Assembly (NCBI GenBank): GCA_016280855.1
Contig: JAEEHP010000073.1
Span: 1 to 64,000 of the forward strand
From: Bacteroidaceae bacterium
Lineage (GTDB): Bacteria; Bacteroidota; Bacteroidia; Bacteroidales; Bacteroidaceae
Direction: 5' to 3'
Length of the DNA: 64,000 bases
Below are positions 1 through 64,000 of the stretch, piece after piece (within the stretch, counting starts at the first letter, position 1; every line of letters begins with the position of its first letter). A program made the translations under genes and the position numbers. Below the pieces are notes generated by a model. That model did no database searches. It worked only from the letters and a program-made list of their open reading frames with translations, and had not been told where the DNA came from.

Positions 1-18
1 AAAACCGTAGATTAGAAA

Positions 19-2730
19 ATGGCAAAAAACATGATGACAGCCAACGAAATCCGCGAGTCCTACAAGAAATATTTCGAGAAGAACGGACACGCCATCGTAG
101 CATCGGCCCCTATGGTCGTCAAAGACGATCCCACGCTGATGTTCACCAACGCAGGTATGAACCAGTGGAAAGACATTATACTTGGCACACGCGACCCCGA
201 GCCGCGCCGCCGCGCCGACTCCCAGAAATGTCTGCGCGTGAGCGGTAAGCACAACGACCTCGAGGAAGTGGGTCACGACACCTACCACCACACCATGTTC
301 GAGATGCTCGGCAACTGGTCGTTCGGCGACTACTTCAAAGAGGGCGCCATCGACATGGCATGGGAATACCTCGTCGATGTGCTCGGGCTGAATCCTGCCG
401 ACCTCTATGTGACCGTCTTCGAAGGCTCACCCGAAGAGAATATCCCACGCGACGACGAAGCAGCCAGCTACTGGGCTAAGCACGTGCCCGCCGATCATAT
501 CATCGACGGCAACAAGCACGACAACTTCTGGGAGATGGGCGACACAGGACCGTGCGGCCCCTGCTCCGAGATTCACCTCGACAGCCGCACGCCCGAAGAG
601 AAAGCCAAGGTGCCCGGACGCGAACTCGTCAACAAGGACGACCCGCAGGTCATCGAGATCTGGAACATCGTCTTCATGCAGTTCGAGCGTAAGGCCGACG
701 GCAAGCTCGTGCCACTCGGCATGAATGTCATCGACACGGGAATGGGCTTCGAACGACTCGTACGCGCCCTGCAGGGCAAGCACTCCAACTACGACACCGA
801 CGTCTTCCAGCCCACCATTCGTGCCATCGAGCAGCTTTCGGGCAAGAAGTACGGCGTCTCTGAGGACGTGGACATCGCCATGCGCGTCATCGCCGACCAC
901 ATCCGCGCCGTGGCTTTCTCCATCGCCGACGGTCAGCTGCCGGGCAACGCCAAGGCCGGCTACGTCATCCGTCGTATCCTGCGCCGTGCCGTGCGCTACG
1001 CCTATACGTTCCTCGGCCAGAAGCGCCCGTTCATGCACCTGCTGCTGCCGACCCTCATCGAGCAGATGGGCGAGGCTTATCCGGAGCTCGTGGCACAGCG
1101 CGAACTCATCGACAAGGTGATGAAGGAGGAGGAAGAGAGCTTCCTGCGTACCCTCGAAACAGGCATCAAGCTCCTCGACCGCGTCATGGCTGACACGAAA
1201 GCCGCCGGCAAGAGCGAGATCAGCGGCACCGAAGCCTTCACCCTCTTCGACACCTACGGCTTCCCACTAGACCTCACCGAACTGATCTGCCGCGAAAATG
1301 GCCTCACCGTGGACGAGGCCGGCTTCAACGTGGAGATGCAGAAACAAAAGGAACGCGCGCGTAACGCCGCAGCCGTAGAGACGGACGACTGGCAGAGTGT
1401 GGCCCCCCTTTCGTCCCCCGAGGGGGACACGGATGTGAAGTCCTCAAGTAGCAATAGTACAGAAGCCCCCTCGGGGGCAGTAGGGGGGGCCAACTCCCAA
1501 TTTGTCGGCTGGGACTACACCGAATACACCTGTCGCATCCTGCGTTACCGCCGTGTCGTGCAGAAGAAGCAGACTTACTATCAGCTCGTCCTCGACCGCA
1601 CACCGTTCTATGCCGAGATGGGCGGACAGGTCGGAGACCAGGGCGTCCTCGTCAGCGAGTTCGAGACCATCGACATCATCGACACGAAGAGCGAGAACGG
1701 CCTCACCGTGCATATCGCCAAGCGCCTGCCCGAGCACCCCGAAGCACAGTTCATGGCATGCGTCGATACCGACAAGCGTCACGCCAGCGAGGCGAACCAC
1801 AGCGCCACTCACCTCCTCGACCAGGCCCTGCGCGAAGTGCTGGGCACGCACGTCGAACAAAAGGGATCCCTCGTCTCGCCCGAAGGCCTGCGCTTCGACT
1901 TCAGCCATTTCCAGAAGGTGACGGCTGAGCAGCTGCGGCAGGTGGAACGCATCGTCAACGCACGCATCCGCGAGAACATCCCCCTTCAGGACCACCGCGA
2001 CGTGCCCATCGAGAAGGCCAAGGAACTCGGCGCCATCGCCCTCTTCGGCGAGAAATACGGCGACCGCGTACGCGTCGTGCAGTTCGGACAGAGCGTAGAG
2101 TTCTGCGGCGGCTGCCACGTCAAGGCTACGGGACAGATCGGAATGTTCAAGATTGTAGGCGAAAGCAGCGTGGCGGCAGGCATACGACGCATCGAGGCCA
2201 TCACGGGAGCAAAAGTCGAAGAAGCCCTCTACCAGTTGCAGGATAGCATGGAAGCCCTGCGCCAGATGTTCAACGGCATACCCGACGTGAAAGGCGCCAT
2301 CGAGCGTCTGCTCAGCGAGAACGCCGACATGAAGAAGCAGGCCGAGGCCTTCGTCCACGAAAAGGCGCTGGCTTACAAGGCTGAGCTGATACGTACGGCC
2401 AAGGAGCAGAACGGCGTGTGCATCCTCGCGGGCAAAACGATCCTGCCCGCCGAGGCCGTGAAAGACATCGCCTTCCAGCTGCGTGCCGAGGTGGAAAACG
2501 CACTCGTCTGCATCGGTTCCGTCAACGACGGCAAGCCCCTGCTCACCTGCGCCGCCAGCGACGCACTCGTCAAGGAACAGGGCGTCAACGTCGGACAGTC
2601 CATCCGCGAGGCGGCCAAACTCATGCAGGGCGGCGGCGGCGGACAGCCTCACTTCGCCACGGCAGGCGGTAAGAACCCCGACGGCCTCAGCGCTGCCATC
2701 GACAAGTTCATCGAGTTGGCGTTAGCTTAA
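19..2730 (+). CDS. alaS: Alanyl-tRNA synthetase, with an in-frame low-complexity insertion at about aa 461-491
   Basis: Full-length AlaRS: N-terminal class II core, editing-domain motif [30 protein letters not shown] motif, C-terminal [14 protein letters not shown]. Confidence 0.97.
1401..1491. repeat. 91-bp palindromic repeat element read in frame inside alaS
   Basis: GGCCCCCCTTTCGTCCCCCGAGGGGGAC...GCCCCCTCGGGGGCAGTAGGGGGGGCC; terminal inverted arms of about 27 bp, each containing CCCCCGAGGGGG. Confidence 0.8.
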
Positions 2731-2765
2731 GGCGATAACGTCAATCGTTCCATCCAATATCTTCT

Positions 2766-2790
2766 AAAGCTCTCCTAAGGGGGAGCTTTT
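2766..2790 (+). terminator. Hairpin terminator after alaS
   Basis: AAAGCTCTCC-taag-GGGGAGCTTTT, 10-bp stem with one G-T pair, followed by T-rich sequence. Confidence 0.7.
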
Positions 2791-2886
2791 GTTATTAAAT
2801 GTAAACACGAAAGCATTGGTCGTTAACGCTTGTTAAAATATACCTACTTAAGGGGGATAAAGTGTGTAACGAATTTAAAAAAATGA

Positions 2887-2894
2887 TACCTTTG
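2887..2894 (+). promoter_or_regulatory. Bacteroidetes -7 box (TACCTTTG) upstream of the 1179-aa protein
   Basis: Matches TAnnTTTG; no convincing -33 element at standard spacing. Confidence 0.45.
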
Positions 2895-2968
2895 AAGCCA
2901 GAATTATTCAAATCCGTGACTTATCTAACAACTTTTTTTAACCTAACCCTTTAATCAACTTAATTATT

Positions 2969-5900
2969 ATGAGAAAATTTACCCGATTCATGCTTGCCGC
3001 GTTGCTATGCATCGTTGGCAAGGGAGTAGCGCAAGCAGAGGTCATCACCGACCCCTCGCAGCTCTCCAATGACAAGGTGTACACCGTTCGCACTCCGCGC
3101 GGTACGATGACCTTGAATTATGATGAGAACAAGCTCGTTTCATCGCACGCCAGCAGTGGTCAGAACGTGAATGAGGATGTCTCCGAAAACGAAAAAGCAT
3201 CCCATTTCGCCATTCTGAAGTTCGGCGAATTCTACTACATCTACAGCCCGATGCTGGAACAGTTCGCTGAGCTGACCGGTCAGGATATGATTTTCCAAGC
3301 CCGTAGGGGAACAGGCCTGTCATTCACCAACGACGGCACATGCAATGACCTTCCCGACGGCTACGAAGGCTCCAAGCTGCGTCTCACCCTGGCAGAAGAA
3401 AACTACTTCCTCAACAACAACAACAGCGGTGGCATTGTGCTTAACGGATGGAACACGGCAGACTTAGGTAACATACTCGCCATCGAGGAAGTCGAAGGTG
3501 AGACCTTCGATTTCTCTAAGGCCGAGGAGATCTTCGGCATTGAGAAGCCTGAGTACGAATGGTGGGCTCTCGTCAAGGATATGCACAAGACATTCTACCT
3601 CTCTACCCCACGTGTAGGTAATTTCTGCTCCGACAGCGAACATACAAAACTCTCCAGCGTCATGGAAACTCCTGATGCCAGCGATGAGGATCAGCAGTTC
3701 TCTTTCTGGGTGGACGAGGAAGGTAAGGTTTATCTCTACAATGTAGGTGCGAATAAGTTCCTCAAGAAGGATGGTAATTTCACAAGTTCACCTTCCGAGA
3801 TGGCTGAAATCGGTTACGAAGAAGAATCGAATCCGGATTATCCTATTGTATTCTATATTAAGGAAACAGGTTCACGCTTTAACTCCCAAGCTGCAGGATG
3901 GGTCAAGTTCACGGACACTTCCTGGCGTACCCATGATGAGGGTAACATCATCGGCATCGAGGAAGTACCCGGCGTAGATTCTTACGACCAGATGACGGCC
4001 TTCTTCACGGCACAGCGTTTTAATACCACCTATCATCTGATGTTTAACGATGAAGAAATTGGTACCTGCACACGCGAAATGCCCTTCGGTGCCGAAGCTC
4101 AGCTGCCAGACGATTGGCGTTTAAGCTCCTGCTGGTATGATTACGAGCCGGAAACCATCACCTCTGACGGAGATGTCACCGTTAATGTCTATTGGAATGG
4201 TCCCGCGAATTTGTTCTCCACTAGCTTGGAGGATGCCAATTGGTTCAATCTACTGTTTGACCGAACAAAACATGGCGGCGGCAGCAGATGGTATGCTTGG
4301 AATGAAGAGGGCAGAGAAATCTATTATCCCGAACAGGATGCCGACGAGGCTAAGCGCGCTGCTGCTCAATGCCAGTGGGCTTTCATCGGAAGCCCCTATG
4401 CCGTGAAGGTTTACAATAAGGCTGTAGGCGATGGTCAGACGTTGGGTGCTGCTCATGTCAATGTCGGTGGCAACGACAGATTGGCCGTTGTTCTTCTTGA
4501 AGGTGAGAACTTCTGGCAAATCAAGGACTATCATGTTGATACTGAAGAGTTCTCGCTGGGCGCTGAAATCGATGGAACGTTCTATCGCATGAACCAGTTC
4601 GGCGGTGAATCTGCTAGTTCATTCTTCGGCTTGTGGGGCGGCTACGACGATGGTTCTAAGCTTTCCGTGGAAGAAGCTCCCAACATCGAAGTTACCGACG
4701 TCTATTTCGACATCTACTTCGACGGCGAACTCGTAACGACCGAGAAGGTCATTGGTCAGGAATTGGGCAATTATATTCCCGAGCTTCCCGCCTCGCTGAA
4801 TATCGGTGACCTCGTCGAGTTTGAGTACGACGAAGACGAGACCGTCAACGAAGAGGATCAGCACGTCCGCGTTGATGCCACATGGCTTGGTAACTTCGAG
4901 ATCTCCAAGGACTTCGGCAGCGCTCACTGGTACGACATGTCCGTGCGCAACACGTGGTATGTGACGAGCGACAATGTTGACGACGACGGCGCGCTGAAGA
5001 CCGTTAATGCCAACGCTATCGGTTTGGCCGAAGATTCCTATCAGTGGGCATTCGTCGGCAATCCCTGGCACGTCAAGATCTACAACAAGGCCAAGGGTGG
5101 CAGCGTTGCCTTCTCCTGGACCGCAACCGGCAACCAGTCTATTCCTGAATTCGTAGATGACAGCGAGGCTAAGACTTGGACGCTGAGAAAGAGCGTCATC
5201 AACAATGACGAAGACGGCATTTACGACGATGCCTTCATGATCACCGTGCCCGGCACCAACGATCAGCTCAACCAGTACGGCGGTGCCGGTGGCTCCCTGA
5301 AGCACTGGAATTCCACGACGATTGCTGACACCGGTTCTGCATTCAAGGTGTTCGATGTTCCTACTGACTTCGCTCAATTCGTTGCTGCCGAAATCACCCC
5401 GATTATGGAGAGCGAGAGCAAGTGGTTCAACTTCAACGAAGCTGCCGTCAGCAGAATTGGCTACCAGCCCGAATACAAGGAATCCTGCCCCTTCGACGCC
5501 TACAAGAGCATGAAGCTGGCTATCGAGGAAGCTAAGAATGACGCTTCCAACTTCAACTTCCCGCCCTCTGGATGGTATCGCCTGAAGAACAAATGGTATG
5601 GCGACTTCTTCGGACTCACCTCCGACCAGACCATGGCCAATCCCGACGGAACCGCAGCTTCGACGGTTGTCAGACTGAACAAAGTCGGCGATTTCGAGTA
5701 CACGATCCAGGCTCAGAACGCTTACTTCCAGCAGCTGACACAAAGTGAATCTATGACCACGTCTGAGACTGACCCCGTAACGTGGAAGGCATTCATTGTC
5801 ACTCCGGGCTTCGCATCATTCTGCAGCAAGCCTGAATATGAAGAGATCACCGCTGAAGAAGACGAGACATTAGCCAAAGAGTTCACCTATTCATTCCTGC

Positions 5901-6508
5901 ATCGCCGTGCAGAGGGTGACTATGTAGGTTGGTCAAAGGATGCCGATGCATCGATGTTCCAGGTGATCGAAGCCAAGACCATCACGGTTGAAGTTGGTCC
6001 CGAAGGCGTTGGCTCGCTGTACGTTCCGTTCGCCGTCACGGCTCCCGAAGGCGTCGTTCCGTTCTCCGGTAAGATCAATGGTGAAGAAGTCCAGATGACG
6101 CCCATCAAGGGTAACATTCCCGCTTCGACGCCGTTCGTGATCCTGGCTGACGAAGGCACCTACGACTTCCCCATCGTTGCTGATGGAGCAGAAGTAGCTA
6201 CCGTGGCCGAAAACGACCTCAAGGGTACCTATATTAACTACTTGACCAGTGGTGCTCTCGTTCCGCTGGAGTCCGGCACTGACAAGGCATTCGGTATTCC
6301 CGAGATGGATATGCCCGCCAACTCTGCTTACATCCGTCCTGAGGACACCAGCATCGATGAGTTCATCATGGTATTCGGCGACTTCACAGCCATCAAGGGC
6401 GTCGAAGACAAGCAGGAAAGCACCATGTTTGACCTGAGCGGTCGTCGCGTCAACAAGGCCAACAAGGGTGTTTACATCATCGACGGCAAGAAGATGCTGG
6501 TGAAGTAA
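2969..6508 (+). CDS. Secreted protein of unknown function with C-terminal DLSGRRV...GVYIIDGKKMLVK motif
   Basis: N-terminal signal peptide MRKFTRFMLAALLCIVGKGVAQA; repeated 'QWAFIGSPYAVKVYNKA' / 'QWAFVGNPWHVKIYNKA' modules; conserved C-terminal motif. Confidence 0.85.
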   Translation: MRKFTRFMLAALLCIVGKGVAQAEVITDPSQLSNDKVYTVRTPRGTMTLNYDENKLVSSHASSGQNVNEDVSENEKASHFAILKFGEFYYIYSPMLEQFAELTGQDMIFQARRGTGLSFTNDGTCNDLPDGYEGSKLRLTLAEENYFLNNNNSGGIVLNGWNTADLGNILAIEEVEGETFDFSKAEEIFGIEKPEYEWWALVKDMHKTFYLSTPRVGNFCSDSEHTKLSSVMETPDASDEDQQFSFWVDEEGKVYLYNVGANKFLKKDGNFTSSPSEMAEIGYEEESNPDYPIVFYIKETGSRFNSQAAGWVKFTDTSWRTHDEGNIIGIEEVPGVDSYDQMTAFFTAQRFNTTYHLMFNDEEIGTCTREMPFGAEAQLPDDWRLSSCWYDYEPETITSDGDVTVNVYWNGPANLFSTSLEDANWFNLLFDRTKHGGGSRWYAWNEEGREIYYPEQDADEAKRAAAQCQWAFIGSPYAVKVYNKAVGDGQTLGAAHVNVGGNDRLAVVLLEGENFWQIKDYHVDTEEFSLGAEIDGTFYRMNQFGGESASSFFGLWGGYDDGSKLSVEEAPNIEVTDVYFDIYFDGELVTTEKVIGQELGNYIPELPASLNIGDLVEFEYDEDETVNEEDQHVRVDATWLGNFEISKDFGSAHWYDMSVRNTWYVTSDNVDDDGALKTVNANAIGLAEDSYQWAFVGNPWHVKIYNKAKGGSVAFSWTATGNQSIPEFVDDSEAKTWTLRKSVINNDEDGIYDDAFMITVPGTNDQLNQYGGAGGSLKHWNSTTIADTGSAFKVFDVPTDFAQFVAAEITPIMESESKWFNFNEAAVSRIGYQPEYKESCPFDAYKSMKLAIEEAKNDASNFNFPPSGWYRLKNKWYGDFFGLTSDQTMANPDGTAASTVVRLNKVGDFEYTIQAQNAYFQQLTQSESMTTSETDPVTWKAFIVTPGFASFCSKPEYEEITAEEDETLAKEFTYSFLHRRAEGDYVGWSKDADASMFQVIEAKTITVEVGPEGVGSLYVPFAVTAPEGVVPFSGKINGEEVQMTPIKGNIPASTPFVILADEGTYDFPIVADGAEVATVAENDLKGTYINYLTSGALVPLESGTDKAFGIPEMDMPANSAYIRPEDTSIDEFIMVFGDFTAIKGVEDKQESTMFDLSGRRVNKANKGVYIIDGKKMLVK

Positions 6509-6547
6509 TCACACACCTCACGAATCCTTTGTGATTCAACATATCTG

Positions 6548-6577
6548 CCGCGTCCCTCCACCGAGGGGCGCGGTTTT
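6548..6577 (+). terminator. Hairpin terminator after the 1179-aa protein gene
   Basis: CCGCGTCCCTC-cacc-GAGGGGCGCGG followed by TTTTG. Confidence 0.75.
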
Positions 6578-6620
6578 GTTATCTCTTTATCCCACTTTGA
6601 GCACTTTTAACGAAAAATCT

Positions 6621-6651
6621 TTTGCCATGTGAGAAATAACCCCTATATTTG
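6621..6651 (+). promoter_or_regulatory. Bacteroidetes-type promoter (TTTG-N19-TATATTTG)
   Basis: -33 TTTG at 6621-6624 and -7 TATATTTG at 6644-6651, about 45 bp upstream of the M60 gene start. Confidence 0.7.
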
Positions 6652-6695
6652 CACCGCAATCGAACGAATATTAACTAACAAAAAAATCATCTAAT

Positions 6696-9600
6696 ATGAA
6701 ACGATTCCTTTCCTTCCTTTTAGCTTTCCTCGGCATCGTGGGAAGCATCACCATGAGCGCTGCTGACGTTCCAACCGGTTTGGTGCGTGTGAAGAGCGCT
6801 CGCACATCATGGTATTTGGCCTCGTCCGCTGCCGGAACTCCGAAGACGGCAGCCAAGGCGCTGACCAAGATCGACCAGGTGTGGATTCTCTTTGCCGACG
6901 GCGCCGGCTACACCCTGCGCAGCGCCAATACGGGCGAATACCTGCAAGCTACCATGACCAGCACCGCAGCTGGCAAGGCCACGCTCTATATCCGCACCAG
7001 CCCCAACGCCACCGACTCGAAAGTCCTGTTCAACATCTCGGCCAAGAGCGATTGCAGCGGCGACTTCCTTAACACCAACGACAGCCACAATCTGTTCAAG
7101 TATTCCTTCGATGCCGGCTGCGACTGGTATCTCGAGACGGTGGAAAATTTCACCATGGACGAGGTTCGCGAACGCATCCTCAGCCAGAATCCCTATGCCA
7201 AAGAGCTGGAGGACGGTGCCTACTACCGCATCATCAGTACCTACGGGCTCATCGTGACCGGCGGCAGCGATCTCACAGCAAAGAACATCGATGCTGACAA
7301 CTACTACCAGTACTGGCAGCTCAAGAAGAGCAATTCGGGTTGGACAATCATGGACCTCGTGTCGCAGAAATACATTCAGCGTCAGACCACGATGAGCGCC
7401 TTCTTCCGCGAGGGAACCACGAAAGTCATCTTCGACATCAAACCTGTAAACGACGAATGGGACTACCGCTGGACCATCTCCGCCCCCGGCGACAACAGAG
7501 GCTTGCACGACGCATCCACCCAAGGGCATAACGTCGTGCTGTGGTACACCGACGCCACCGCCAGCGAATGGCACTTCGAGAAGGTGGAGCTGTCGCAAGA
7601 GGAGATCGAGGCAGCACGAGGCGGACAGGCGGCCTTCGACGACCTCGTCAAGGACAGAACGAAGCTGCAGTCGGCCCTCAACAACCTCTTCGAGGACAAA
7701 GCATGCACCACGCTGAAGCCTGAGATACAGGCACTCAGCGACGAGGAGCTGGAAGCCAATGAGAGTTTCTCGACCCTGAACAATGACATGCAGGCGATGG
7801 TGCTGAAGGTGAAGAACGACACGTGGAAGCAATACACGCTCAACGGTTCGGACTACACCGCCGGCTACGAGAAGTTCTTCCGCGTGGCTGACTACCACAT
7901 CTACAGCAACTGCGACCAAATGGGCAACGGCAGCAACTTCACCATGTCGAATGCCTTCGGCCGTCTCTCTGGTCCTACGGGTATCGTGGCCGATGCCGGC
8001 GACATCATCTACGTTTATGTCAACGGCAGCAACAAGAGCGGTACAACCCTTCAGCTCGAAGCGGTCGGCACCGACGGCGTGGCCGGCAACCACTCTTCCG
8101 GCGAGGTCACGACGCTGAAGTCCGGCCTCAACCTGTTCCGCTTCACCGAGCAGAAGATGATCTACATCCTCTATCAGCTCACCGACACCAAGAAGTACCT
8201 GGCCAACTACCCCGACATGACCATCCACATCGAGGGCGGAAAGCTCAATGGCTATTGGGACGCTACGCGCGGCATGACCAATCAGGACTGGAAGCTGCTG
8301 CAGCAGGATCTCCTGAAAGCAAGTCCCTTCCTGAACCTCAAGACCGAGCGCCTCGTGTTCCAGATGGACGCCAACCTCGTGAAACAGGCCGAGCCCAACG
8401 AGATGGAAGGCCTGATGCACGTGTGGAATACCATCTGCGCCAACGAAGACCGCTACATGGGCGTTGAAGATTTCGAAGGACGTTACAACAATATCTGGAA
8501 CGTCTTCAGCGGAGCCAGCTCCTACATGCACTCCTCAACCCGTGGCACATGGTACACCGAGAGCACCATACCCGAAATCATGAACTACCAGAAAATGACC
8601 ACGGGCGGAGGTGCCTTGTGGGGACCGAGCCACGAGATCGGGCACAACCACCAGGGCAGCATCAATGTCATCGGCACCACGGAAAGCTCGAACAACCTGT
8701 TCTCGAACATCAACACCTTCGAGTCCGGTATCTTGAACTCACGCCGCTACTATCCTCACCAGAACTTCGAATACATCGCCAACAACACACCTTGGCTGGA
8801 GCGTAATATCTGGATGACGACCGGTATGTTCTTCCAGCTCTACCTCTACTTCCACGTTCAGCACCACGACGACAACTTCCTGCCCAACTTGTTCCGCAAG
8901 ATGCGCGAAAAGCCCATCAACAAGTGGAGCGGTCCGGGCAACGGCGGTCCGACATCATACGGCAAGGACGACTATCTGCACCTGGCCAAGATGATCTGCG
9001 ACGTAGCACAGGCTGACTTGAGCGAGTACTTCGAGGCTTACGGTATGTTTATTCCCGTCAAGATGTGCGAGGTTGGCGACTACAGCACCTATTTCGTCAC
9101 GACCACACAGGCTGACATCGACGCCGCCAAGGCTTATATGCAGCAGTACGAGAAGAAGCTCGGCAACATCATGTTCATCGACGACCGCGTGCTCAAGAAG
9201 GAGGCCGACCCCAACAATATTTTCACTTGCACACCGGCCAACGACGGCTACAAGCGCGCCAACAGCGAGTACCCCTACCTCATGACTTCACCTACCGCGA
9301 CAGCATACGTCGGCGGCGACTATGAAGCATTCACAGCCGATGCCGAACCCGTCCTCGACGACTGGTACAAAGTACAGAACAAGACCATCACGTTCCAAGG
9401 CACAAAGAAATATGCCGGACATAAGTTCTACGACCCGGACGGCAACCTCATCTGGGCTACCAACAAGTACAGGGATACACTGCCTAAAGTGGTCACGGAT
9501 CTCGGCATCGAAAATGTCAAGGTCGTTACCGCCAACTATGACATGACAGACACGCCCTGCACCAGCACCAAGCCCGATGATGCCATCGACGCTCTCAAGG

Positions 9601-9710
9601 CAGGTGACAAAGTCAGCAGCAGCGAAGCCTTTGACCTCACCGGCCGTCGCGTCAACCACGTGAACCGCGGCTTGTATATCATCAACGGCAAGAAAGTGAT
9701 GGTAAAGTAA
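6696..9710 (+). CDS. Secreted M60-family (enhancin-like) metallopeptidase with C-terminal DLTGRRV motif
   Basis: Zinc motif GPSHEIGHNHQGSINVIGTTESSNN (HExxH plus downstream E); signal peptide; ricin-like/lectin-like N-terminal region. Confidence 0.88.
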   Translation: MKRFLSFLLAFLGIVGSITMSAADVPTGLVRVKSARTSWYLASSAAGTPKTAAKALTKIDQVWILFADGAGYTLRSANTGEYLQATMTSTAAGKATLYIRTSPNATDSKVLFNISAKSDCSGDFLNTNDSHNLFKYSFDAGCDWYLETVENFTMDEVRERILSQNPYAKELEDGAYYRIISTYGLIVTGGSDLTAKNIDADNYYQYWQLKKSNSGWTIMDLVSQKYIQRQTTMSAFFREGTTKVIFDIKPVNDEWDYRWTISAPGDNRGLHDASTQGHNVVLWYTDATASEWHFEKVELSQEEIEAARGGQAAFDDLVKDRTKLQSALNNLFEDKACTTLKPEIQALSDEELEANESFSTLNNDMQAMVLKVKNDTWKQYTLNGSDYTAGYEKFFRVADYHIYSNCDQMGNGSNFTMSNAFGRLSGPTGIVADAGDIIYVYVNGSNKSGTTLQLEAVGTDGVAGNHSSGEVTTLKSGLNLFRFTEQKMIYILYQLTDTKKYLANYPDMTIHIEGGKLNGYWDATRGMTNQDWKLLQQDLLKASPFLNLKTERLVFQMDANLVKQAEPNEMEGLMHVWNTICANEDRYMGVEDFEGRYNNIWNVFSGASSYMHSSTRGTWYTESTIPEIMNYQKMTTGGGALWGPSHEIGHNHQGSINVIGTTESSNNLFSNINTFESGILNSRRYYPHQNFEYIANNTPWLERNIWMTTGMFFQLYLYFHVQHHDDNFLPNLFRKMREKPINKWSGPGNGGPTSYGKDDYLHLAKMICDVAQADLSEYFEAYGMFIPVKMCEVGDYSTYFVTTTQADIDAAKAYMQQYEKKLGNIMFIDDRVLKKEADPNNIFTCTPANDGYKRANSEYPYLMTSPTATAYVGGDYEAFTADAEPVLDDWYKVQNKTITFQGTKKYAGHKFYDPDGNLIWATNKYRDTLPKVVTDLGIENVKVVTANYDMTDTPCTSTKPDDAIDALKAGDKVSSSEAFDLTGRRVNHVNRGLYIINGKKVMVK

Positions 9711-9719
9711 AAAGGAGCA

Positions 9720-9761
9720 GACCCACCCCCCGCCCTCCCTGTGAGGGAGGGAGTAGTTACC
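9720..9761. repeat. GC-rich palindromic element, copy A (intergenic)
   Basis: GACCCACCCCCCGCCCTCCCTGTGAGGGAGGGAGTAGTTACC. Confidence 0.85.
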
Positions 9762-9797
9762 AATCAAGAATAGACCTCTTTAAGATTCAATCATATC

Positions 9798-11441
9798 GTG
9801 AATAAAAAGAAAACTGTTTCACCGAAAGTAACCACTCCCTCCCTACAAGGGAGGGCGGGGGGTGGGTCTGCTTCTTCTCTCGCTATAGGGAGGGCGGGGG
9901 GTGGGTCTTTTTTTCCCTTCATTCTTTTTTTTGTTTTGGCCTGGCTCTGGGCCTCGTGGTGGATGGGCAGCACTTTCCGCATCTCCTACGAGTATTCTTT
10001 TGTAGCCGCCGATAAGACCTTGATGCACTGGCTGTGGCAGCAGTCGTTCGGCGCGCTGTGGATTGTGGGCCGCATTTTGTTGACGCTCTACCGCTGGCCT
10101 CTTCTTGGCGGTCTCGTCGTCGCCTTGCTGCTGACGTCCAGCGCATGGCTCACAGGCTACTGCCTGCGTCTGCGTTCCACTTCCCGTTGGCGTTTCGTCA
10201 GCTATATTCCGGCTCTGCTCTGGATGTGCTGGGTGAGTTGGCAAGGTCTTAACCTTTACTACCAATTCGAACCGGGCCGTGCTCACGGCGTGCTGTTCCT
10301 CGGCGTCTTGATTCTCGCCATCGATGCTTTCATCATCTGGACGTTCAAAGGAAGAAAATCAAAGATGAGAGATGAGAGATTAGAGACGAGAGAGGCTCGC
10401 CCGCATATATCTCTAATCTTTAATCTCCTATCTATCATCTTACTTTTCATTATTCCCTCCCTCATCACGCATTTCCGCTACCCCTACCTTCGTCCGCTCA
10501 CCCAGATGCAGGAACAGATGCTCGTCGAGGATTGGGACGGCATGGCCGCCACGGCACGTGCCAACGCCAAGTTGAGCTATCGTCCGCTGGCCGCTTACTA
10601 TGCCATTTCCCTTGTACAAAATGGTCATCTGGCGGATGCCATGTTTGACATTCGAATGGATTTCGACTCGTTGTACGTCCGCAGCTGGACGGGAAACGGT
10701 GATATCGGGACCAATTATTATCTCGTGGACTGCGACTATCATGCCGGCCTCTTCCGTGCTGCCACACACAAAGCCATGGAACAGCTGACGATGCAGGGGC
10801 CTTCGCTCTATATGCTCAAGCACCTGGCGCGTCTTGCCCTGCTCGACCACGACTGGAATCTCGCGCGCAAGTACCTATTTATTATTAAGCAGGCTCCCTT
10901 CGAAGGCGAATTCATCCGTCGCTACGAAGCGATGCTCGACAAACCGGAGGCGGTGGCTGCCGACCCGATCTTTGCCAAGCTGCGCAAGACGGAACCTGTT
11001 ATGGACAGCTTCGAAGGCATGTACGAAGACCCCACGTTCCTGGGATATACCTGCACGCTGACAGCAGGACGTTCCAAGGAGGCGCTGACGCAGAGCCTCA
11101 TGGCGTGCCTCTACAGCAAACGAATGCCTGACTTCCTGCTTCGTTGCGAGCCCTTGGTCGGCACAACACCTCCCCGTTCCATTGCCGAGGGTCTCATCAC
11201 TCAGAGCTTCAAGAATCCCGAAGTCCTTCAGGCCTTCCCGCAGCTGCAGATGAATGCCAAGATGTACCAATCGTTCCTCCGCACCGTGCAGCCTTACATG
11301 AAGGATCGTCCACGCGGCGGCATCGAACTCTTCGACCAATACAAAGGCTACTACCCCTACTACTACTTCTTCGGCAACCTCAAAGCCACGCGCAAGAGAG
11401 AGGACAAGAAGGAGGAAACGCATAAGGCAGGAGTGAATTAA
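9798..11441 (+). CDS. Multi-TM membrane protein of unknown function (DUF6057-like)
   Basis: About six hydrophobic segments followed by a soluble TPR-like C-terminus; GTG start; N-terminus contains translated repeat peptides VTTPSLQGRAGGGS and AIGRAGGGS. Confidence 0.7.
   Translation: MNKKKTVSPKVTTPSLQGRAGGGSASSLAIGRAGGGSFFPFILFFVLAWLWASWWMGSTFRISYEYSFVAADKTLMHWLWQQSFGALWIVGRILLTLYRWPLLGGLVVALLLTSSAWLTGYCLRLRSTSRWRFVSYIPALLWMCWVSWQGLNLYYQFEPGRAHGVLFLGVLILAIDAFIIWTFKGRKSKMRDERLETREARPHISLIFNLLSIILLFIIPSLITHFRYPYLRPLTQMQEQMLVEDWDGMAATARANAKLSYRPLAAYYAISLVQNGHLADAMFDIRMDFDSLYVRSWTGNGDIGTNYYLVDCDYHAGLFRAATHKAMEQLTMQGPSLYMLKHLARLALLDHDWNLARKYLFIIKQAPFEGEFIRRYEAMLDKPEAVAADPIFAKLRKTEPVMDSFEGMYEDPTFLGYTCTLTAGRSKEALTQSLMACLYSKRMPDFLLRCEPLVGTTPPRSIAEGLITQSFKNPEVLQAFPQLQMNAKMYQSFLRTVQPYMKDRPRGGIELFDQYKGYYPYYYFFGNLKATRKREDKKEETHKAGVN
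9828..9868. repeat. GC-rich palindromic element, copy B (in frame in the membrane protein ORF)
   Basis: GTAACCACTCCCTCCCTACAAGGGAGGGCGGGGGGTGGGTC; near reverse complement of copy A. Confidence 0.88.
9887..9907. repeat. Half copy C of the palindromic element (in frame)
   Basis: AGGGAGGGCGGGGGGTGGGTC, identical to the right arm of copy B. Confidence 0.85.
10352..10440. repeat. Imperfect inverted repeat of the AGATGAGAGATTA family, inside the membrane protein ORF
   Basis: aaatcaaagatgagagatgagagattagagac... pairs with ...atctctaatctttaatctcctatctatcatcttac. Confidence 0.7.
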
Positions 11442-11448
11442 AAAGGGG

Positions 11449-11484
11449 GACCCACCCCGCCCTCCCTGGGAGGGAGCAGATACC
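11449..11484. repeat. GC-rich palindromic element, copy D (intergenic)
   Basis: GACCCACCCCGCCCTCCCTGGGAGGGAGCAGATACC. Confidence 0.82.
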
Positions 11485-11499
11485 AAAAACATTGGATTC

Positions 11500-13191
11500 A
11501 TGACTTATTATAGAAAAGCCCAGGCTTGGCTCCACTCATTCGCAAAGGTGACCACTCCCTCCCTTACAGGGAGGGCGGGGGGTGGGTCTCTTCTTTTACT
11601 GTTGCTGTTAGCAGCTTGCACCTCCCGTCCCACCTCCGTGCCCACGTCTTTCACCGAGGTGACGGATAGCGTGGCCATCTATCCCGACTACCGCGATGTG
11701 ACGGTGCCGCCGAATATCGCACCGCTGAACTTTATGCTCACAGATGCCGGCGCAAAGGAATATGTGGCGAAGATCGGGGACCTCGTCTGCGGAGCCGTCA
11801 AGGACGGCAAGTTCGACATCGACAGCGTGGCATGGCGACAGCTGTTGACCGGTAGCAAAGGCAAAGATGTCACCGTCGATCTCTATGCCCATCGCGAAAA
11901 CGGCTGGGTTCATTTCCCCGCCTACACCTTCCATGTCGCCGAGGAGGACATCGACGGCTTCCTCTCCTACCGTCTCATCGAACCCGGCTACGAGCTGTAC
12001 AGACAGATCGGACTCTACCAGCGCAATCTCGCCACCTTCGACGAGGCCATCATCTACGAGAACAACCGTTCCTTCGACACCGACGACAACCATTGCGTCA
12101 ACTGCCATAACTACCAAGCCTACGACACCGACCGCATGCTCTTCCACGTCCGCGCCGCTCACGGCGGCACCGTCATGGTTCATGGCAGCGAAGCCCATAA
12201 GATCGCCATCAAGCACGACAGCATCCTTGGTGCCGGCGTCTATCCCTCGTGGCACCCCACTCTACCCTTGGTAGCTTTCTCCACCAACAAGACAGGTCAG
12301 GTGTTCCACATGCTTCACAAGGAGAAGATCGAAGTGCTGGACGAAGCCTCCGACCTGCTGCTCTACGATGCCGAGAAAAACGCCGTGCACAACGTGATCC
12401 GCACGACAGACCATCTCGAAACCTTCCCCTGCTGGTCACCCGACGGCCGACGCCTCTACTACTGCTCGGCCCCCATGCCCGAATCCTTGAGGGAGAACTA
12501 CGTATCTGAGCTGATGGCCATGAAATACGACAGCCTCATCTACGATATCTATTCCATGCCCTTCGACCCCGACACCCGCACCTTCGGCACGCCGCGGCTT
12601 GAGGTGGACTGTGCGAGCATGGGCAAGAGTGCCAGCGTACCGCGTGTCAGCCCCGACGGCCAGTACCTGCTCTTCACCCTCGGCGACTACGGACAGTTCC
12701 ATATCTGGCACAAGAGTGCAGATTTGTGGGTAAAGAGATTAGAGAGTAAAGATGAGAGAGAAGAGATGAAAGATAACCAAGCGCAGCCAACTTTCAACTC
12801 TCCGCTCGACCTTGGTCGCTCCACACTTGGAGAACTTTCAACTTTCAACTTTCAACTTTCAACTTTCAACTCCCCAATCTACCCCCTCGTTGCCGCCAAC
12901 GCCGACGACGAGCCCGACAGCTACCACTCGTGGTCCTCGAACGGGCGATGGATTGTCTTTGCGAGCCGCCGCGACGACGGCAATTTCTCACGCGCTTACA
13001 TCGCCTATTTCGACCGCAACGGACAGGCACACAAAGCCTTCCTTTTGCCGCAACGCGATCCCGAGCATAACCTGCTCTTGCTCAAGAGCTACAACGTGCC
13101 CGAACTGACACGTTCAGCCGTCAAGGTGTCGAGAGCGACGCTCGATCATGTCGTCCTGCACACCGAAGCGGAAGTTGCGACTTACGAGTAA
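11500..13191 (+). CDS. Lipoprotein with CXXCH (c-type heme) motif and TolB/PD40-like beta-propeller repeats
   Basis: Lipobox LLLLLLLAAC; NHCVNCHNYQAY; propeller strands 'PCWSPDGRRLYYCSA', 'PRVSPDGQYLLFTLG', 'SWSSNGRWIVFASRR'. Confidence 0.75.
   Translation: MTYYRKAQAWLHSFAKVTTPSLTGRAGGGSLLLLLLLAACTSRPTSVPTSFTEVTDSVAIYPDYRDVTVPPNIAPLNFMLTDAGAKEYVAKIGDLVCGAVKDGKFDIDSVAWRQLLTGSKGKDVTVDLYAHRENGWVHFPAYTFHVAEEDIDGFLSYRLIEPGYELYRQIGLYQRNLATFDEAIIYENNRSFDTDDNHCVNCHNYQAYDTDRMLFHVRAAHGGTVMVHGSEAHKIAIKHDSILGAGVYPSWHPTLPLVAFSTNKTGQVFHMLHKEKIEVLDEASDLLLYDAEKNAVHNVIRTTDHLETFPCWSPDGRRLYYCSAPMPESLRENYVSELMAMKYDSLIYDIYSMPFDPDTRTFGTPRLEVDCASMGKSASVPRVSPDGQYLLFTLGDYGQFHIWHKSADLWVKRLESKDEREEMKDNQAQPTFNSPLDLGRSTLGELSTFNFQLSTFNSPIYPLVAANADDEPDSYHSWSSNGRWIVFASRRDDGNFSRAYIAYFDRNGQAHKAFLLPQRDPEHNLLLLKSYNVPELTRSAVKVSRATLDHVVLHTEAEVATYE
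11548..11588. repeat. GC-rich palindromic element, copy E (in frame in the signal peptide region)
   Basis: GTGACCACTCCCTCCCTTACAGGGAGGGCGGGGGGTGGGTC; encodes VTTPSLTGRAGGGS. Confidence 0.88.
12836..12870. repeat. Heptamer tandem repeat (TTTCAAC)x5 inside the beta-propeller ORF
   Basis: Five perfect TTTCAAC units, translated in the ORF as ...[11 protein letters not shown]... Confidence 0.92.
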
Positions 13192-13296
13192 GCTTGTAGC
13201 CACATTTTCCTTGCACTTTTTTATTAAAAAGTGGGAAAAAGAGACGTTCAACAATAAAAAAAGTTGATTTCTTTCTTATCATTTGAGAATAAGTGT

Positions 13297-13304
13297 TATA
13301 TTTG
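13297..13304 (+). promoter_or_regulatory. Bacteroidetes -7 box (TATATTTG) upstream of the GH127-like gene
   Basis: Matches TAnnTTTG about 40 bp before the ATG; -33 element not clear. Confidence 0.5.
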
Positions 13305-13341
13305 CACCCAAATAATGAACTAAACTATCACTTTTTCTCTT

Positions 13342-15765
13342 ATGCGTCATCTTTTTCTTGCCGTATTGTTTGCCGTTGCTTCCCTTCCCGCAACGGCCAG
13401 AACCGATAAGCAACCGTCGTCGGGTTATCCCATCACACCCGTCCCCTTCACCAGCGTCAAGGTGACCGACTCCTTCTGGGGGCAGCGCCTGAAAGCCAGC
13501 CGAGAGGTGACCATTCCCCTGGCCTTCTCGAAGTGCGAGGAGACGGGACGTTACAAGAACTTCGAGAACGCCGCCGCACACATGAAGGATCCTTCGCAGG
13601 TCTTCAAGGTCAGCGGCTACAGCTTCGACGACACCGACCCCTACAAGACCATCGAGGGAGCCAGCTATCTCCTTCAGACCTATCCCGACAAGGGACTGGA
13701 GCAGTACCTCGACTCCGTCATCGCCATCATCGCCACGGCACAGGAGCCCGACGGCTACCTTTACACCTCACGCACCCAGAACCCGCAGCACCCCCACGAA
13801 TGGGCAGGCGACCGCCGGTGGGTGAAGGAGGAGGACCTGAGCCATGAGCTCTACAACCTCGGACACATGGTCGAAGGTGCCATCGCACACTACCAGGCCA
13901 CCGGCAAGCGCAACTTCCTCGACATCGCCATTCGCTATGCCGACTGCGTCGTTCGCGAAGTAGGTCCCAATCCGGGTCAGGCTTGCGTCGTCCCCGGTCA
14001 CCAGATTGCTGAGATGGCGCTGGCTAAGCTGTACCTCGTCACCGGCGACAAACGCTATCTCGACGAGGCGAAGTTCCTGCTCGACTACCGCGGCAAGACC
14101 ACCATCAAGAACGACTATTCGCAGTCCCATCAGCCTGTCGTAGAGCAGGATGAAGCTGTCGGACACGCCGTCCGCGCCGCTTATATGTATGCCGGCATGG
14201 CTGACGTGGCAGCCCTCACTGGCGACGCATCGTATATCAAAGCCATCGACGCCATTTGGGACAACATCGTCACGAAGAAGCTCTACATCACCGGTGGCAT
14301 CGGCGCCACAGCCAGCGGCGAAGCCTTCGGCAAGAACTACGAGCTGCCCAATATGAGTGCCTATTGCGAGACGTGTGCCGCCATCGGCAACGTCTATGTC
14401 AACCACCGCCTCTTCCTGCTCCACGGCGAGTCGAAGTACTACGATGTACTCGAACGCACGCTCTACAACGGCCTCATCAGCGGTGTCTCGTTGGACGGCG
14501 GCGGCTTCTTCTACCCCAATCCCCTCGCCTCCATTGGTCAGCACCAACGTCAGCCTTGGTTCGGCTGCGCCTGCTGTCCGTCGAACATCTGCCGTTTCAT
14601 TCCTTCGCTGCCGGGTTACGTCTATGCCGTGAAGGACAACAACGTGTATGTGAACCTCTTCCTCTCCAACAGCAGCGAGCTGAAGGTTGGCGGCAAGGCC
14701 GTAGCGCTGTCGCAGAAGACCGAATATCCCTGGAATGGCGACATCCTGTTGAATGTCGATAAGAACGCCGCCGGCATGTTCGCCCTGAAGATCCGCATCC
14801 CCGGTTGGGTGCAAGGCACCGTAGTACCCTCCGACCTTTATGAATACACGGACAACCGCCGCCTCGGATACACCGTCAGCGTCAATGGTGTCAAGATCGA
14901 TGCCACACCGGCCACCGACGGCTATTGCACCATCCTGCGCAAGTGGAAGAAAGGCGACCGCGTGCTGGTTCATTTCGACATGGAGCCACGCACCGTCCGT
15001 GCCAACGCGCGTGTCAACGCCGACCGCGGCATGATCTCCATCGAACGCGGCCCCATCGTCTATTGCGCTGAACATCCCGACAACAGCTTCGACATCTCCG
15101 GTGTCCTCGTCAACCAGGAGCCGCGCTTCCAGCTCGACGATGCTCAGATTGCCGGCACGCCCATCAAGACCATCACCACCGACGCACAGCTGCTGAACTT
15201 CGACAAGAGCGGTCGCCTCACGACCGACGACGTTCACCTCACGCTGATACCTTATTATGCTTGGTGCCATCGCGGCTCCGGTAAGATGCAAGTGTGGTTG
15301 GCTCAGGATCTGTTGGCTACGACGCCATCGCTGCCGCCCACTCTGGCTTCACAGAGCAAGGTGGAATCCTCCTCGCGCGTTCCTTCCATCGCCAGCATCA
15401 ACGACCGCCTCGTGCCAAAGAGCGGCGACGACCGTAGCGTGCCTTACACCCATTGGTGGCCGAAGAACGGCACCACGGAGTGGCTCTCCTACACCTTCCC
15501 GCAGGCGGCTACCGTCAGCTCCTCTACCGTCTATTGGTACGACGACCAGCCGTGGCAGGGATGTAAGGTTCCCGACAGTTGGCGCATCCTCTACCTCGAT
15601 GCACAGGGACAATGGCAACCTGTGGCTCACCCCGACAAATACCCCACCACGAAAGGCGCGGCATGCACCGTCAACTTCGACCCCGTCACGACTACGGCCG
15701 TGCGTCTCGAAGTGAAGCTCGCGGCCGACAAGTCGGCGGGCGTGTTCGAGTGGAGCGTGAAGTGA
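13342..15765 (+). CDS. Glycoside hydrolase GH127/GH146-like (beta-L-arabinofuranosidase, DUF1680 type)
   Basis: Motifs VKVTDSFWGQRLKASREVTIPLAF, YCETCAAIGNVYVNHRLFLLHGESKYYDVLERTLYNG, GCACCPSNICRFIPSLPGYVYAV. Confidence 0.88.
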   Translation: MRHLFLAVLFAVASLPATARTDKQPSSGYPITPVPFTSVKVTDSFWGQRLKASREVTIPLAFSKCEETGRYKNFENAAAHMKDPSQVFKVSGYSFDDTDPYKTIEGASYLLQTYPDKGLEQYLDSVIAIIATAQEPDGYLYTSRTQNPQHPHEWAGDRRWVKEEDLSHELYNLGHMVEGAIAHYQATGKRNFLDIAIRYADCVVREVGPNPGQACVVPGHQIAEMALAKLYLVTGDKRYLDEAKFLLDYRGKTTIKNDYSQSHQPVVEQDEAVGHAVRAAYMYAGMADVAALTGDASYIKAIDAIWDNIVTKKLYITGGIGATASGEAFGKNYELPNMSAYCETCAAIGNVYVNHRLFLLHGESKYYDVLERTLYNGLISGVSLDGGGFFYPNPLASIGQHQRQPWFGCACCPSNICRFIPSLPGYVYAVKDNNVYVNLFLSNSSELKVGGKAVALSQKTEYPWNGDILLNVDKNAAGMFALKIRIPGWVQGTVVPSDLYEYTDNRRLGYTVSVNGVKIDATPATDGYCTILRKWKKGDRVLVHFDMEPRTVRANARVNADRGMISIERGPIVYCAEHPDNSFDISGVLVNQEPRFQLDDAQIAGTPIKTITTDAQLLNFDKSGRLTTDDVHLTLIPYYAWCHRGSGKMQVWLAQDLLATTPSLPPTLASQSKVESSSRVPSIASINDRLVPKSGDDRSVPYTHWWPKNGTTEWLSYTFPQAATVSSSTVYWYDDQPWQGCKVPDSWRILYLDAQGQWQPVAHPDKYPTTKGAACTVNFDPVTTTAVRLEVKLAADKSAGVFEWSVK

Positions 15766-15791
15766 AGTTGATTGAATAATAATAATATATA

Positions 15792-16187
15792 ATGAAAAGA
15801 ATATTGTCTTTGATCGTTCTTGCGGCGATGACGATAGCGTCTTTGCAGGCAGCACAGCGCGAGCTGGTCATCAAGCTCAAGGACGGCACCATGAAAGCCT
15901 ACCCGCTGACGAGCGACTTCAAGAAGATTGTCACCATGAAGTCCACAGCCGAGGCCATCACCCTCAACGGCGATGAATACGCCATCGCTGAAATCGCCGA
16001 GCTACGCATCTTCGAGGACGTGCCCGAAGGGGCTGAAGTCGTCGATGCCATCAACGACCTTCCGTCACCAACCGTTGCCGCGTCGGAGCTCCTTATCGGC
16101 TACGATCTCAACGGCCGCCAGGTCCTCACCTCGAAGATGAAGCGCGGACTCTACATTATTAACCGTCAAAAAGTTCTTGTCCGATGA
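15792..16187 (+). CDS. Small secreted protein with C-terminal DLNGRQV...GLYIINRQKVLVR motif
   Basis: Signal peptide MKRILSLIVLAAMTIASLQA; C-terminal motif shared with larger secreted proteins in the window; stop overlaps the next start (ATGA). Confidence 0.8.
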   Translation: MKRILSLIVLAAMTIASLQAAQRELVIKLKDGTMKAYPLTSDFKKIVTMKSTAEAITLNGDEYAIAEIAELRIFEDVPEGAEVVDAINDLPSPTVAASELLIGYDLNGRQVLTSKMKRGLYIINRQKVLVR

Positions 16188-17857
16188 AACGCATCGTCTG
16201 TTCCCTCCTCCTCATGATGGGTCTGGCCACGACGATGCCGGCCCAAGTCCTGTGGATCGAGTCCGCCGACCACTACTCGAAGCCCAAGAGCCTCGACCTC
16301 TCGGCCGTCGATTCCGTCATCTTCCGTTATGCTCAGGTCCGCACCTATAAGAACGGTGCCATGACCAACCACAAGTTCAGCGACTTCCTCGGCTACACCG
16401 GCGACGGCAAGAGCGTGGCGATGAGCTTCAAAGAGCCCGACCAGCGCCTCATCTGGAAGCCTTCGACGTCCGACAACAACTACAACAACGACTACACCAA
16501 TCCCGAATCGCAATGGAGCTTCAAGCGCTCCAAGGAGAGCGAGCACTGGATCGTCTATTGGGACAAACGCTTCGGCGACGATCCCAACGCCTCCACCGTG
16601 CCGTCGAACCTGCGCGTCAACGTCGATGACCTGCTCATGAAAGCCGAGCAGTTCTACGCCACCAACGTCGATAAGCTCAAGATGGCCGACCTCGGCGAGA
16701 ACAAGTCGCGACTGGACGAATACAAGATGATCATCCATCTCCTCTACGACGACGGCTGGACGGCTGTCGGCTCCGGCTACGATGATATGGTCGGTGCGCT
16801 GTGGGTGACTCCCTCGACATGCCACCCCGTCGGCTCGACCATCGCCCACGAGACCGGCCATTGCTTCCAATACCAGGTCGCCTGCGACTACCGCAAGAGC
16901 GGCGTCTCAAACTACACCCAGCGCGGCTGGCGCTACGGCTTCGGTTCCAATGGCTCCGGCGGCAACGCCTTCTGGGAACAGTGCGCCCAGTGGCAGGCCA
17001 TGCAGGACTACCCCTCCGAGGCCTTCGGCTACCATTGCGCCGTATGGCTGATGAACTACCATCGCCACGTCTGCCACGAATGGATGCGCTATGCCTCCTA
17101 CTGGTGGCCCTATCAGCTCGTCGAGAAGCACGGCTATGAGGCTTACGGACAGCTGTGGCGCGGAAGCCGTTATCCCGAGGATCCACTCGAGACCTACACA
17201 CGACTCTTCTGCGACGGCAACTGGGACACCTTCTGGGACGAATACTTTGACTACGCCACCAAGCTGCAGAACTATCAGTTCGAAGCCGTTCACCAGTACC
17301 TCAGCGCCAATTACAGTGCGCGTCAGTACTCCACGAAGCTCTTCCGCAACGACGACGACACCTATCAGGTGGCCTACGCCAGCTGCCCCGAGACCTCTGG
17401 CGTCAACTTCATCCGTCTGACGGGCTTCACCCAGGGCAGCGAGATCAAGGTGCATTTCACCGGCATGAACCCCGGCGATGCCCTCCACGCTTCCGACCCC
17501 GGTAAGTCGTGGAACGCCGACCCCGCCGAAGGTGCCAATGCCAACAAGTTCACCAAGGTGACCAAGTACAACACGGCAGGCAAAGCCGCCGACCGAGGCT
17601 GGCATTACGCTTTCGTGGCCGTCACCGGCTCTGGTGTCAACAGCACGACCACCGTGTCCGAAGTGTGCAAGGATGCCGAAGGCACCATCACCTTCACCGT
17701 GCCGCAAGGTACCATCGTACTCTCGCTCTGCGTCGTAGCCACGCCGAAGAACTACACCCGCCACGCTTGGGACGAGACCGACATCAACGATGCACAATGG
17801 CCCTACCGCGTCAGCTTCGAAGGCTGCAAGCCGACGACAGCACAGGTGGGAAGTTGA
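16184..17857 (+). CDS. Secreted DUF6055-like protein with HExxH motif
   Basis: Signal peptide; TIAHETGHCFQYQ plus downstream GGNAFWEQCAQWQAM. Confidence 0.72.
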   Translation: MKRIVCSLLLMMGLATTMPAQVLWIESADHYSKPKSLDLSAVDSVIFRYAQVRTYKNGAMTNHKFSDFLGYTGDGKSVAMSFKEPDQRLIWKPSTSDNNYNNDYTNPESQWSFKRSKESEHWIVYWDKRFGDDPNASTVPSNLRVNVDDLLMKAEQFYATNVDKLKMADLGENKSRLDEYKMIIHLLYDDGWTAVGSGYDDMVGALWVTPSTCHPVGSTIAHETGHCFQYQVACDYRKSGVSNYTQRGWRYGFGSNGSGGNAFWEQCAQWQAMQDYPSEAFGYHCAVWLMNYHRHVCHEWMRYASYWWPYQLVEKHGYEAYGQLWRGSRYPEDPLETYTRLFCDGNWDTFWDEYFDYATKLQNYQFEAVHQYLSANYSARQYSTKLFRNDDDTYQVAYASCPETSGVNFIRLTGFTQGSEIKVHFTGMNPGDALHASDPGKSWNADPAEGANANKFTKVTKYNTAGKAADRGWHYAFVAVTGSGVNSTTTVSEVCKDAEGTITFTVPQGTIVLSLCVVATPKNYTRHAWDETDINDAQWPYRVSFEGCKPTTAQVGS

Positions 17858-17968
17858 AAGAGTGAAAAGTGATAGAGTTAGAAGTGAAAAATAAAAGTAT
17901 CTTTTAGAGATTAAAGATGAGAGATTAAAGATAAATATAACCTATTATTAACCAACACTTAAACGCTT

Positions 17969-20470
17969 ATGAAAAAGTATCTTACTCATCTGTTGGCGCT
18001 CGTTGCATGTTTCCTGTGCAGCATGACCGCCAATGCGCAGTTCAGCGCAACGATTGAGATGTACCCGGCTACAGGCTACGACAGAGACGGGCACGACTTC
18101 AGCCTGGCCGAAGTGGCTACGGCACTCGGCACCGACGCCGCCACGCTCGTTGCCGACCTCGACGCCTGGATGGCTGAAGAGGCTCCCACGGAGTTCTGGT
18201 TCCAGACCTCTGAGTTTGTACCCACAGCACTCAGCGACTACACGGCCAACGACCGTGGCTTCTGGATGAAGCTCGACGGAACCGTCGTTGCTTATGGACA
18301 GAAGGAAACCGACGACGGTCCCGAACTGCAGGCCATGTACAGCCTGTTCACTTGGGATGCCGAAGCAGGTACCTTCACCGTGTCACTCGGACAGATGCCT
18401 AACAAGCTTGCCGCCGGCGACGAAGGGCACGTCATCCTCGTCATCGCCAAGGGCGACAAGAAGGCTACCTTCGACATGACGCTCAAGATCATCGAGAAGG
18501 AAACGCCCGACCTCCCCACGGCCGTCACCGACCTCAACGCCCTCAATATCGTAGGCACGAAGAACATCGAGTGGGCACAGTACCCCAACATGTCGATGGA
18601 TCAGATCGTTGACCTCACCGGCGTCGCTGAAGCCCTCGGCACCACCGACGAGATCATCGCCGAGAACCTCTCCTCGTTCCTCTTCATGACGACCCTCGAG
18701 CTGAAGGGTGAAGACGAAGCCAGCCAAAAGCCCTACAAGACCGCTACCCTCAGCAACGAAGGCACCGCCGGAGGCTTCGGCTTCTGGATGGCTCACGTTT
18801 GGGACGACGAGATCGAAGCGTTCTCCGATGAGTGTGTTCGCTGCGTATGGGGTGAACACGCCGCCTTCCGCATCATGTACAGCGAACAGTACAATTACGA
18901 TGCCACCACGAAGGAACTCGCCAGCGTCACCGGTTGGGAGAGCTATTCGCAGGAACTCGGCACCAAGTACAACTTCGACCTCTACATCGTCTATGGCGAC
19001 AAGGCCTATAAGCTCCACCACGTCGTCACCCTCTCCGAGAAACCCGAGGAGGATCCCAACAAGTGGGTCAAGGTGAGCGAGGAAGAGCAGACCGTCACCA
19101 TGATGCAAGGCGACAACATGACGCAGCTCAACCTCGACCTCGATGCCATCGCTGCAGCCCTCGACTGCGAGGCTTCTGCCCTCAAGGTCTATGGTCCGTC
19201 CGATGCTCAAGGTAATATCGATGACCGCCACACGGCCAACAATGGCGGCTTCTGGTTCAGCGGCAACGGCGTCATATGCGTTTGGGGTCAGTCCGACAAC
19301 GACGGCAGTCCCTATACCTTCTACATCGAGCCCGTCGAGAACCAAGTCTTCAGCTCATGGAACGTAGGACAGAACTCCGGCGCCACCGTAGGCGGCACCA
19401 CCTACACAACCACCCTCTTCTTCTTCAATGGCAACAAGAGCGATGCCAACAACCGCTACTATGCCGTCAAGGTCAACATCGTCATCGAGCAGAAGCCCGA
19501 TGTGGACGTTGAGTTCACCAGCGTGGCCGAGAAGACCTTCGCCTACCGCGTTGAACCGCTGAACTCCTACGGCGGCGACATCATGCCGGGCGTGGACCTC
19601 GACGAGGTTGAAGCGCTCATCGGCACCCGTTCACCCTCACTCTTCGGCTGGGAGAAGACCGCAGATGGCACCAAGTACTCCGATGCCTACAGCTGCGACC
19701 CGAAGCCCGGATTCTGGCTCGATCCCGACGGATATGTCTATCATTGGGATAATGCAGCCAACTCCCCCTTCGCCTACAGCTATCTCGCCGACGGCACCTT
19801 CCAGCTCTTCCAGTTCCCCAATGCCAACGCTCAAGGCACCGTACGTAAGACCACCTGCTTCCTCGTCAACCTCACCGACGGTCGCATGATCACCATCCAC
19901 ATGTCCATCGCGTTCGGCGATGTCATCAACTACGAGGAAGTGGGCTCCAAGGAGGTCACCCTCATCGCCGATCCCGACACACAGCATGAGGTCACGCTCG
20001 TGGACTTCTCCGACGCTATCACAGCCCTCGGCCTAACCGACGTAGCCTCCATGCTCAGCGGTCAGTGCGTCGCCGCCCTCACCAGCGACGGCACTTGGAG
20101 CGACCCGCAGATCCCGTCAGAGGGTATCGCCATCAACGACAAGGGCTTCTTCGACACCGCCGCCACCACCTTCTCCATCTACATGAACGCAGGCGACGAG
20201 AACTTCGTCGAGATGAGCGTGGACAATGAAACCGCCACCGAGATCGCCGACGACTTCAAGCTGCCCGTGACGCTCGCCATTCAGCGCGACATCGAAGGCG
20301 CACTCAAGCAGTACACCATCAAGGTGAGCATCGTCAGCCTCGCTTCCGTCACTGGCATCAACGAGGTCAAGAGCACCAACGCCGCCGTCACCTACGACCT
20401 CAGCGGCAGACGCTCCGACGCCACACGCCGCGGCGTATATATCCGCAACGGCAAGAAGATCGTCAAGTAA
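17969..20470 (+). CDS. Secreted protein with five tandem DUF4859-like repeats and C-terminal DLSGRR motif
   Basis: Repeated pattern 'ValGt....l........GFW....G.v..wg'; signal peptide MKKYLTHLLALVACFLCSMTANA. Confidence 0.7.
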   Translation: MKKYLTHLLALVACFLCSMTANAQFSATIEMYPATGYDRDGHDFSLAEVATALGTDAATLVADLDAWMAEEAPTEFWFQTSEFVPTALSDYTANDRGFWMKLDGTVVAYGQKETDDGPELQAMYSLFTWDAEAGTFTVSLGQMPNKLAAGDEGHVILVIAKGDKKATFDMTLKIIEKETPDLPTAVTDLNALNIVGTKNIEWAQYPNMSMDQIVDLTGVAEALGTTDEIIAENLSSFLFMTTLELKGEDEASQKPYKTATLSNEGTAGGFGFWMAHVWDDEIEAFSDECVRCVWGEHAAFRIMYSEQYNYDATTKELASVTGWESYSQELGTKYNFDLYIVYGDKAYKLHHVVTLSEKPEEDPNKWVKVSEEEQTVTMMQGDNMTQLNLDLDAIAAALDCEASALKVYGPSDAQGNIDDRHTANNGGFWFSGNGVICVWGQSDNDGSPYTFYIEPVENQVFSSWNVGQNSGATVGGTTYTTTLFFFNGNKSDANNRYYAVKVNIVIEQKPDVDVEFTSVAEKTFAYRVEPLNSYGGDIMPGVDLDEVEALIGTRSPSLFGWEKTADGTKYSDAYSCDPKPGFWLDPDGYVYHWDNAANSPFAYSYLADGTFQLFQFPNANAQGTVRKTTCFLVNLTDGRMITIHMSIAFGDVINYEEVGSKEVTLIADPDTQHEVTLVDFSDAITALGLTDVASMLSGQCVAALTSDGTWSDPQIPSEGIAINDKGFFDTAATTFSIYMNAGDENFVEMSVDNETATEIADDFKLPVTLAIQRDIEGALKQYTIKVSIVSLASVTGINEVKSTNAAVTYDLSGRRSDATRRGVYIRNGKKIVK

Positions 20471-20501
20471 TCCCCCTTGGCTTAAAAACCATAAACACCC
20501 A

Positions 20502-20535
20502 AAGAGGCTGTGTCGCACCAACGACACAGCCTCTT
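20502..20535 (+). terminator. Strong hairpin terminator
   Basis: AAGAGGCTGTGTCG-caccaa-CGACACAGCCTCTT, 14-bp perfect stem. Confidence 0.85.
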
Positions 20536-20585
20536 GTCTATAGAACAACTAATCGTGATAGTCTATAGAACAGCTAATTGTGATT
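20536..20585. repeat. 25-bp tandem duplication
   Basis: GTCTATAGAACAACTAATCGTGATA / GTCTATAGAACAGCTAATTGTGATT. Confidence 0.85.
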
Positions 20586-20728
20586 GACGAGGAGGCCCTT
20601 CCTCCAACTCTCTTCGCCCTGTTGTATCATTATATGCAGCAGGGCGAATCGTTCGTTACGTTTAGTCGTTTAGCCTCAACAGGCTGTTCATCTTGGCCAT
20701 TATTGCTAAGAATGTTCATTGCTTAATC

Positions 20729-20780
20729 ATGATGCAGCAATTGCTGCATCATCATCAAGCAATTGCTGCATCATCATCAA
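20729..20780. repeat. 24-bp perfect palindrome overlapping a 22-bp tandem repeat
   Basis: ATGATGCAGCAATTGCTGCATCAT (20729-20752); (GCAATTGCTGCATCATCATCAA)x2 at 20737-20780. Confidence 0.9.
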
Positions 20781-21105
20781 GCAATCAAAAAAGCTAGGAA
20801 TTTTGGGCTGAAGATTTGTGTCTGTCGGGCAGAATGATTATTCTTGCGGAGCGAAACGATTAATCCTAAATCGGTCCATAGGCAGACGTATTATATTGAA
20901 GGTTCTATTGACGTCGTATTCATGTCAACTGAGCACTCAATGATGAAGCGTTTCCTGCCGTAGGCAGCAAGGCATTTCGACGATGAAAACGATGACGAAG
21001 GGATTTTTTATAGGAGAGAGGGTGGTTTGAAATGTGTGGAGATAAAAAAAATGAGCTTGAGGAACGTTTTTTTTGATATTTATCCAATAATTACTAAAAA
21101 ATATA

Positions 21106-21113
21106 TATCTTTG
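21106..21113 (+). promoter_or_regulatory. Bacteroidetes -7 box (TATCTTTG) upstream of the AraC-type regulator
   Basis: TATCTTTG within an A/T-rich region about 110 bp before the ORF. Confidence 0.55.
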
Positions 21114-21129
21114 CACACGAAGATATTCA

Positions 21130-21187
21130 GATTTGCTTGCGAAGAGATATAGATTTGTTCTCAAAAAGATGAGGATTTGCTCGCGAA
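21130..21187. repeat. Three direct repeats with exact 22-bp period
   Basis: GATTTGCTTGCGAA (21130), GATTTGTTCTCAAA (21152), GATTTGCTCGCGAA (21174). Confidence 0.8.
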
Positions 21188-21220
21188 CACATCGCGAAGT
21201 CATCAAAAAGAAATGCCATT

Positions 21221-23068
21221 ATGCGTTCATCCGCTCTTTTGTCCTATCCTATAGCGATAGTCATTGCCATGTTCGTCGTTGCTGGCTGTCAGACGAATGG
21301 CAGGCCGAATCATCAAGCGTCCGGTGCCGACACAATCTACACCGAGGCGGCAGCTATGAGCATCCATCGCACCGAGCCCGAACGGGCGTTGGTGATGATC
21401 GACTCAGCGCTGATCGTCGGTAACATCACTTGGCAACGCGCAGAATACCTGAAGGCGGTGACGCAATACGGCGGGCTGCACAACCTGCCGCTGTCGCGAC
21501 AGACGTGTCTGGACATGATCAAACGCGACGAGGAGTTACGCAAGAGCGACAAGGATGCGCGCACCGACTCCGTGACGTTGGAACGCACATACCTCCTGCT
21601 GACAAGCATCGAATACACGGCCGCCAACCACCCCGCCATCATCCGCTACGCGACCGAAGCCTCGCGCCTCGCCCATGCGCTGGACATGCCCGACGAGGTG
21701 GGCAAGATGGAAGCTTTCATCGCTCGTGCCATGGCCCAGACGGGGCGTACGGACGAAGGCATTGAACGTCTGCGCAAGACACTCGCCGACCTTCGCGAGC
21801 TGAACACCTTCGGCGGTGTCGTTTCTTACCACGACGCTTCGAAGAAACTGCTGCACATCCTCATCGACCACGGCCGTTTCAGCGAGATGGAACAGGTGTG
21901 CCACGACGTGCTCGATCGCCTCGGCGAGCTTGAGGCGCACCCCGACCGCTTCGGCGACATGGTTGAAGGCTTTAATCCCGCCGAGTACATCGACTTCGCC
22001 CGCGGGCAGATGTTAGCGTTCCTCACCACGGCCTATGCGCGTCAGGTGACCGAGCACAAGGACGACCCCACTCTCCGTGCTAAGTATCTGCGTCAGGCCC
22101 TCGACACAGAGGAGCAGGTGTTTACTACGTCATGGAGCCGTGGCATCGACTGCGACAAGATGCTCTCGGCAGCGTACCACCACCTGGGTCAGTTTGACCG
22201 CTTCGAGCAGGCTATGCAGCGCTTCGAGAACACGTACCCCGACACCATCAACCCCAACTATCTCATCTGCCTCGAGCAGCGCAGCGAAGCCTGCAAGATG
22301 CAGGGTCGTCTGGCGGAATCGCTGAGCTACCGCGAGCGCGCCTCCGTTGTCCGCGACAGTCTGGACCAACGCAATCAGCGCGACCAGCTCGCCGAACTGG
22401 CCACGGTGTATCACTTGCAGGAGGAGCGTCTGGCTCGACAGCAGGCCGAATCCGATGCGCGCATCTTCCGCCTGCTGACGGCGGCCATCGCCTGCGGCCT
22501 CGTCGCCGCCATCGCCTTTGCCATTTACTTCTTCTACAAGCGCCGCGAAATTATAAAGAAGAATCGCGTGCTCGCGCGCGAGATTACGAAGGGATTAGAC
22601 AACACCCCGCTTCCCCACCCCATCGAGGCCGTGGTGCCCCGTGATGTTGCTGTTTCCCCGTCTATGCATGATCCCACTCCCTCCTCAGCTGTGGGGACAG
22701 GTGACACGCCCGCAGCGTCAGCCTACAGTACCCTCTATCAACAGCTGCGCAACACCATTCTTCGCGAGCAGCTGTATCTCGACCCCCGTCTTGACCGTCA
22801 GACGTTAGTGGACCGTTTCGGCGTGTCGAAGGATCGCATCGGTGCGGCGTTTGCCAAAGGCAGTCCTTACAAGTCACTCATCGACTTCCTCACCGATTGC
22901 CGCCTGCCTTACGCTGCCAAGCTTCTGGCTTCACGTCCCGACCTCTCCATCGCTGACGTCGCTCGCATGAGCGGTTTCCCCAGCGCCGACACATTCGGAA
23001 GAAATTTCAAGCAAAAATATGCGCTCACCCCATCGCAATTCCGCGAATCAGGCGAAAGCGTCCGTTAA
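21221..23068 (+). CDS. TPR-containing lipoprotein/membrane regulator with C-terminal AraC-type HTH domain
   Basis: Lipobox-like FVVAGCQ; helical-repeat region; TM AAIACGLVAAIAFAIYFFY; C-terminal SIADVARMSGFPSADTFGRNFKQKYALTPSQFR. Confidence 0.88.
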   Translation: MRSSALLSYPIAIVIAMFVVAGCQTNGRPNHQASGADTIYTEAAAMSIHRTEPERALVMIDSALIVGNITWQRAEYLKAVTQYGGLHNLPLSRQTCLDMIKRDEELRKSDKDARTDSVTLERTYLLLTSIEYTAANHPAIIRYATEASRLAHALDMPDEVGKMEAFIARAMAQTGRTDEGIERLRKTLADLRELNTFGGVVSYHDASKKLLHILIDHGRFSEMEQVCHDVLDRLGELEAHPDRFGDMVEGFNPAEYIDFARGQMLAFLTTAYARQVTEHKDDPTLRAKYLRQALDTEEQVFTTSWSRGIDCDKMLSAAYHHLGQFDRFEQAMQRFENTYPDTINPNYLICLEQRSEACKMQGRLAESLSYRERASVVRDSLDQRNQRDQLAELATVYHLQEERLARQQAESDARIFRLLTAAIACGLVAAIAFAIYFFYKRREIIKKNRVLAREITKGLDNTPLPHPIEAVVPRDVAVSPSMHDPTPSSAVGTGDTPAASAYSTLYQQLRNTILREQLYLDPRLDRQTLVDRFGVSKDRIGAAFAKGSPYKSLIDFLTDCRLPYAAKLLASRPDLSIADVARMSGFPSADTFGRNFKQKYALTPSQFRESGESVR

Positions 23069-23103
23069 TTCGTCTGAGATCATACGCGAAATCGTCCGCG
23101 CTC

Positions 23104-23134
23104 TTGCACGGACGGGTGTAAGACGCTATCTTTG
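23104..23134 (+). promoter_or_regulatory. Bacteroidetes-type promoter (TTG-N20-TATCTTTG)
   Basis: TTG 23104-23106, TATCTTTG 23127-23134, directly upstream of the 64-aa ORF. Confidence 0.65.
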
Positions 23135-23157
23135 CAGCGTCTCCATTCTCCGAGCGT

Positions 23158-23352
23158 ATGACCGAAGCATCCTCCTTCTACATTCTCATCCTCATCATTG
23201 CGGCACTCGTCGTCATCGTCGCAGCGCTCTTAGGGTGTGTCCTTTACAACCAGCACGAACTGCGCCGGAAGAACGAGGTCATCATCCGTGAGATCCGCGA
23301 GAACGTCCAGCTGCGCGACGAGCTGCGCCACCATCTTCAGCAAACCTCATAA
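23158..23352 (+). CDS. 64-aa single-TM protein with charged coiled-coil-like tail
   Basis: MTEASSFYILILIIAALVVIVAALLGCVLYNQHELRRKNEVIIREIRENVQLRDELRHHLQQTS; own promoter-like sequence. Confidence 0.6.
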   Translation: MTEASSFYILILIIAALVVIVAALLGCVLYNQHELRRKNEVIIREIRENVQLRDELRHHLQQTS

Positions 23353-23398
23353 CCTCATAACCTCAAAACCTCATAACCTCATAACCTCAAAACCTCAA
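23343..23398. repeat. Octamer tandem array (AACCTCAW)x7
   Basis: AACCTCAT AACCTCAT AACCTCAA AACCTCAT AACCTCAT AACCTCAA AACCTCAA. Confidence 0.92.
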
Positions 23399-23442
23399 AA
23401 CTATATTCAACCCTTTTCCTTTAACCTAAATTTTTTCGCGTT

Positions 23443-26400
23443 ATGAAAACAAAACATCAACATTTCTCGCCTCCTGCCAATGCAGGATTTGAGCGATGGT
23501 TGCGCCATGGCAGGCATCCGATGCCCCGGCGCACGTCAAATGTGTGGACCAGACTGGTTCTGGTATTTCTCATGCTCTTCTCGGCCTTGCCTGTGTTGCG
23601 GGCTCAATACATCACGGACCTCAAAGTTATGGGCAGTAGCTCTGAATCAGGTATAACTAGCCTGAAAGATGCGGCCAAGAATCAGAAATGGACCGTCGTT
23701 GAGAAGGACCTGAATGACAATGCTGGCGGCTGGTATATTTACCTGGCTTATAAGACGACTGATAATGCAAATCCGGAGACAGAGTACATCACGGACATCG
23801 TCGCCAGGACAACTAATGTGAACAGCTTCACGTTGAACGGCAGATCATATTATAAGGTGACTGCTGAAGGAAGTAATTTCAACGGTGACCTGAACAAAGA
23901 AGCCGGCGGCGCTTATATCTACCTTTATTACACGAAAGGGCGCGCAAACTTGGCTGGCCATTATGATTCGAAGCGTGTACTCGAGAAGATTGAATCATCT
24001 AACAACGACGGCAGCCAATCGAGTGGTACATCGAACTACGGCCCCGTGTGTTGGTATGATGCCTACAGCAACGCCCCGTGCGATGTCAACAAGGGTTGCG
24101 GCAAAGGTTCCGACTACATCTACCTCAGAATGTATTTTAAGGAGCAGACGTTGTCCATCAAGAAAGATCCGAAGGCTATAAGCGGCCTCGTATATAATGG
24201 AAGCGCACAGAAGTTGGTAACTGCCCCTGCTAGTGGCAACTACGGAACAATGTATTACAAGGTGGGTAACGGTAGTTATAAAACAGCGTTACCGGAGGCT
24301 ACTGATGTACAGAAAGAGTACACGGTGACATATTACCTCAAAGCCGGTTCTTATGCCAATAATAGTCCCGCAAAATCGTTGAAAGTGAGAATTGCTCCGC
24401 CTACAGTGAAATCTGCGGGCCTCGACGGTGACTTTGACCAGGAGAAGAGGCAGGTGGTATTGACCTGGAGCGCAGCTGACGGTTTGTATTACTACAAGAA
24501 TTACAGATGGTATGTCTATCGCGGCAACACGAAGCTAGGCGAAGTGCATCCGGACTCTACACGCACGTGGATCGACACACAATATACGGTGGATAATCCT
24601 AAAGAGACGTATCACGTGTATTATGTGTCCAAGGACTGGGAACAAGAAGAGCTTAAAGATGACTGTAAGGCTTCTGTGGATGTGAGTACAGTGCGTACGG
24701 TGCCTGTGAATAACCTAAAAGCTGTAACTGATGATACCAAACTGACGCTGACGTGGTCATCAGATGGTTACCCAGCTGGTTGGGGCCACAAGTTCAAGAT
24801 CTATGTGGACAAGGAGACAGAGCCAATCATAACCATCACTCCTACGGGTTCTGATCATACATCGTTCACATGGGAGCACCGCTACACGGATGCACATGCC
24901 GACCGTAAGAACGGCACTACGGGGTCAGGCAAAAGCACCGTCTATTGGACCGAGGAGCAGGGCTTAGGTGCCTGCAGCCCCCACAGCTATCGTGTAGAGG
25001 GCGTCATCGAGAACAAGACGTTGAATTCGGCTTCTCAGGAAAACAAGGCCATCGGTGCAGCCACAAGTTTCTATTCCTTCGAAGCCTCGAAGGGCGCTTA
25101 TGCTGGTTCGGTGAAACTCTCGTGGCACATCGACAATCAAGGTTCAACTGCGTCTAAAACATACATTATTGCTCGCCGTACGACAGGGAAAGAGAGTGAG
25201 GCGTGGACAACGCTGGATCGCATCAACAGCACCGACGAGTACCTGCTTTATACCGACGAGACCGCTTTGCCAGGCATTTATTACGACTATAAAGTGACAG
25301 CTGTTGACAAATGTGGCAACGGAGAGCAAATTTATACGACCGCAACAGACATCGGTTTCTCACAGGCCACCGGCACAGTGAGCGGACGTGTAACATATGG
25401 CGCTTCCGGCAGCGCTGTAGATAGTGTTGACGTGATTATGACCAAAGCCAGTGTGTCGGGCGATGATGCGAAACAATATCAATCGTTGCGCATTAATGGT
25501 TCCAACGCTGTCGCTGTATGGAAGTATCCCAATGCCAACTACCCCAAGGAGATGTTCCAGACCGCGGACTTCTCCATGCAGATGTGGATCAACCTCGATG
25601 AGTTTCCCGAGGCATGGCTGATACGCTTGAGGGGAACTAACGTCGGAGCCATAGGTATATCGAAAAACAGCTACCCAATGTTCTGCTGTGGAACAAGTCC
25701 TCAATATAATTTTACGACACTTAGCTTGAAGAAGGGCGAGTATAATCACTTGACCATGACCCGAAAGGGGAATGTGGTGACCTTCTACCTCGTGGAACCC
25801 AATCCCGACGGACGTCCCATTGTACATAAGGAAACAAAGACCATCCACGCCATTTCGGATCTAACGGTCAACCCCGTGTTCCAGATGGGTTACTTCAATG
25901 GCTATATCGATGAGTTCCGCATTTGGACGAAGTGCCTGAGCGAGGAAGAGATCGTGGGTAACTTCGACCGCATGCTTGTGGGCAACGAGAAGGATTTGTT
26001 GTGCTATTGGACTTTCGACGAGGGCTTGAATAACAAGTTCTTCGACTACTCGCGCGAGGGTACGGTGTATAACGGTCACCACGGCACAGCGACAAACACA
26101 AAATCATCAGAGACGGTTCCCTCCGCCCTGGGTTTGAAAGCGACGACGGATACCGACGGTAACTACATCATAGCGGGCGTCCCATTCAGCGGCGAGGGTA
26201 CAAACTACAACATCCAGCCGATGAAGAACGCCCACGACTTCTCACCTCAAAAGCAAAGCCGTTACATCAGCGCCTCTTCGCTCGTTCAGAACAGCGTAGA
26301 TTTCACCGACGTGAGTTCGTTCGAAGTGTCGGGTCAGGTGCTGTATGAGGGCACGACGATACCTGTTGACAGTGTGATGATCTATGTGGACGGTCGCGCC

Positions 26401-29400
26401 GTCTCCCGCAACGGCGAGGCTGTGATGACTGATGAACAAGGTAAGTTCATCGTCGATGTGCCCATTGGCAATCACTATCTCACAGCCGTCAGGGACGGCC
26501 ACACGTTTGTTGAAGATGGTCGCATTCCTGCAGACCCCTCCGGCTTGAACTCTGAAACGATGCCTTTCACGAGCCCTCTGTCGGGTCTGAAGTTCACTGA
26601 CAATACGTTGGTGCCCATTGTGGGGCGCGTGGTCGGCGGTGCCATCGAGGGTGCAAAGCCGTTGGGCTTCGGTCTGAGCGAGAATAATATCGGTAAGGCC
26701 ATCATTACGTTGGAAATACCAGACCTTACTTATATGATTAACGCGCACGAGGAGTTTGCCGATAACGCTCACTTGGTGAGCAATGGTTACTTCCCGACAA
26801 AGACGAACACCCCGCTGCCACATCCTGAAGGTATGCCGAACGCAGGCGATGCTTATCGTACGGGCGGCGATTATGAGAATGATGCGAAGCAGATCGTGAT
26901 CACGACCGACGCTGTGACGGGTGAGTTCGGTGCACTGGTGCCCCCGTTGGACTACAAGGTGGTGTCGGTGCAGATGGTGAATACCACTGGTCAGAGTGCG
27001 TATGTGTTTAAAGCCGATGAGTTGCCGCGCATCAATGCAAGTGATGCCACGAACGTGATGCAGGACAGTACGTTGACAGACAAGGGCGAAAAGATCTTCT
27101 TCGACTATGTGGCCAAGTTCGTCCAGGCGAAGCACACAGAGCCGGTTCTGTCCGTGACGCAGGGCAATCTGCCGGAGGGCGTGTATGGTAAGCCAACAGC
27201 CTCCTATGTGAATCCGCTCACGCAGAAGGAAACGGAGGTGGCTGTTTATACGCTGAACAACAACCAGGTGACGTATAATTTCGGTTATCCCATTTTCGGC
27301 GAGTTAGGCACATACACGTTCAACCTTGAAGGTTATGAGATGTACACCAACTACGATAAAGACGCCACAGATCCCAAGCGCGAATCGAAGGTGCCGCTGA
27401 GAGATGTTGTCGTCACCATCAGCAATGCGTTGAGCTCGTCTCAGGAGGTGCAGGGCGTCGATGACCCAGAACATGCAGGTGAGGTGCTGAATTTGAAGCC
27501 CAACCAGCTACAGCTCGACTCTCTGGGTAAGGCTAAGTATCAGTGGAAGGCTGGTTTCCCCAACATCCAGAGTCCCTATACGCGAACATTAAATATGACA
27601 TACAACAACGGTGCTGGTGAGTACAAATGGAAGGGCACGACAGGCGATGGTATGGCGGGCATCATCTTTGGCGACCTGCCCTCTGGCACGAACTTCACTA
27701 CAGATGGTCCGTCGGACGTGGAGATGGTTCTTCACGACCCGTATGGTGACTCTTCGTTCGCTACCTGGGAGACAGGTAAGGTGACCGTAGAATCTACGGA
27801 TACAGTGGCCACACAGACACAGGACAACAGCTTATTGTCAACCCTTCATCTTGGTCCTGATTTCTCAATGGGTTCTGGCGGCTGGGGTTTCATATTCGAT
27901 ACCGAACTTGATACTACCATCGATCCTGCGCTTGGCTTCGACCGTGTGATGCAACACGACACCATCACTACAAATACCACAACGATCGAGGTTACACGCG
28001 CCATCAGCACAAGTAGCGATCCGGAATTTGTAGGTGCTGATGCAGACCTATATATAGGAAAGAGCAGTAACCTGTTGTTCGGTAAGGCCCGAGGCGTCGG
28101 CCTAAAGGAAAATGACCAGGGCGTACCGGAAGTGGCGGTGAGCGACGTGATCACCATAGGTAAGAAGTTCAAGACGAACTTCGTTTACACACAGTATCAA
28201 ATCGAAAATGTGATCGTTCCCAACCTGAAAACTATTCGAAACGGTTTGCTGGTTTGGGTCGAGGACGTGGATTCGACGCTGAATGATACATCGGAGACCA
28301 TGTACGTAACGGCACTGCATGAGGACGATCCGAACTTCGGTGAGCCCGGAACCTACAGAGCCATTGCTCCGAAAACCGGTGGAAAGATTGGTGTAGATAT
28401 GGTTGGCTTCTACAACGACCAAATCCTGAACTGGTACGCCGCCATCGAGCAGAACGAGAAGTATAAGGTTGATCTGTTCAAGGACTCCAGTGCTGAAAAG
28501 AAAAATTTATCGTTTGGCGGCGGTTCCGAGAACACGGAAACATCAACAACGTCTAAGACCAGGTCAAAGACTACAACCTATACCCACAACTGGACGGTCA
28601 TTGCATCGTTGGATGTAGGCTTCACTTATAATGGAGTAGGCTTTAATCTTGAGACTGCCAACAACACGACGTTTGAAGATGCTGAAAGCGAAACCAACGA
28701 GACCACCACAACTGCGACCTTCAGCTACACGCTGGCAGATAGCGGTGCCGATGACTCGTTCACGATGGATATTTACCCGGCTTCTGGCAACCACGGTCCT
28801 GTATTCCGCACCTTGGGCGGCCAGTCGTCATGCCCCTATGAGGGTCAGGTGTTGACAAAGTACTACAAAGCTGGTAAGGAAGAGCTGTCGGCTGCCACAT
28901 GGCAGATTGAAGATCCCGAGTTGACGTGCGACAATCGTCTGCTGACGGGTATCCCGACGGGCGGCAAGGCTCAGTTCGAGCTGAAGCTGAAGAACAACTC
29001 AATTACGAAGACCGACTGCTACTTCAACCTTGTTCCCGTTGACGGTGCTAATCCTAAGGGTGCATTGCTGAGCCTGCCCACAGGTCCTATCGGCAACGGT
29101 CGTTCAGTATTTGTGCCCGCTGGTGAGGCAGTGACAATGATCCTGACCCTCGAGCAGGGCAACCTCGCCACGACGAAGTACGACGACATCCAGCTGTCGC
29201 TGCAGAGTGCATGTCAGGACGATATCTGCAGCACGATCAGCCTGAGTGCTGAATTCGTGCCTGCCAGCACACCAGTGATCATGGCTATCGACAAGTCCGT
29301 GATGAACATCGGCAACGTCAGCGATGGTCTGAATATCCGTGTGACGGGCTTCAACCGTTACTTCGCCGGCTTGGAGCGTGTTGATCTGCAATACATGGCT

Positions 29401-32400
29401 CCCGGCGACCACTCATGGAGCTTACTCGAAAGTTATATCCCTGGCGACAGCGTGCGCGCAGATGCCAGCCAGAAGCTGCTGCCCGAGAACGGCGTGATCG
29501 AGCTGCCGTTGGATATGACCGCATCGAAGTGGAAAGACGGAACCTATCAGTTCCGCGCCCGTAGCTCAGCTAAGTTTGCCGGCAGTCCTGTGACTTCCGA
29601 GAGCGAGGTGCTGACATTAGTGAAAGACGTACAGCGCCCGCAGCTGTTCGGCGCAGCTAACCCGAACGACGGTATCCTGAATGCCGGCGACGAGATCAGC
29701 CTGACGTTCAACGAAGATATCCAGAAGGCTATGCTGACGGATAACAACATCCAGGTGAGCGGCGTCTTGAACGGTGCCGAGGTGCAACACGACGTAGCCC
29801 TGTCGGCACAGAACACCGAGCGTGCGGCCTACACCGAGGCTAGCTACAACTTGAGCGAGAAAGACTTCTCGGTGGATATGTGGGTACGCGCGTCCTCGAC
29901 CGGCGACATCTTTATTCACGGCACAGGTGACAATAAGTTCAAGATGAGCGTAGATGACACAGACCACATCGTGGCAACCATCGGCGACACAACTGTTGTA
30001 TCCGATGAAGCCATCGATAAGGATGAGTGGACATTCCTGACGTTCTCATACAAATACAAGCAAGGTGACAGCCGTCTGAGCGCTCGCGCCGTGACAGCCA
30101 ACGGCAGGAGGTTCCTTTTCGCCAACAGGAAGGTTAAGGACTACACTGGCACAGGCGCTATTACGCTGGGTCAGAATTTCTCGGGTGCTATCCATGAACT
30201 GGTGCTCTGGGACAAGTCCCGCGACATGAACGAAGCTCAGGCTGAGATGTACTACACGAAGAAGCCTTCGACGCCTCAGCTTATCGGTTACTGGAAGATG
30301 GACGAAGGCAATGGCAGTGAAATACGTGACTACGCTCGCAACCGCCATATGACAGTGCCGGGCAGCACGTGGTACCTGAACAACGACAACAAGGCTGTGA
30401 GCCTCGACGGTACGAAGACCGTGAAGCTCGACATCTCGGCTTGCAGCGTGGCAGACACTGAAGACTACGCTGTGGAGATGTGGTTCAAGGGCGCCAAGGC
30501 CGACCAGGCCGCTGCCAGCACGCTGTTCTCCGCTGCCAACACGTCAGTGAGTATCGGCTTCAATGCCGCCGGCGCCCTGACGATGAATGCTGGTGGAACA
30601 GAGGTTGAGCTGACTGAAAAGGAATACCTCGACAACGCATGGCACCACTTGGCCCTGAACGTGCTTCGCAACGGTAACGCCACGGTTTATGTCGATGGCA
30701 CACCCGTGAAGACCCTGTCGGCAACGACCGTTCCTACCCTCGAAGGTGCTTGGCTGTACCTCGGTTCGAAGGGCGGCAGTGATGCCTTCTTCAAGGGTGC
30801 TGTTGACGAGGTGCGCTTATGGAATGCTTCGATGACCGGTGACCTGCTCACCAGCCAGCGCACGCAACGCCTCAACGGCGACGAGAGCGGTCTGGTAGCT
30901 TACTACTCCTTCGAGGCACTGACGCGCAACCCGAACAACGGTATCATCTCTTCTGTCGGCAATGCAAAAGACTTGTGCACCGGCACGAAGGAAGCGACAA
31001 TGAACACGGGCGAACTGCCGTTCGTCGATGAGGCTCCTGCCTTGAAGGTGAAGCCCGACGCTACGAACGTACAATTCAACTATGTGGCCAACGAGCGCAG
31101 CATCATCATCACGCTGAACGAGACACCTGCCCGCTTAGAGGGCTCTACCCTGCAGTTCACCGTGCGTTCCGTACAGGATATGAACGGCAACGAATCGGCA
31201 GCTGTGAAGTGGACGGCTTACGTTCGCCAGAACAACCTGCTCTGGAAGGGAGATACGGAAGTGAGCGTTGAGCAGCAAGTGGGCGAGAGCACCACGTTCG
31301 ATGTCGCCTTCGTCAACGAGAGCGGCAATTCCGAGAACTGGACGCTGACGAACCTGCCCACATGGCTCACCGCCAGCGCTACCAGCGGCACGCTGAAGGC
31401 TCAGCTGTCGAAGGCCATCACCCTGACAGTCGATCCGAGCACGCCTGTAGGCAAGTATGAGCAAACCATCTACCTGACCGGCAACGACAACATCAGCGAA
31501 CCGCTGACCATCTCGCTGAAGGTGAAGGCCGAGGAGCCCGACTGGGCAGTCAATCCCGCCGACTACGAGCTGTCGATGAACGTCATCGGACAGCTGCAAA
31601 TCTTAGGCGTCCAGAGCCAGAACGAAGACGACATCGTCGCTGCCTTCATCGGTAACGAGTGCCACGGCGTAGCACATCCCGTATATATGCCTCGTTACGA
31701 CGGCTACTTCGTCACCATGGATATCTATGGCGACGGCATAGATGCCAACACTCCGTTGGAGTTCAAGGTCTTCGAGGCTGCTACGGGTAACATCTATCCC
31801 GTTGTGCGTGTCACCGCAGGCACAGAGACCAGTATCAATTTCGTGAGCAACGACTTCAAGGGTACGTATAGAAATCCTGTCATCCTGAACGCCACCGACG
31901 AAATCGAACAGAGCTTCGACCTCGTGAAGGGTTGGAACTGGATGTCGCTCGGCGTACGTCCCGACAACATGGTTACATCTGTCGTCTTTGCCAACGCGGC
32001 AGGACTTGTCAGGGAAGTGAAGAGCCTGTCGGACAATGATGAGTTTGACGGCGCAGTTTGGCTCGATTTGGAGATGAACAACTCCGAGATGTATATGGTT
32101 AAGGCTACCGCCGATTTGGCACTTCCTGTGACAGGTCATATCGTGGATGCTACGCAGACCCCCATCACCCTCGTGAAGGGTTGGAACTGGATCGGTTTCC
32201 ACCGCCTTCAGACGATGAGCTTGGGCGATGCCCTCGCCGACTGGGTAGCAGGAGACGAAGACATCATCAAGGGTCAGAAGGGCGTTGCCTACTACGACGG
32301 CTACGAATGGGTAGGCTCGCTGAAGACACTCGTTCCCGGTCAGGGTTATATGGTGAAGAATATTCACTTGGCCGATGATGCATCGTTAACATTCAACTAT

Positions 32401-32913
32401 CCGACTTCTTCCATGAAGGGTTCCGGTGCCTCACACATCAGGGCATATGAGCCAGAGTTGACTTTCGATGCCATTGATTGCCACAGCTATCCCACGAATA
32501 TGGTTGTCTGCGCACAGGTCGTCAAGGACGGGCTGCCCATCGAGGGCATTGAGGTCGGCATCTTCGCCGACGACGAATGCCGTCAGGCTGACGTGACCGA
32601 CGAACGCGGCATGATCTATGTTACCGTTCCCGGCGATGAGCCCGTGAAGCTCACCTTCCGCGTCGCCGACGGCGTGGACATCTACGACGCCATCGAAAGT
32701 GCGACCTACGAGACTGACGCCGTACTCGGCACGCCAAAGGCTCCGCTCATGATCAACCTCGACAATGCTACAGGCATCAAGAGCATCAGCGATTCGATGA
32801 CAGAATCCATGTATGACGTCGGCGGACGTAAGGTGGCCAACAGCAGAGTGGCTAACCGCACGTTGTCAAGAGGCGTTTACATCGTCAACGGACAGAAAGT
32901 CGTTGTTAAATAA
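23443..32913 (+). CDS. Giant (3156 aa) secreted surface protein with several LamG/ConA-like domains and C-terminal DVGGRKV...GVYIVNGQKVVVK motif
   Basis: LamG-like segments DFSMQMWINL, DFSVDMWVRA, DYAVEMWFKG; carboxypeptidase-regulatory-like VSGRVTYG; paralogous to the next ORF. Confidence 0.85.
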   Translation: MKTKHQHFSPPANAGFERWLRHGRHPMPRRTSNVWTRLVLVFLMLFSALPVLRAQYITDLKVMGSSSESGITSLKDAAKNQKWTVVEKDLNDNAGGWYIYLAYKTTDNANPETEYITDIVARTTNVNSFTLNGRSYYKVTAEGSNFNGDLNKEAGGAYIYLYYTKGRANLAGHYDSKRVLEKIESSNNDGSQSSGTSNYGPVCWYDAYSNAPCDVNKGCGKGSDYIYLRMYFKEQTLSIKKDPKAISGLVYNGSAQKLVTAPASGNYGTMYYKVGNGSYKTALPEATDVQKEYTVTYYLKAGSYANNSPAKSLKVRIAPPTVKSAGLDGDFDQEKRQVVLTWSAADGLYYYKNYRWYVYRGNTKLGEVHPDSTRTWIDTQYTVDNPKETYHVYYVSKDWEQEELKDDCKASVDVSTVRTVPVNNLKAVTDDTKLTLTWSSDGYPAGWGHKFKIYVDKETEPIITITPTGSDHTSFTWEHRYTDAHADRKNGTTGSGKSTVYWTEEQGLGACSPHSYRVEGVIENKTLNSASQENKAIGAATSFYSFEASKGAYAGSVKLSWHIDNQGSTASKTYIIARRTTGKESEAWTTLDRINSTDEYLLYTDETALPGIYYDYKVTAVDKCGNGEQIYTTATDIGFSQATGTVSGRVTYGASGSAVDSVDVIMTKASVSGDDAKQYQSLRINGSNAVAVWKYPNANYPKEMFQTADFSMQMWINLDEFPEAWLIRLRGTNVGAIGISKNSYPMFCCGTSPQYNFTTLSLKKGEYNHLTMTRKGNVVTFYLVEPNPDGRPIVHKETKTIHAISDLTVNPVFQMGYFNGYIDEFRIWTKCLSEEEIVGNFDRMLVGNEKDLLCYWTFDEGLNNKFFDYSREGTVYNGHHGTATNTKSSETVPSALGLKATTDTDGNYIIAGVPFSGEGTNYNIQPMKNAHDFSPQKQSRYISASSLVQNSVDFTDVSSFEVSGQVLYEGTTIPVDSVMIYVDGRAVSRNGEAVMTDEQGKFIVDVPIGNHYLTAVRDGHTFVEDGRIPADPSGLNSETMPFTSPLSGLKFTDNTLVPIVGRVVGGAIEGAKPLGFGLSENNIGKAIITLEIPDLTYMINAHEEFADNAHLVSNGYFPTKTNTPLPHPEGMPNAGDAYRTGGDYENDAKQIVITTDAVTGEFGALVPPLDYKVVSVQMVNTTGQSAYVFKADELPRINASDATNVMQDSTLTDKGEKIFFDYVAKFVQAKHTEPVLSVTQGNLPEGVYGKPTASYVNPLTQKETEVAVYTLNNNQVTYNFGYPIFGELGTYTFNLEGYEMYTNYDKDATDPKRESKVPLRDVVVTISNALSSSQEVQGVDDPEHAGEVLNLKPNQLQLDSLGKAKYQWKAGFPNIQSPYTRTLNMTYNNGAGEYKWKGTTGDGMAGIIFGDLPSGTNFTTDGPSDVEMVLHDPYGDSSFATWETGKVTVESTDTVATQTQDNSLLSTLHLGPDFSMGSGGWGFIFDTELDTTIDPALGFDRVMQHDTITTNTTTIEVTRAISTSSDPEFVGADADLYIGKSSNLLFGKARGVGLKENDQGVPEVAVSDVITIGKKFKTNFVYTQYQIENVIVPNLKTIRNGLLVWVEDVDSTLNDTSETMYVTALHEDDPNFGEPGTYRAIAPKTGGKIGVDMVGFYNDQILNWYAAIEQNEKYKVDLFKDSSAEKKNLSFGGGSENTETSTTSKTRSKTTTYTHNWTVIASLDVGFTYNGVGFNLETANNTTFEDAESETNETTTTATFSYTLADSGADDSFTMDIYPASGNHGPVFRTLGGQSSCPYEGQVLTKYYKAGKEELSAATWQIEDPELTCDNRLLTGIPTGGKAQFELKLKNNSITKTDCYFNLVPVDGANPKGALLSLPTGPIGNGRSVFVPAGEAVTMILTLEQGNLATTKYDDIQLSLQSACQDDICSTISLSAEFVPASTPVIMAIDKSVMNIGNVSDGLNIRVTGFNRYFAGLERVDLQYMAPGDHSWSLLESYIPGDSVRADASQKLLPENGVIELPLDMTASKWKDGTYQFRARSSAKFAGSPVTSESEVLTLVKDVQRPQLFGAANPNDGILNAGDEISLTFNEDIQKAMLTDNNIQVSGVLNGAEVQHDVALSAQNTERAAYTEASYNLSEKDFSVDMWVRASSTGDIFIHGTGDNKFKMSVDDTDHIVATIGDTTVVSDEAIDKDEWTFLTFSYKYKQGDSRLSARAVTANGRRFLFANRKVKDYTGTGAITLGQNFSGAIHELVLWDKSRDMNEAQAEMYYTKKPSTPQLIGYWKMDEGNGSEIRDYARNRHMTVPGSTWYLNNDNKAVSLDGTKTVKLDISACSVADTEDYAVEMWFKGAKADQAAASTLFSAANTSVSIGFNAAGALTMNAGGTEVELTEKEYLDNAWHHLALNVLRNGNATVYVDGTPVKTLSATTVPTLEGAWLYLGSKGGSDAFFKGAVDEVRLWNASMTGDLLTSQRTQRLNGDESGLVAYYSFEALTRNPNNGIISSVGNAKDLCTGTKEATMNTGELPFVDEAPALKVKPDATNVQFNYVANERSIIITLNETPARLEGSTLQFTVRSVQDMNGNESAAVKWTAYVRQNNLLWKGDTEVSVEQQVGESTTFDVAFVNESGNSENWTLTNLPTWLTASATSGTLKAQLSKAITLTVDPSTPVGKYEQTIYLTGNDNISEPLTISLKVKAEEPDWAVNPADYELSMNVIGQLQILGVQSQNEDDIVAAFIGNECHGVAHPVYMPRYDGYFVTMDIYGDGIDANTPLEFKVFEAATGNIYPVVRVTAGTETSINFVSNDFKGTYRNPVILNATDEIEQSFDLVKGWNWMSLGVRPDNMVTSVVFANAAGLVREVKSLSDNDEFDGAVWLDLEMNNSEMYMVKATADLALPVTGHIVDATQTPITLVKGWNWIGFHRLQTMSLGDALADWVAGDEDIIKGQKGVAYYDGYEWVGSLKTLVPGQGYMVKNIHLADDASLTFNYPTSSMKGSGASHIRAYEPELTFDAIDCHSYPTNMVVCAQVVKDGLPIEGIEVGIFADDECRQADVTDERGMIYVTVPGDEPVKLTFRVADGVDIYDAIESATYETDAVLGTPKAPLMINLDNATGIKSISDSMTESMYDVGGRKVANSRVANRTLSRGVYIVNGQKVVVK

Positions 32914-32918
32914 AAAAG

Positions 32919-32992
32919 ACTCACCCCCAACCCTGCCTCTCCCCCAACCCCTCCCCCGAAAGGGAGGGGAGAAGGGGAGAGAAGAAGGGGGC
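32919..32992. repeat. GC-rich palindromic element, copy F, between the two giant genes
   Basis: CTCTCCCCcaaCCCCTCCCccgaaaGGGAGGGGagaaGGGGAGAG hairpin core. Confidence 0.8.
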
Positions 32993-33007
32993 TAAAAATT
33001 TAATATT

Positions 33008-36000
33008 ATGAAAAGGAAAGACTATTTATCAAAACAATGGTGGCGGGTCACACTACTATTGCTGGCCTGCCTCATCGGAGGCAGCAGCCCGACGTGGGCC
33101 ATCGCATTCGTCAATGAGGGCTACACAGCCATCACCAGTACACCTGCCAATGACAACGGTACTTACAAACAACCGTACTTCGAAATGAAGATGGTGTACT
33201 ACGACAATACGAATGACGCCCTATGTTACTGGCAAAGTGCGCCGGAGATCTATGTGGACGGTGTACTGGTGTGCTATGGCACCGAAATAGGCAATTTCGG
33301 AGCTAACGGTGGAAAAAAAGCATCCGAAGCAGCTAACAGTGGAGTCCTCTGGTGGGGCAATATTCACGACAAGACGGTGGACGGTGTGACCTATCGTGTG
33401 CGCTTCCACAGTCCTTTCGTCTCGCAGACTTGGTCTGGCCACCAGAAATATTCGTGCTATATGCGCGTTTATATCAGCAGTATGGAGTCGAACTCGTATC
33501 ATGAGGTACGCTTCAAGGGTCAATGGATGTATGCAGGGGGTCTCACTAACGTCAACGCTGCTTATGCGTTCAGGGCTCCCACGATGTGGGCCGACAACGT
33601 TGCACTGACAGCAGACATGACCGACTACCAGACACTGTCTCTGAGCGGTAACTTGAACTACAACTACGGTCCAACGTTAGTGGGCTTGAAGCCCGGCGGT
33701 GAAGGTAACGCACCGACGGTGGCGTCGACCTACAGACCGCACCGATATGTGGAGACATCGAATCTCGTTTCAGCGAAGCGATATGAATGGCACACGAGCA
33801 CGTTCAGTGGAGTGTCGTATGCATATACCCGCCAGAACTTGAGCCATAAGAACGGTTCGATAGCTGCAGTGGAATACTCGCTCCCTGTGGAGGACAACGG
33901 TTTCACCACCAATTTCTACAAATGGTACGAAGTGGGCGTCCCTGGATTCGCACTGCCTATAAACCTTGAAGTGAAAAGCAAGGATCCGTGGACAAAGAAG
34001 ATCGAGCTGACATGGGATGTTGACGTCGACTGGATGGTCGTAAACAACAATCGGCGTAGCAAAGAGGGTAAATGGGTGATTTATCGCGACAATAATGAGA
34101 TAGGCTCCAAGGCCTACGACAAGCCCACGATGACTTTCACAGATACGTCTGTGCCCGATTACGAAGTGAACCACACCTACAAGGTTGCTTTCGTGCCCAA
34201 CAATATACCGGCAGGACATAAGAACGACGATCTGGCAACCTCCCTGGGAACCTCGCTCGAACGTAACTGGTCTTTGGAGGCTCTTCCGGCGACGCTTGTT
34301 GATGACGATGCCCATGTGAAAGTGTCGTGGAAACACAGTGGTATAGAAGATGCAACGGGGTCTAACACCTACGCGCTGACGATCCACCGTTCTGATGACG
34401 ACGGTCAGACATTTAGCGGAGCTATTTACTCTTCAACGATCTCAAGCAAAGGTACGCTGGAAGGCTCGTATATTGACAACAGTGATGACCTTCGCTCGAA
34501 CCATACCTACGTTTATCAGATAAGGATCTCCTTGCTTGATAAGGAATACACGGCGGATACGCCACCCATCACGCTCGGAGGCTCACAGCTCAGGGAGTTC
34601 ACTGCATCCCGCGGCACATACAGCAATGTGGTCAAGCTCGCATGGACAGTGAAGCAGGTGGGCGGCGAAGCGACCTCGTTTGTGGTGGCACGCCGTCCGT
34701 TAGGCACTGAAGGTAACGACAAGGGGTGGCAGACTATCCACACGATCTCGGGCACGAACACATCATACAGCTACGAGGACAATACGGCTTTACTGGGCAC
34801 TTACAACGAATACCGGGTGGCCATTGTAGATAAGACTAACTCTTCGAAAATCTTTGGATCAATGACCACGGACGGTTTCGCCTACTCCACCGGTGTCGTC
34901 AGCGGACGCATCAAGTACGGCACCGGCACCGCCGTGGAGGGCGTGAAGGTTAAGCTGAAACAACAGAGCGAGAGCGGCGATTTGCTGACTTCGGGCATGC
35001 GCTCGCTGAAACTTACCGGAAGCCGTGCCGGTTTGATTCTTAAGACCGACCCCGAGACCATCCAACAGCTCTTCGGCGGCGACTTCTCGGTGCAGATGTA
35101 TGTGAATCCGAGTTTGGCCGAGATGGACGGCAGCAAGAGCAGCTACAACCTGCTGCACGCCATCCACATCTTCTACATGTCGCTCGCCAAGAACGGCAAC
35201 GCCTATAAACTCGGAGCATGGGTTGATGGTACTACGGAAACTAGCAACCTCACCATTCCCGCCGACAAGTGGAGCCAAGTGACCTTGGTGCACAACCACG
35301 ACGCGAAGACCACCATGCTCTATGTCGCCGCCGCCGACACGCTGCAGCGCGCGCTCGTCCGCAGCGGCAAGCAAATCAACTGGGCCAAGAACGGGAATAA
35401 CGACCCCATGGCGGTGGACTCCCTCGACATCTTCAGCATAGCCGGATTGGGTCAGAACGGCAACAACAACTTCCGCGGCTACGTCGATGAGTTCCGCTTC
35501 TTCACCAAGGCGCTGAGCGAGAAGGAGATCCTGCGCAACTATAACCACCCGTTGGCGGGCAACGAGGATGGTCTTGCTATCTACTATCCCTTCGACGAGG
35601 GTCTGACGAAGCAGACGATCGCCTACGACTACTCGAAGACAAACGGTGTGGCTAACGGACACCATGCACAAACCTACATTCCAGCCTATTCAGAAGCCGA
35701 GAAGCTCCCGAGCGAAGAGCAGCTGTGCATGATGAACTACACCGACTCTTTGGGCAACTACACCATTCGGGGTATACACTTCGAGGGCGAGGGAACGCCT
35801 TACAGCATCATTCCCGAATACAACATCCACGAGTTCTCGCCGTCGGCACAGTCGCGCTTCATCAGCGCATCGTCGCTGGTACACAGTGGTGTCGATTTTG
35901 AGGATGTCAGCTCGTTCCCCGTGAGCGGACGGGTGTTCTATGCAGGCACAGACTATCCTGTGGAAGGGGTCAACTTCTACGTCGATGGTACTATCTGTGC

Positions 36001-39000
36001 CAAGAACGGCGAGCTGATTGCCACCAACGCCGAAGGCGAGTTCACCATCAGCGTACCCATCGGCAATCACTTCATCGAGGCGAGAAAGAACGGCCACGTG
36101 TTTGTGAACAACGGCCGCTTCCCCGAAGACCCGAACAACACGGGTACGTTGCATAATTTTGACGGCGAACTCTACTTGGAATACCGCGACACGACGTTGG
36201 TGAACTTCACCGGGCGTGTGGTCGGTGGCGATATTGAGGGCGAAAAGCCCATCGGCTTCGCCAGAAGCACGAACAATATCGGCAGAAGCACCTTGGTGCT
36301 GCTACCGCCCAATAGCGACAAGTACCGCCTCAATGTTGTCAGGGAGGATAATGGGGGTAGCTTCAGCTACGTGAGCAATCCGGATACTGTGCCCATTCCT
36401 TCTGCCAGAAACATCATCGAGAGTACCTCGTGGCGCGGCGCGGGTGCAGACAACAGCAACAAGCTGTTCATCCGGACTGATGCCGCAACGGGCGAGTTCT
36501 CCGCTATGGTGCCTCCGCTATCCTACACCATTCAGAGCATAAAAGTTGATGCCACCGGAAAGGATCTCATCGAGAATTCCATCACTCTTGACCTCACTCA
36601 GCCTCTGTTGGAGAACAAGGACTCTCTTGAAAGCGACGACGGCAGCTTCGACTATTACACTTACCACACGATGCTCCGCCAGACCTACCACAGCACACCT
36701 ACCTTCACCGTGAAGCAGGACAAGAGGGACGATGGCGCTTATGGTATCAACGAATACACCATTAATGATATCAACGGCGAGCTGAAGGTGGAGGATATCA
36801 GCACGGGCGGCAATTACAAGTTTGGCTATCCTGTGTTCGTAAGTATGGATTCCTATATCTTCGACCTTGAGGGCTTTGAGAAGTATGAGAACAAGGATTC
36901 AGGCGTGACTGTCGAGTCGAAGGTTCCTCTTGCCGGCACCGTAGTGACCATTGCCAATGCCCTGTCCTCAGAGCAAGCGGTCTATGGTGAAAACAACGAA
37001 GCGGGAGCCGAACCGGGAAGCACCGATGGTGTGAAAGACTTCCAACTGGAGCTGGACGATGAAGGTAAGGCAAAATATGTGTGGAAGGCCGGTCTGCCCA
37101 ACATTTCCGACCCCTACACCCGTACCATCAACATCTATTACACGATAGGCAATGTAGACTACGACTGGACGGGCAATCCTTTGAATGGGATTGTACTGGG
37201 AACCTTGCCAACGGGCAACAACTTCGTCACAGCCGGTACCGACCAGCTCGACATGATTCTCCGTGATCCTCCCGGCTCCAACTCCAGCGCAGAGTGGTCG
37301 AAGGGTAGCGTTTGGTCGAGATCGGAATCGAAAGGCGGAACCTGGTCGAGTGAGACTACAGCTAAGACCACCACGCATTTCGGCACGGATACTCAAGTCG
37401 CAATAGGTGCAATTGCCCTCTACAAAATGGAAGATCTTGAGGTTAAAGCAGACTTGGATGTTGGTGTCAAGGTGACCTGTGAGGGTGAGGATGCAAAAAC
37501 TTGGAGTCGTGAAGTGACGACAACCAAGACGATCAGCACAAGCGATTCACCCGACTATGTGGGTGCTGACGGCGACATCTTCATCGGCTCGTCCACCAAC
37601 CTCATCTTCGGTATGGCACGTGGCCTTGATATCGTTCGCGATGAGAATGATCCCACCAATGCCATTCTCCATCTCGATGACGTCCTCACTGCTGGCCTGC
37701 AGTTTAATACACAATTCAGCTACACGCAGAGTTACATCGTGAACACGCTCATTCCCAATTTCAAAAAGTTGCGCAATGCGATGATTACCCCTGCTGTAAC
37801 GACAGCCGTCTATGACAGCTATGTGAATGACTCGAATCGTCCTGTCTATCTGTCCACACTGACGAGCGAAGACGAACGCTTCGGATCCAGCAATCATGAC
37901 AAAAAAGTTTGGAAAAATTTAGCAACTGCAGCCCCGTCTGAAATGGGTCCATCATATAAGATGATTGTTCCGCAAGGCTCTAACGAAGCCTACCAGGACA
38001 GTGTGGAATGGTACAACAGTCAGATCAAGGCTTGGGAAACCTATTTGGCATTTAACGAAATGCAAAAGCTTCAGGTATACCAATATCGCACTGAAGACAC
38101 CAAGAACTATTCTTTCGATGCCGGTACGACGGTAAACGAATCTGTCGAGACGAATACATCCAACGGTTCACACTATGATGTCACAACCACCGCTGTAGCC
38201 ATTGTCGGAACAAGGTTTGGCACCTCCTTCAATAAGTTAGGCGTAGAGTGGGAGATTGGCACAGAGACCGGCGGCGGCGAACATCATGAAATTGAGGAGT
38301 CAAATTCTGAGACCACTTCGTTCAGCTTTACCTTAGCCGATGACGGAGTGGACGACGCCCTTTCGGTTGATGTCTATGATGGTTGGGGGTTCAGCCCCAT
38401 CTTCCGCACACGAGGTGGTCAGACCAGCGCACCCTACGAGGGCGAGGTGGTCACTAAGTACTACGAACCGGGCAGCATCATCATGGAAGGAACGATGCAG
38501 ATTGAGGTTCCGCATATTGCAGTGGACAATCCCGTCGTAAACAGTGTTCCCTCTGGTTCTGCCGCAGAATATACGCTACAGTTGTCCAACGCTTCTGAGA
38601 TTGGTGCCGACGTCGTTTATAGGCTCTTCGTCCTCGACGAGACGAACCCCAACGGCGCTCAACTCACCATCGACGGCAAGGTGCTTACCGAGTCGGGACG
38701 CCTGATTAAGGTGCCTGCCAACCAGACACTGACGAAGACGCTGCAACTGCGCCAGACCAACACCAGCGTACTTGACTACGAGAAACTGACCCTCGTGTTC
38801 GCTTCCGACTCGGAACCCGACGAGATCTTCAGCGCGGTAGATATCACGGCACACTTCATTCCGTCGTCATCACCCGTAACGCTTGCACTCAGCAATACAA
38901 TAATGAACACGCAGACGGGCGACGATCTGACGCTGACGTTCAAAGACTTCGACCGCAACTACCGAGGTCTGAAAGCCTTCCGCCTGCAGTACAAGAAACA

Positions 39001-42000
39001 GGGTTCTACCGATTGGACGATGTTCCATGAGTATCTGCTTGAGGAGACTCAGAATATGAGTTCGAACAGCGAGTTACTGCCCAAGACGGGCGGCAGCGTG
39101 AGCTACGACCTGCCGATGGCCTCCTTCTCCGACGGCGACTACCTCTTCCGTGTCGTATCTGTGAGCGAATATGGTTCAGGCGAGATCACACGTGAGAGCA
39201 ACGAGGTAGCCCTCGTGAAGGATATGGAGCGCCCGCGCCCGTTAGGTCAACCCGAACCCACTGACGGCATCTTCGACATCGGCGACGAGGTGAGCCTTAA
39301 CTTCAACGAGGCCTTCCTGAAGGGAGAACTGACCAAGATCAAGAACTTCAGCATCACCGGCGTACTCAACGGCGCTGAGCTCGCTCATGAGACAGCACTC
39401 TCTATGCAAGGAACTGATGTTGCAGCACAGACAGAGGCCAGCATCAACCTGAATGAGAAGGACTTCAGTATCGACACATGGGTGAACATCACCGGTGAAG
39501 GCACACTGCTGAGCCATGGACAAGCCGACGACAAACTGACCGTGGGTACCAATGCCGACGGCAAGCTGGTGATTGAGATAGCAGGTCAAACCTATACTTC
39601 AACCAACGCCGTTCCTAAGAACGAATGGGCGTTCCTGACGATGAACGTTACCGCCGCCGGTAAGCTGAATGCCAACGTGGCTACCGCCAACGAGACCATC
39701 ACGCTCTTCAACAGCCAAGATGTGGTTGCTTACAAGGGCAACGGTCCGATTGCTGTCGGTAGCGGCTCCACCGGAGCGATGCACGAGTTGCTGCTCTGGG
39801 ACGAGGCTCACGATATGACCACGGCTCTGCTGAACCGTTCGAAGTCGAAGAGCCCATCGACACGCCACCTCATCGGCTATTGGAAGATGGACGAGGGCGA
39901 AGGCAAGAGCATCCGCGACTACGCCCGCAACCGTCACATGACAATGCCCAACGAGACATGGTACCTGAACAACGAGAATAAGGCTGTTGCCCTTGACGGA
40001 CAGAGCTATCTGAGCATGTTTACCGGCAGTTTGCCTTACACCACTGCCGATGACTACGCCATCGAGTTCTGGATGCGCGGTGACAAGCAGACGGGCGAGG
40101 TTCAGCTGCTGCAGGCCGGTAAGGTTGGCCTGTGGCTCGACAGCGAAGGCGTGCTTCAGCTGACTAGCACTGTTAACGATACTCCCGTGACACTGGCTTC
40201 CACCAGCGGCGATCTGACCGACAACGCATGGCACCATGTGGCACTGAACGTGCTGCGTCAGGGAGCAGCTGCCATCTACGTCGATGGTGAGCGCAAGCTG
40301 ACGACCAGTGCCTCCAACGTGGGCAATATCGCTACTGACCATATCATCGTGGGCGCAAAGCGCACAGCCACTTATCCCAATGGCATCTTGACGTACACCT
40401 ACGACAGCGGCTTCAAGGGCGAAGTGGACGAGATCCGCGTATGGGATGCTACGCTGAATGCCAACTTCCTGAATGCGAACCGCAAGGTACGCCTGACAGG
40501 AATTGAGCCCGGGCTCGTAGCCTACTATCCCTTCGAGACGCAGGGTCTTAATGCGTATAGCGTACTCGTCACTACCGGCACCGACGAGGACTTCACTGGT
40601 ACCGGCATAAATGCAGAACTCATGACCATCGACGATCAAGTCTCAGCAATCAATTATGTTGATGAAGCTCCTGCACTGCGCAAGAAGCCCGTGGAGACCA
40701 ATGTCAGCTTCAACTTCACGGCGAGCAACGAGAAGATCGTCATCGACATCGATGAGGATCCCGCCGCCATTGAGGGTTGCACCTTAAACTTCATCGTACG
40801 CGAAGTGCGCGATGTTAACGGCAACTTCTCCATGCCTACCGTATGGTCGGCCTTTGTCAACCGCAAGCAGCTTGTCTGGAAGGATGACGTTGTCGCCATT
40901 GAGCAGCACGTGAACACGGGTAGTTCTGTGACGGCAACGCTCGTCAACAAGGGTGGCCAGCAGCAGATGTGGACGTTGAGCGGACTGCCTTCGTGGATCA
41001 CCGTTGCCAGTGACTATGGCACGACGAACCCGCTGGCCGAGAGCACCATCACGTTCAATGTCGCTCCCGATGCACCTCTTGGACGACATGAAGTGACCGT
41101 CTATGCTTCGGACAACGACAATATCGACGTGCCGCTGACCATCAATGTTAAGGTGACTGGCGATGTGCCCGATTGGGCAGTGAACCCAGCCGACTACCAG
41201 GAGACGATGAATGTCATCGGAACGCTGAATATCCTCAATGTACGTTCACAGAACGAGGATGATATCATTGGCGTATTCATCAAAGACGAATGTCGCGGTG
41301 TAGCTCATCCGTCCTATGTCAAGCGCTATGATGGCTACTTCGTCACCATGGATATCTACGGCAACAGTGATGAAAGTCAAAATGAAACGCTAGAGTTCAA
41401 GGTCTTTGAAGCCTCCACGGGTGTTATCTATCCCGTTGTCAAGTCTTCGCAGGACGGTAGCGAGTTCGTCTTCAAATTCGTGTCCAACGACTTCCGTGGC
41501 ACATACAAGAACCCCGTTACCCTCAATGCCACGGACGAAATCGAGCAGGATATCGCTCTGGAAAAGGGCTGGAACTGGATTTCGCTGAGCGTGAAGCCCG
41601 ATGACATGGTGACATCAGTCGTGTTCGCCAAGGCAGCAGGACGCGTCAGTGAGGTGAAGTGCCTGTCGGATAATGATCAGTATGACAACGGAACATGGTT
41701 CGACATGGAAATGAACAATTCCGAGATGTACCTGACCAGTGCTACAGAATCCTTCACGCTGAATGTGACCGGTCACCGTGTGAAGCCCGAGAATGAGGTC
41801 ATTCCATTCAATAAAGGCTGGAACTGGATTGCCTACAATGGTCAGCGCGTCATCAGTCTGGCTGATGCCCTCGCAGAGATGGATCCGCAGGACGGTGACA
41901 TCATCAAGGGACAGAAGGGTGTGGCCTACTACGATGAGTACGAATGGATAGGCTCGCTGAAGACGCTCGTTCCTGGAAAGGGCTACAAGACGAATAACAC

Positions 42001-42553
42001 CGGCACGAACAACAAGTCGTTCCACTATCCCGCCTCTGCAGCAAGCAACTCCGGCGCCCGTCTGGCACCGCGTCGCGATGATTCTTCTATTGAGCCTTCC
42101 ATCTTTGTTCCCGTTGACTTCCACGCTTATGCAGAGAATATGACCGTCTGCGTACAGGTCGTCAAGGACAATGAGCCTGTTGAGGGCATTGAGGTCGGTA
42201 TCTTCGCCGGCAACGAGTGCCGCGAGGCCAGTGTGACCGACAATCGTGGTATGATTTACGTCACCGTGCCCGGCAACGAGCCCGTGAAGCTGACCTTCCA
42301 CGTGACCGATGGTGCTGATATCTATGAGGCCAGCGAAAGCGTGACCTACGAGACGGATGCCGTACTCGGTACACCGAAGTCACCGCTCACGGTCAACCTC
42401 GATAACGCTACCGGCATCAAGAGCATCAGCGATCTGACAAGCGAGTCCATGTATGACATCAGCGGACGCAAGGTTGCCGACAGCAGAAAGGAGAACCGTC
42501 AGCTGTCGAGAGGCGTGTACATCGTCAACGGACAAAAAGTTGTCGTAAAGTAA
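33008..42553 (+). CDS. Giant (3181 aa) secreted surface protein, tandem paralogue of the preceding ORF
   Basis: Same architecture; LamG-like DFSVQMYVNP, DFSIDTWVNI, DYAIEFWMRG; C-terminal DISGRKV...GVYIVNGQKVVVK. Confidence 0.85.
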   Translation: MKRKDYLSKQWWRVTLLLLACLIGGSSPTWAIAFVNEGYTAITSTPANDNGTYKQPYFEMKMVYYDNTNDALCYWQSAPEIYVDGVLVCYGTEIGNFGANGGKKASEAANSGVLWWGNIHDKTVDGVTYRVRFHSPFVSQTWSGHQKYSCYMRVYISSMESNSYHEVRFKGQWMYAGGLTNVNAAYAFRAPTMWADNVALTADMTDYQTLSLSGNLNYNYGPTLVGLKPGGEGNAPTVASTYRPHRYVETSNLVSAKRYEWHTSTFSGVSYAYTRQNLSHKNGSIAAVEYSLPVEDNGFTTNFYKWYEVGVPGFALPINLEVKSKDPWTKKIELTWDVDVDWMVVNNNRRSKEGKWVIYRDNNEIGSKAYDKPTMTFTDTSVPDYEVNHTYKVAFVPNNIPAGHKNDDLATSLGTSLERNWSLEALPATLVDDDAHVKVSWKHSGIEDATGSNTYALTIHRSDDDGQTFSGAIYSSTISSKGTLEGSYIDNSDDLRSNHTYVYQIRISLLDKEYTADTPPITLGGSQLREFTASRGTYSNVVKLAWTVKQVGGEATSFVVARRPLGTEGNDKGWQTIHTISGTNTSYSYEDNTALLGTYNEYRVAIVDKTNSSKIFGSMTTDGFAYSTGVVSGRIKYGTGTAVEGVKVKLKQQSESGDLLTSGMRSLKLTGSRAGLILKTDPETIQQLFGGDFSVQMYVNPSLAEMDGSKSSYNLLHAIHIFYMSLAKNGNAYKLGAWVDGTTETSNLTIPADKWSQVTLVHNHDAKTTMLYVAAADTLQRALVRSGKQINWAKNGNNDPMAVDSLDIFSIAGLGQNGNNNFRGYVDEFRFFTKALSEKEILRNYNHPLAGNEDGLAIYYPFDEGLTKQTIAYDYSKTNGVANGHHAQTYIPAYSEAEKLPSEEQLCMMNYTDSLGNYTIRGIHFEGEGTPYSIIPEYNIHEFSPSAQSRFISASSLVHSGVDFEDVSSFPVSGRVFYAGTDYPVEGVNFYVDGTICAKNGELIATNAEGEFTISVPIGNHFIEARKNGHVFVNNGRFPEDPNNTGTLHNFDGELYLEYRDTTLVNFTGRVVGGDIEGEKPIGFARSTNNIGRSTLVLLPPNSDKYRLNVVREDNGGSFSYVSNPDTVPIPSARNIIESTSWRGAGADNSNKLFIRTDAATGEFSAMVPPLSYTIQSIKVDATGKDLIENSITLDLTQPLLENKDSLESDDGSFDYYTYHTMLRQTYHSTPTFTVKQDKRDDGAYGINEYTINDINGELKVEDISTGGNYKFGYPVFVSMDSYIFDLEGFEKYENKDSGVTVESKVPLAGTVVTIANALSSEQAVYGENNEAGAEPGSTDGVKDFQLELDDEGKAKYVWKAGLPNISDPYTRTINIYYTIGNVDYDWTGNPLNGIVLGTLPTGNNFVTAGTDQLDMILRDPPGSNSSAEWSKGSVWSRSESKGGTWSSETTAKTTTHFGTDTQVAIGAIALYKMEDLEVKADLDVGVKVTCEGEDAKTWSREVTTTKTISTSDSPDYVGADGDIFIGSSTNLIFGMARGLDIVRDENDPTNAILHLDDVLTAGLQFNTQFSYTQSYIVNTLIPNFKKLRNAMITPAVTTAVYDSYVNDSNRPVYLSTLTSEDERFGSSNHDKKVWKNLATAAPSEMGPSYKMIVPQGSNEAYQDSVEWYNSQIKAWETYLAFNEMQKLQVYQYRTEDTKNYSFDAGTTVNESVETNTSNGSHYDVTTTAVAIVGTRFGTSFNKLGVEWEIGTETGGGEHHEIEESNSETTSFSFTLADDGVDDALSVDVYDGWGFSPIFRTRGGQTSAPYEGEVVTKYYEPGSIIMEGTMQIEVPHIAVDNPVVNSVPSGSAAEYTLQLSNASEIGADVVYRLFVLDETNPNGAQLTIDGKVLTESGRLIKVPANQTLTKTLQLRQTNTSVLDYEKLTLVFASDSEPDEIFSAVDITAHFIPSSSPVTLALSNTIMNTQTGDDLTLTFKDFDRNYRGLKAFRLQYKKQGSTDWTMFHEYLLEETQNMSSNSELLPKTGGSVSYDLPMASFSDGDYLFRVVSVSEYGSGEITRESNEVALVKDMERPRPLGQPEPTDGIFDIGDEVSLNFNEAFLKGELTKIKNFSITGVLNGAELAHETALSMQGTDVAAQTEASINLNEKDFSIDTWVNITGEGTLLSHGQADDKLTVGTNADGKLVIEIAGQTYTSTNAVPKNEWAFLTMNVTAAGKLNANVATANETITLFNSQDVVAYKGNGPIAVGSGSTGAMHELLLWDEAHDMTTALLNRSKSKSPSTRHLIGYWKMDEGEGKSIRDYARNRHMTMPNETWYLNNENKAVALDGQSYLSMFTGSLPYTTADDYAIEFWMRGDKQTGEVQLLQAGKVGLWLDSEGVLQLTSTVNDTPVTLASTSGDLTDNAWHHVALNVLRQGAAAIYVDGERKLTTSASNVGNIATDHIIVGAKRTATYPNGILTYTYDSGFKGEVDEIRVWDATLNANFLNANRKVRLTGIEPGLVAYYPFETQGLNAYSVLVTTGTDEDFTGTGINAELMTIDDQVSAINYVDEAPALRKKPVETNVSFNFTASNEKIVIDIDEDPAAIEGCTLNFIVREVRDVNGNFSMPTVWSAFVNRKQLVWKDDVVAIEQHVNTGSSVTATLVNKGGQQQMWTLSGLPSWITVASDYGTTNPLAESTITFNVAPDAPLGRHEVTVYASDNDNIDVPLTINVKVTGDVPDWAVNPADYQETMNVIGTLNILNVRSQNEDDIIGVFIKDECRGVAHPSYVKRYDGYFVTMDIYGNSDESQNETLEFKVFEASTGVIYPVVKSSQDGSEFVFKFVSNDFRGTYKNPVTLNATDEIEQDIALEKGWNWISLSVKPDDMVTSVVFAKAAGRVSEVKCLSDNDQYDNGTWFDMEMNNSEMYLTSATESFTLNVTGHRVKPENEVIPFNKGWNWIAYNGQRVISLADALAEMDPQDGDIIKGQKGVAYYDEYEWIGSLKTLVPGKGYKTNNTGTNNKSFHYPASAASNSGARLAPRRDDSSIEPSIFVPVDFHAYAENMTVCVQVVKDNEPVEGIEVGIFAGNECREASVTDNRGMIYVTVPGNEPVKLTFHVTDGADIYEASESVTYETDAVLGTPKSPLTVNLDNATGIKSISDLTSESMYDISGRKVADSRKENRQLSRGVYIVNGQKVVVK

Positions 42554-42572
42554 CACTAAAATAAATAGCAAG

Positions 42573-43598
42573 ATGATGAATAATAGATTTTTCTCAGGAA
42601 TCTCATCCCCCCTCCCATTTATTGGGAGGGCTGGGGTGAGCCTCCTTCTTGCACTCTGTTGCAGTGCTGGCCTGTGGGCCCAGACGACTAACGACCCCTT
42701 CCCCACCGTCAACTACAACCGTTACCAGGATAACATGACCTTCTTTGGTCAAGTTCGATTGGACGGAGAAGTTCAGCCAGACGGAGGCATCGTTGCAGTT
42801 TATTGCGGCGATGAGATCCGCGGCAAAGGCGAAATCAAAAAATGGGGTAAACACGAGAAGTGCGCTAAGTTCAATATCAGCGGCGAGACGAAGGGCGATC
42901 CGCTTCACTTCAAGGTCTTCACTGGTGGTCGCGTCATCGAAGTGGATCAGCAAGAGACGTTCACCGCAAACACTAAGTTGGGAAGTGTCTCGGGCTACTA
43001 CTACATCGATCTTCCTGTGCCAGTGGTATCAACGTCAAGCAGCGAGGGCTGGAGCACCACGTGCCTGCCCTTCAACGCCGAGATTCCAGAGGGTGTGACG
43101 GTGTATGCCGCCACTGGCGTCGAAGACAGTCAGCTCAAAGTCGCGAAGTACGAAGGAAAGGTGCTTCCCGCCAACACCCCCGTGCTGGTCGAGAGCGCCG
43201 GAGGCAACAGCTTCGAATGGCTTGCGCGCATCTCCGCAGACGAGAAGCCCGACGTGAACATCTTCAAGGGAACCACCGAGAAGACCAATGTCGAGGCTGG
43301 AACGGTGTACACGCTCGGCCATGAGAGCAGCAGCGGTAAGATCGGCTTCTGGCGCTTCTCCGGGACAGCCGTTCCCGCCAACCGCGCCTACCTCAAGGTA
43401 GATGATGTTGGCGTGAAAGGGTTCACATGGATAGAAGACGACACTGACGGAGTCGGCCTCACCCCCGACCCCTCTCCCATGAGAGAGGGGAGTGCTGGCA
43501 CGGTGTATGACCTGAGCGGTCGCCGTGTAGCAGACAACTTGTCAACTCTCCCTCGCGGCATCTACGTGAAGAATGGACAGAAATTCGTTGTAAAATAA
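42573..43598 (+). CDS. 341-aa secreted protein with C-terminal DLSGRRV...GIYVKNGQKFVVK motif
   Basis: Signal-like hydrophobic stretch VSLLLALCCSAGLWAQ; C-terminal motif; possible alternative GTG start at 42636. Confidence 0.78.
   Translation: MMNNRFFSGISSPLPFIGRAGVSLLLALCCSAGLWAQTTNDPFPTVNYNRYQDNMTFFGQVRLDGEVQPDGGIVAVYCGDEIRGKGEIKKWGKHEKCAKFNISGETKGDPLHFKVFTGGRVIEVDQQETFTANTKLGSVSGYYYIDLPVPVVSTSSSEGWSTTCLPFNAEIPEGVTVYAATGVEDSQLKVAKYEGKVLPANTPVLVESAGGNSFEWLARISADEKPDVNIFKGTTEKTNVEAGTVYTLGHESSSGKIGFWRFSGTAVPANRAYLKVDDVGVKGFTWIEDDTDGVGLTPDPSPMREGSAGTVYDLSGRRVADNLSTLPRGIYVKNGQKFVVK
42602..42640. repeat. GC-rich palindromic element, copy G (in frame or at 5' end of ORF)
   Basis: CTCATCCCCCCTCCCATTTATTGGGAGGGCTGGGGTGAG. 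Confidence 0.8.
43458..43494. repeat. GC-rich palindromic element, copy H (in frame before the C-terminal motif)
   Basis: CTCACCCCCGACCCCTCTCCCATGAGAGAGGGGAGTG; encodes LTPDPSPMREGS. Confidence 0.8.
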
Positions 43599-43614
43599 CT
43601 AAAGACGAAGCGAT

Positions 43615-43788
43615 ATGAAAAAGATTTATATCCGACCGGCCATACAGATCGTTGGCATCAGTCTCACGTCTGCCCTACTTCTCCCCATCAGCGGCGGAGG
43701 TTCCACCGATGAAAGCCTCGTTTCCCGTCAGATCGACGAGGAGATTTGGAACTCTGAGGATTACTGGGATTCGCCCTTCGAACGGTAG
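43615..43788 (+). CDS. 57-aa small peptide, absent from the supplied ORF track
   Basis: MKKIYIRPAIQIVGISLTSALLLPISGGGSTDESLVSRQIDEEIWNSEDYWDSPFER; begins 17 nt after the upstream stop. Confidence 0.65.
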   Translation: MKKIYIRPAIQIVGISLTSALLLPISGGGSTDESLVSRQIDEEIWNSEDYWDSPFER

Positions 43789-43815
43789 CATAACCCTAAC
43801 TCATGCTCATCTACA

Positions 43816-43849
43816 AAGAGGATGCACCCTATTGCGGGCGCATCCTCTT
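43816..43849. terminator. Terminator between convergent genes
   Basis: AAGAGGATGC-N14-GCATCCTCTT, perfect 10-bp stem followed by TTGTTG. Confidence 0.75.
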
Positions 43850-43884
43850 GTTGTTCTGTGGCGTTTGTGCTATGCAGGAATTCC

Positions 43885-48485
<4,601 letters not shown>

Positions 48486-48489
48486 GATA

Positions 48490-48571
48490 TATTAAGTTGA
48501 AAGTTGAAAGTTGAGAGTTGAAAGTTGACAAGTTGACAAGTTGAAAGTTGAAAGTTGACAAGTTGACAAGT
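48490..48571. repeat. AAGTTGA/AAGTTGAC-type repeat array upstream of malQ
   Basis: aagttgaaagttgaaagttgagagttgaaagttgacaagttgacaagttgaaagttgaaagttgacaagttgacaag. Confidence 0.92.
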
Positions 48572-48592
48572 GATATTTTAATTTTTCACTTT

Positions 48593-49900
48593 TCACTCTA
48601 TTCTCTTCCTATCCCGGATAAAGGTGACGCAGAGGGCACCGAGGACGAGAAGCACGCCAGAGACAATCATCATCGACGACTGGTGATGCCCGATCATCGA
48701 TAGAATCGAACCGCCGCAAAGGGCTGCAATGATCTGAGGCAGACAGATGGTGCCATTGAACAGACCGAGGTAGGCACCCATGTGGCCATAGCCCTGCAAG
48801 GCATTGGTGACGAAGGTGAAAGGCATCGCCAGCATTGCGGCCCAAGCGCAGCCGATGAGTAGGAAGGGAATGATCTGAAGGTACTGACCCGGGCAGAATG
48901 GGATCAAGGCAAAGCCCAAACCGCCGAGGAAAAGGCTCAAGGCATACGCCATCTTCGTGTTCTTGAAACGAGGCAGGATGAGTGCCCAGCACACGCTGCC
49001 CATGGCCTGGATGGCATAGAGGATGCCCGTCCAGTTGGCAGCGGTCTGATAATCCTGCGTAGCCGGATCGGTGGTGCCCCAAACGGTCTCGCTGACAGCA
49101 TCGACAACGTAGGACCACATATAGAGGAACGCCGCCCAGCAGAAGAACTGTACGAGACCAACCTTCCAAAACGTCGACGGCGCGTTCTTCAGGAGCGTGA
49201 ACCAATTGGCCGACTCCTCCTTCGTCTCCTCGACCGGATTATACTGGCGATATTCCTGCGGGTTCCACTCCCTGACCTTCAACATCGTGTAGATGACGCA
49301 GACGATGAGGATGGCGGCACCGATGTAGAACGACCAGATAACCGAATCCGGAACGACGCCTTCGGGCGCCACATTCTTCAAGCCAATCCACGTGAAGAAG
49401 AAGGGGAAGACGAAACCTACGACCGAGCCGGCATTGCAGAGGAACGACTGAATGGAGTAGGCCTTGGCCTTTTGCTCCTCGTTGACCATGTCGCCGACGA
49501 GCATCTTAAACGGCTGCATCGCCATGTTCAGCGATGTGTCGAGAAGCATGAGCATGATCAGACCGAAAATCATCACCGCCGATACGGTCATTCCGAGCGA
49601 ACCGGAGTTGGGCAGCAAGCACATCACGGCCACCGCCACTGCGGCTCCTATAAATAAATAAGGTATACGTCGGCCGAAGCGTGTCCATGTGCGGTCGCTC
49701 AAGGTGCCAACGATAGGCTGCACGATGATACCCATCAGCGGCGGCAGGATCCAGAAATAACTGAGGTCGTGCGGATCGGCACCTAAGGTGCGGAAGATGC
49801 GCGAGATGTTCGCACTCTGAAGGGCGTAGGCAATCTGCACGCCAAAGAAACCGAAACTCAAGTTGAATAGTTTCCAATAAGGTAAATGAGGTTTTTGCAT
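48593..49900 (-). CDS. MFS sugar transporter, GPH/SLC45-like (maltose/maltodextrin type)
   Basis: 12-TM MFS; NLSFGFFGVQIAYALQSANISRIFRTLGADPHDLSYFWILPPLMGIIVQPIVGTLSDRTWTRFGRRIPYLF. Confidence 0.9.
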   Translation of the reverse strand: MQKPHLPYWKLFNLSFGFFGVQIAYALQSANISRIFRTLGADPHDLSYFWILPPLMGIIVQPIVGTLSDRTWTRFGRRIPYLFIGAAVAVAVMCLLPNSGSLGMTVSAVMIFGLIMLMLLDTSLNMAMQPFKMLVGDMVNEEQKAKAYSIQSFLCNAGSVVGFVFPFFFTWIGLKNVAPEGVVPDSVIWSFYIGAAILIVCVIYTMLKVREWNPQEYRQYNPVEETKEESANWFTLLKNAPSTFWKVGLVQFFCWAAFLYMWSYVVDAVSETVWGTTDPATQDYQTAANWTGILYAIQAMGSVCWALILPRFKNTKMAYALSLFLGGLGFALIPFCPGQYLQIIPFLLIGCAWAAMLAMPFTFVTNALQGYGHMGAYLGLFNGTICLPQIIAALCGGSILSMIGHHQSSMMIVSGVLLVLGALCVTFIRDRKRIE

Positions 49901-49932
49901 AGGTCGTTAAGTATTTATTTGTTTATTGTTTC

Positions 49933-50973
49933 CTAAGATTTTTCGACTTTCCTCGTGGTCCCCCTGACGATGAGCCGGGTTCGTACGACGCGCTTCTCCA
50001 CTTTGTCGAGCGGTATGACGCCTTCCACGTGGTCCAACAGAATCCTTACTGCCTCCATGCCCACCTGTTTGCCGCGCTGCTCAACGGTAGTCAGCATCGG
50101 GTCGCAAGCCACGGCACGTTCGCCGTTCGTGAATCCGCAGATGCTCAGGTCCTCAGGAACGCGCAGCCCCAGACGCTTGGCGGTGTAGAGTACACCGATG
50201 GCCGTGTCGTCATTCACGGCGAACACCGCATCCGGACGATTAGAACGCTGAAGCAACTCGGGTGTGATCTCCTCGGCAAGCGCACGGTTGTCACATTCAA
50301 ACACCAACGAGTCGTTCACGGTGAGTCCTGCCTTGTGCATCGCATCGCGATAGCCGTTGTAGCGATTCTTGGAGATTTCGAGATGCATATCTGATCCGTA
50401 GAATGCGATGCGTCGGCAACCCGTTTCGATGAGGTAGTTAACAGCTGTCATTGCACCCATATAATCATCCACGACGACGCGGCTCGTGTTCAATCCCGTG
50501 CAGATGCGATCGTAGAACACCAAAGGTACGCCTGCTTCAAGGAGCCGCTGAAAATGCTCGTAGCGCATGGTGTCCTTGGCCTGCGAGACGATGACACCGC
50601 AGACGCGGTGTTTGAACAGCGACTGACAGATCGATTCCTCGCGTTCATAGCGTTCGTCGCTCTGTGCCACGAGGATGCTGTACCCCCTGCTGCTGGCCTC
50701 TTCCTCGATACCTGTGAGGATGGTGGAGAAATAATAATGGGTGAACTGTGGCACAATCACCCCAATGATCTTCGGAGCAGCCACACGGCTCTTGCGCAAC
50801 GACTCAGCCAACACATTCGGCAGGAAATGGCGCTCACGAGCATAGGCTTGAATACGCTCGCGCTGCTCCTGGCTGATGCTGGGGTTGTCCTTCAACGCAC
50901 GCGACACAGTGGCTACCGAAACGCCCAGTTCACGGGCGATATCTTTCATAGTGATAGTAGGCTTTTCACTCAT
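49933..50973 (-). CDS. LacI-family transcriptional regulator
   Basis: N-terminal HTH ITMKDIARELGVSVATVSRALKDNPSISQEQRERIQAYA plus periplasmic-binding-protein-like ligand domain. Confidence 0.95.
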   Translation of the reverse strand: MSEKPTITMKDIARELGVSVATVSRALKDNPSISQEQRERIQAYARERHFLPNVLAESLRKSRVAAPKIIGVIVPQFTHYYFSTILTGIEEEASSRGYSILVAQSDERYEREESICQSLFKHRVCGVIVSQAKDTMRYEHFQRLLEAGVPLVFYDRICTGLNTSRVVVDDYMGAMTAVNYLIETGCRRIAFYGSDMHLEISKNRYNGYRDAMHKAGLTVNDSLVFECDNRALAEEITPELLQRSNRPDAVFAVNDDTAIGVLYTAKRLGLRVPEDLSICGFTNGERAVACDPMLTTVEQRGKQVGMEAVRILLDHVEGVIPLDKVEKRVVRTRLIVRGTTRKVEKS

Positions 50974-51011
50974 AATCGGTAGGTTTTGCTTGCAAAATTA
51001 GCTAAAAGACG

Positions 51012-51025
51012 TTGACAAGTGTCAA
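51012..51025. promoter_or_regulatory. Inverted repeat TTGACA-AG-TGTCAA (candidate operator)
   Basis: Perfect 6-bp arms, 39 bp upstream of the LacI-type gene. Confidence 0.5.
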
Positions 51026-51056
51026 TTTGTTAATTCGAAAAATGCAGTAAGTAATA

Positions 51057-51070
51057 TGCAAACGTTTGCA
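51057..51070. promoter_or_regulatory. Candidate LacI-family operator TGCAAACGTTTGCA
   Basis: Perfect 14-bp palindrome with central CG in the divergent LacI-SusC intergenic region. Confidence 0.75.
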
Positions 51071-51125
51071 CAACCCATTTTGTTGATTTATGTCAATCGT
51101 TATAACATCTAATTGTGCTATAAAC

Positions 51126-51133
51126 TACTTTTG
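51126..51133 (+). promoter_or_regulatory. Bacteroidetes -7 box (TACTTTTG) upstream of susC-like gene
   Basis: Matches TAnnTTTG; about 56 bp downstream of the candidate operator. Confidence 0.55.
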
Positions 51134-51232
51134 CAACGAAAAATCGAAAGCAAACGGCTACCATTGCTCTGCAATGGCCTCCTGAATGAAGCTTTAATCC
51201 TTAACATAATAATTAACTAAACTCAAACAAGC

Positions 51233-54200
51233 ATGATGAAGCAGGTAAACATCAGGATTCCGCTGCGAGTCCTCGCCCTCGTTTGTGGGCTTTTCATCTC
51301 TCTTGGCGCCTTTGCACAGATTCAGGTCAAAGGTAATGTCAAGGATGATACCGGCGAACCCGTCATGGGTGCTACGATTCGCGTCATCGGACAAGAAGGC
51401 GGCACCACGTCGGACTTCGACGGTAATTTCGCGATCACGGCTCCTCAGGGAAGCCAACTGACCATCTCGTTCATGGGATTTGCCACACAGACCGTGGCTG
51501 CAAGTCCCGTCGTGAACGTGACTCTCGCCGAAGACACCAAAACATTGGAAGATGTCGTGGTCATCGGTTATGGTACTGTTAAGAAGAACGACCTCACAGG
51601 TGCCGTCACGGCCATCAAGCCTGACGAGAAGAACCACGGTCTCATCGTCAGCGCACAGGACATGATCCAAGGTAAGATCGCCGGTGTCAACGTCACCAAC
51701 GGCGGTGGCACACCTGGCGGCGGCGCTGATATCCGCATTCGTGGCGGCTCGTCGCTCCACGCCTCCAACTCGCCGCTCATCGTCATCGACGGTCTGGCCA
51801 TGGACAATATCGGCGTCAAAGGTCTGGCCAATCCCCTCGCGATGGTCAATCCTCAGGACATCGAGAGCTTCACCGTCCTGAAGGACGCCTCGGCAACGGC
51901 TATTTATGGTAGCCGCGGTTCGAACGGTGTTATCATCATCACCACGAAGAAAGGCAACAAGGGTCAGAAGGCTCAGGTCAGCTACAACGGCAACGTCTCC
52001 GTGTCGATGCGTCAGAAATCGCTCAACGTCCTCGGTGCCGATGAATACCGTTCGTTCATCAATTCCTACTACGGCGAAGGTTCAGCTGCTGCCAATCTTT
52101 TAGGCGATGCCAACACCGACTGGCAGGATCAGGTCTATCGCATGGCCATCAGCACCGACCACAATGTTACTGTCGCCGGTGGTCTGAAGCACATGCCTTA
52201 CCGCATCACAGTTGGATTCACCGACCAGAACGGTATCGTCAAGACCTCCAACTTCCAGCGCACCACGGCCAGCGTGTCCTTGAACCCCTCGTTCCTCGAC
52301 GACCACCTGACCTTCAACATCAACGGTAAGTTCATGTATGCCTACAACCAGTATGCCAACACCGACGCCATCAACGACGCAGTCCGCATGGATCCCACTC
52401 AGCCCGTGTATTTCGGCAATTACGCCGACAACTATCACGGCTACTTTGCTTGGCAAGCCGACGGTTCGGCCTACAAGGATCCCACCTACCCCACCATCAT
52501 GAACACCTACGCCGGTTCCAACCCGCTGGCTCGCATCAACGAGAAGTACGACCGTGCCCATTCCTTCGACTATATGGGCAACGTCGAGGTGGACTACAAG
52601 ATCCACGGCTTCGAGGACCTGCGCCTCCACATGAACTTCAGCGGCGACTGGGGTCGCGGCAAGCAGAACACGACCTTCGAACCTTGGGGTCCCTCCAATT
52701 TCTACTATGGCAACGACGGCTATACGAAGGAGTATAAATACAACCTCATATACTCGGCCTACGCTCAGTACTACAAGGACTTCAACGAGAAGCACCACTT
52801 CGACATCATGGGCGGTTACGAATGGAGCCACAACAAGTACAAGGGCCATTCACTCTTCCAAGGTTGGTATCCTCAGACCAGCCAGCTGACAGACGAAGAG
52901 ACCGGTGCACCTCTTGCCGGCACGGCTTATAAGCCCAGCTTCGGTGAGTGGAAGCAGGAAAGCTACCTCGTCAGTTTCTACGGACGTGCCAACTACATCC
53001 TTCTTGATCGTTATATGCTCACCGGCACGGTTCGTTACGACGGTTCCAGCCGCTTCAAGGACCACTGGGCATTGTTCCCCTCCGCGGCCTTTGCATGGCG
53101 CATCAGCGAAGAGCCCTTCCTCCGCAATGCCAAGAACCTCGATGACCTCAAGCTCCGCCTCGGTTGGGGTAAGACCGGTCAGCAGGACGGCATCGGAAAC
53201 TACAACTATTTCGCATCGTACAACGTCAACATCAACAACACCGATGGCCGCTATCCCATCTCGGGCGTGAATCCCAACGGTATCCTCTATCGTCCGAATG
53301 CTTACAACGAAGACCTCAAGTGGGAAACCACCACGACCTACAACGCCGGTCTCGACTTCTCCTTCTTCAAGAATCGCCTCTCCGGTAGCGTAGATGCCTA
53401 CTACCGCAAGACCACCGATCTGATCAACACGGCTTATGTCTCTGCCGGTTCCAACTTCCGCAACCAGGTGCTTTCGAACATCGGTTCGCTCGAGAACAAG
53501 GGTATTGAAGTCATGCTCACTGCCCGTCCCGTCGTCACGAAGGACTGGCTCTGGGAGATCACAGGCAACTTCACCTACAACCGCAACAAGATCACCGAGC
53601 TCACTGGCGAATCATCCATCGTCATGACGGGCGGCATCTCTTCCGGTACGGGTAATCAGGTACAGGCTCATGCTGTCGGTCATCCCTCCAATTCGTTCTA
53701 TGTCTATCAGCAGGTGTACGATCAGAAGGGCATCCCCGTTGAAGGCTGCTTCGTTGACCGCAACGGCGACGGCAAGATCTCCGAAGCCGACCGCTACTTC
53801 TACAAGAGCCCGCACGCTCCCTACCTGGCAGGCCTGAGCACTCGTCTGCAGTACAAGAACTGGGACCTCGGCCTCGGCTTCCGCGCCAGCTTCAACAACT
53901 ACATCTATTGGGACAAGCAGGCAGGCTACGCCAACACCGCCAAGCGCTACGACAGCTCGTTCAACTACCTCCAGACCAGCATCCCGTCGGCCATCGCCAA
54001 CAACTGGTCCACCTATGACTATGTCGTATCGGACTACTTCGTTCACAATGCCACGTTCTTGAAGTGCGACAACATCACGTTGGGTTACTCCTTCGAGACA
54101 CTTGACAACTTCCTCCGCGGACGTGCTTACATCGCTGCCACCAATGTCTTCACCATCACGAAGTACAAAGGTATTGACCCCGAGGTGTTCGGCGGCATCG

Positions 54201-54259
54201 ACAACTCCATCTACCCGCGCCCCTTCACCATTCAGGCAGGCGTTGCTCTCGATTTCTAA
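51233..54259 (+). CDS. SusC/RagA-family TonB-linked outer membrane protein
   Basis: N-terminal carboxypeptidase-regulatory domain QVKGNVKDDTGEPVMGATIRV; plug LEDVVVIGYGTVKKNDLTGAV; ATAIYGSRGSNGVIIITTKKG. Confidence 0.97.
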   Translation: MMKQVNIRIPLRVLALVCGLFISLGAFAQIQVKGNVKDDTGEPVMGATIRVIGQEGGTTSDFDGNFAITAPQGSQLTISFMGFATQTVAASPVVNVTLAEDTKTLEDVVVIGYGTVKKNDLTGAVTAIKPDEKNHGLIVSAQDMIQGKIAGVNVTNGGGTPGGGADIRIRGGSSLHASNSPLIVIDGLAMDNIGVKGLANPLAMVNPQDIESFTVLKDASATAIYGSRGSNGVIIITTKKGNKGQKAQVSYNGNVSVSMRQKSLNVLGADEYRSFINSYYGEGSAAANLLGDANTDWQDQVYRMAISTDHNVTVAGGLKHMPYRITVGFTDQNGIVKTSNFQRTTASVSLNPSFLDDHLTFNINGKFMYAYNQYANTDAINDAVRMDPTQPVYFGNYADNYHGYFAWQADGSAYKDPTYPTIMNTYAGSNPLARINEKYDRAHSFDYMGNVEVDYKIHGFEDLRLHMNFSGDWGRGKQNTTFEPWGPSNFYYGNDGYTKEYKYNLIYSAYAQYYKDFNEKHHFDIMGGYEWSHNKYKGHSLFQGWYPQTSQLTDEETGAPLAGTAYKPSFGEWKQESYLVSFYGRANYILLDRYMLTGTVRYDGSSRFKDHWALFPSAAFAWRISEEPFLRNAKNLDDLKLRLGWGKTGQQDGIGNYNYFASYNVNINNTDGRYPISGVNPNGILYRPNAYNEDLKWETTTTYNAGLDFSFFKNRLSGSVDAYYRKTTDLINTAYVSAGSNFRNQVLSNIGSLENKGIEVMLTARPVVTKDWLWEITGNFTYNRNKITELTGESSIVMTGGISSGTGNQVQAHAVGHPSNSFYVYQQVYDQKGIPVEGCFVDRNGDGKISEADRYFYKSPHAPYLAGLSTRLQYKNWDLGLGFRASFNNYIYWDKQAGYANTAKRYDSSFNYLQTSIPSAIANNWSTYDYVVSDYFVHNATFLKCDNITLGYSFETLDNFLRGRAYIAATNVFTITKYKGIDPEVFGGIDNSIYPRPFTIQAGVALDF

Positions 54260-54290
54260 TGAAGTGCTAACCGTTTAAAGACTATCATCT

Positions 54291-55901
54291 ATGAACTTCA
54301 ATAATTTCAAATTCATTCTTCCTGTGGCAGCTTTCGCGCTAACCGCAGGTCTGAGCTCGTGCGTCAAAGACTTGGATGTTACGCCTATCGACCCGAGCAC
54401 CACGATGACCGTGGATGAGGCCGGTCTCTACACCAAGTGCTACGCCACCATGGCGCTGGCCGGCAACACCGGTGCCAATGGCGACTGCGACATCGACGGT
54501 CTTGATGGCGGCACGACAGGTTTCGTCCGTCAGATGTGGAACGCCAACGAACTGACCACCGACGAAGCCATCTGCGGATGGGGCGACCCGGGCATACCTC
54601 AGTTCAACTATAACACCTGGGATGCTTCTCACCCCATGCTCCAAGGTTTCTACTATCGTCTTTATGCCGGCATCACCTATTGCAACCATTATCTCGATGT
54701 TTGCGCCGGCGTTGATGCAACCCGCGAAGCTGAAATCCGTTTCCTGCGCGCGTTCTATTATTATTTCTTGATGGACTGCTACGGCAATGTGCCTTTCGCC
54801 ACTGAGCTTTCCGCAGAGAGCCCTGAGCAGATCAAGCGTGCTGACCTCTTCAATTGGATTGAGTCTGAGTTGAAGGACGTTGTAGGCAAGATGCTGGAGC
54901 CCGCTGCACGCACCAGTTCCTACGACGGTTACGGCCGTGCCGACCAGGACGCTGCTAACCTCCTTCTGGCTCGTATGTACCTCAATGCAGAGGTGTACAC
55001 CGGTACAACTCATTGGGACGAAGCCAAGACCTATGCCGAGAAAGTCATCAACGGACCTCACAAACTGTGGACAACCGGCAAGAACGGCTGGAGCGCTTAT
55101 CAGATGCTCTTCATGGGCGATAACGGCGAAAGCGGTGCTTCGCAGGAAGCTATCCTCCCCTTGCTGCAGGACGGCGTGACGACCACCTCATGGGGTACCT
55201 CCCTCTTCCTGATGGCTTCGTGCTGGAAGGATGACATGGACACCAACGGCGATTACGGCACCAAGGAGAACTGGGCTGGCAACCGCGCCCGCAGCCAGTT
55301 CATCGCCAAGTTCTTCCCCGCTGGCAATGCTCCCGAGGCTACGATTGCCGACATGGCAGCTGCTGCCAACGACAACCGCGCACTCTTCTACGGCATCGAT
55401 CGCGAACTGGTCGTGAACAACCCGAGCGAATTCACCTCCGGCTACTCCGTTGGTAAATACCGCAACACGTATTCTTCCGGCGCCGAAGGCCACAACAGCC
55501 AGTTCATCGACACCGACTACTTCATCATGCGTGCTGCCGAGGCTTACCTCATCGCAGCCGAAGCCGATGCTCGTCTCCATGGCGATCAGATCACTGCCAC
55601 AGGTCTGGGCTACATCAATGCCCTCCGTGCCCGTGCCAATGCCCGTCCTGTCTCTCAGGCCGACTGCACCATCGACTTCATCCTCGACGAGCGCAGCCGC
55701 GAGCTCTACTACGAGGGCTTCCGCCGCACCGACCTCATCCGCTACGGATACTTCGGCGGCGAGAAGAGTGCCAACTACCTGTGGGATTGGAAAGGCGGCG
55801 TGAAGAACGGACAAGGCTTCGCTGCCTTCCGCAACCTCTTCGCCATTCCGGCTGAGGACATCAATGCCAATCCTAAGCTCACGCAGAATCCCGGTTATTG
55901 A
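54291..55901 (+). CDS. SusD/RagB-family starch-binding outer membrane lipoprotein
   Basis: LTAGLSSCVKDLDVTPID; AEIRFLRAFYYYFLMDCYGNVPF; RAEAYLIAAEA-type motif; C-terminal FAIPAEDINANPKLTQNPGY. Confidence 0.96.
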   Translation: MNFNNFKFILPVAAFALTAGLSSCVKDLDVTPIDPSTTMTVDEAGLYTKCYATMALAGNTGANGDCDIDGLDGGTTGFVRQMWNANELTTDEAICGWGDPGIPQFNYNTWDASHPMLQGFYYRLYAGITYCNHYLDVCAGVDATREAEIRFLRAFYYYFLMDCYGNVPFATELSAESPEQIKRADLFNWIESELKDVVGKMLEPAARTSSYDGYGRADQDAANLLLARMYLNAEVYTGTTHWDEAKTYAEKVINGPHKLWTTGKNGWSAYQMLFMGDNGESGASQEAILPLLQDGVTTTSWGTSLFLMASCWKDDMDTNGDYGTKENWAGNRARSQFIAKFFPAGNAPEATIADMAAAANDNRALFYGIDRELVVNNPSEFTSGYSVGKYRNTYSSGAEGHNSQFIDTDYFIMRAAEAYLIAAEADARLHGDQITATGLGYINALRARANARPVSQADCTIDFILDERSRELYYEGFRRTDLIRYGYFGGEKSANYLWDWKGGVKNGQGFAAFRNLFAIPAEDINANPKLTQNPGY

Positions 55902-55948
55902 TAACGATAACGTTAACCCTAACGATAACGAAAAAAACGCAAACAGAT

Positions 55949-57172
55949 ATGAAAAAGATATTTTCATACGCGATGCTGCTGCTTGCCGGCACACTCGCAT
56001 TCACCGCGTGCAGCGACGACAACGAGTCGAATCCTACGCTCGTGCAGCCCACATCGTTCAGCCTCTTCGAGCCTGCGGTAGGTAAAGCCAACGTAGATCT
56101 GCAGAAGTCGCAGAACGTGCAGCTCACGTGGACGATCCCCACTTTCACCGATTTCGGAGCTCCCGTAGTGCCTACGTACATCGTACAGATGTCACCAACC
56201 GGTAAATTCACCAAGGAATTCAACCGCGAAGCTAAGGACAACCAGGGTGCCGATTTCATCACCCTCGAACAGACCTTCAACAGCAGCAATGCCGAAGTCA
56301 CCACCGAAGGCATCAACCAAGCACTTCAGCTCCTCCTCGGATGGCAAGCCGCAGAGGACGTGCCGGCAGCGTTGCCCGTCACTTTCCGTGCCATCGCTTC
56401 CATCCGCGACGCTTCGTTCCGCGACTACTTCCCCATTACGTCGTCCAACACCGTCGTCGTGAACACCATACCTTATTATATATCCAACCTGCCTCCGATT
56501 GTATGGTATATGGTTGGTAACAATATTGGTAGTGCTTCTTGGAGCAATGACGCTGCAGGCGTTGGCGTTGGCCTCATCCCACTGTTGCCTTCTGCCGAAG
56601 AAGAGTACGACAAGGCTACCGGCACCGGCGTCATCTCCTACACGGGATTCATGACTGCCGGCACGCAGTTCAAATTCATTCTGACTCCCGGCAGCTGGGA
56701 CACTCAGCTCAACTACGAGAACGTTAAGGATGCCGACGCAGCCCTCATCTCCGACGAGGATGGCGACAACCACAATATCGGTATCAAGGCCGACGGCTAC
56801 TACACCATCTCCGTCAACACCAAGAGCAAGGAAGTGACCGTCGTGGCTTACGACAAGACCCCCAAGACCTTCACGTCAATGAGCATGCCTGGCAGCTACA
56901 ACGAATGGGGCATGGGCGATCACATGACAGCCTGCGAATCCCTCAACGGTCAGAACCACATGTGGATGGCTCAGTTCAATCCTGCCTCCGATGGCGAGGT
57001 GAAGTTTGCCGCCAACGACGACTGGGCTGACAACTGGGGTGCAGAACTCTTCCCCTATGGCAACGGCACCAATGGCGGATCGAACATCCCATTCACCGCA
57101 GGTTCTTACACGGTATTCCTCAACGACATCACCGGTCAGTACTATTTCATCGCTAACCCAACTGAAGAATAA
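55949..57172 (+). CDS. SusE-like outer membrane lipoprotein
   Basis: MKKIFSYAMLLLAGTLAFTACSDDNESNP lipoprotein signal; position after susD; C-terminal carbohydrate-binding-like module. Start chosen at MKKIF rather than ORF-track 55898. Confidence 0.85.
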   Translation: MKKIFSYAMLLLAGTLAFTACSDDNESNPTLVQPTSFSLFEPAVGKANVDLQKSQNVQLTWTIPTFTDFGAPVVPTYIVQMSPTGKFTKEFNREAKDNQGADFITLEQTFNSSNAEVTTEGINQALQLLLGWQAAEDVPAALPVTFRAIASIRDASFRDYFPITSSNTVVVNTIPYYISNLPPIVWYMVGNNIGSASWSNDAAGVGVGLIPLLPSAEEEYDKATGTGVISYTGFMTAGTQFKFILTPGSWDTQLNYENVKDADAALISDEDGDNHNIGIKADGYYTISVNTKSKEVTVVAYDKTPKTFTSMSMPGSYNEWGMGDHMTACESLNGQNHMWMAQFNPASDGEVKFAANDDWADNWGAELFPYGNGTNGGSNIPFTAGSYTVFLNDITGQYYFIANPTEE

Positions 57173-57177
57173 GCACT

Positions 57178-59100
57178 ATGAAAAAGTTTATGTATATCGC
57201 AGCGGCAGCCCTTCTCGGGCTGACCGCCTGCAACGAAGACTATAAGGATTGGGTGCCGCAACAGCAACCCACCCAGCCTGCTACCGTTACCTTTGGCGAT
57301 GGCAGCGTGACCACCGTCCCCACCATCAACCTCAACAACCTCGAGGAAGGACAGGAGGTGGTCAAGGTGGCTGCTATCACTGCTCCCACGGCTTCTGCCG
57401 AAGGCTATGCACCTTACTATACGCTCAACGTAGGCGATATAACCTATGACATCGATGCCGACGGACAGATGTCTGCTGCACAGCTGCAGGAAATCGTAGC
57501 TACTGCCTATGGTCGCCGTCCCGTGGCTCGCGACATCACAGCCACCATCAGCATGTGGATCAGCAATGGCGCCACTGCCATCAAGACAGCAACGTCTGCT
57601 CCCTTCATCATTAAGGCTATTCCGCAGGCTCCTGTCATCGAAGCTGCCTATTACCTTACCGGTAGCATCAACGGCTGGGACAACACCAACACCGACTACA
57701 AGCTCACCAACGACGGCTCCGACCCCTACGAGAACCCGACCTTCAAGCTGCGCATCCCGGCTCCCGAGGATGGCAGTAACATCGAGTTCAAGATGACCCC
57801 CGAGAGCGGTCTCGGTGGCGACTGGAGCGGCTGTCTCGCAGCAGGTGCCGAAGAGGGCAAGTTCAACTACGACAACAATGGCGGCAACCTCGTCATCACG
57901 GCTGACCCCGATGCCCTCTTCTACGACCTCACCTTCAACATGCTCGACCAGACGTGGAAGGCTACGCCTGTAGGCTTCAACGAGTTCATCTACGAGATCG
58001 GCAACGAAGGCGGTTGGAGCGAGAACCATCCGCTGCACGGCAATGGCCAAGGCCAGTATGAGGCCGTCATCTACCTCGACGGCGAATTCAAGTTCAAGCC
58101 CAACAAGGACAACTGGGAAGGCGACTGGGAGAAAGCCAGTGGCGACGGCACGGGTGGTACGCTCACAGCCGACGGCAGTTCCAACATCGATGGCGTGGCA
58201 GCTGGATTCTACTTCGTACAGGTTGACCTCAAGGAGATGACCTATAAGCTCACCGCCGTCAACGCCATCAGCATCATCGGCTCCGTACGTGGCAACTGGG
58301 ACACCGATGTCGAGATGACCTACAACGAGACGCTCAAGTGCTGGGAAGCCCGCACAAGCCTCAACGCCGGTGAGTTCAAGTTCCGTGCCAACCACGACTG
58401 GGCCATCAACTGGGGCGGCTCCGAAGACAACCTCACACAGGGCGGAGCAAACCTCGTCCTCGCCGAGGCTGGCGACTACATCATCCGTCTCTACCTCTGC
58501 GACGAGACACAAGGCCGCTGCACCGTGAAGAAGGATAGCGGCTATCCCGATTTCGTCTATGAGATTGGCAACGAGAGCGGCTGGAGCGCCAGCCATCCGT
58601 TGCTTGGCAATGGCCAGGGCATCTACTCCGGTATTTACTACCTCAACGGCGAGTTCAAGTTCAAGCCCAACGCCGACAACTGGGACGGCGACTACGAGAA
58701 AGCCAGCGGCGATGACTATGCAGGTGTCCTCACACCCGATGGCAGCGGCAACGTTGGCAACGTAGCAGCTAGTCTCTATCTCATCGAGGTTGACCTCACG
58801 GCCATGACCTACAAGCTGACGCCTCTCACCGTAGGCATCATCGGCAATGGCGGCGACTGGGCCACCGACATCGAAATGACCTACAATGCTGAAGCCGGTT
58901 GCATGGAAGTCACCACCGAGCTTGCCGCAGGCGAGTTCAAGTTCCGTGCCAACCACGACTGGGCCATCAACTGGGGCGGTTCCTTCGACAACCTCACTCA
59001 GGACGGTCCTAACCTCAGCGTCGCCGAGGCAGGCACCTACAAGGTGCAGCTCTTCCTCAGCTACGCCGGCAAGCACTACTGCAAGCTCACTAAGCAATAA
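57178..59100 (+). CDS. SusF/SusE-like outer membrane lipoprotein with duplicated binding modules
   Basis: MKKFMYIAAAALLGLTACNEDY lipoprotein signal; two copies of a ~189-aa YEIGNE..GW...GEFKFRANHDWAINWGGS unit. Confidence 0.85.
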   Translation: MKKFMYIAAAALLGLTACNEDYKDWVPQQQPTQPATVTFGDGSVTTVPTINLNNLEEGQEVVKVAAITAPTASAEGYAPYYTLNVGDITYDIDADGQMSAAQLQEIVATAYGRRPVARDITATISMWISNGATAIKTATSAPFIIKAIPQAPVIEAAYYLTGSINGWDNTNTDYKLTNDGSDPYENPTFKLRIPAPEDGSNIEFKMTPESGLGGDWSGCLAAGAEEGKFNYDNNGGNLVITADPDALFYDLTFNMLDQTWKATPVGFNEFIYEIGNEGGWSENHPLHGNGQGQYEAVIYLDGEFKFKPNKDNWEGDWEKASGDGTGGTLTADGSSNIDGVAAGFYFVQVDLKEMTYKLTAVNAISIIGSVRGNWDTDVEMTYNETLKCWEARTSLNAGEFKFRANHDWAINWGGSEDNLTQGGANLVLAEAGDYIIRLYLCDETQGRCTVKKDSGYPDFVYEIGNESGWSASHPLLGNGQGIYSGIYYLNGEFKFKPNADNWDGDYEKASGDDYAGVLTPDGSGNVGNVAASLYLIEVDLTAMTYKLTPLTVGIIGNGGDWATDIEMTYNAEAGCMEVTTELAAGEFKFRANHDWAINWGGSFDNLTQDGPNLSVAEAGTYKVQLFLSYAGKHYCKLTKQ

Positions 59101-59112
59101 TCTAAAAACACG

Positions 59113-59166
59113 CGCCTATGTGTGTCGGCATCCACACCTATGTGAAAACGCCGACACGCATAGGCG
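59113..59166 (+). promoter_or_regulatory. 17-bp-stem hairpin between susF-like and amylase genes
   Basis: CGCCTATGTGTGTCGGC-N20-GCCGACACGCATAGGCG (one G-T pair). Confidence 0.8.
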
Positions 59167-59177
59167 TAATTATATCT

Positions 59178-60950
59178 ATGAATAGACAAGTCCTGTTTCC
59201 CCTATCCCTGGCGCTTATCCTTTCCTTGATCATCGCTTGTGGCAAGGACGACCCGAAGCCGACGCCCGAACCAGACCCGACGCCAGCGGACACCACCGTG
59301 GTCAAGCCCGATCCCGTTACTCCCAATCCGGTTGCGTCCGTCGCAGGCTGGCCGGCCGAGTATGGCGGCGTCATGCTGCAAGGCTTCTACTGGGACGGCT
59401 TCGGCGATGCCCAGTGGACACGCCTCGAGGCGCAAGCCGACGAACTGGCACCCTACTTCTCCCTCGTATGGATTCCGCAGAGCGGCAACTGCGGCGGCAC
59501 CTCGATGGGCTACGACGACCTCTGGTGGTTCAACAACTACGACAGTTCGTTCGGTACCGAGGCGCAGCTGCGAAGCCTCATCAATACGTTTAAGTCCAAA
59601 GGCATCGGCACGATTGCCGATGTGGTCATCAACCACCGCAAGAACGTCAGCAACTGGGTTGATTTCCCGAAGGAGACGTACAAAGGCGTGACCTACGAGA
59701 TGCTGTCAACCGACATCTGCGCCGATGACGACGGCGGTGCTACGAAGACATGGGCTTCACAGAACGGCTACCAACTCTCGGCAAACAGCGACACGGGCGA
59801 AGGTTGGGGCGGTATGCGCGACATCGACCACATGAGCACCAACGTGCAGATCATCGTCAAGGCTTACCTCGATTTCCTGCTTAACGACCTCGGCTACGTC
59901 GGCTTCCGCTACGATATGGTCAAAGGTTATCATGGCAGATACACCAAGCTCTACAACGAGAGCGCTAAGCCGCAGTTCTCGGTCGGCGAGTGCTGGGACG
60001 GAACAAACACCATCCGCTCGTGGATCGATGCCACCGAAAAGACCAGCGCAGCCTTCGACTTCCAGTTCCGCTATACCGTGCGCAATGCCGTCAATACCGG
60101 CAACTGGGCACGTCTCGGCCAGCGCAACGACAACAACTGGCCCCTCGTCTCCAACAACGTCAACGGCGGCGCCTACCGCCAGTACGCCGTCACCTTCGTT
60201 GAGAACCACGACACGGAGTACCGCTCAGCCACGGCACAGCAGGATCCGATCAAGAAGGACACCCTCGCAGCCAACGCCTACCTGTTGGCCATGCCCGGCA
60301 CGCCCTGCGTATTCCTCAAGCATTGGAAGAGCTACAAGCACGACATCGCCCGCATGATTCAGGCACGGCAGGTGGCTGGTATCCAGAACACCAGCAGCAC
60401 GACCCTGCTTCGCTCCAATGCCGGCTTCTACGCCGCCACCGTCGAAGGCACGAAGGGCAAGCTCGTCGTCTGGCTCGGCGATCAGTCGGAAGCCGCCGCG
60501 GCCATCGAAGGCTGCACCAAGATCCTCGAGGGACAGCACTACAGCTACTGGCTCGACAACAGCCTCCTCAGCGCTTGGCAGGCCATGCCGACGCCCACCT
60601 TTGCCGGAGACAACGTGGAGAAGCACGACATCACGATTCATCTGAAGGATCCAGGATGGCAACAGGTTTATTTCTACGCTTGGGACGGCAACTTATACAT
60701 CGAGGATTCATGGCCCGGTGTCAAAGTAACTGCCACCAAGACCATCAACGGCACGAAGTACTACTACCGCACCTTCAACGTCGCAGCCGAACCCGGCTAC
60801 TCGATGAATGTCATCTTCGACCAAGGCTCTGCCGAGGCACAGACGGTGGACATCACCGGCATCAACTCCGACCGCTACTACGAGATCACCAATCGCGGCG
60901 ACGATGGCAAATTCGGGTTCCGCGACATCACTGCAGCCGTAGCCCCATAG
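59178..60950 (+). CDS. GH13 alpha-amylase lipoprotein with C-terminal CBM26-like starch-binding module
   Basis: Lipobox ILSLIIACG; VMLQGFYWDGFGDAQW; IADVVINHR; GFRYDMVKGY; VGECWDG; FVENHDTE; C-terminal VYFYAWDGNLYIEDSWPGVKV. Start at MNRQVLF, not ORF-track 59118. Confidence 0.9.
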   Translation: MNRQVLFPLSLALILSLIIACGKDDPKPTPEPDPTPADTTVVKPDPVTPNPVASVAGWPAEYGGVMLQGFYWDGFGDAQWTRLEAQADELAPYFSLVWIPQSGNCGGTSMGYDDLWWFNNYDSSFGTEAQLRSLINTFKSKGIGTIADVVINHRKNVSNWVDFPKETYKGVTYEMLSTDICADDDGGATKTWASQNGYQLSANSDTGEGWGGMRDIDHMSTNVQIIVKAYLDFLLNDLGYVGFRYDMVKGYHGRYTKLYNESAKPQFSVGECWDGTNTIRSWIDATEKTSAAFDFQFRYTVRNAVNTGNWARLGQRNDNNWPLVSNNVNGGAYRQYAVTFVENHDTEYRSATAQQDPIKKDTLAANAYLLAMPGTPCVFLKHWKSYKHDIARMIQARQVAGIQNTSSTTLLRSNAGFYAATVEGTKGKLVVWLGDQSEAAAAIEGCTKILEGQHYSYWLDNSLLSAWQAMPTPTFAGDNVEKHDITIHLKDPGWQQVYFYAWDGNLYIEDSWPGVKVTATKTINGTKYYYRTFNVAAEPGYSMNVIFDQGSAEAQTVDITGINSDRYYEITNRGDDGKFGFRDITAAVAP

Positions 60951-60974
60951 CCGAAATACAACCTTCATCATTAG

Positions 60975-61010
60975 AAAAAAGCCCAAGACTGCATCCGTCT
61001 TGGACTTTTT
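60975..61010. terminator. Imperfect terminator hairpin with flanking A and T tracts
   Basis: AAAAAAGCCCAAGAC-tgcatcc-GTCTTGGACTTTTTTT. Confidence 0.75.
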
Positions 61011-61013
61011 TTG

Positions 61014-61021
61014 TATCTTTG
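61014..61021 (+). promoter_or_regulatory. Bacteroidetes -7 box (TATCTTTG) upstream of GH53 gene
   Basis: Follows the terminator T-tract; about 32 bp before the ATG. Confidence 0.6.
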
Positions 61022-61052
61022 CCCCCGCAATCAAAAATAATCACACCCTCCA

Positions 61053-62285
61053 ATGAAGTCAACCAAAGTATTCGCCCTACTCTTTTTCCTATATATATCA
61101 TGCAATCAGGCCGTAGCCCAATCCCGCCTCCTCGGCGCCGACCTCTCGATGCTTCCGGCCTACGAACAAGCCGGCGTGCCTTTCAAGGATGCTTCAGGTG
61201 TTACGCAGGCCGACCCGCTCCTCTTCTTCCGCGACGAGGGCGGCATACGTTGTGTCCGCGTGCGCCTCTTCGTGAACCCTACGGGCGAGACCGGTGTCAT
61301 CCAGAGTATCGACTACGTCAAAAGTTTCGGTGCCCGCATCAAGCAAGCAGGCATGAAGCTGATGCTCGACTTCCACTACAGCGACACATGGGCTGACCCA
61401 AATCAGCAAAAGCTGCCCGCTGGCTGGCCCACAGCCGTGGCTGCACTCACGGCGAAGCTTCACGACTACACCGCCGAGAGCCTGGCAGCCCTCAATGCCG
61501 CCGGCGCCACGCCCGACTACATTCAATTGGGCAATGAGATCAGCTACGGGATGTGCGGCCTCAAAGTCTATACCAACAACGCTCAGGGTTGGGACACGTT
61601 CCGCAACTATCTCAATGCCGCCGCCCGTGCCTGCCGCGAGAAGTGCCCGCAGGCCAAACTCATCATCCACACCGAACGCGCCGGACAGTGGTCCGTAGGC
61701 AAGGCCATCTACCAGCGCCTCGCCACCGTCGATTACGACATCATCGGCCTTTCCTATTACCCCATCTGGCACAACAGCCTCAACGTGCTCTCTGCCACGC
61801 TCAACGACTGTGCCACCTCCTTCCCCGATAAAGAAGTCATGATTGTCGAGACGGCCTACAACAACGCCTGGTATCCGTCCGATGCCACCTACAACTTCTC
61901 CTCCACCTATCCCGCCACGCCTGCTGGCCAGCAGAAATTCGTCGAGGCACTCATCGCCGAACTCCTGCGCCACGACAACGTCACAGGGCTCTTCTATTGG
62001 TTCCCCGAAGAGAATCCTTACGAGAACCGTCTCTACGAGCCTTGGGTCAACCGCGGACTCTTCAACAACGGCTATGGCGACGAATGGCCCCGCGGCCACT
62101 GCGCCCTGCCCGCCTTCTACAGTCTCAAGAAATTCACCGCCGGGCAACCCGACGCCATCGACGTCATCGCTAACGACAAATCCGCAAACAAACCATCAGT
62201 TCCTTCCTACAGCCTCAGTGGCCGTCGTATCACCGCCGGCTACCGCGGCATCACCGTCACACAAGGCAAGAAATACATAAAATAA
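61053..62285 (+). CDS. GH53 endo-beta-1,4-galactanase with C-terminal SLSGRRI motif
   Basis: LLGADLSMLPAYEQAG; VRVRLFVNP; LMLDFHYSDTWADPNQQKLPAGW; YIQLGNEISYGMCG; VMIVETAYNNAW. Confidence 0.93.
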   Translation: MKSTKVFALLFFLYISCNQAVAQSRLLGADLSMLPAYEQAGVPFKDASGVTQADPLLFFRDEGGIRCVRVRLFVNPTGETGVIQSIDYVKSFGARIKQAGMKLMLDFHYSDTWADPNQQKLPAGWPTAVAALTAKLHDYTAESLAALNAAGATPDYIQLGNEISYGMCGLKVYTNNAQGWDTFRNYLNAAARACREKCPQAKLIIHTERAGQWSVGKAIYQRLATVDYDIIGLSYYPIWHNSLNVLSATLNDCATSFPDKEVMIVETAYNNAWYPSDATYNFSSTYPATPAGQQKFVEALIAELLRHDNVTGLFYWFPEENPYENRLYEPWVNRGLFNNGYGDEWPRGHCALPAFYSLKKFTAGQPDAIDVIANDKSANKPSVPSYSLSGRRITAGYRGITVTQGKKYIK

Positions 62286-62291
62286 GGCACG

Positions 62292-63539
62292 ATGAATACA
62301 CTATTCGAAGAGGCTCATATCGGGCCACTCACACTCCGCAACCGCTCCATCCGCAGCGCCGCCTTCGAGAGCATGTGCCCCGGACACGTTCCGTCGCAGC
62401 AGCTCTACGACTACCACACCAGCGTCGCCCGTGGAGGCATCGGCATGACTACCATCGCCTACGCCGCCGTCACCGAGAGCGGCCTCAGCTTCGATCGCCA
62501 GCTGGTCATGCGCCCTGAGATCGTCCCCGGCCTGCGCCATCTCACCGACGGCATACACGCCGAAGGTGCTGCCGCAGGCATCCAGCTCGGCCATTGCGGC
62601 AACATGAGCCATCGCGAGATATGCGGTTGCACACCCGTAGGCGCTTCCACGGGCTTTAACCTCTACTCCCCTACCCTCGTCCGCGGCCTGCGCGCCGACG
62701 AACTGCCCGCGTTGGCCAAGTGCTTCAGACGCGCCACACGGCTGGCCATGGAAGCCGGCTTCGACAGTGTGGAGATCCACTGCGGTCACGGCTACCTCAT
62801 CGACCAGTTTCTCAACCCCTTCTTCAACCACCGCCGCGACGAGTACGGCGGCTCATTGGACAACCGTATGCGGTTCATGGAGATGTGCGTCAACGAAGCC
62901 CTCGAAGCGGCACAGGGCAAAATCGCCGTCATCTGTAAGATGAACATGCGCGACGGACTGAAGAACGGCGTCTCGCTCGAAGACCACAGCATCCCCGTAG
63001 CACGTCGCCTACAGCAACTCGGCGTCGATGGGCTGGTGCTCAGCGGAGGACTCGTCAGCGCCACGCCGATGTACGTCATGCGCGGCGAACTGCCCCTCAC
63101 CACCATGACCCATTACATGGACAAGTGGTGGCTCAAATACGGCATACGTGCCGGACAGCCCATCGTCAAGCACGTCATGACCAAGCCCTTCCCCTATCAC
63201 GAAGCCTTCTTCCTCGACGACGCCCTCAAGTTCCGTGCAGCCCTGCCCGACATGACCCTCATCTACGTCGGCGGACTCGTCGCGGGCGACAAAATCAGCG
63301 AAGTGCTCGCCCACGGCTTCGAGGCCGTCCAGATGGCACGATCCGTCCTCCGCGAACCCGACTTCGTCAACAAGCTCAAAGCCGACCCACACTACCGCAG
63401 CCAGTGCCGCCACTCCAACTACTGCATCGGACGTATGTACACCCTCGACATGCGGTGCCATCAGTGCATGAACGGCGAGCCGCTGCCCAACAGCATCATC
63501 AAAGAAATCGAACGAATAGAGCGTGAACAAAATGCATAA
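62292..63539 (+). CDS. NADH:flavin oxidoreductase / Old Yellow Enzyme family protein
   Basis: LFEEAHIGPLTLRNRSIRSAAFESM; GFDSVEIHCGHGYLIDQFLNPFFNHRRDEYGGSLDNRMRF; C-terminal Cys cluster QCRHSNYCIGRMYTLDMRCHQC. Confidence 0.92.
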   Translation: MNTLFEEAHIGPLTLRNRSIRSAAFESMCPGHVPSQQLYDYHTSVARGGIGMTTIAYAAVTESGLSFDRQLVMRPEIVPGLRHLTDGIHAEGAAAGIQLGHCGNMSHREICGCTPVGASTGFNLYSPTLVRGLRADELPALAKCFRRATRLAMEAGFDSVEIHCGHGYLIDQFLNPFFNHRRDEYGGSLDNRMRFMEMCVNEALEAAQGKIAVICKMNMRDGLKNGVSLEDHSIPVARRLQQLGVDGLVLSGGLVSATPMYVMRGELPLTTMTHYMDKWWLKYGIRAGQPIVKHVMTKPFPYHEAFFLDDALKFRAALPDMTLIYVGGLVAGDKISEVLAHGFEAVQMARSVLREPDFVNKLKADPHYRSQCRHSNYCIGRMYTLDMRCHQCMNGEPLPNSIIKEIERIEREQNA

Positions 63540-64000
63540 AAGATTAGCTATCGTCACTGGTGCCGACACCGGCATGGGACTCGAAGAAACACGTGCCGTG
63601 GCCGAAGCCGGCTTCCACGTCATCATGGCTTGCTTCTGCCCCGTCAAAGCCGCCCCCGTCTGCCAACGGCTCATCGCCGAGACCGGCAACCCCGACATCG
63701 AAGTCATCGGCCTCGACCTCGCCAACCTCTCATCCGTACGTGTCTTCGCCGACGAGATCAAAGCGCGCTTTGCCTCCCTCACCCTCCTCATGAACAACGC
63801 CGGCACCATCGAAACCGGATTCCACACCACCGTAGATGGGCTGGAGCGTACCGTCAGCGTCAACTATGTCGGCCCCTACCTCCTCACCCGTCTGCTCCTG
63901 CCCCTCATGAGCCGCGGCTCACGCATCGTGAACATGTCCTCGCTCGTCTTCCCATGGGGCAGTCTCGACTTCCCCGATTTCTTCGAACGAGGGCGCAAAG
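63532..64000 (+). CDS. Short-chain dehydrogenase/reductase (3' truncated by window edge)
   Basis: MHKRLAIVTGADTGMGLEETRAVAEAGFHVIMAC...LLMNNAG...SVNYVGPYLLTRLLLPLM; ATG overlaps the upstream stop by 8 nt. Confidence 0.88.
   Translation, partial: MHKRLAIVTGADTGMGLEETRAVAEAGFHVIMACFCPVKAAPVCQRLIAETGNPDIEVIGLDLANLSSVRVFADEIKARFASLTLLMNNAGTIETGFHTTVDGLERTVSVNYVGPYLLTRLLLPLMSRGSRIVNMSSLVFPWGSLDFPDFFERGRK

Follow-up and report, generated by a model that had tools for sequence, protein, structure and literature searches.

The window analysed here is a stretch of 64,000 nt from G000, a 3.43-Mb MAG (287 contigs, about 85% complete) of an uncultured Bacteroidales. Judged from its relatives, the host lineage is rumen-associated. 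At the locus under study, the gene of a peptidase M60 family protein is followed by that of a DUF6057 membrane protein, whose GTG start lies between two arms, A and B, of an inverted repeat (Table 1). The initial annotation had described a pair of near reverse complements, of roughly 42 nt each, bracketing this start codon. A repeat search of the window recovered the pair at that position with slightly longer arms, of 49 nt each and 90% complementary, separated by a spacer of 67 nt, and added a half copy, B2, absent from the earlier description. This inverted pair is far above chance expectation: a pattern made of a tail plus half a palindrome occurs 6 times in the window; shuffled sequence gives an expectation of 0.11, and none of the shuffles reached 6.

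Table 1. Genes and repeat arms at the three start-straddling pairs of the window.
Feature	Coordinates	Strand	Remarks
Upstream gene, peptidase M60 family protein, 1004 aa	6696..9710	+	ends just before arm A
Arm A, REP-like	9712..9760	-	adjoins M60 peptidase stop (9708-9710); tail GACCCACC facing upstream gene; inner end ..TTACCAATCAAGAATAG
AT-rich interior, leader and GTG start 9798	9761..9827	+	read as native
Host gene, DUF6057 membrane protein, 547 aa	9798..11441	+	GTG start
Arm B, inverted copy of A	9828..9876	+	in frame, N-terminus of membrane protein, read VTTPSLQGRAGGGS
B2, partial extra copy (tail half)	9887..9908	+	in frame, read GRAGGGS
Second pair, arm A (diverged)	11449..11482	-	behind DUF6057 gene stop
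Second pair, arm B	11546..11588	+	between ATG 11500 and lipoprotein signal of next gene (KVTTPSLTGRAGGGS-LLLLLLLAAC)
Third pair, arm B	46160..46203	-	minus-strand gene, ATG 46260; directly after predicted signal peptide (15 residues, not shown)
Third pair, degenerate arm A (CACCCTGTTATGGAGGGAGTGGTTACCTTCAAGAA)	46285..46318	-	upstream of ATG 46260; approximate ends, read by eye

GTG 9798 is a plausible start. The orthologous locus L233, from another species (an uncultured Prevotellaceae MAG), has a GTG at the same start position, and the orthologues of genomes G010 and G018 begin at the same place with similarly basic N-termini (MKSKKTKRQ and MSKNKKRSP, respectively). The leader and the GTG are read as native on these grounds. 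Beyond the short native N-terminus the frame stays open across arm B, with TTPSLQGRAGGGS as the predicted product, and this open frame together with homology suggests that the arm is translated. Peptides encoded by arm B, e.g. TPSLTGRAGGGS, would then be expected near N-termini. Further along, the same gene has a linker with an unrelated in-frame inverted repeat at 10355-10441, whose 32-nt arms are 78% complementary. The matching linker of L233 holds a REP-like pair instead (RPTPNPSRQGGE..SPLPNGRGWGW), and other DUF6057 orthologues have short linkers at this site.

Besides the pair at GTG 9798, start-straddling pairs bracket ATG 11500 and ATG 46260 in the window; neither these nor the dispersal of the repeat across the genome had been included in the initial annotation. 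The palindrome core is present at 100 places in G000 at up to 2 mismatches (0 for a reversed-pattern control), and there are 65 tailed half-elements. The arms approximate to RGACCCACCCCCCGCCCTCCCTGTGAGGGAGGGAGYRG; in many of them, GGTTACCTTTCAAGAATAG or a GAATG-type stretch comes next. Copies were studied in 43 stretches around them, so that the pair counts are lower bounds. Neighbouring arms mostly form pairs with outward tails (26, a few of them weak arm matches), with 1 inward pair and 4 in the same orientation. Resting on ORF calls, at least 20 pairs straddle a gene start and at least some 14 are intragenic. The A/B pair is a member of this dispersed REP-like family and not a switch peculiar to the DUF6057 gene.

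In the start-straddling layout, arm A adjoins or overlaps the end of the upstream ORF, the start codon lies in the AT-rich interior that follows, and the conserved domain is immediately preceded by arm B, which is in frame. The hosts include NadD, Gmk, Cmk, IspH, Pth, and dCMP deaminase, which we take to be these proteins from recognised sequence motifs rather than from a family search. Arm A either follows the upstream stop or supplies it, as the REP does at Cmk and Gmk. Consecutive junctions are bracketed at L046, L051, and L069, as they are in the window. Compact units lie in frame inside ORFs, uvrA among them; they measure 116 nt at 6 of the 8 sites compared and read DPPPALPVREGA..APSLTGRAGGGS. 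The interiors of the long pairs, unlike those of the compact units, vary from locus to locus.

It had also been proposed that in the mRNA the two arms could pair and leave the initiation region in a loop, or that each could fold alone. Both structures are physically plausible according to the folding predictions. The RNA of positions 9700-9885 (186 nt) folds as a single long A:B stem, with the initiation region in the enclosed loop, at a predicted -106.6 kcal/mol, compared with -51.9 +/- 4.6 for shuffles (z -11.9), and the arms alone reach -15.2 and -23.2 kcal/mol. A dedicated RNA switch, in which the choice between A:B pairing and separate hairpins would control initiation at GTG 9798, could draw on this very stable predicted stem around the start, on the folding of each arm, and on the presence of both arms in L233. 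We nevertheless regard it as very unlikely, and the locus-specific part of the proposal is not supported: the same outward-tailed pair recurs at the at least 20 unrelated gene starts and inside ORFs, and most orthologues examined are without it. Locus-specific covariation is weak at best; L233, alone among the orthologous loci in having both arms, showed no clear compensatory changes. Its B1 carries changes unmatched in A, and the predicted A:B1 pairing weakens to -53 kcal/mol; A with the extra copy B2 gives -79, so that B2 could replace B1 there. Within-pair complementarity exceeds that of re-paired arms by 0.05 (p 0.009 overall; 0.05 in the long-spacer class), and such a slight excess would also be expected from duplication or conversion of units. 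Since pairing follows from the build of the family, it is by itself no evidence of regulation. A search of Rfam returned no relevant family, with sub-threshold matches to microRNA models only, and a scan for sigma-70 promoters, from which those of Bacteroidales differ, returned none.

In Bacteroidales, inverted repeats flanking promoter regions are known as an arrangement for switches, and arms A and B are long enough for recombination. Flipping of the leader and start region by recombination between A and B is nonetheless extremely improbable, as the leader has the identical orientation in G000 and L233, and variable spacers and sites inside ORFs fit an invertible switch poorly.

Orthologous sites in relatives are found both occupied and unoccupied. 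Where the window gene has arm B, its orthologues in G010 and G018 carry other palindromes, and no palindrome was visible by eye in the remaining orthologues examined. L233 has A, the GTG start, and B, each arm with an extra copy; the arrangement thus predates that split, and an assembly artefact is unlikely. Empty sites occur in relatives at NadD, Gmk, a MATE-like protein, and genes of L045, L057, L040, and L053. Relatives carry REP-like peptides at the sites in UvrA, ABC-F, a glycosyltransferase-like protein, Pth, a MacA-like protein, and the L043 dehydrogenase. Pth (MFSFLKKLFSK), the MacA-like protein, and the L043 gene share with relatives the residues that separate the start codon from arm B, and their bracketed starts are therefore native. 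The pair of L066 brackets a native helix (LLDALLDL).

Such native starts make it less likely that every interior is borne by the element. According to this idea, a mobile unit carrying a leader and a start codon would insert between genes, so that the preceding ORF is terminated and the following one begins anew. The junctions at dCMP deaminase and cmk can be read either way and keep it alive, since in some close relatives the genes overlap there and have no leader (with an ATGA overlap at Cmk in G019). For dCMP deaminase, the joined G000 flanks MESK-PLDLRYLR resemble the native N-terminus of those relatives, MESKNRPLDMRYLR, but the N-terminus DNKQQK is also like the native MDKKQQD of other relatives. 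At L065 (2053-2122 and 4353-4422), two neighbouring, different genes have the REP, the leader, and the first codons (MRYIMKTYKS) in common, which would fit a cassette and suggests local copying of the REP-leader-start stretch. Against a mobile cassette stand the interiors, which vary by locus as those of compact units do not, and the conserved bracketed starts of Pth, the MacA-like protein, the L043 gene, and the window gene; on balance we consider it unlikely. As a separate observation, in G019 (L145) a REP-like palindrome lies between an upstream peptidase gene and dCMP deaminase within a single open frame of 934 codons, possibly a gene fusion.

The types of core and tail are specific to species. 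Exact tails of the forms GGTGGGTC and GGAGAGTC number 28 and 1 in G000, 1 and 62 in G064, 1 and 42 in G015, 4 and 36 in G019, and 0 and 36 in G067, respectively. The sites are in part common to species, e.g. those in Pth and ABC-F, which are occupied in both G000 and G064. Given shared sites with species-specific tails, the repeats of one genome seem to change in step at these sites, which suggests concerted evolution, presumably through conversion or repeated replacement. The spread and homogenisation of REP populations could be studied in a natural setting at shared sites whose repeats are species-specific.

As for the proteins that might mobilise the family, the PF01797 (Y1_Tnp) profile has no match in G000 and misses long RAYT-like proteins. 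A profile made from three of these detected several, with at least 4 in G000 and others across the genus. They are HUH/Y1 proteins with PDHxH and YxxDNP motifs. Members of this family (L127-L130 of G000 and others) have 350-550 aa, a low-complexity insert, and a conserved C-terminal domain; PF01797 and the NCBIfam model NF047646 (REP_Tyr_transpos) miss them or match them partly, NF047646 below its cut-off. Across 61 genomes, the number of cores correlates with the number of RAYT-like matches (rho 0.46, p 0.0002), a coefficient that ignores shared descent, completeness, and split hits. Among the RAYT-like genes fetched, none is directly flanked by the window REP, the genome being fragmented and incomplete, and in G000 the repeat closest to such a gene is a related palindrome, at a distance of about 500 nt. 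The link between RAYT-like proteins and the window REP family is suggestive only; if they are the agents, they would represent a little-described branch of single-strand DNA transposases.

The reading that we prefer, at a probability of about 0.78, is that A and B together make up one dimer, as its two arms, of a selfish, tolerated REP-like family, with the native leader and GTG between them still used for initiation. Arm A would have settled just behind the M60 peptidase stop and arm B in the variable N-terminus of the DUF6057 protein, as part of which it would be translated. Copies may have been moved or overwritten by single-strand HUH/Y1 (RAYT-like) activity, and would persist where they do least harm, namely behind stops, in N-terminal tails, and in linkers. 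A start-straddling dimer may be tolerated because the RNA stem would leave the start codon in a loop, and any effect on expression would be a by-product, not a dedicated function. The mobility of the family is inferred from patterns in the sequences.

A more far-reaching version, in which the dimers would be genome-wide translation-start modules, is rather unlikely. Such modules would prefer native housekeeping starts, supply an upstream stop and an N-terminal tag, be kept for long at the same junctions, and be homogenised per species; many genes would then use one interchangeable RNA structure at initiation. Under the preferred reading of a tolerated selfish dimer as well, this repeat family of uncultured Bacteroidales has copies in the start regions and linkers of core genes, where it is apparently translated, which is seldom so for REPs. 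Start-codon calls and protein alignments in these Bacteroidales are affected by it.

Among known element classes, REP/REPIN sequences (REPINs being REP doublets), with their RAYT/TnpA-REP transposases, share several features with the G000 family: high-copy, GC-rich, dispersed palindromes, inverted dimers, and REP-supplied stops. G000 also encodes the RAYT-like proteins, whose matches to NF047646 stay below its cut-off. Intragenic REP copies, including some in uvrA, and REP-supplied stop codons are known (PMC3733652). REP/REPIN sequences have a fixed GTAG/CGTC tag at their foot, whereas the G000 arms begin with GACCCACC and end with GGGAGYRG, GTAG appearing in some copies by variation and not as a fixed tag. 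In addition, REP/REPIN sequences are mainly extragenic, and start-straddling dimers and in-frame copies are exceptions among them but common in the G000 family, with its apparently translated arm B at starts and its approximately 14 pairs inside ORFs. The RAYT gene of REP/REPIN systems is flanked by its cognate REP, unlike the RAYT-like genes fetched here. The palindromic elements of Rickettsia (RPEs) likewise sit in frame within numerous unrelated protein genes and are translated (PMC10969869). They belong to another phylum and, compared by description, apparently have another sequence; the available part of that account describes no start-straddling dimers. MITEs resemble the family as short non-coding units with inverted ends, some of them in frame in ORFs. 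They differ in that the G000 units are without target-site duplication (none seen by eye at the flanks of eight compact units), have ends that are themselves hairpins, and come with no identified parent IS. Thus, intragenic REPs, REP-supplied stops, and in-frame RPEs are already known. The literature searched described neither the recurrent start-straddling dimer layout in Bacteroidales nor species-specific types at shared sites.

Elsewhere in the window (23443-42553), two giant ORFs of 3163 and 3186 codons between stops lie next to each other, with a diverged, GC-rich palindrome (32918-32980) in between.
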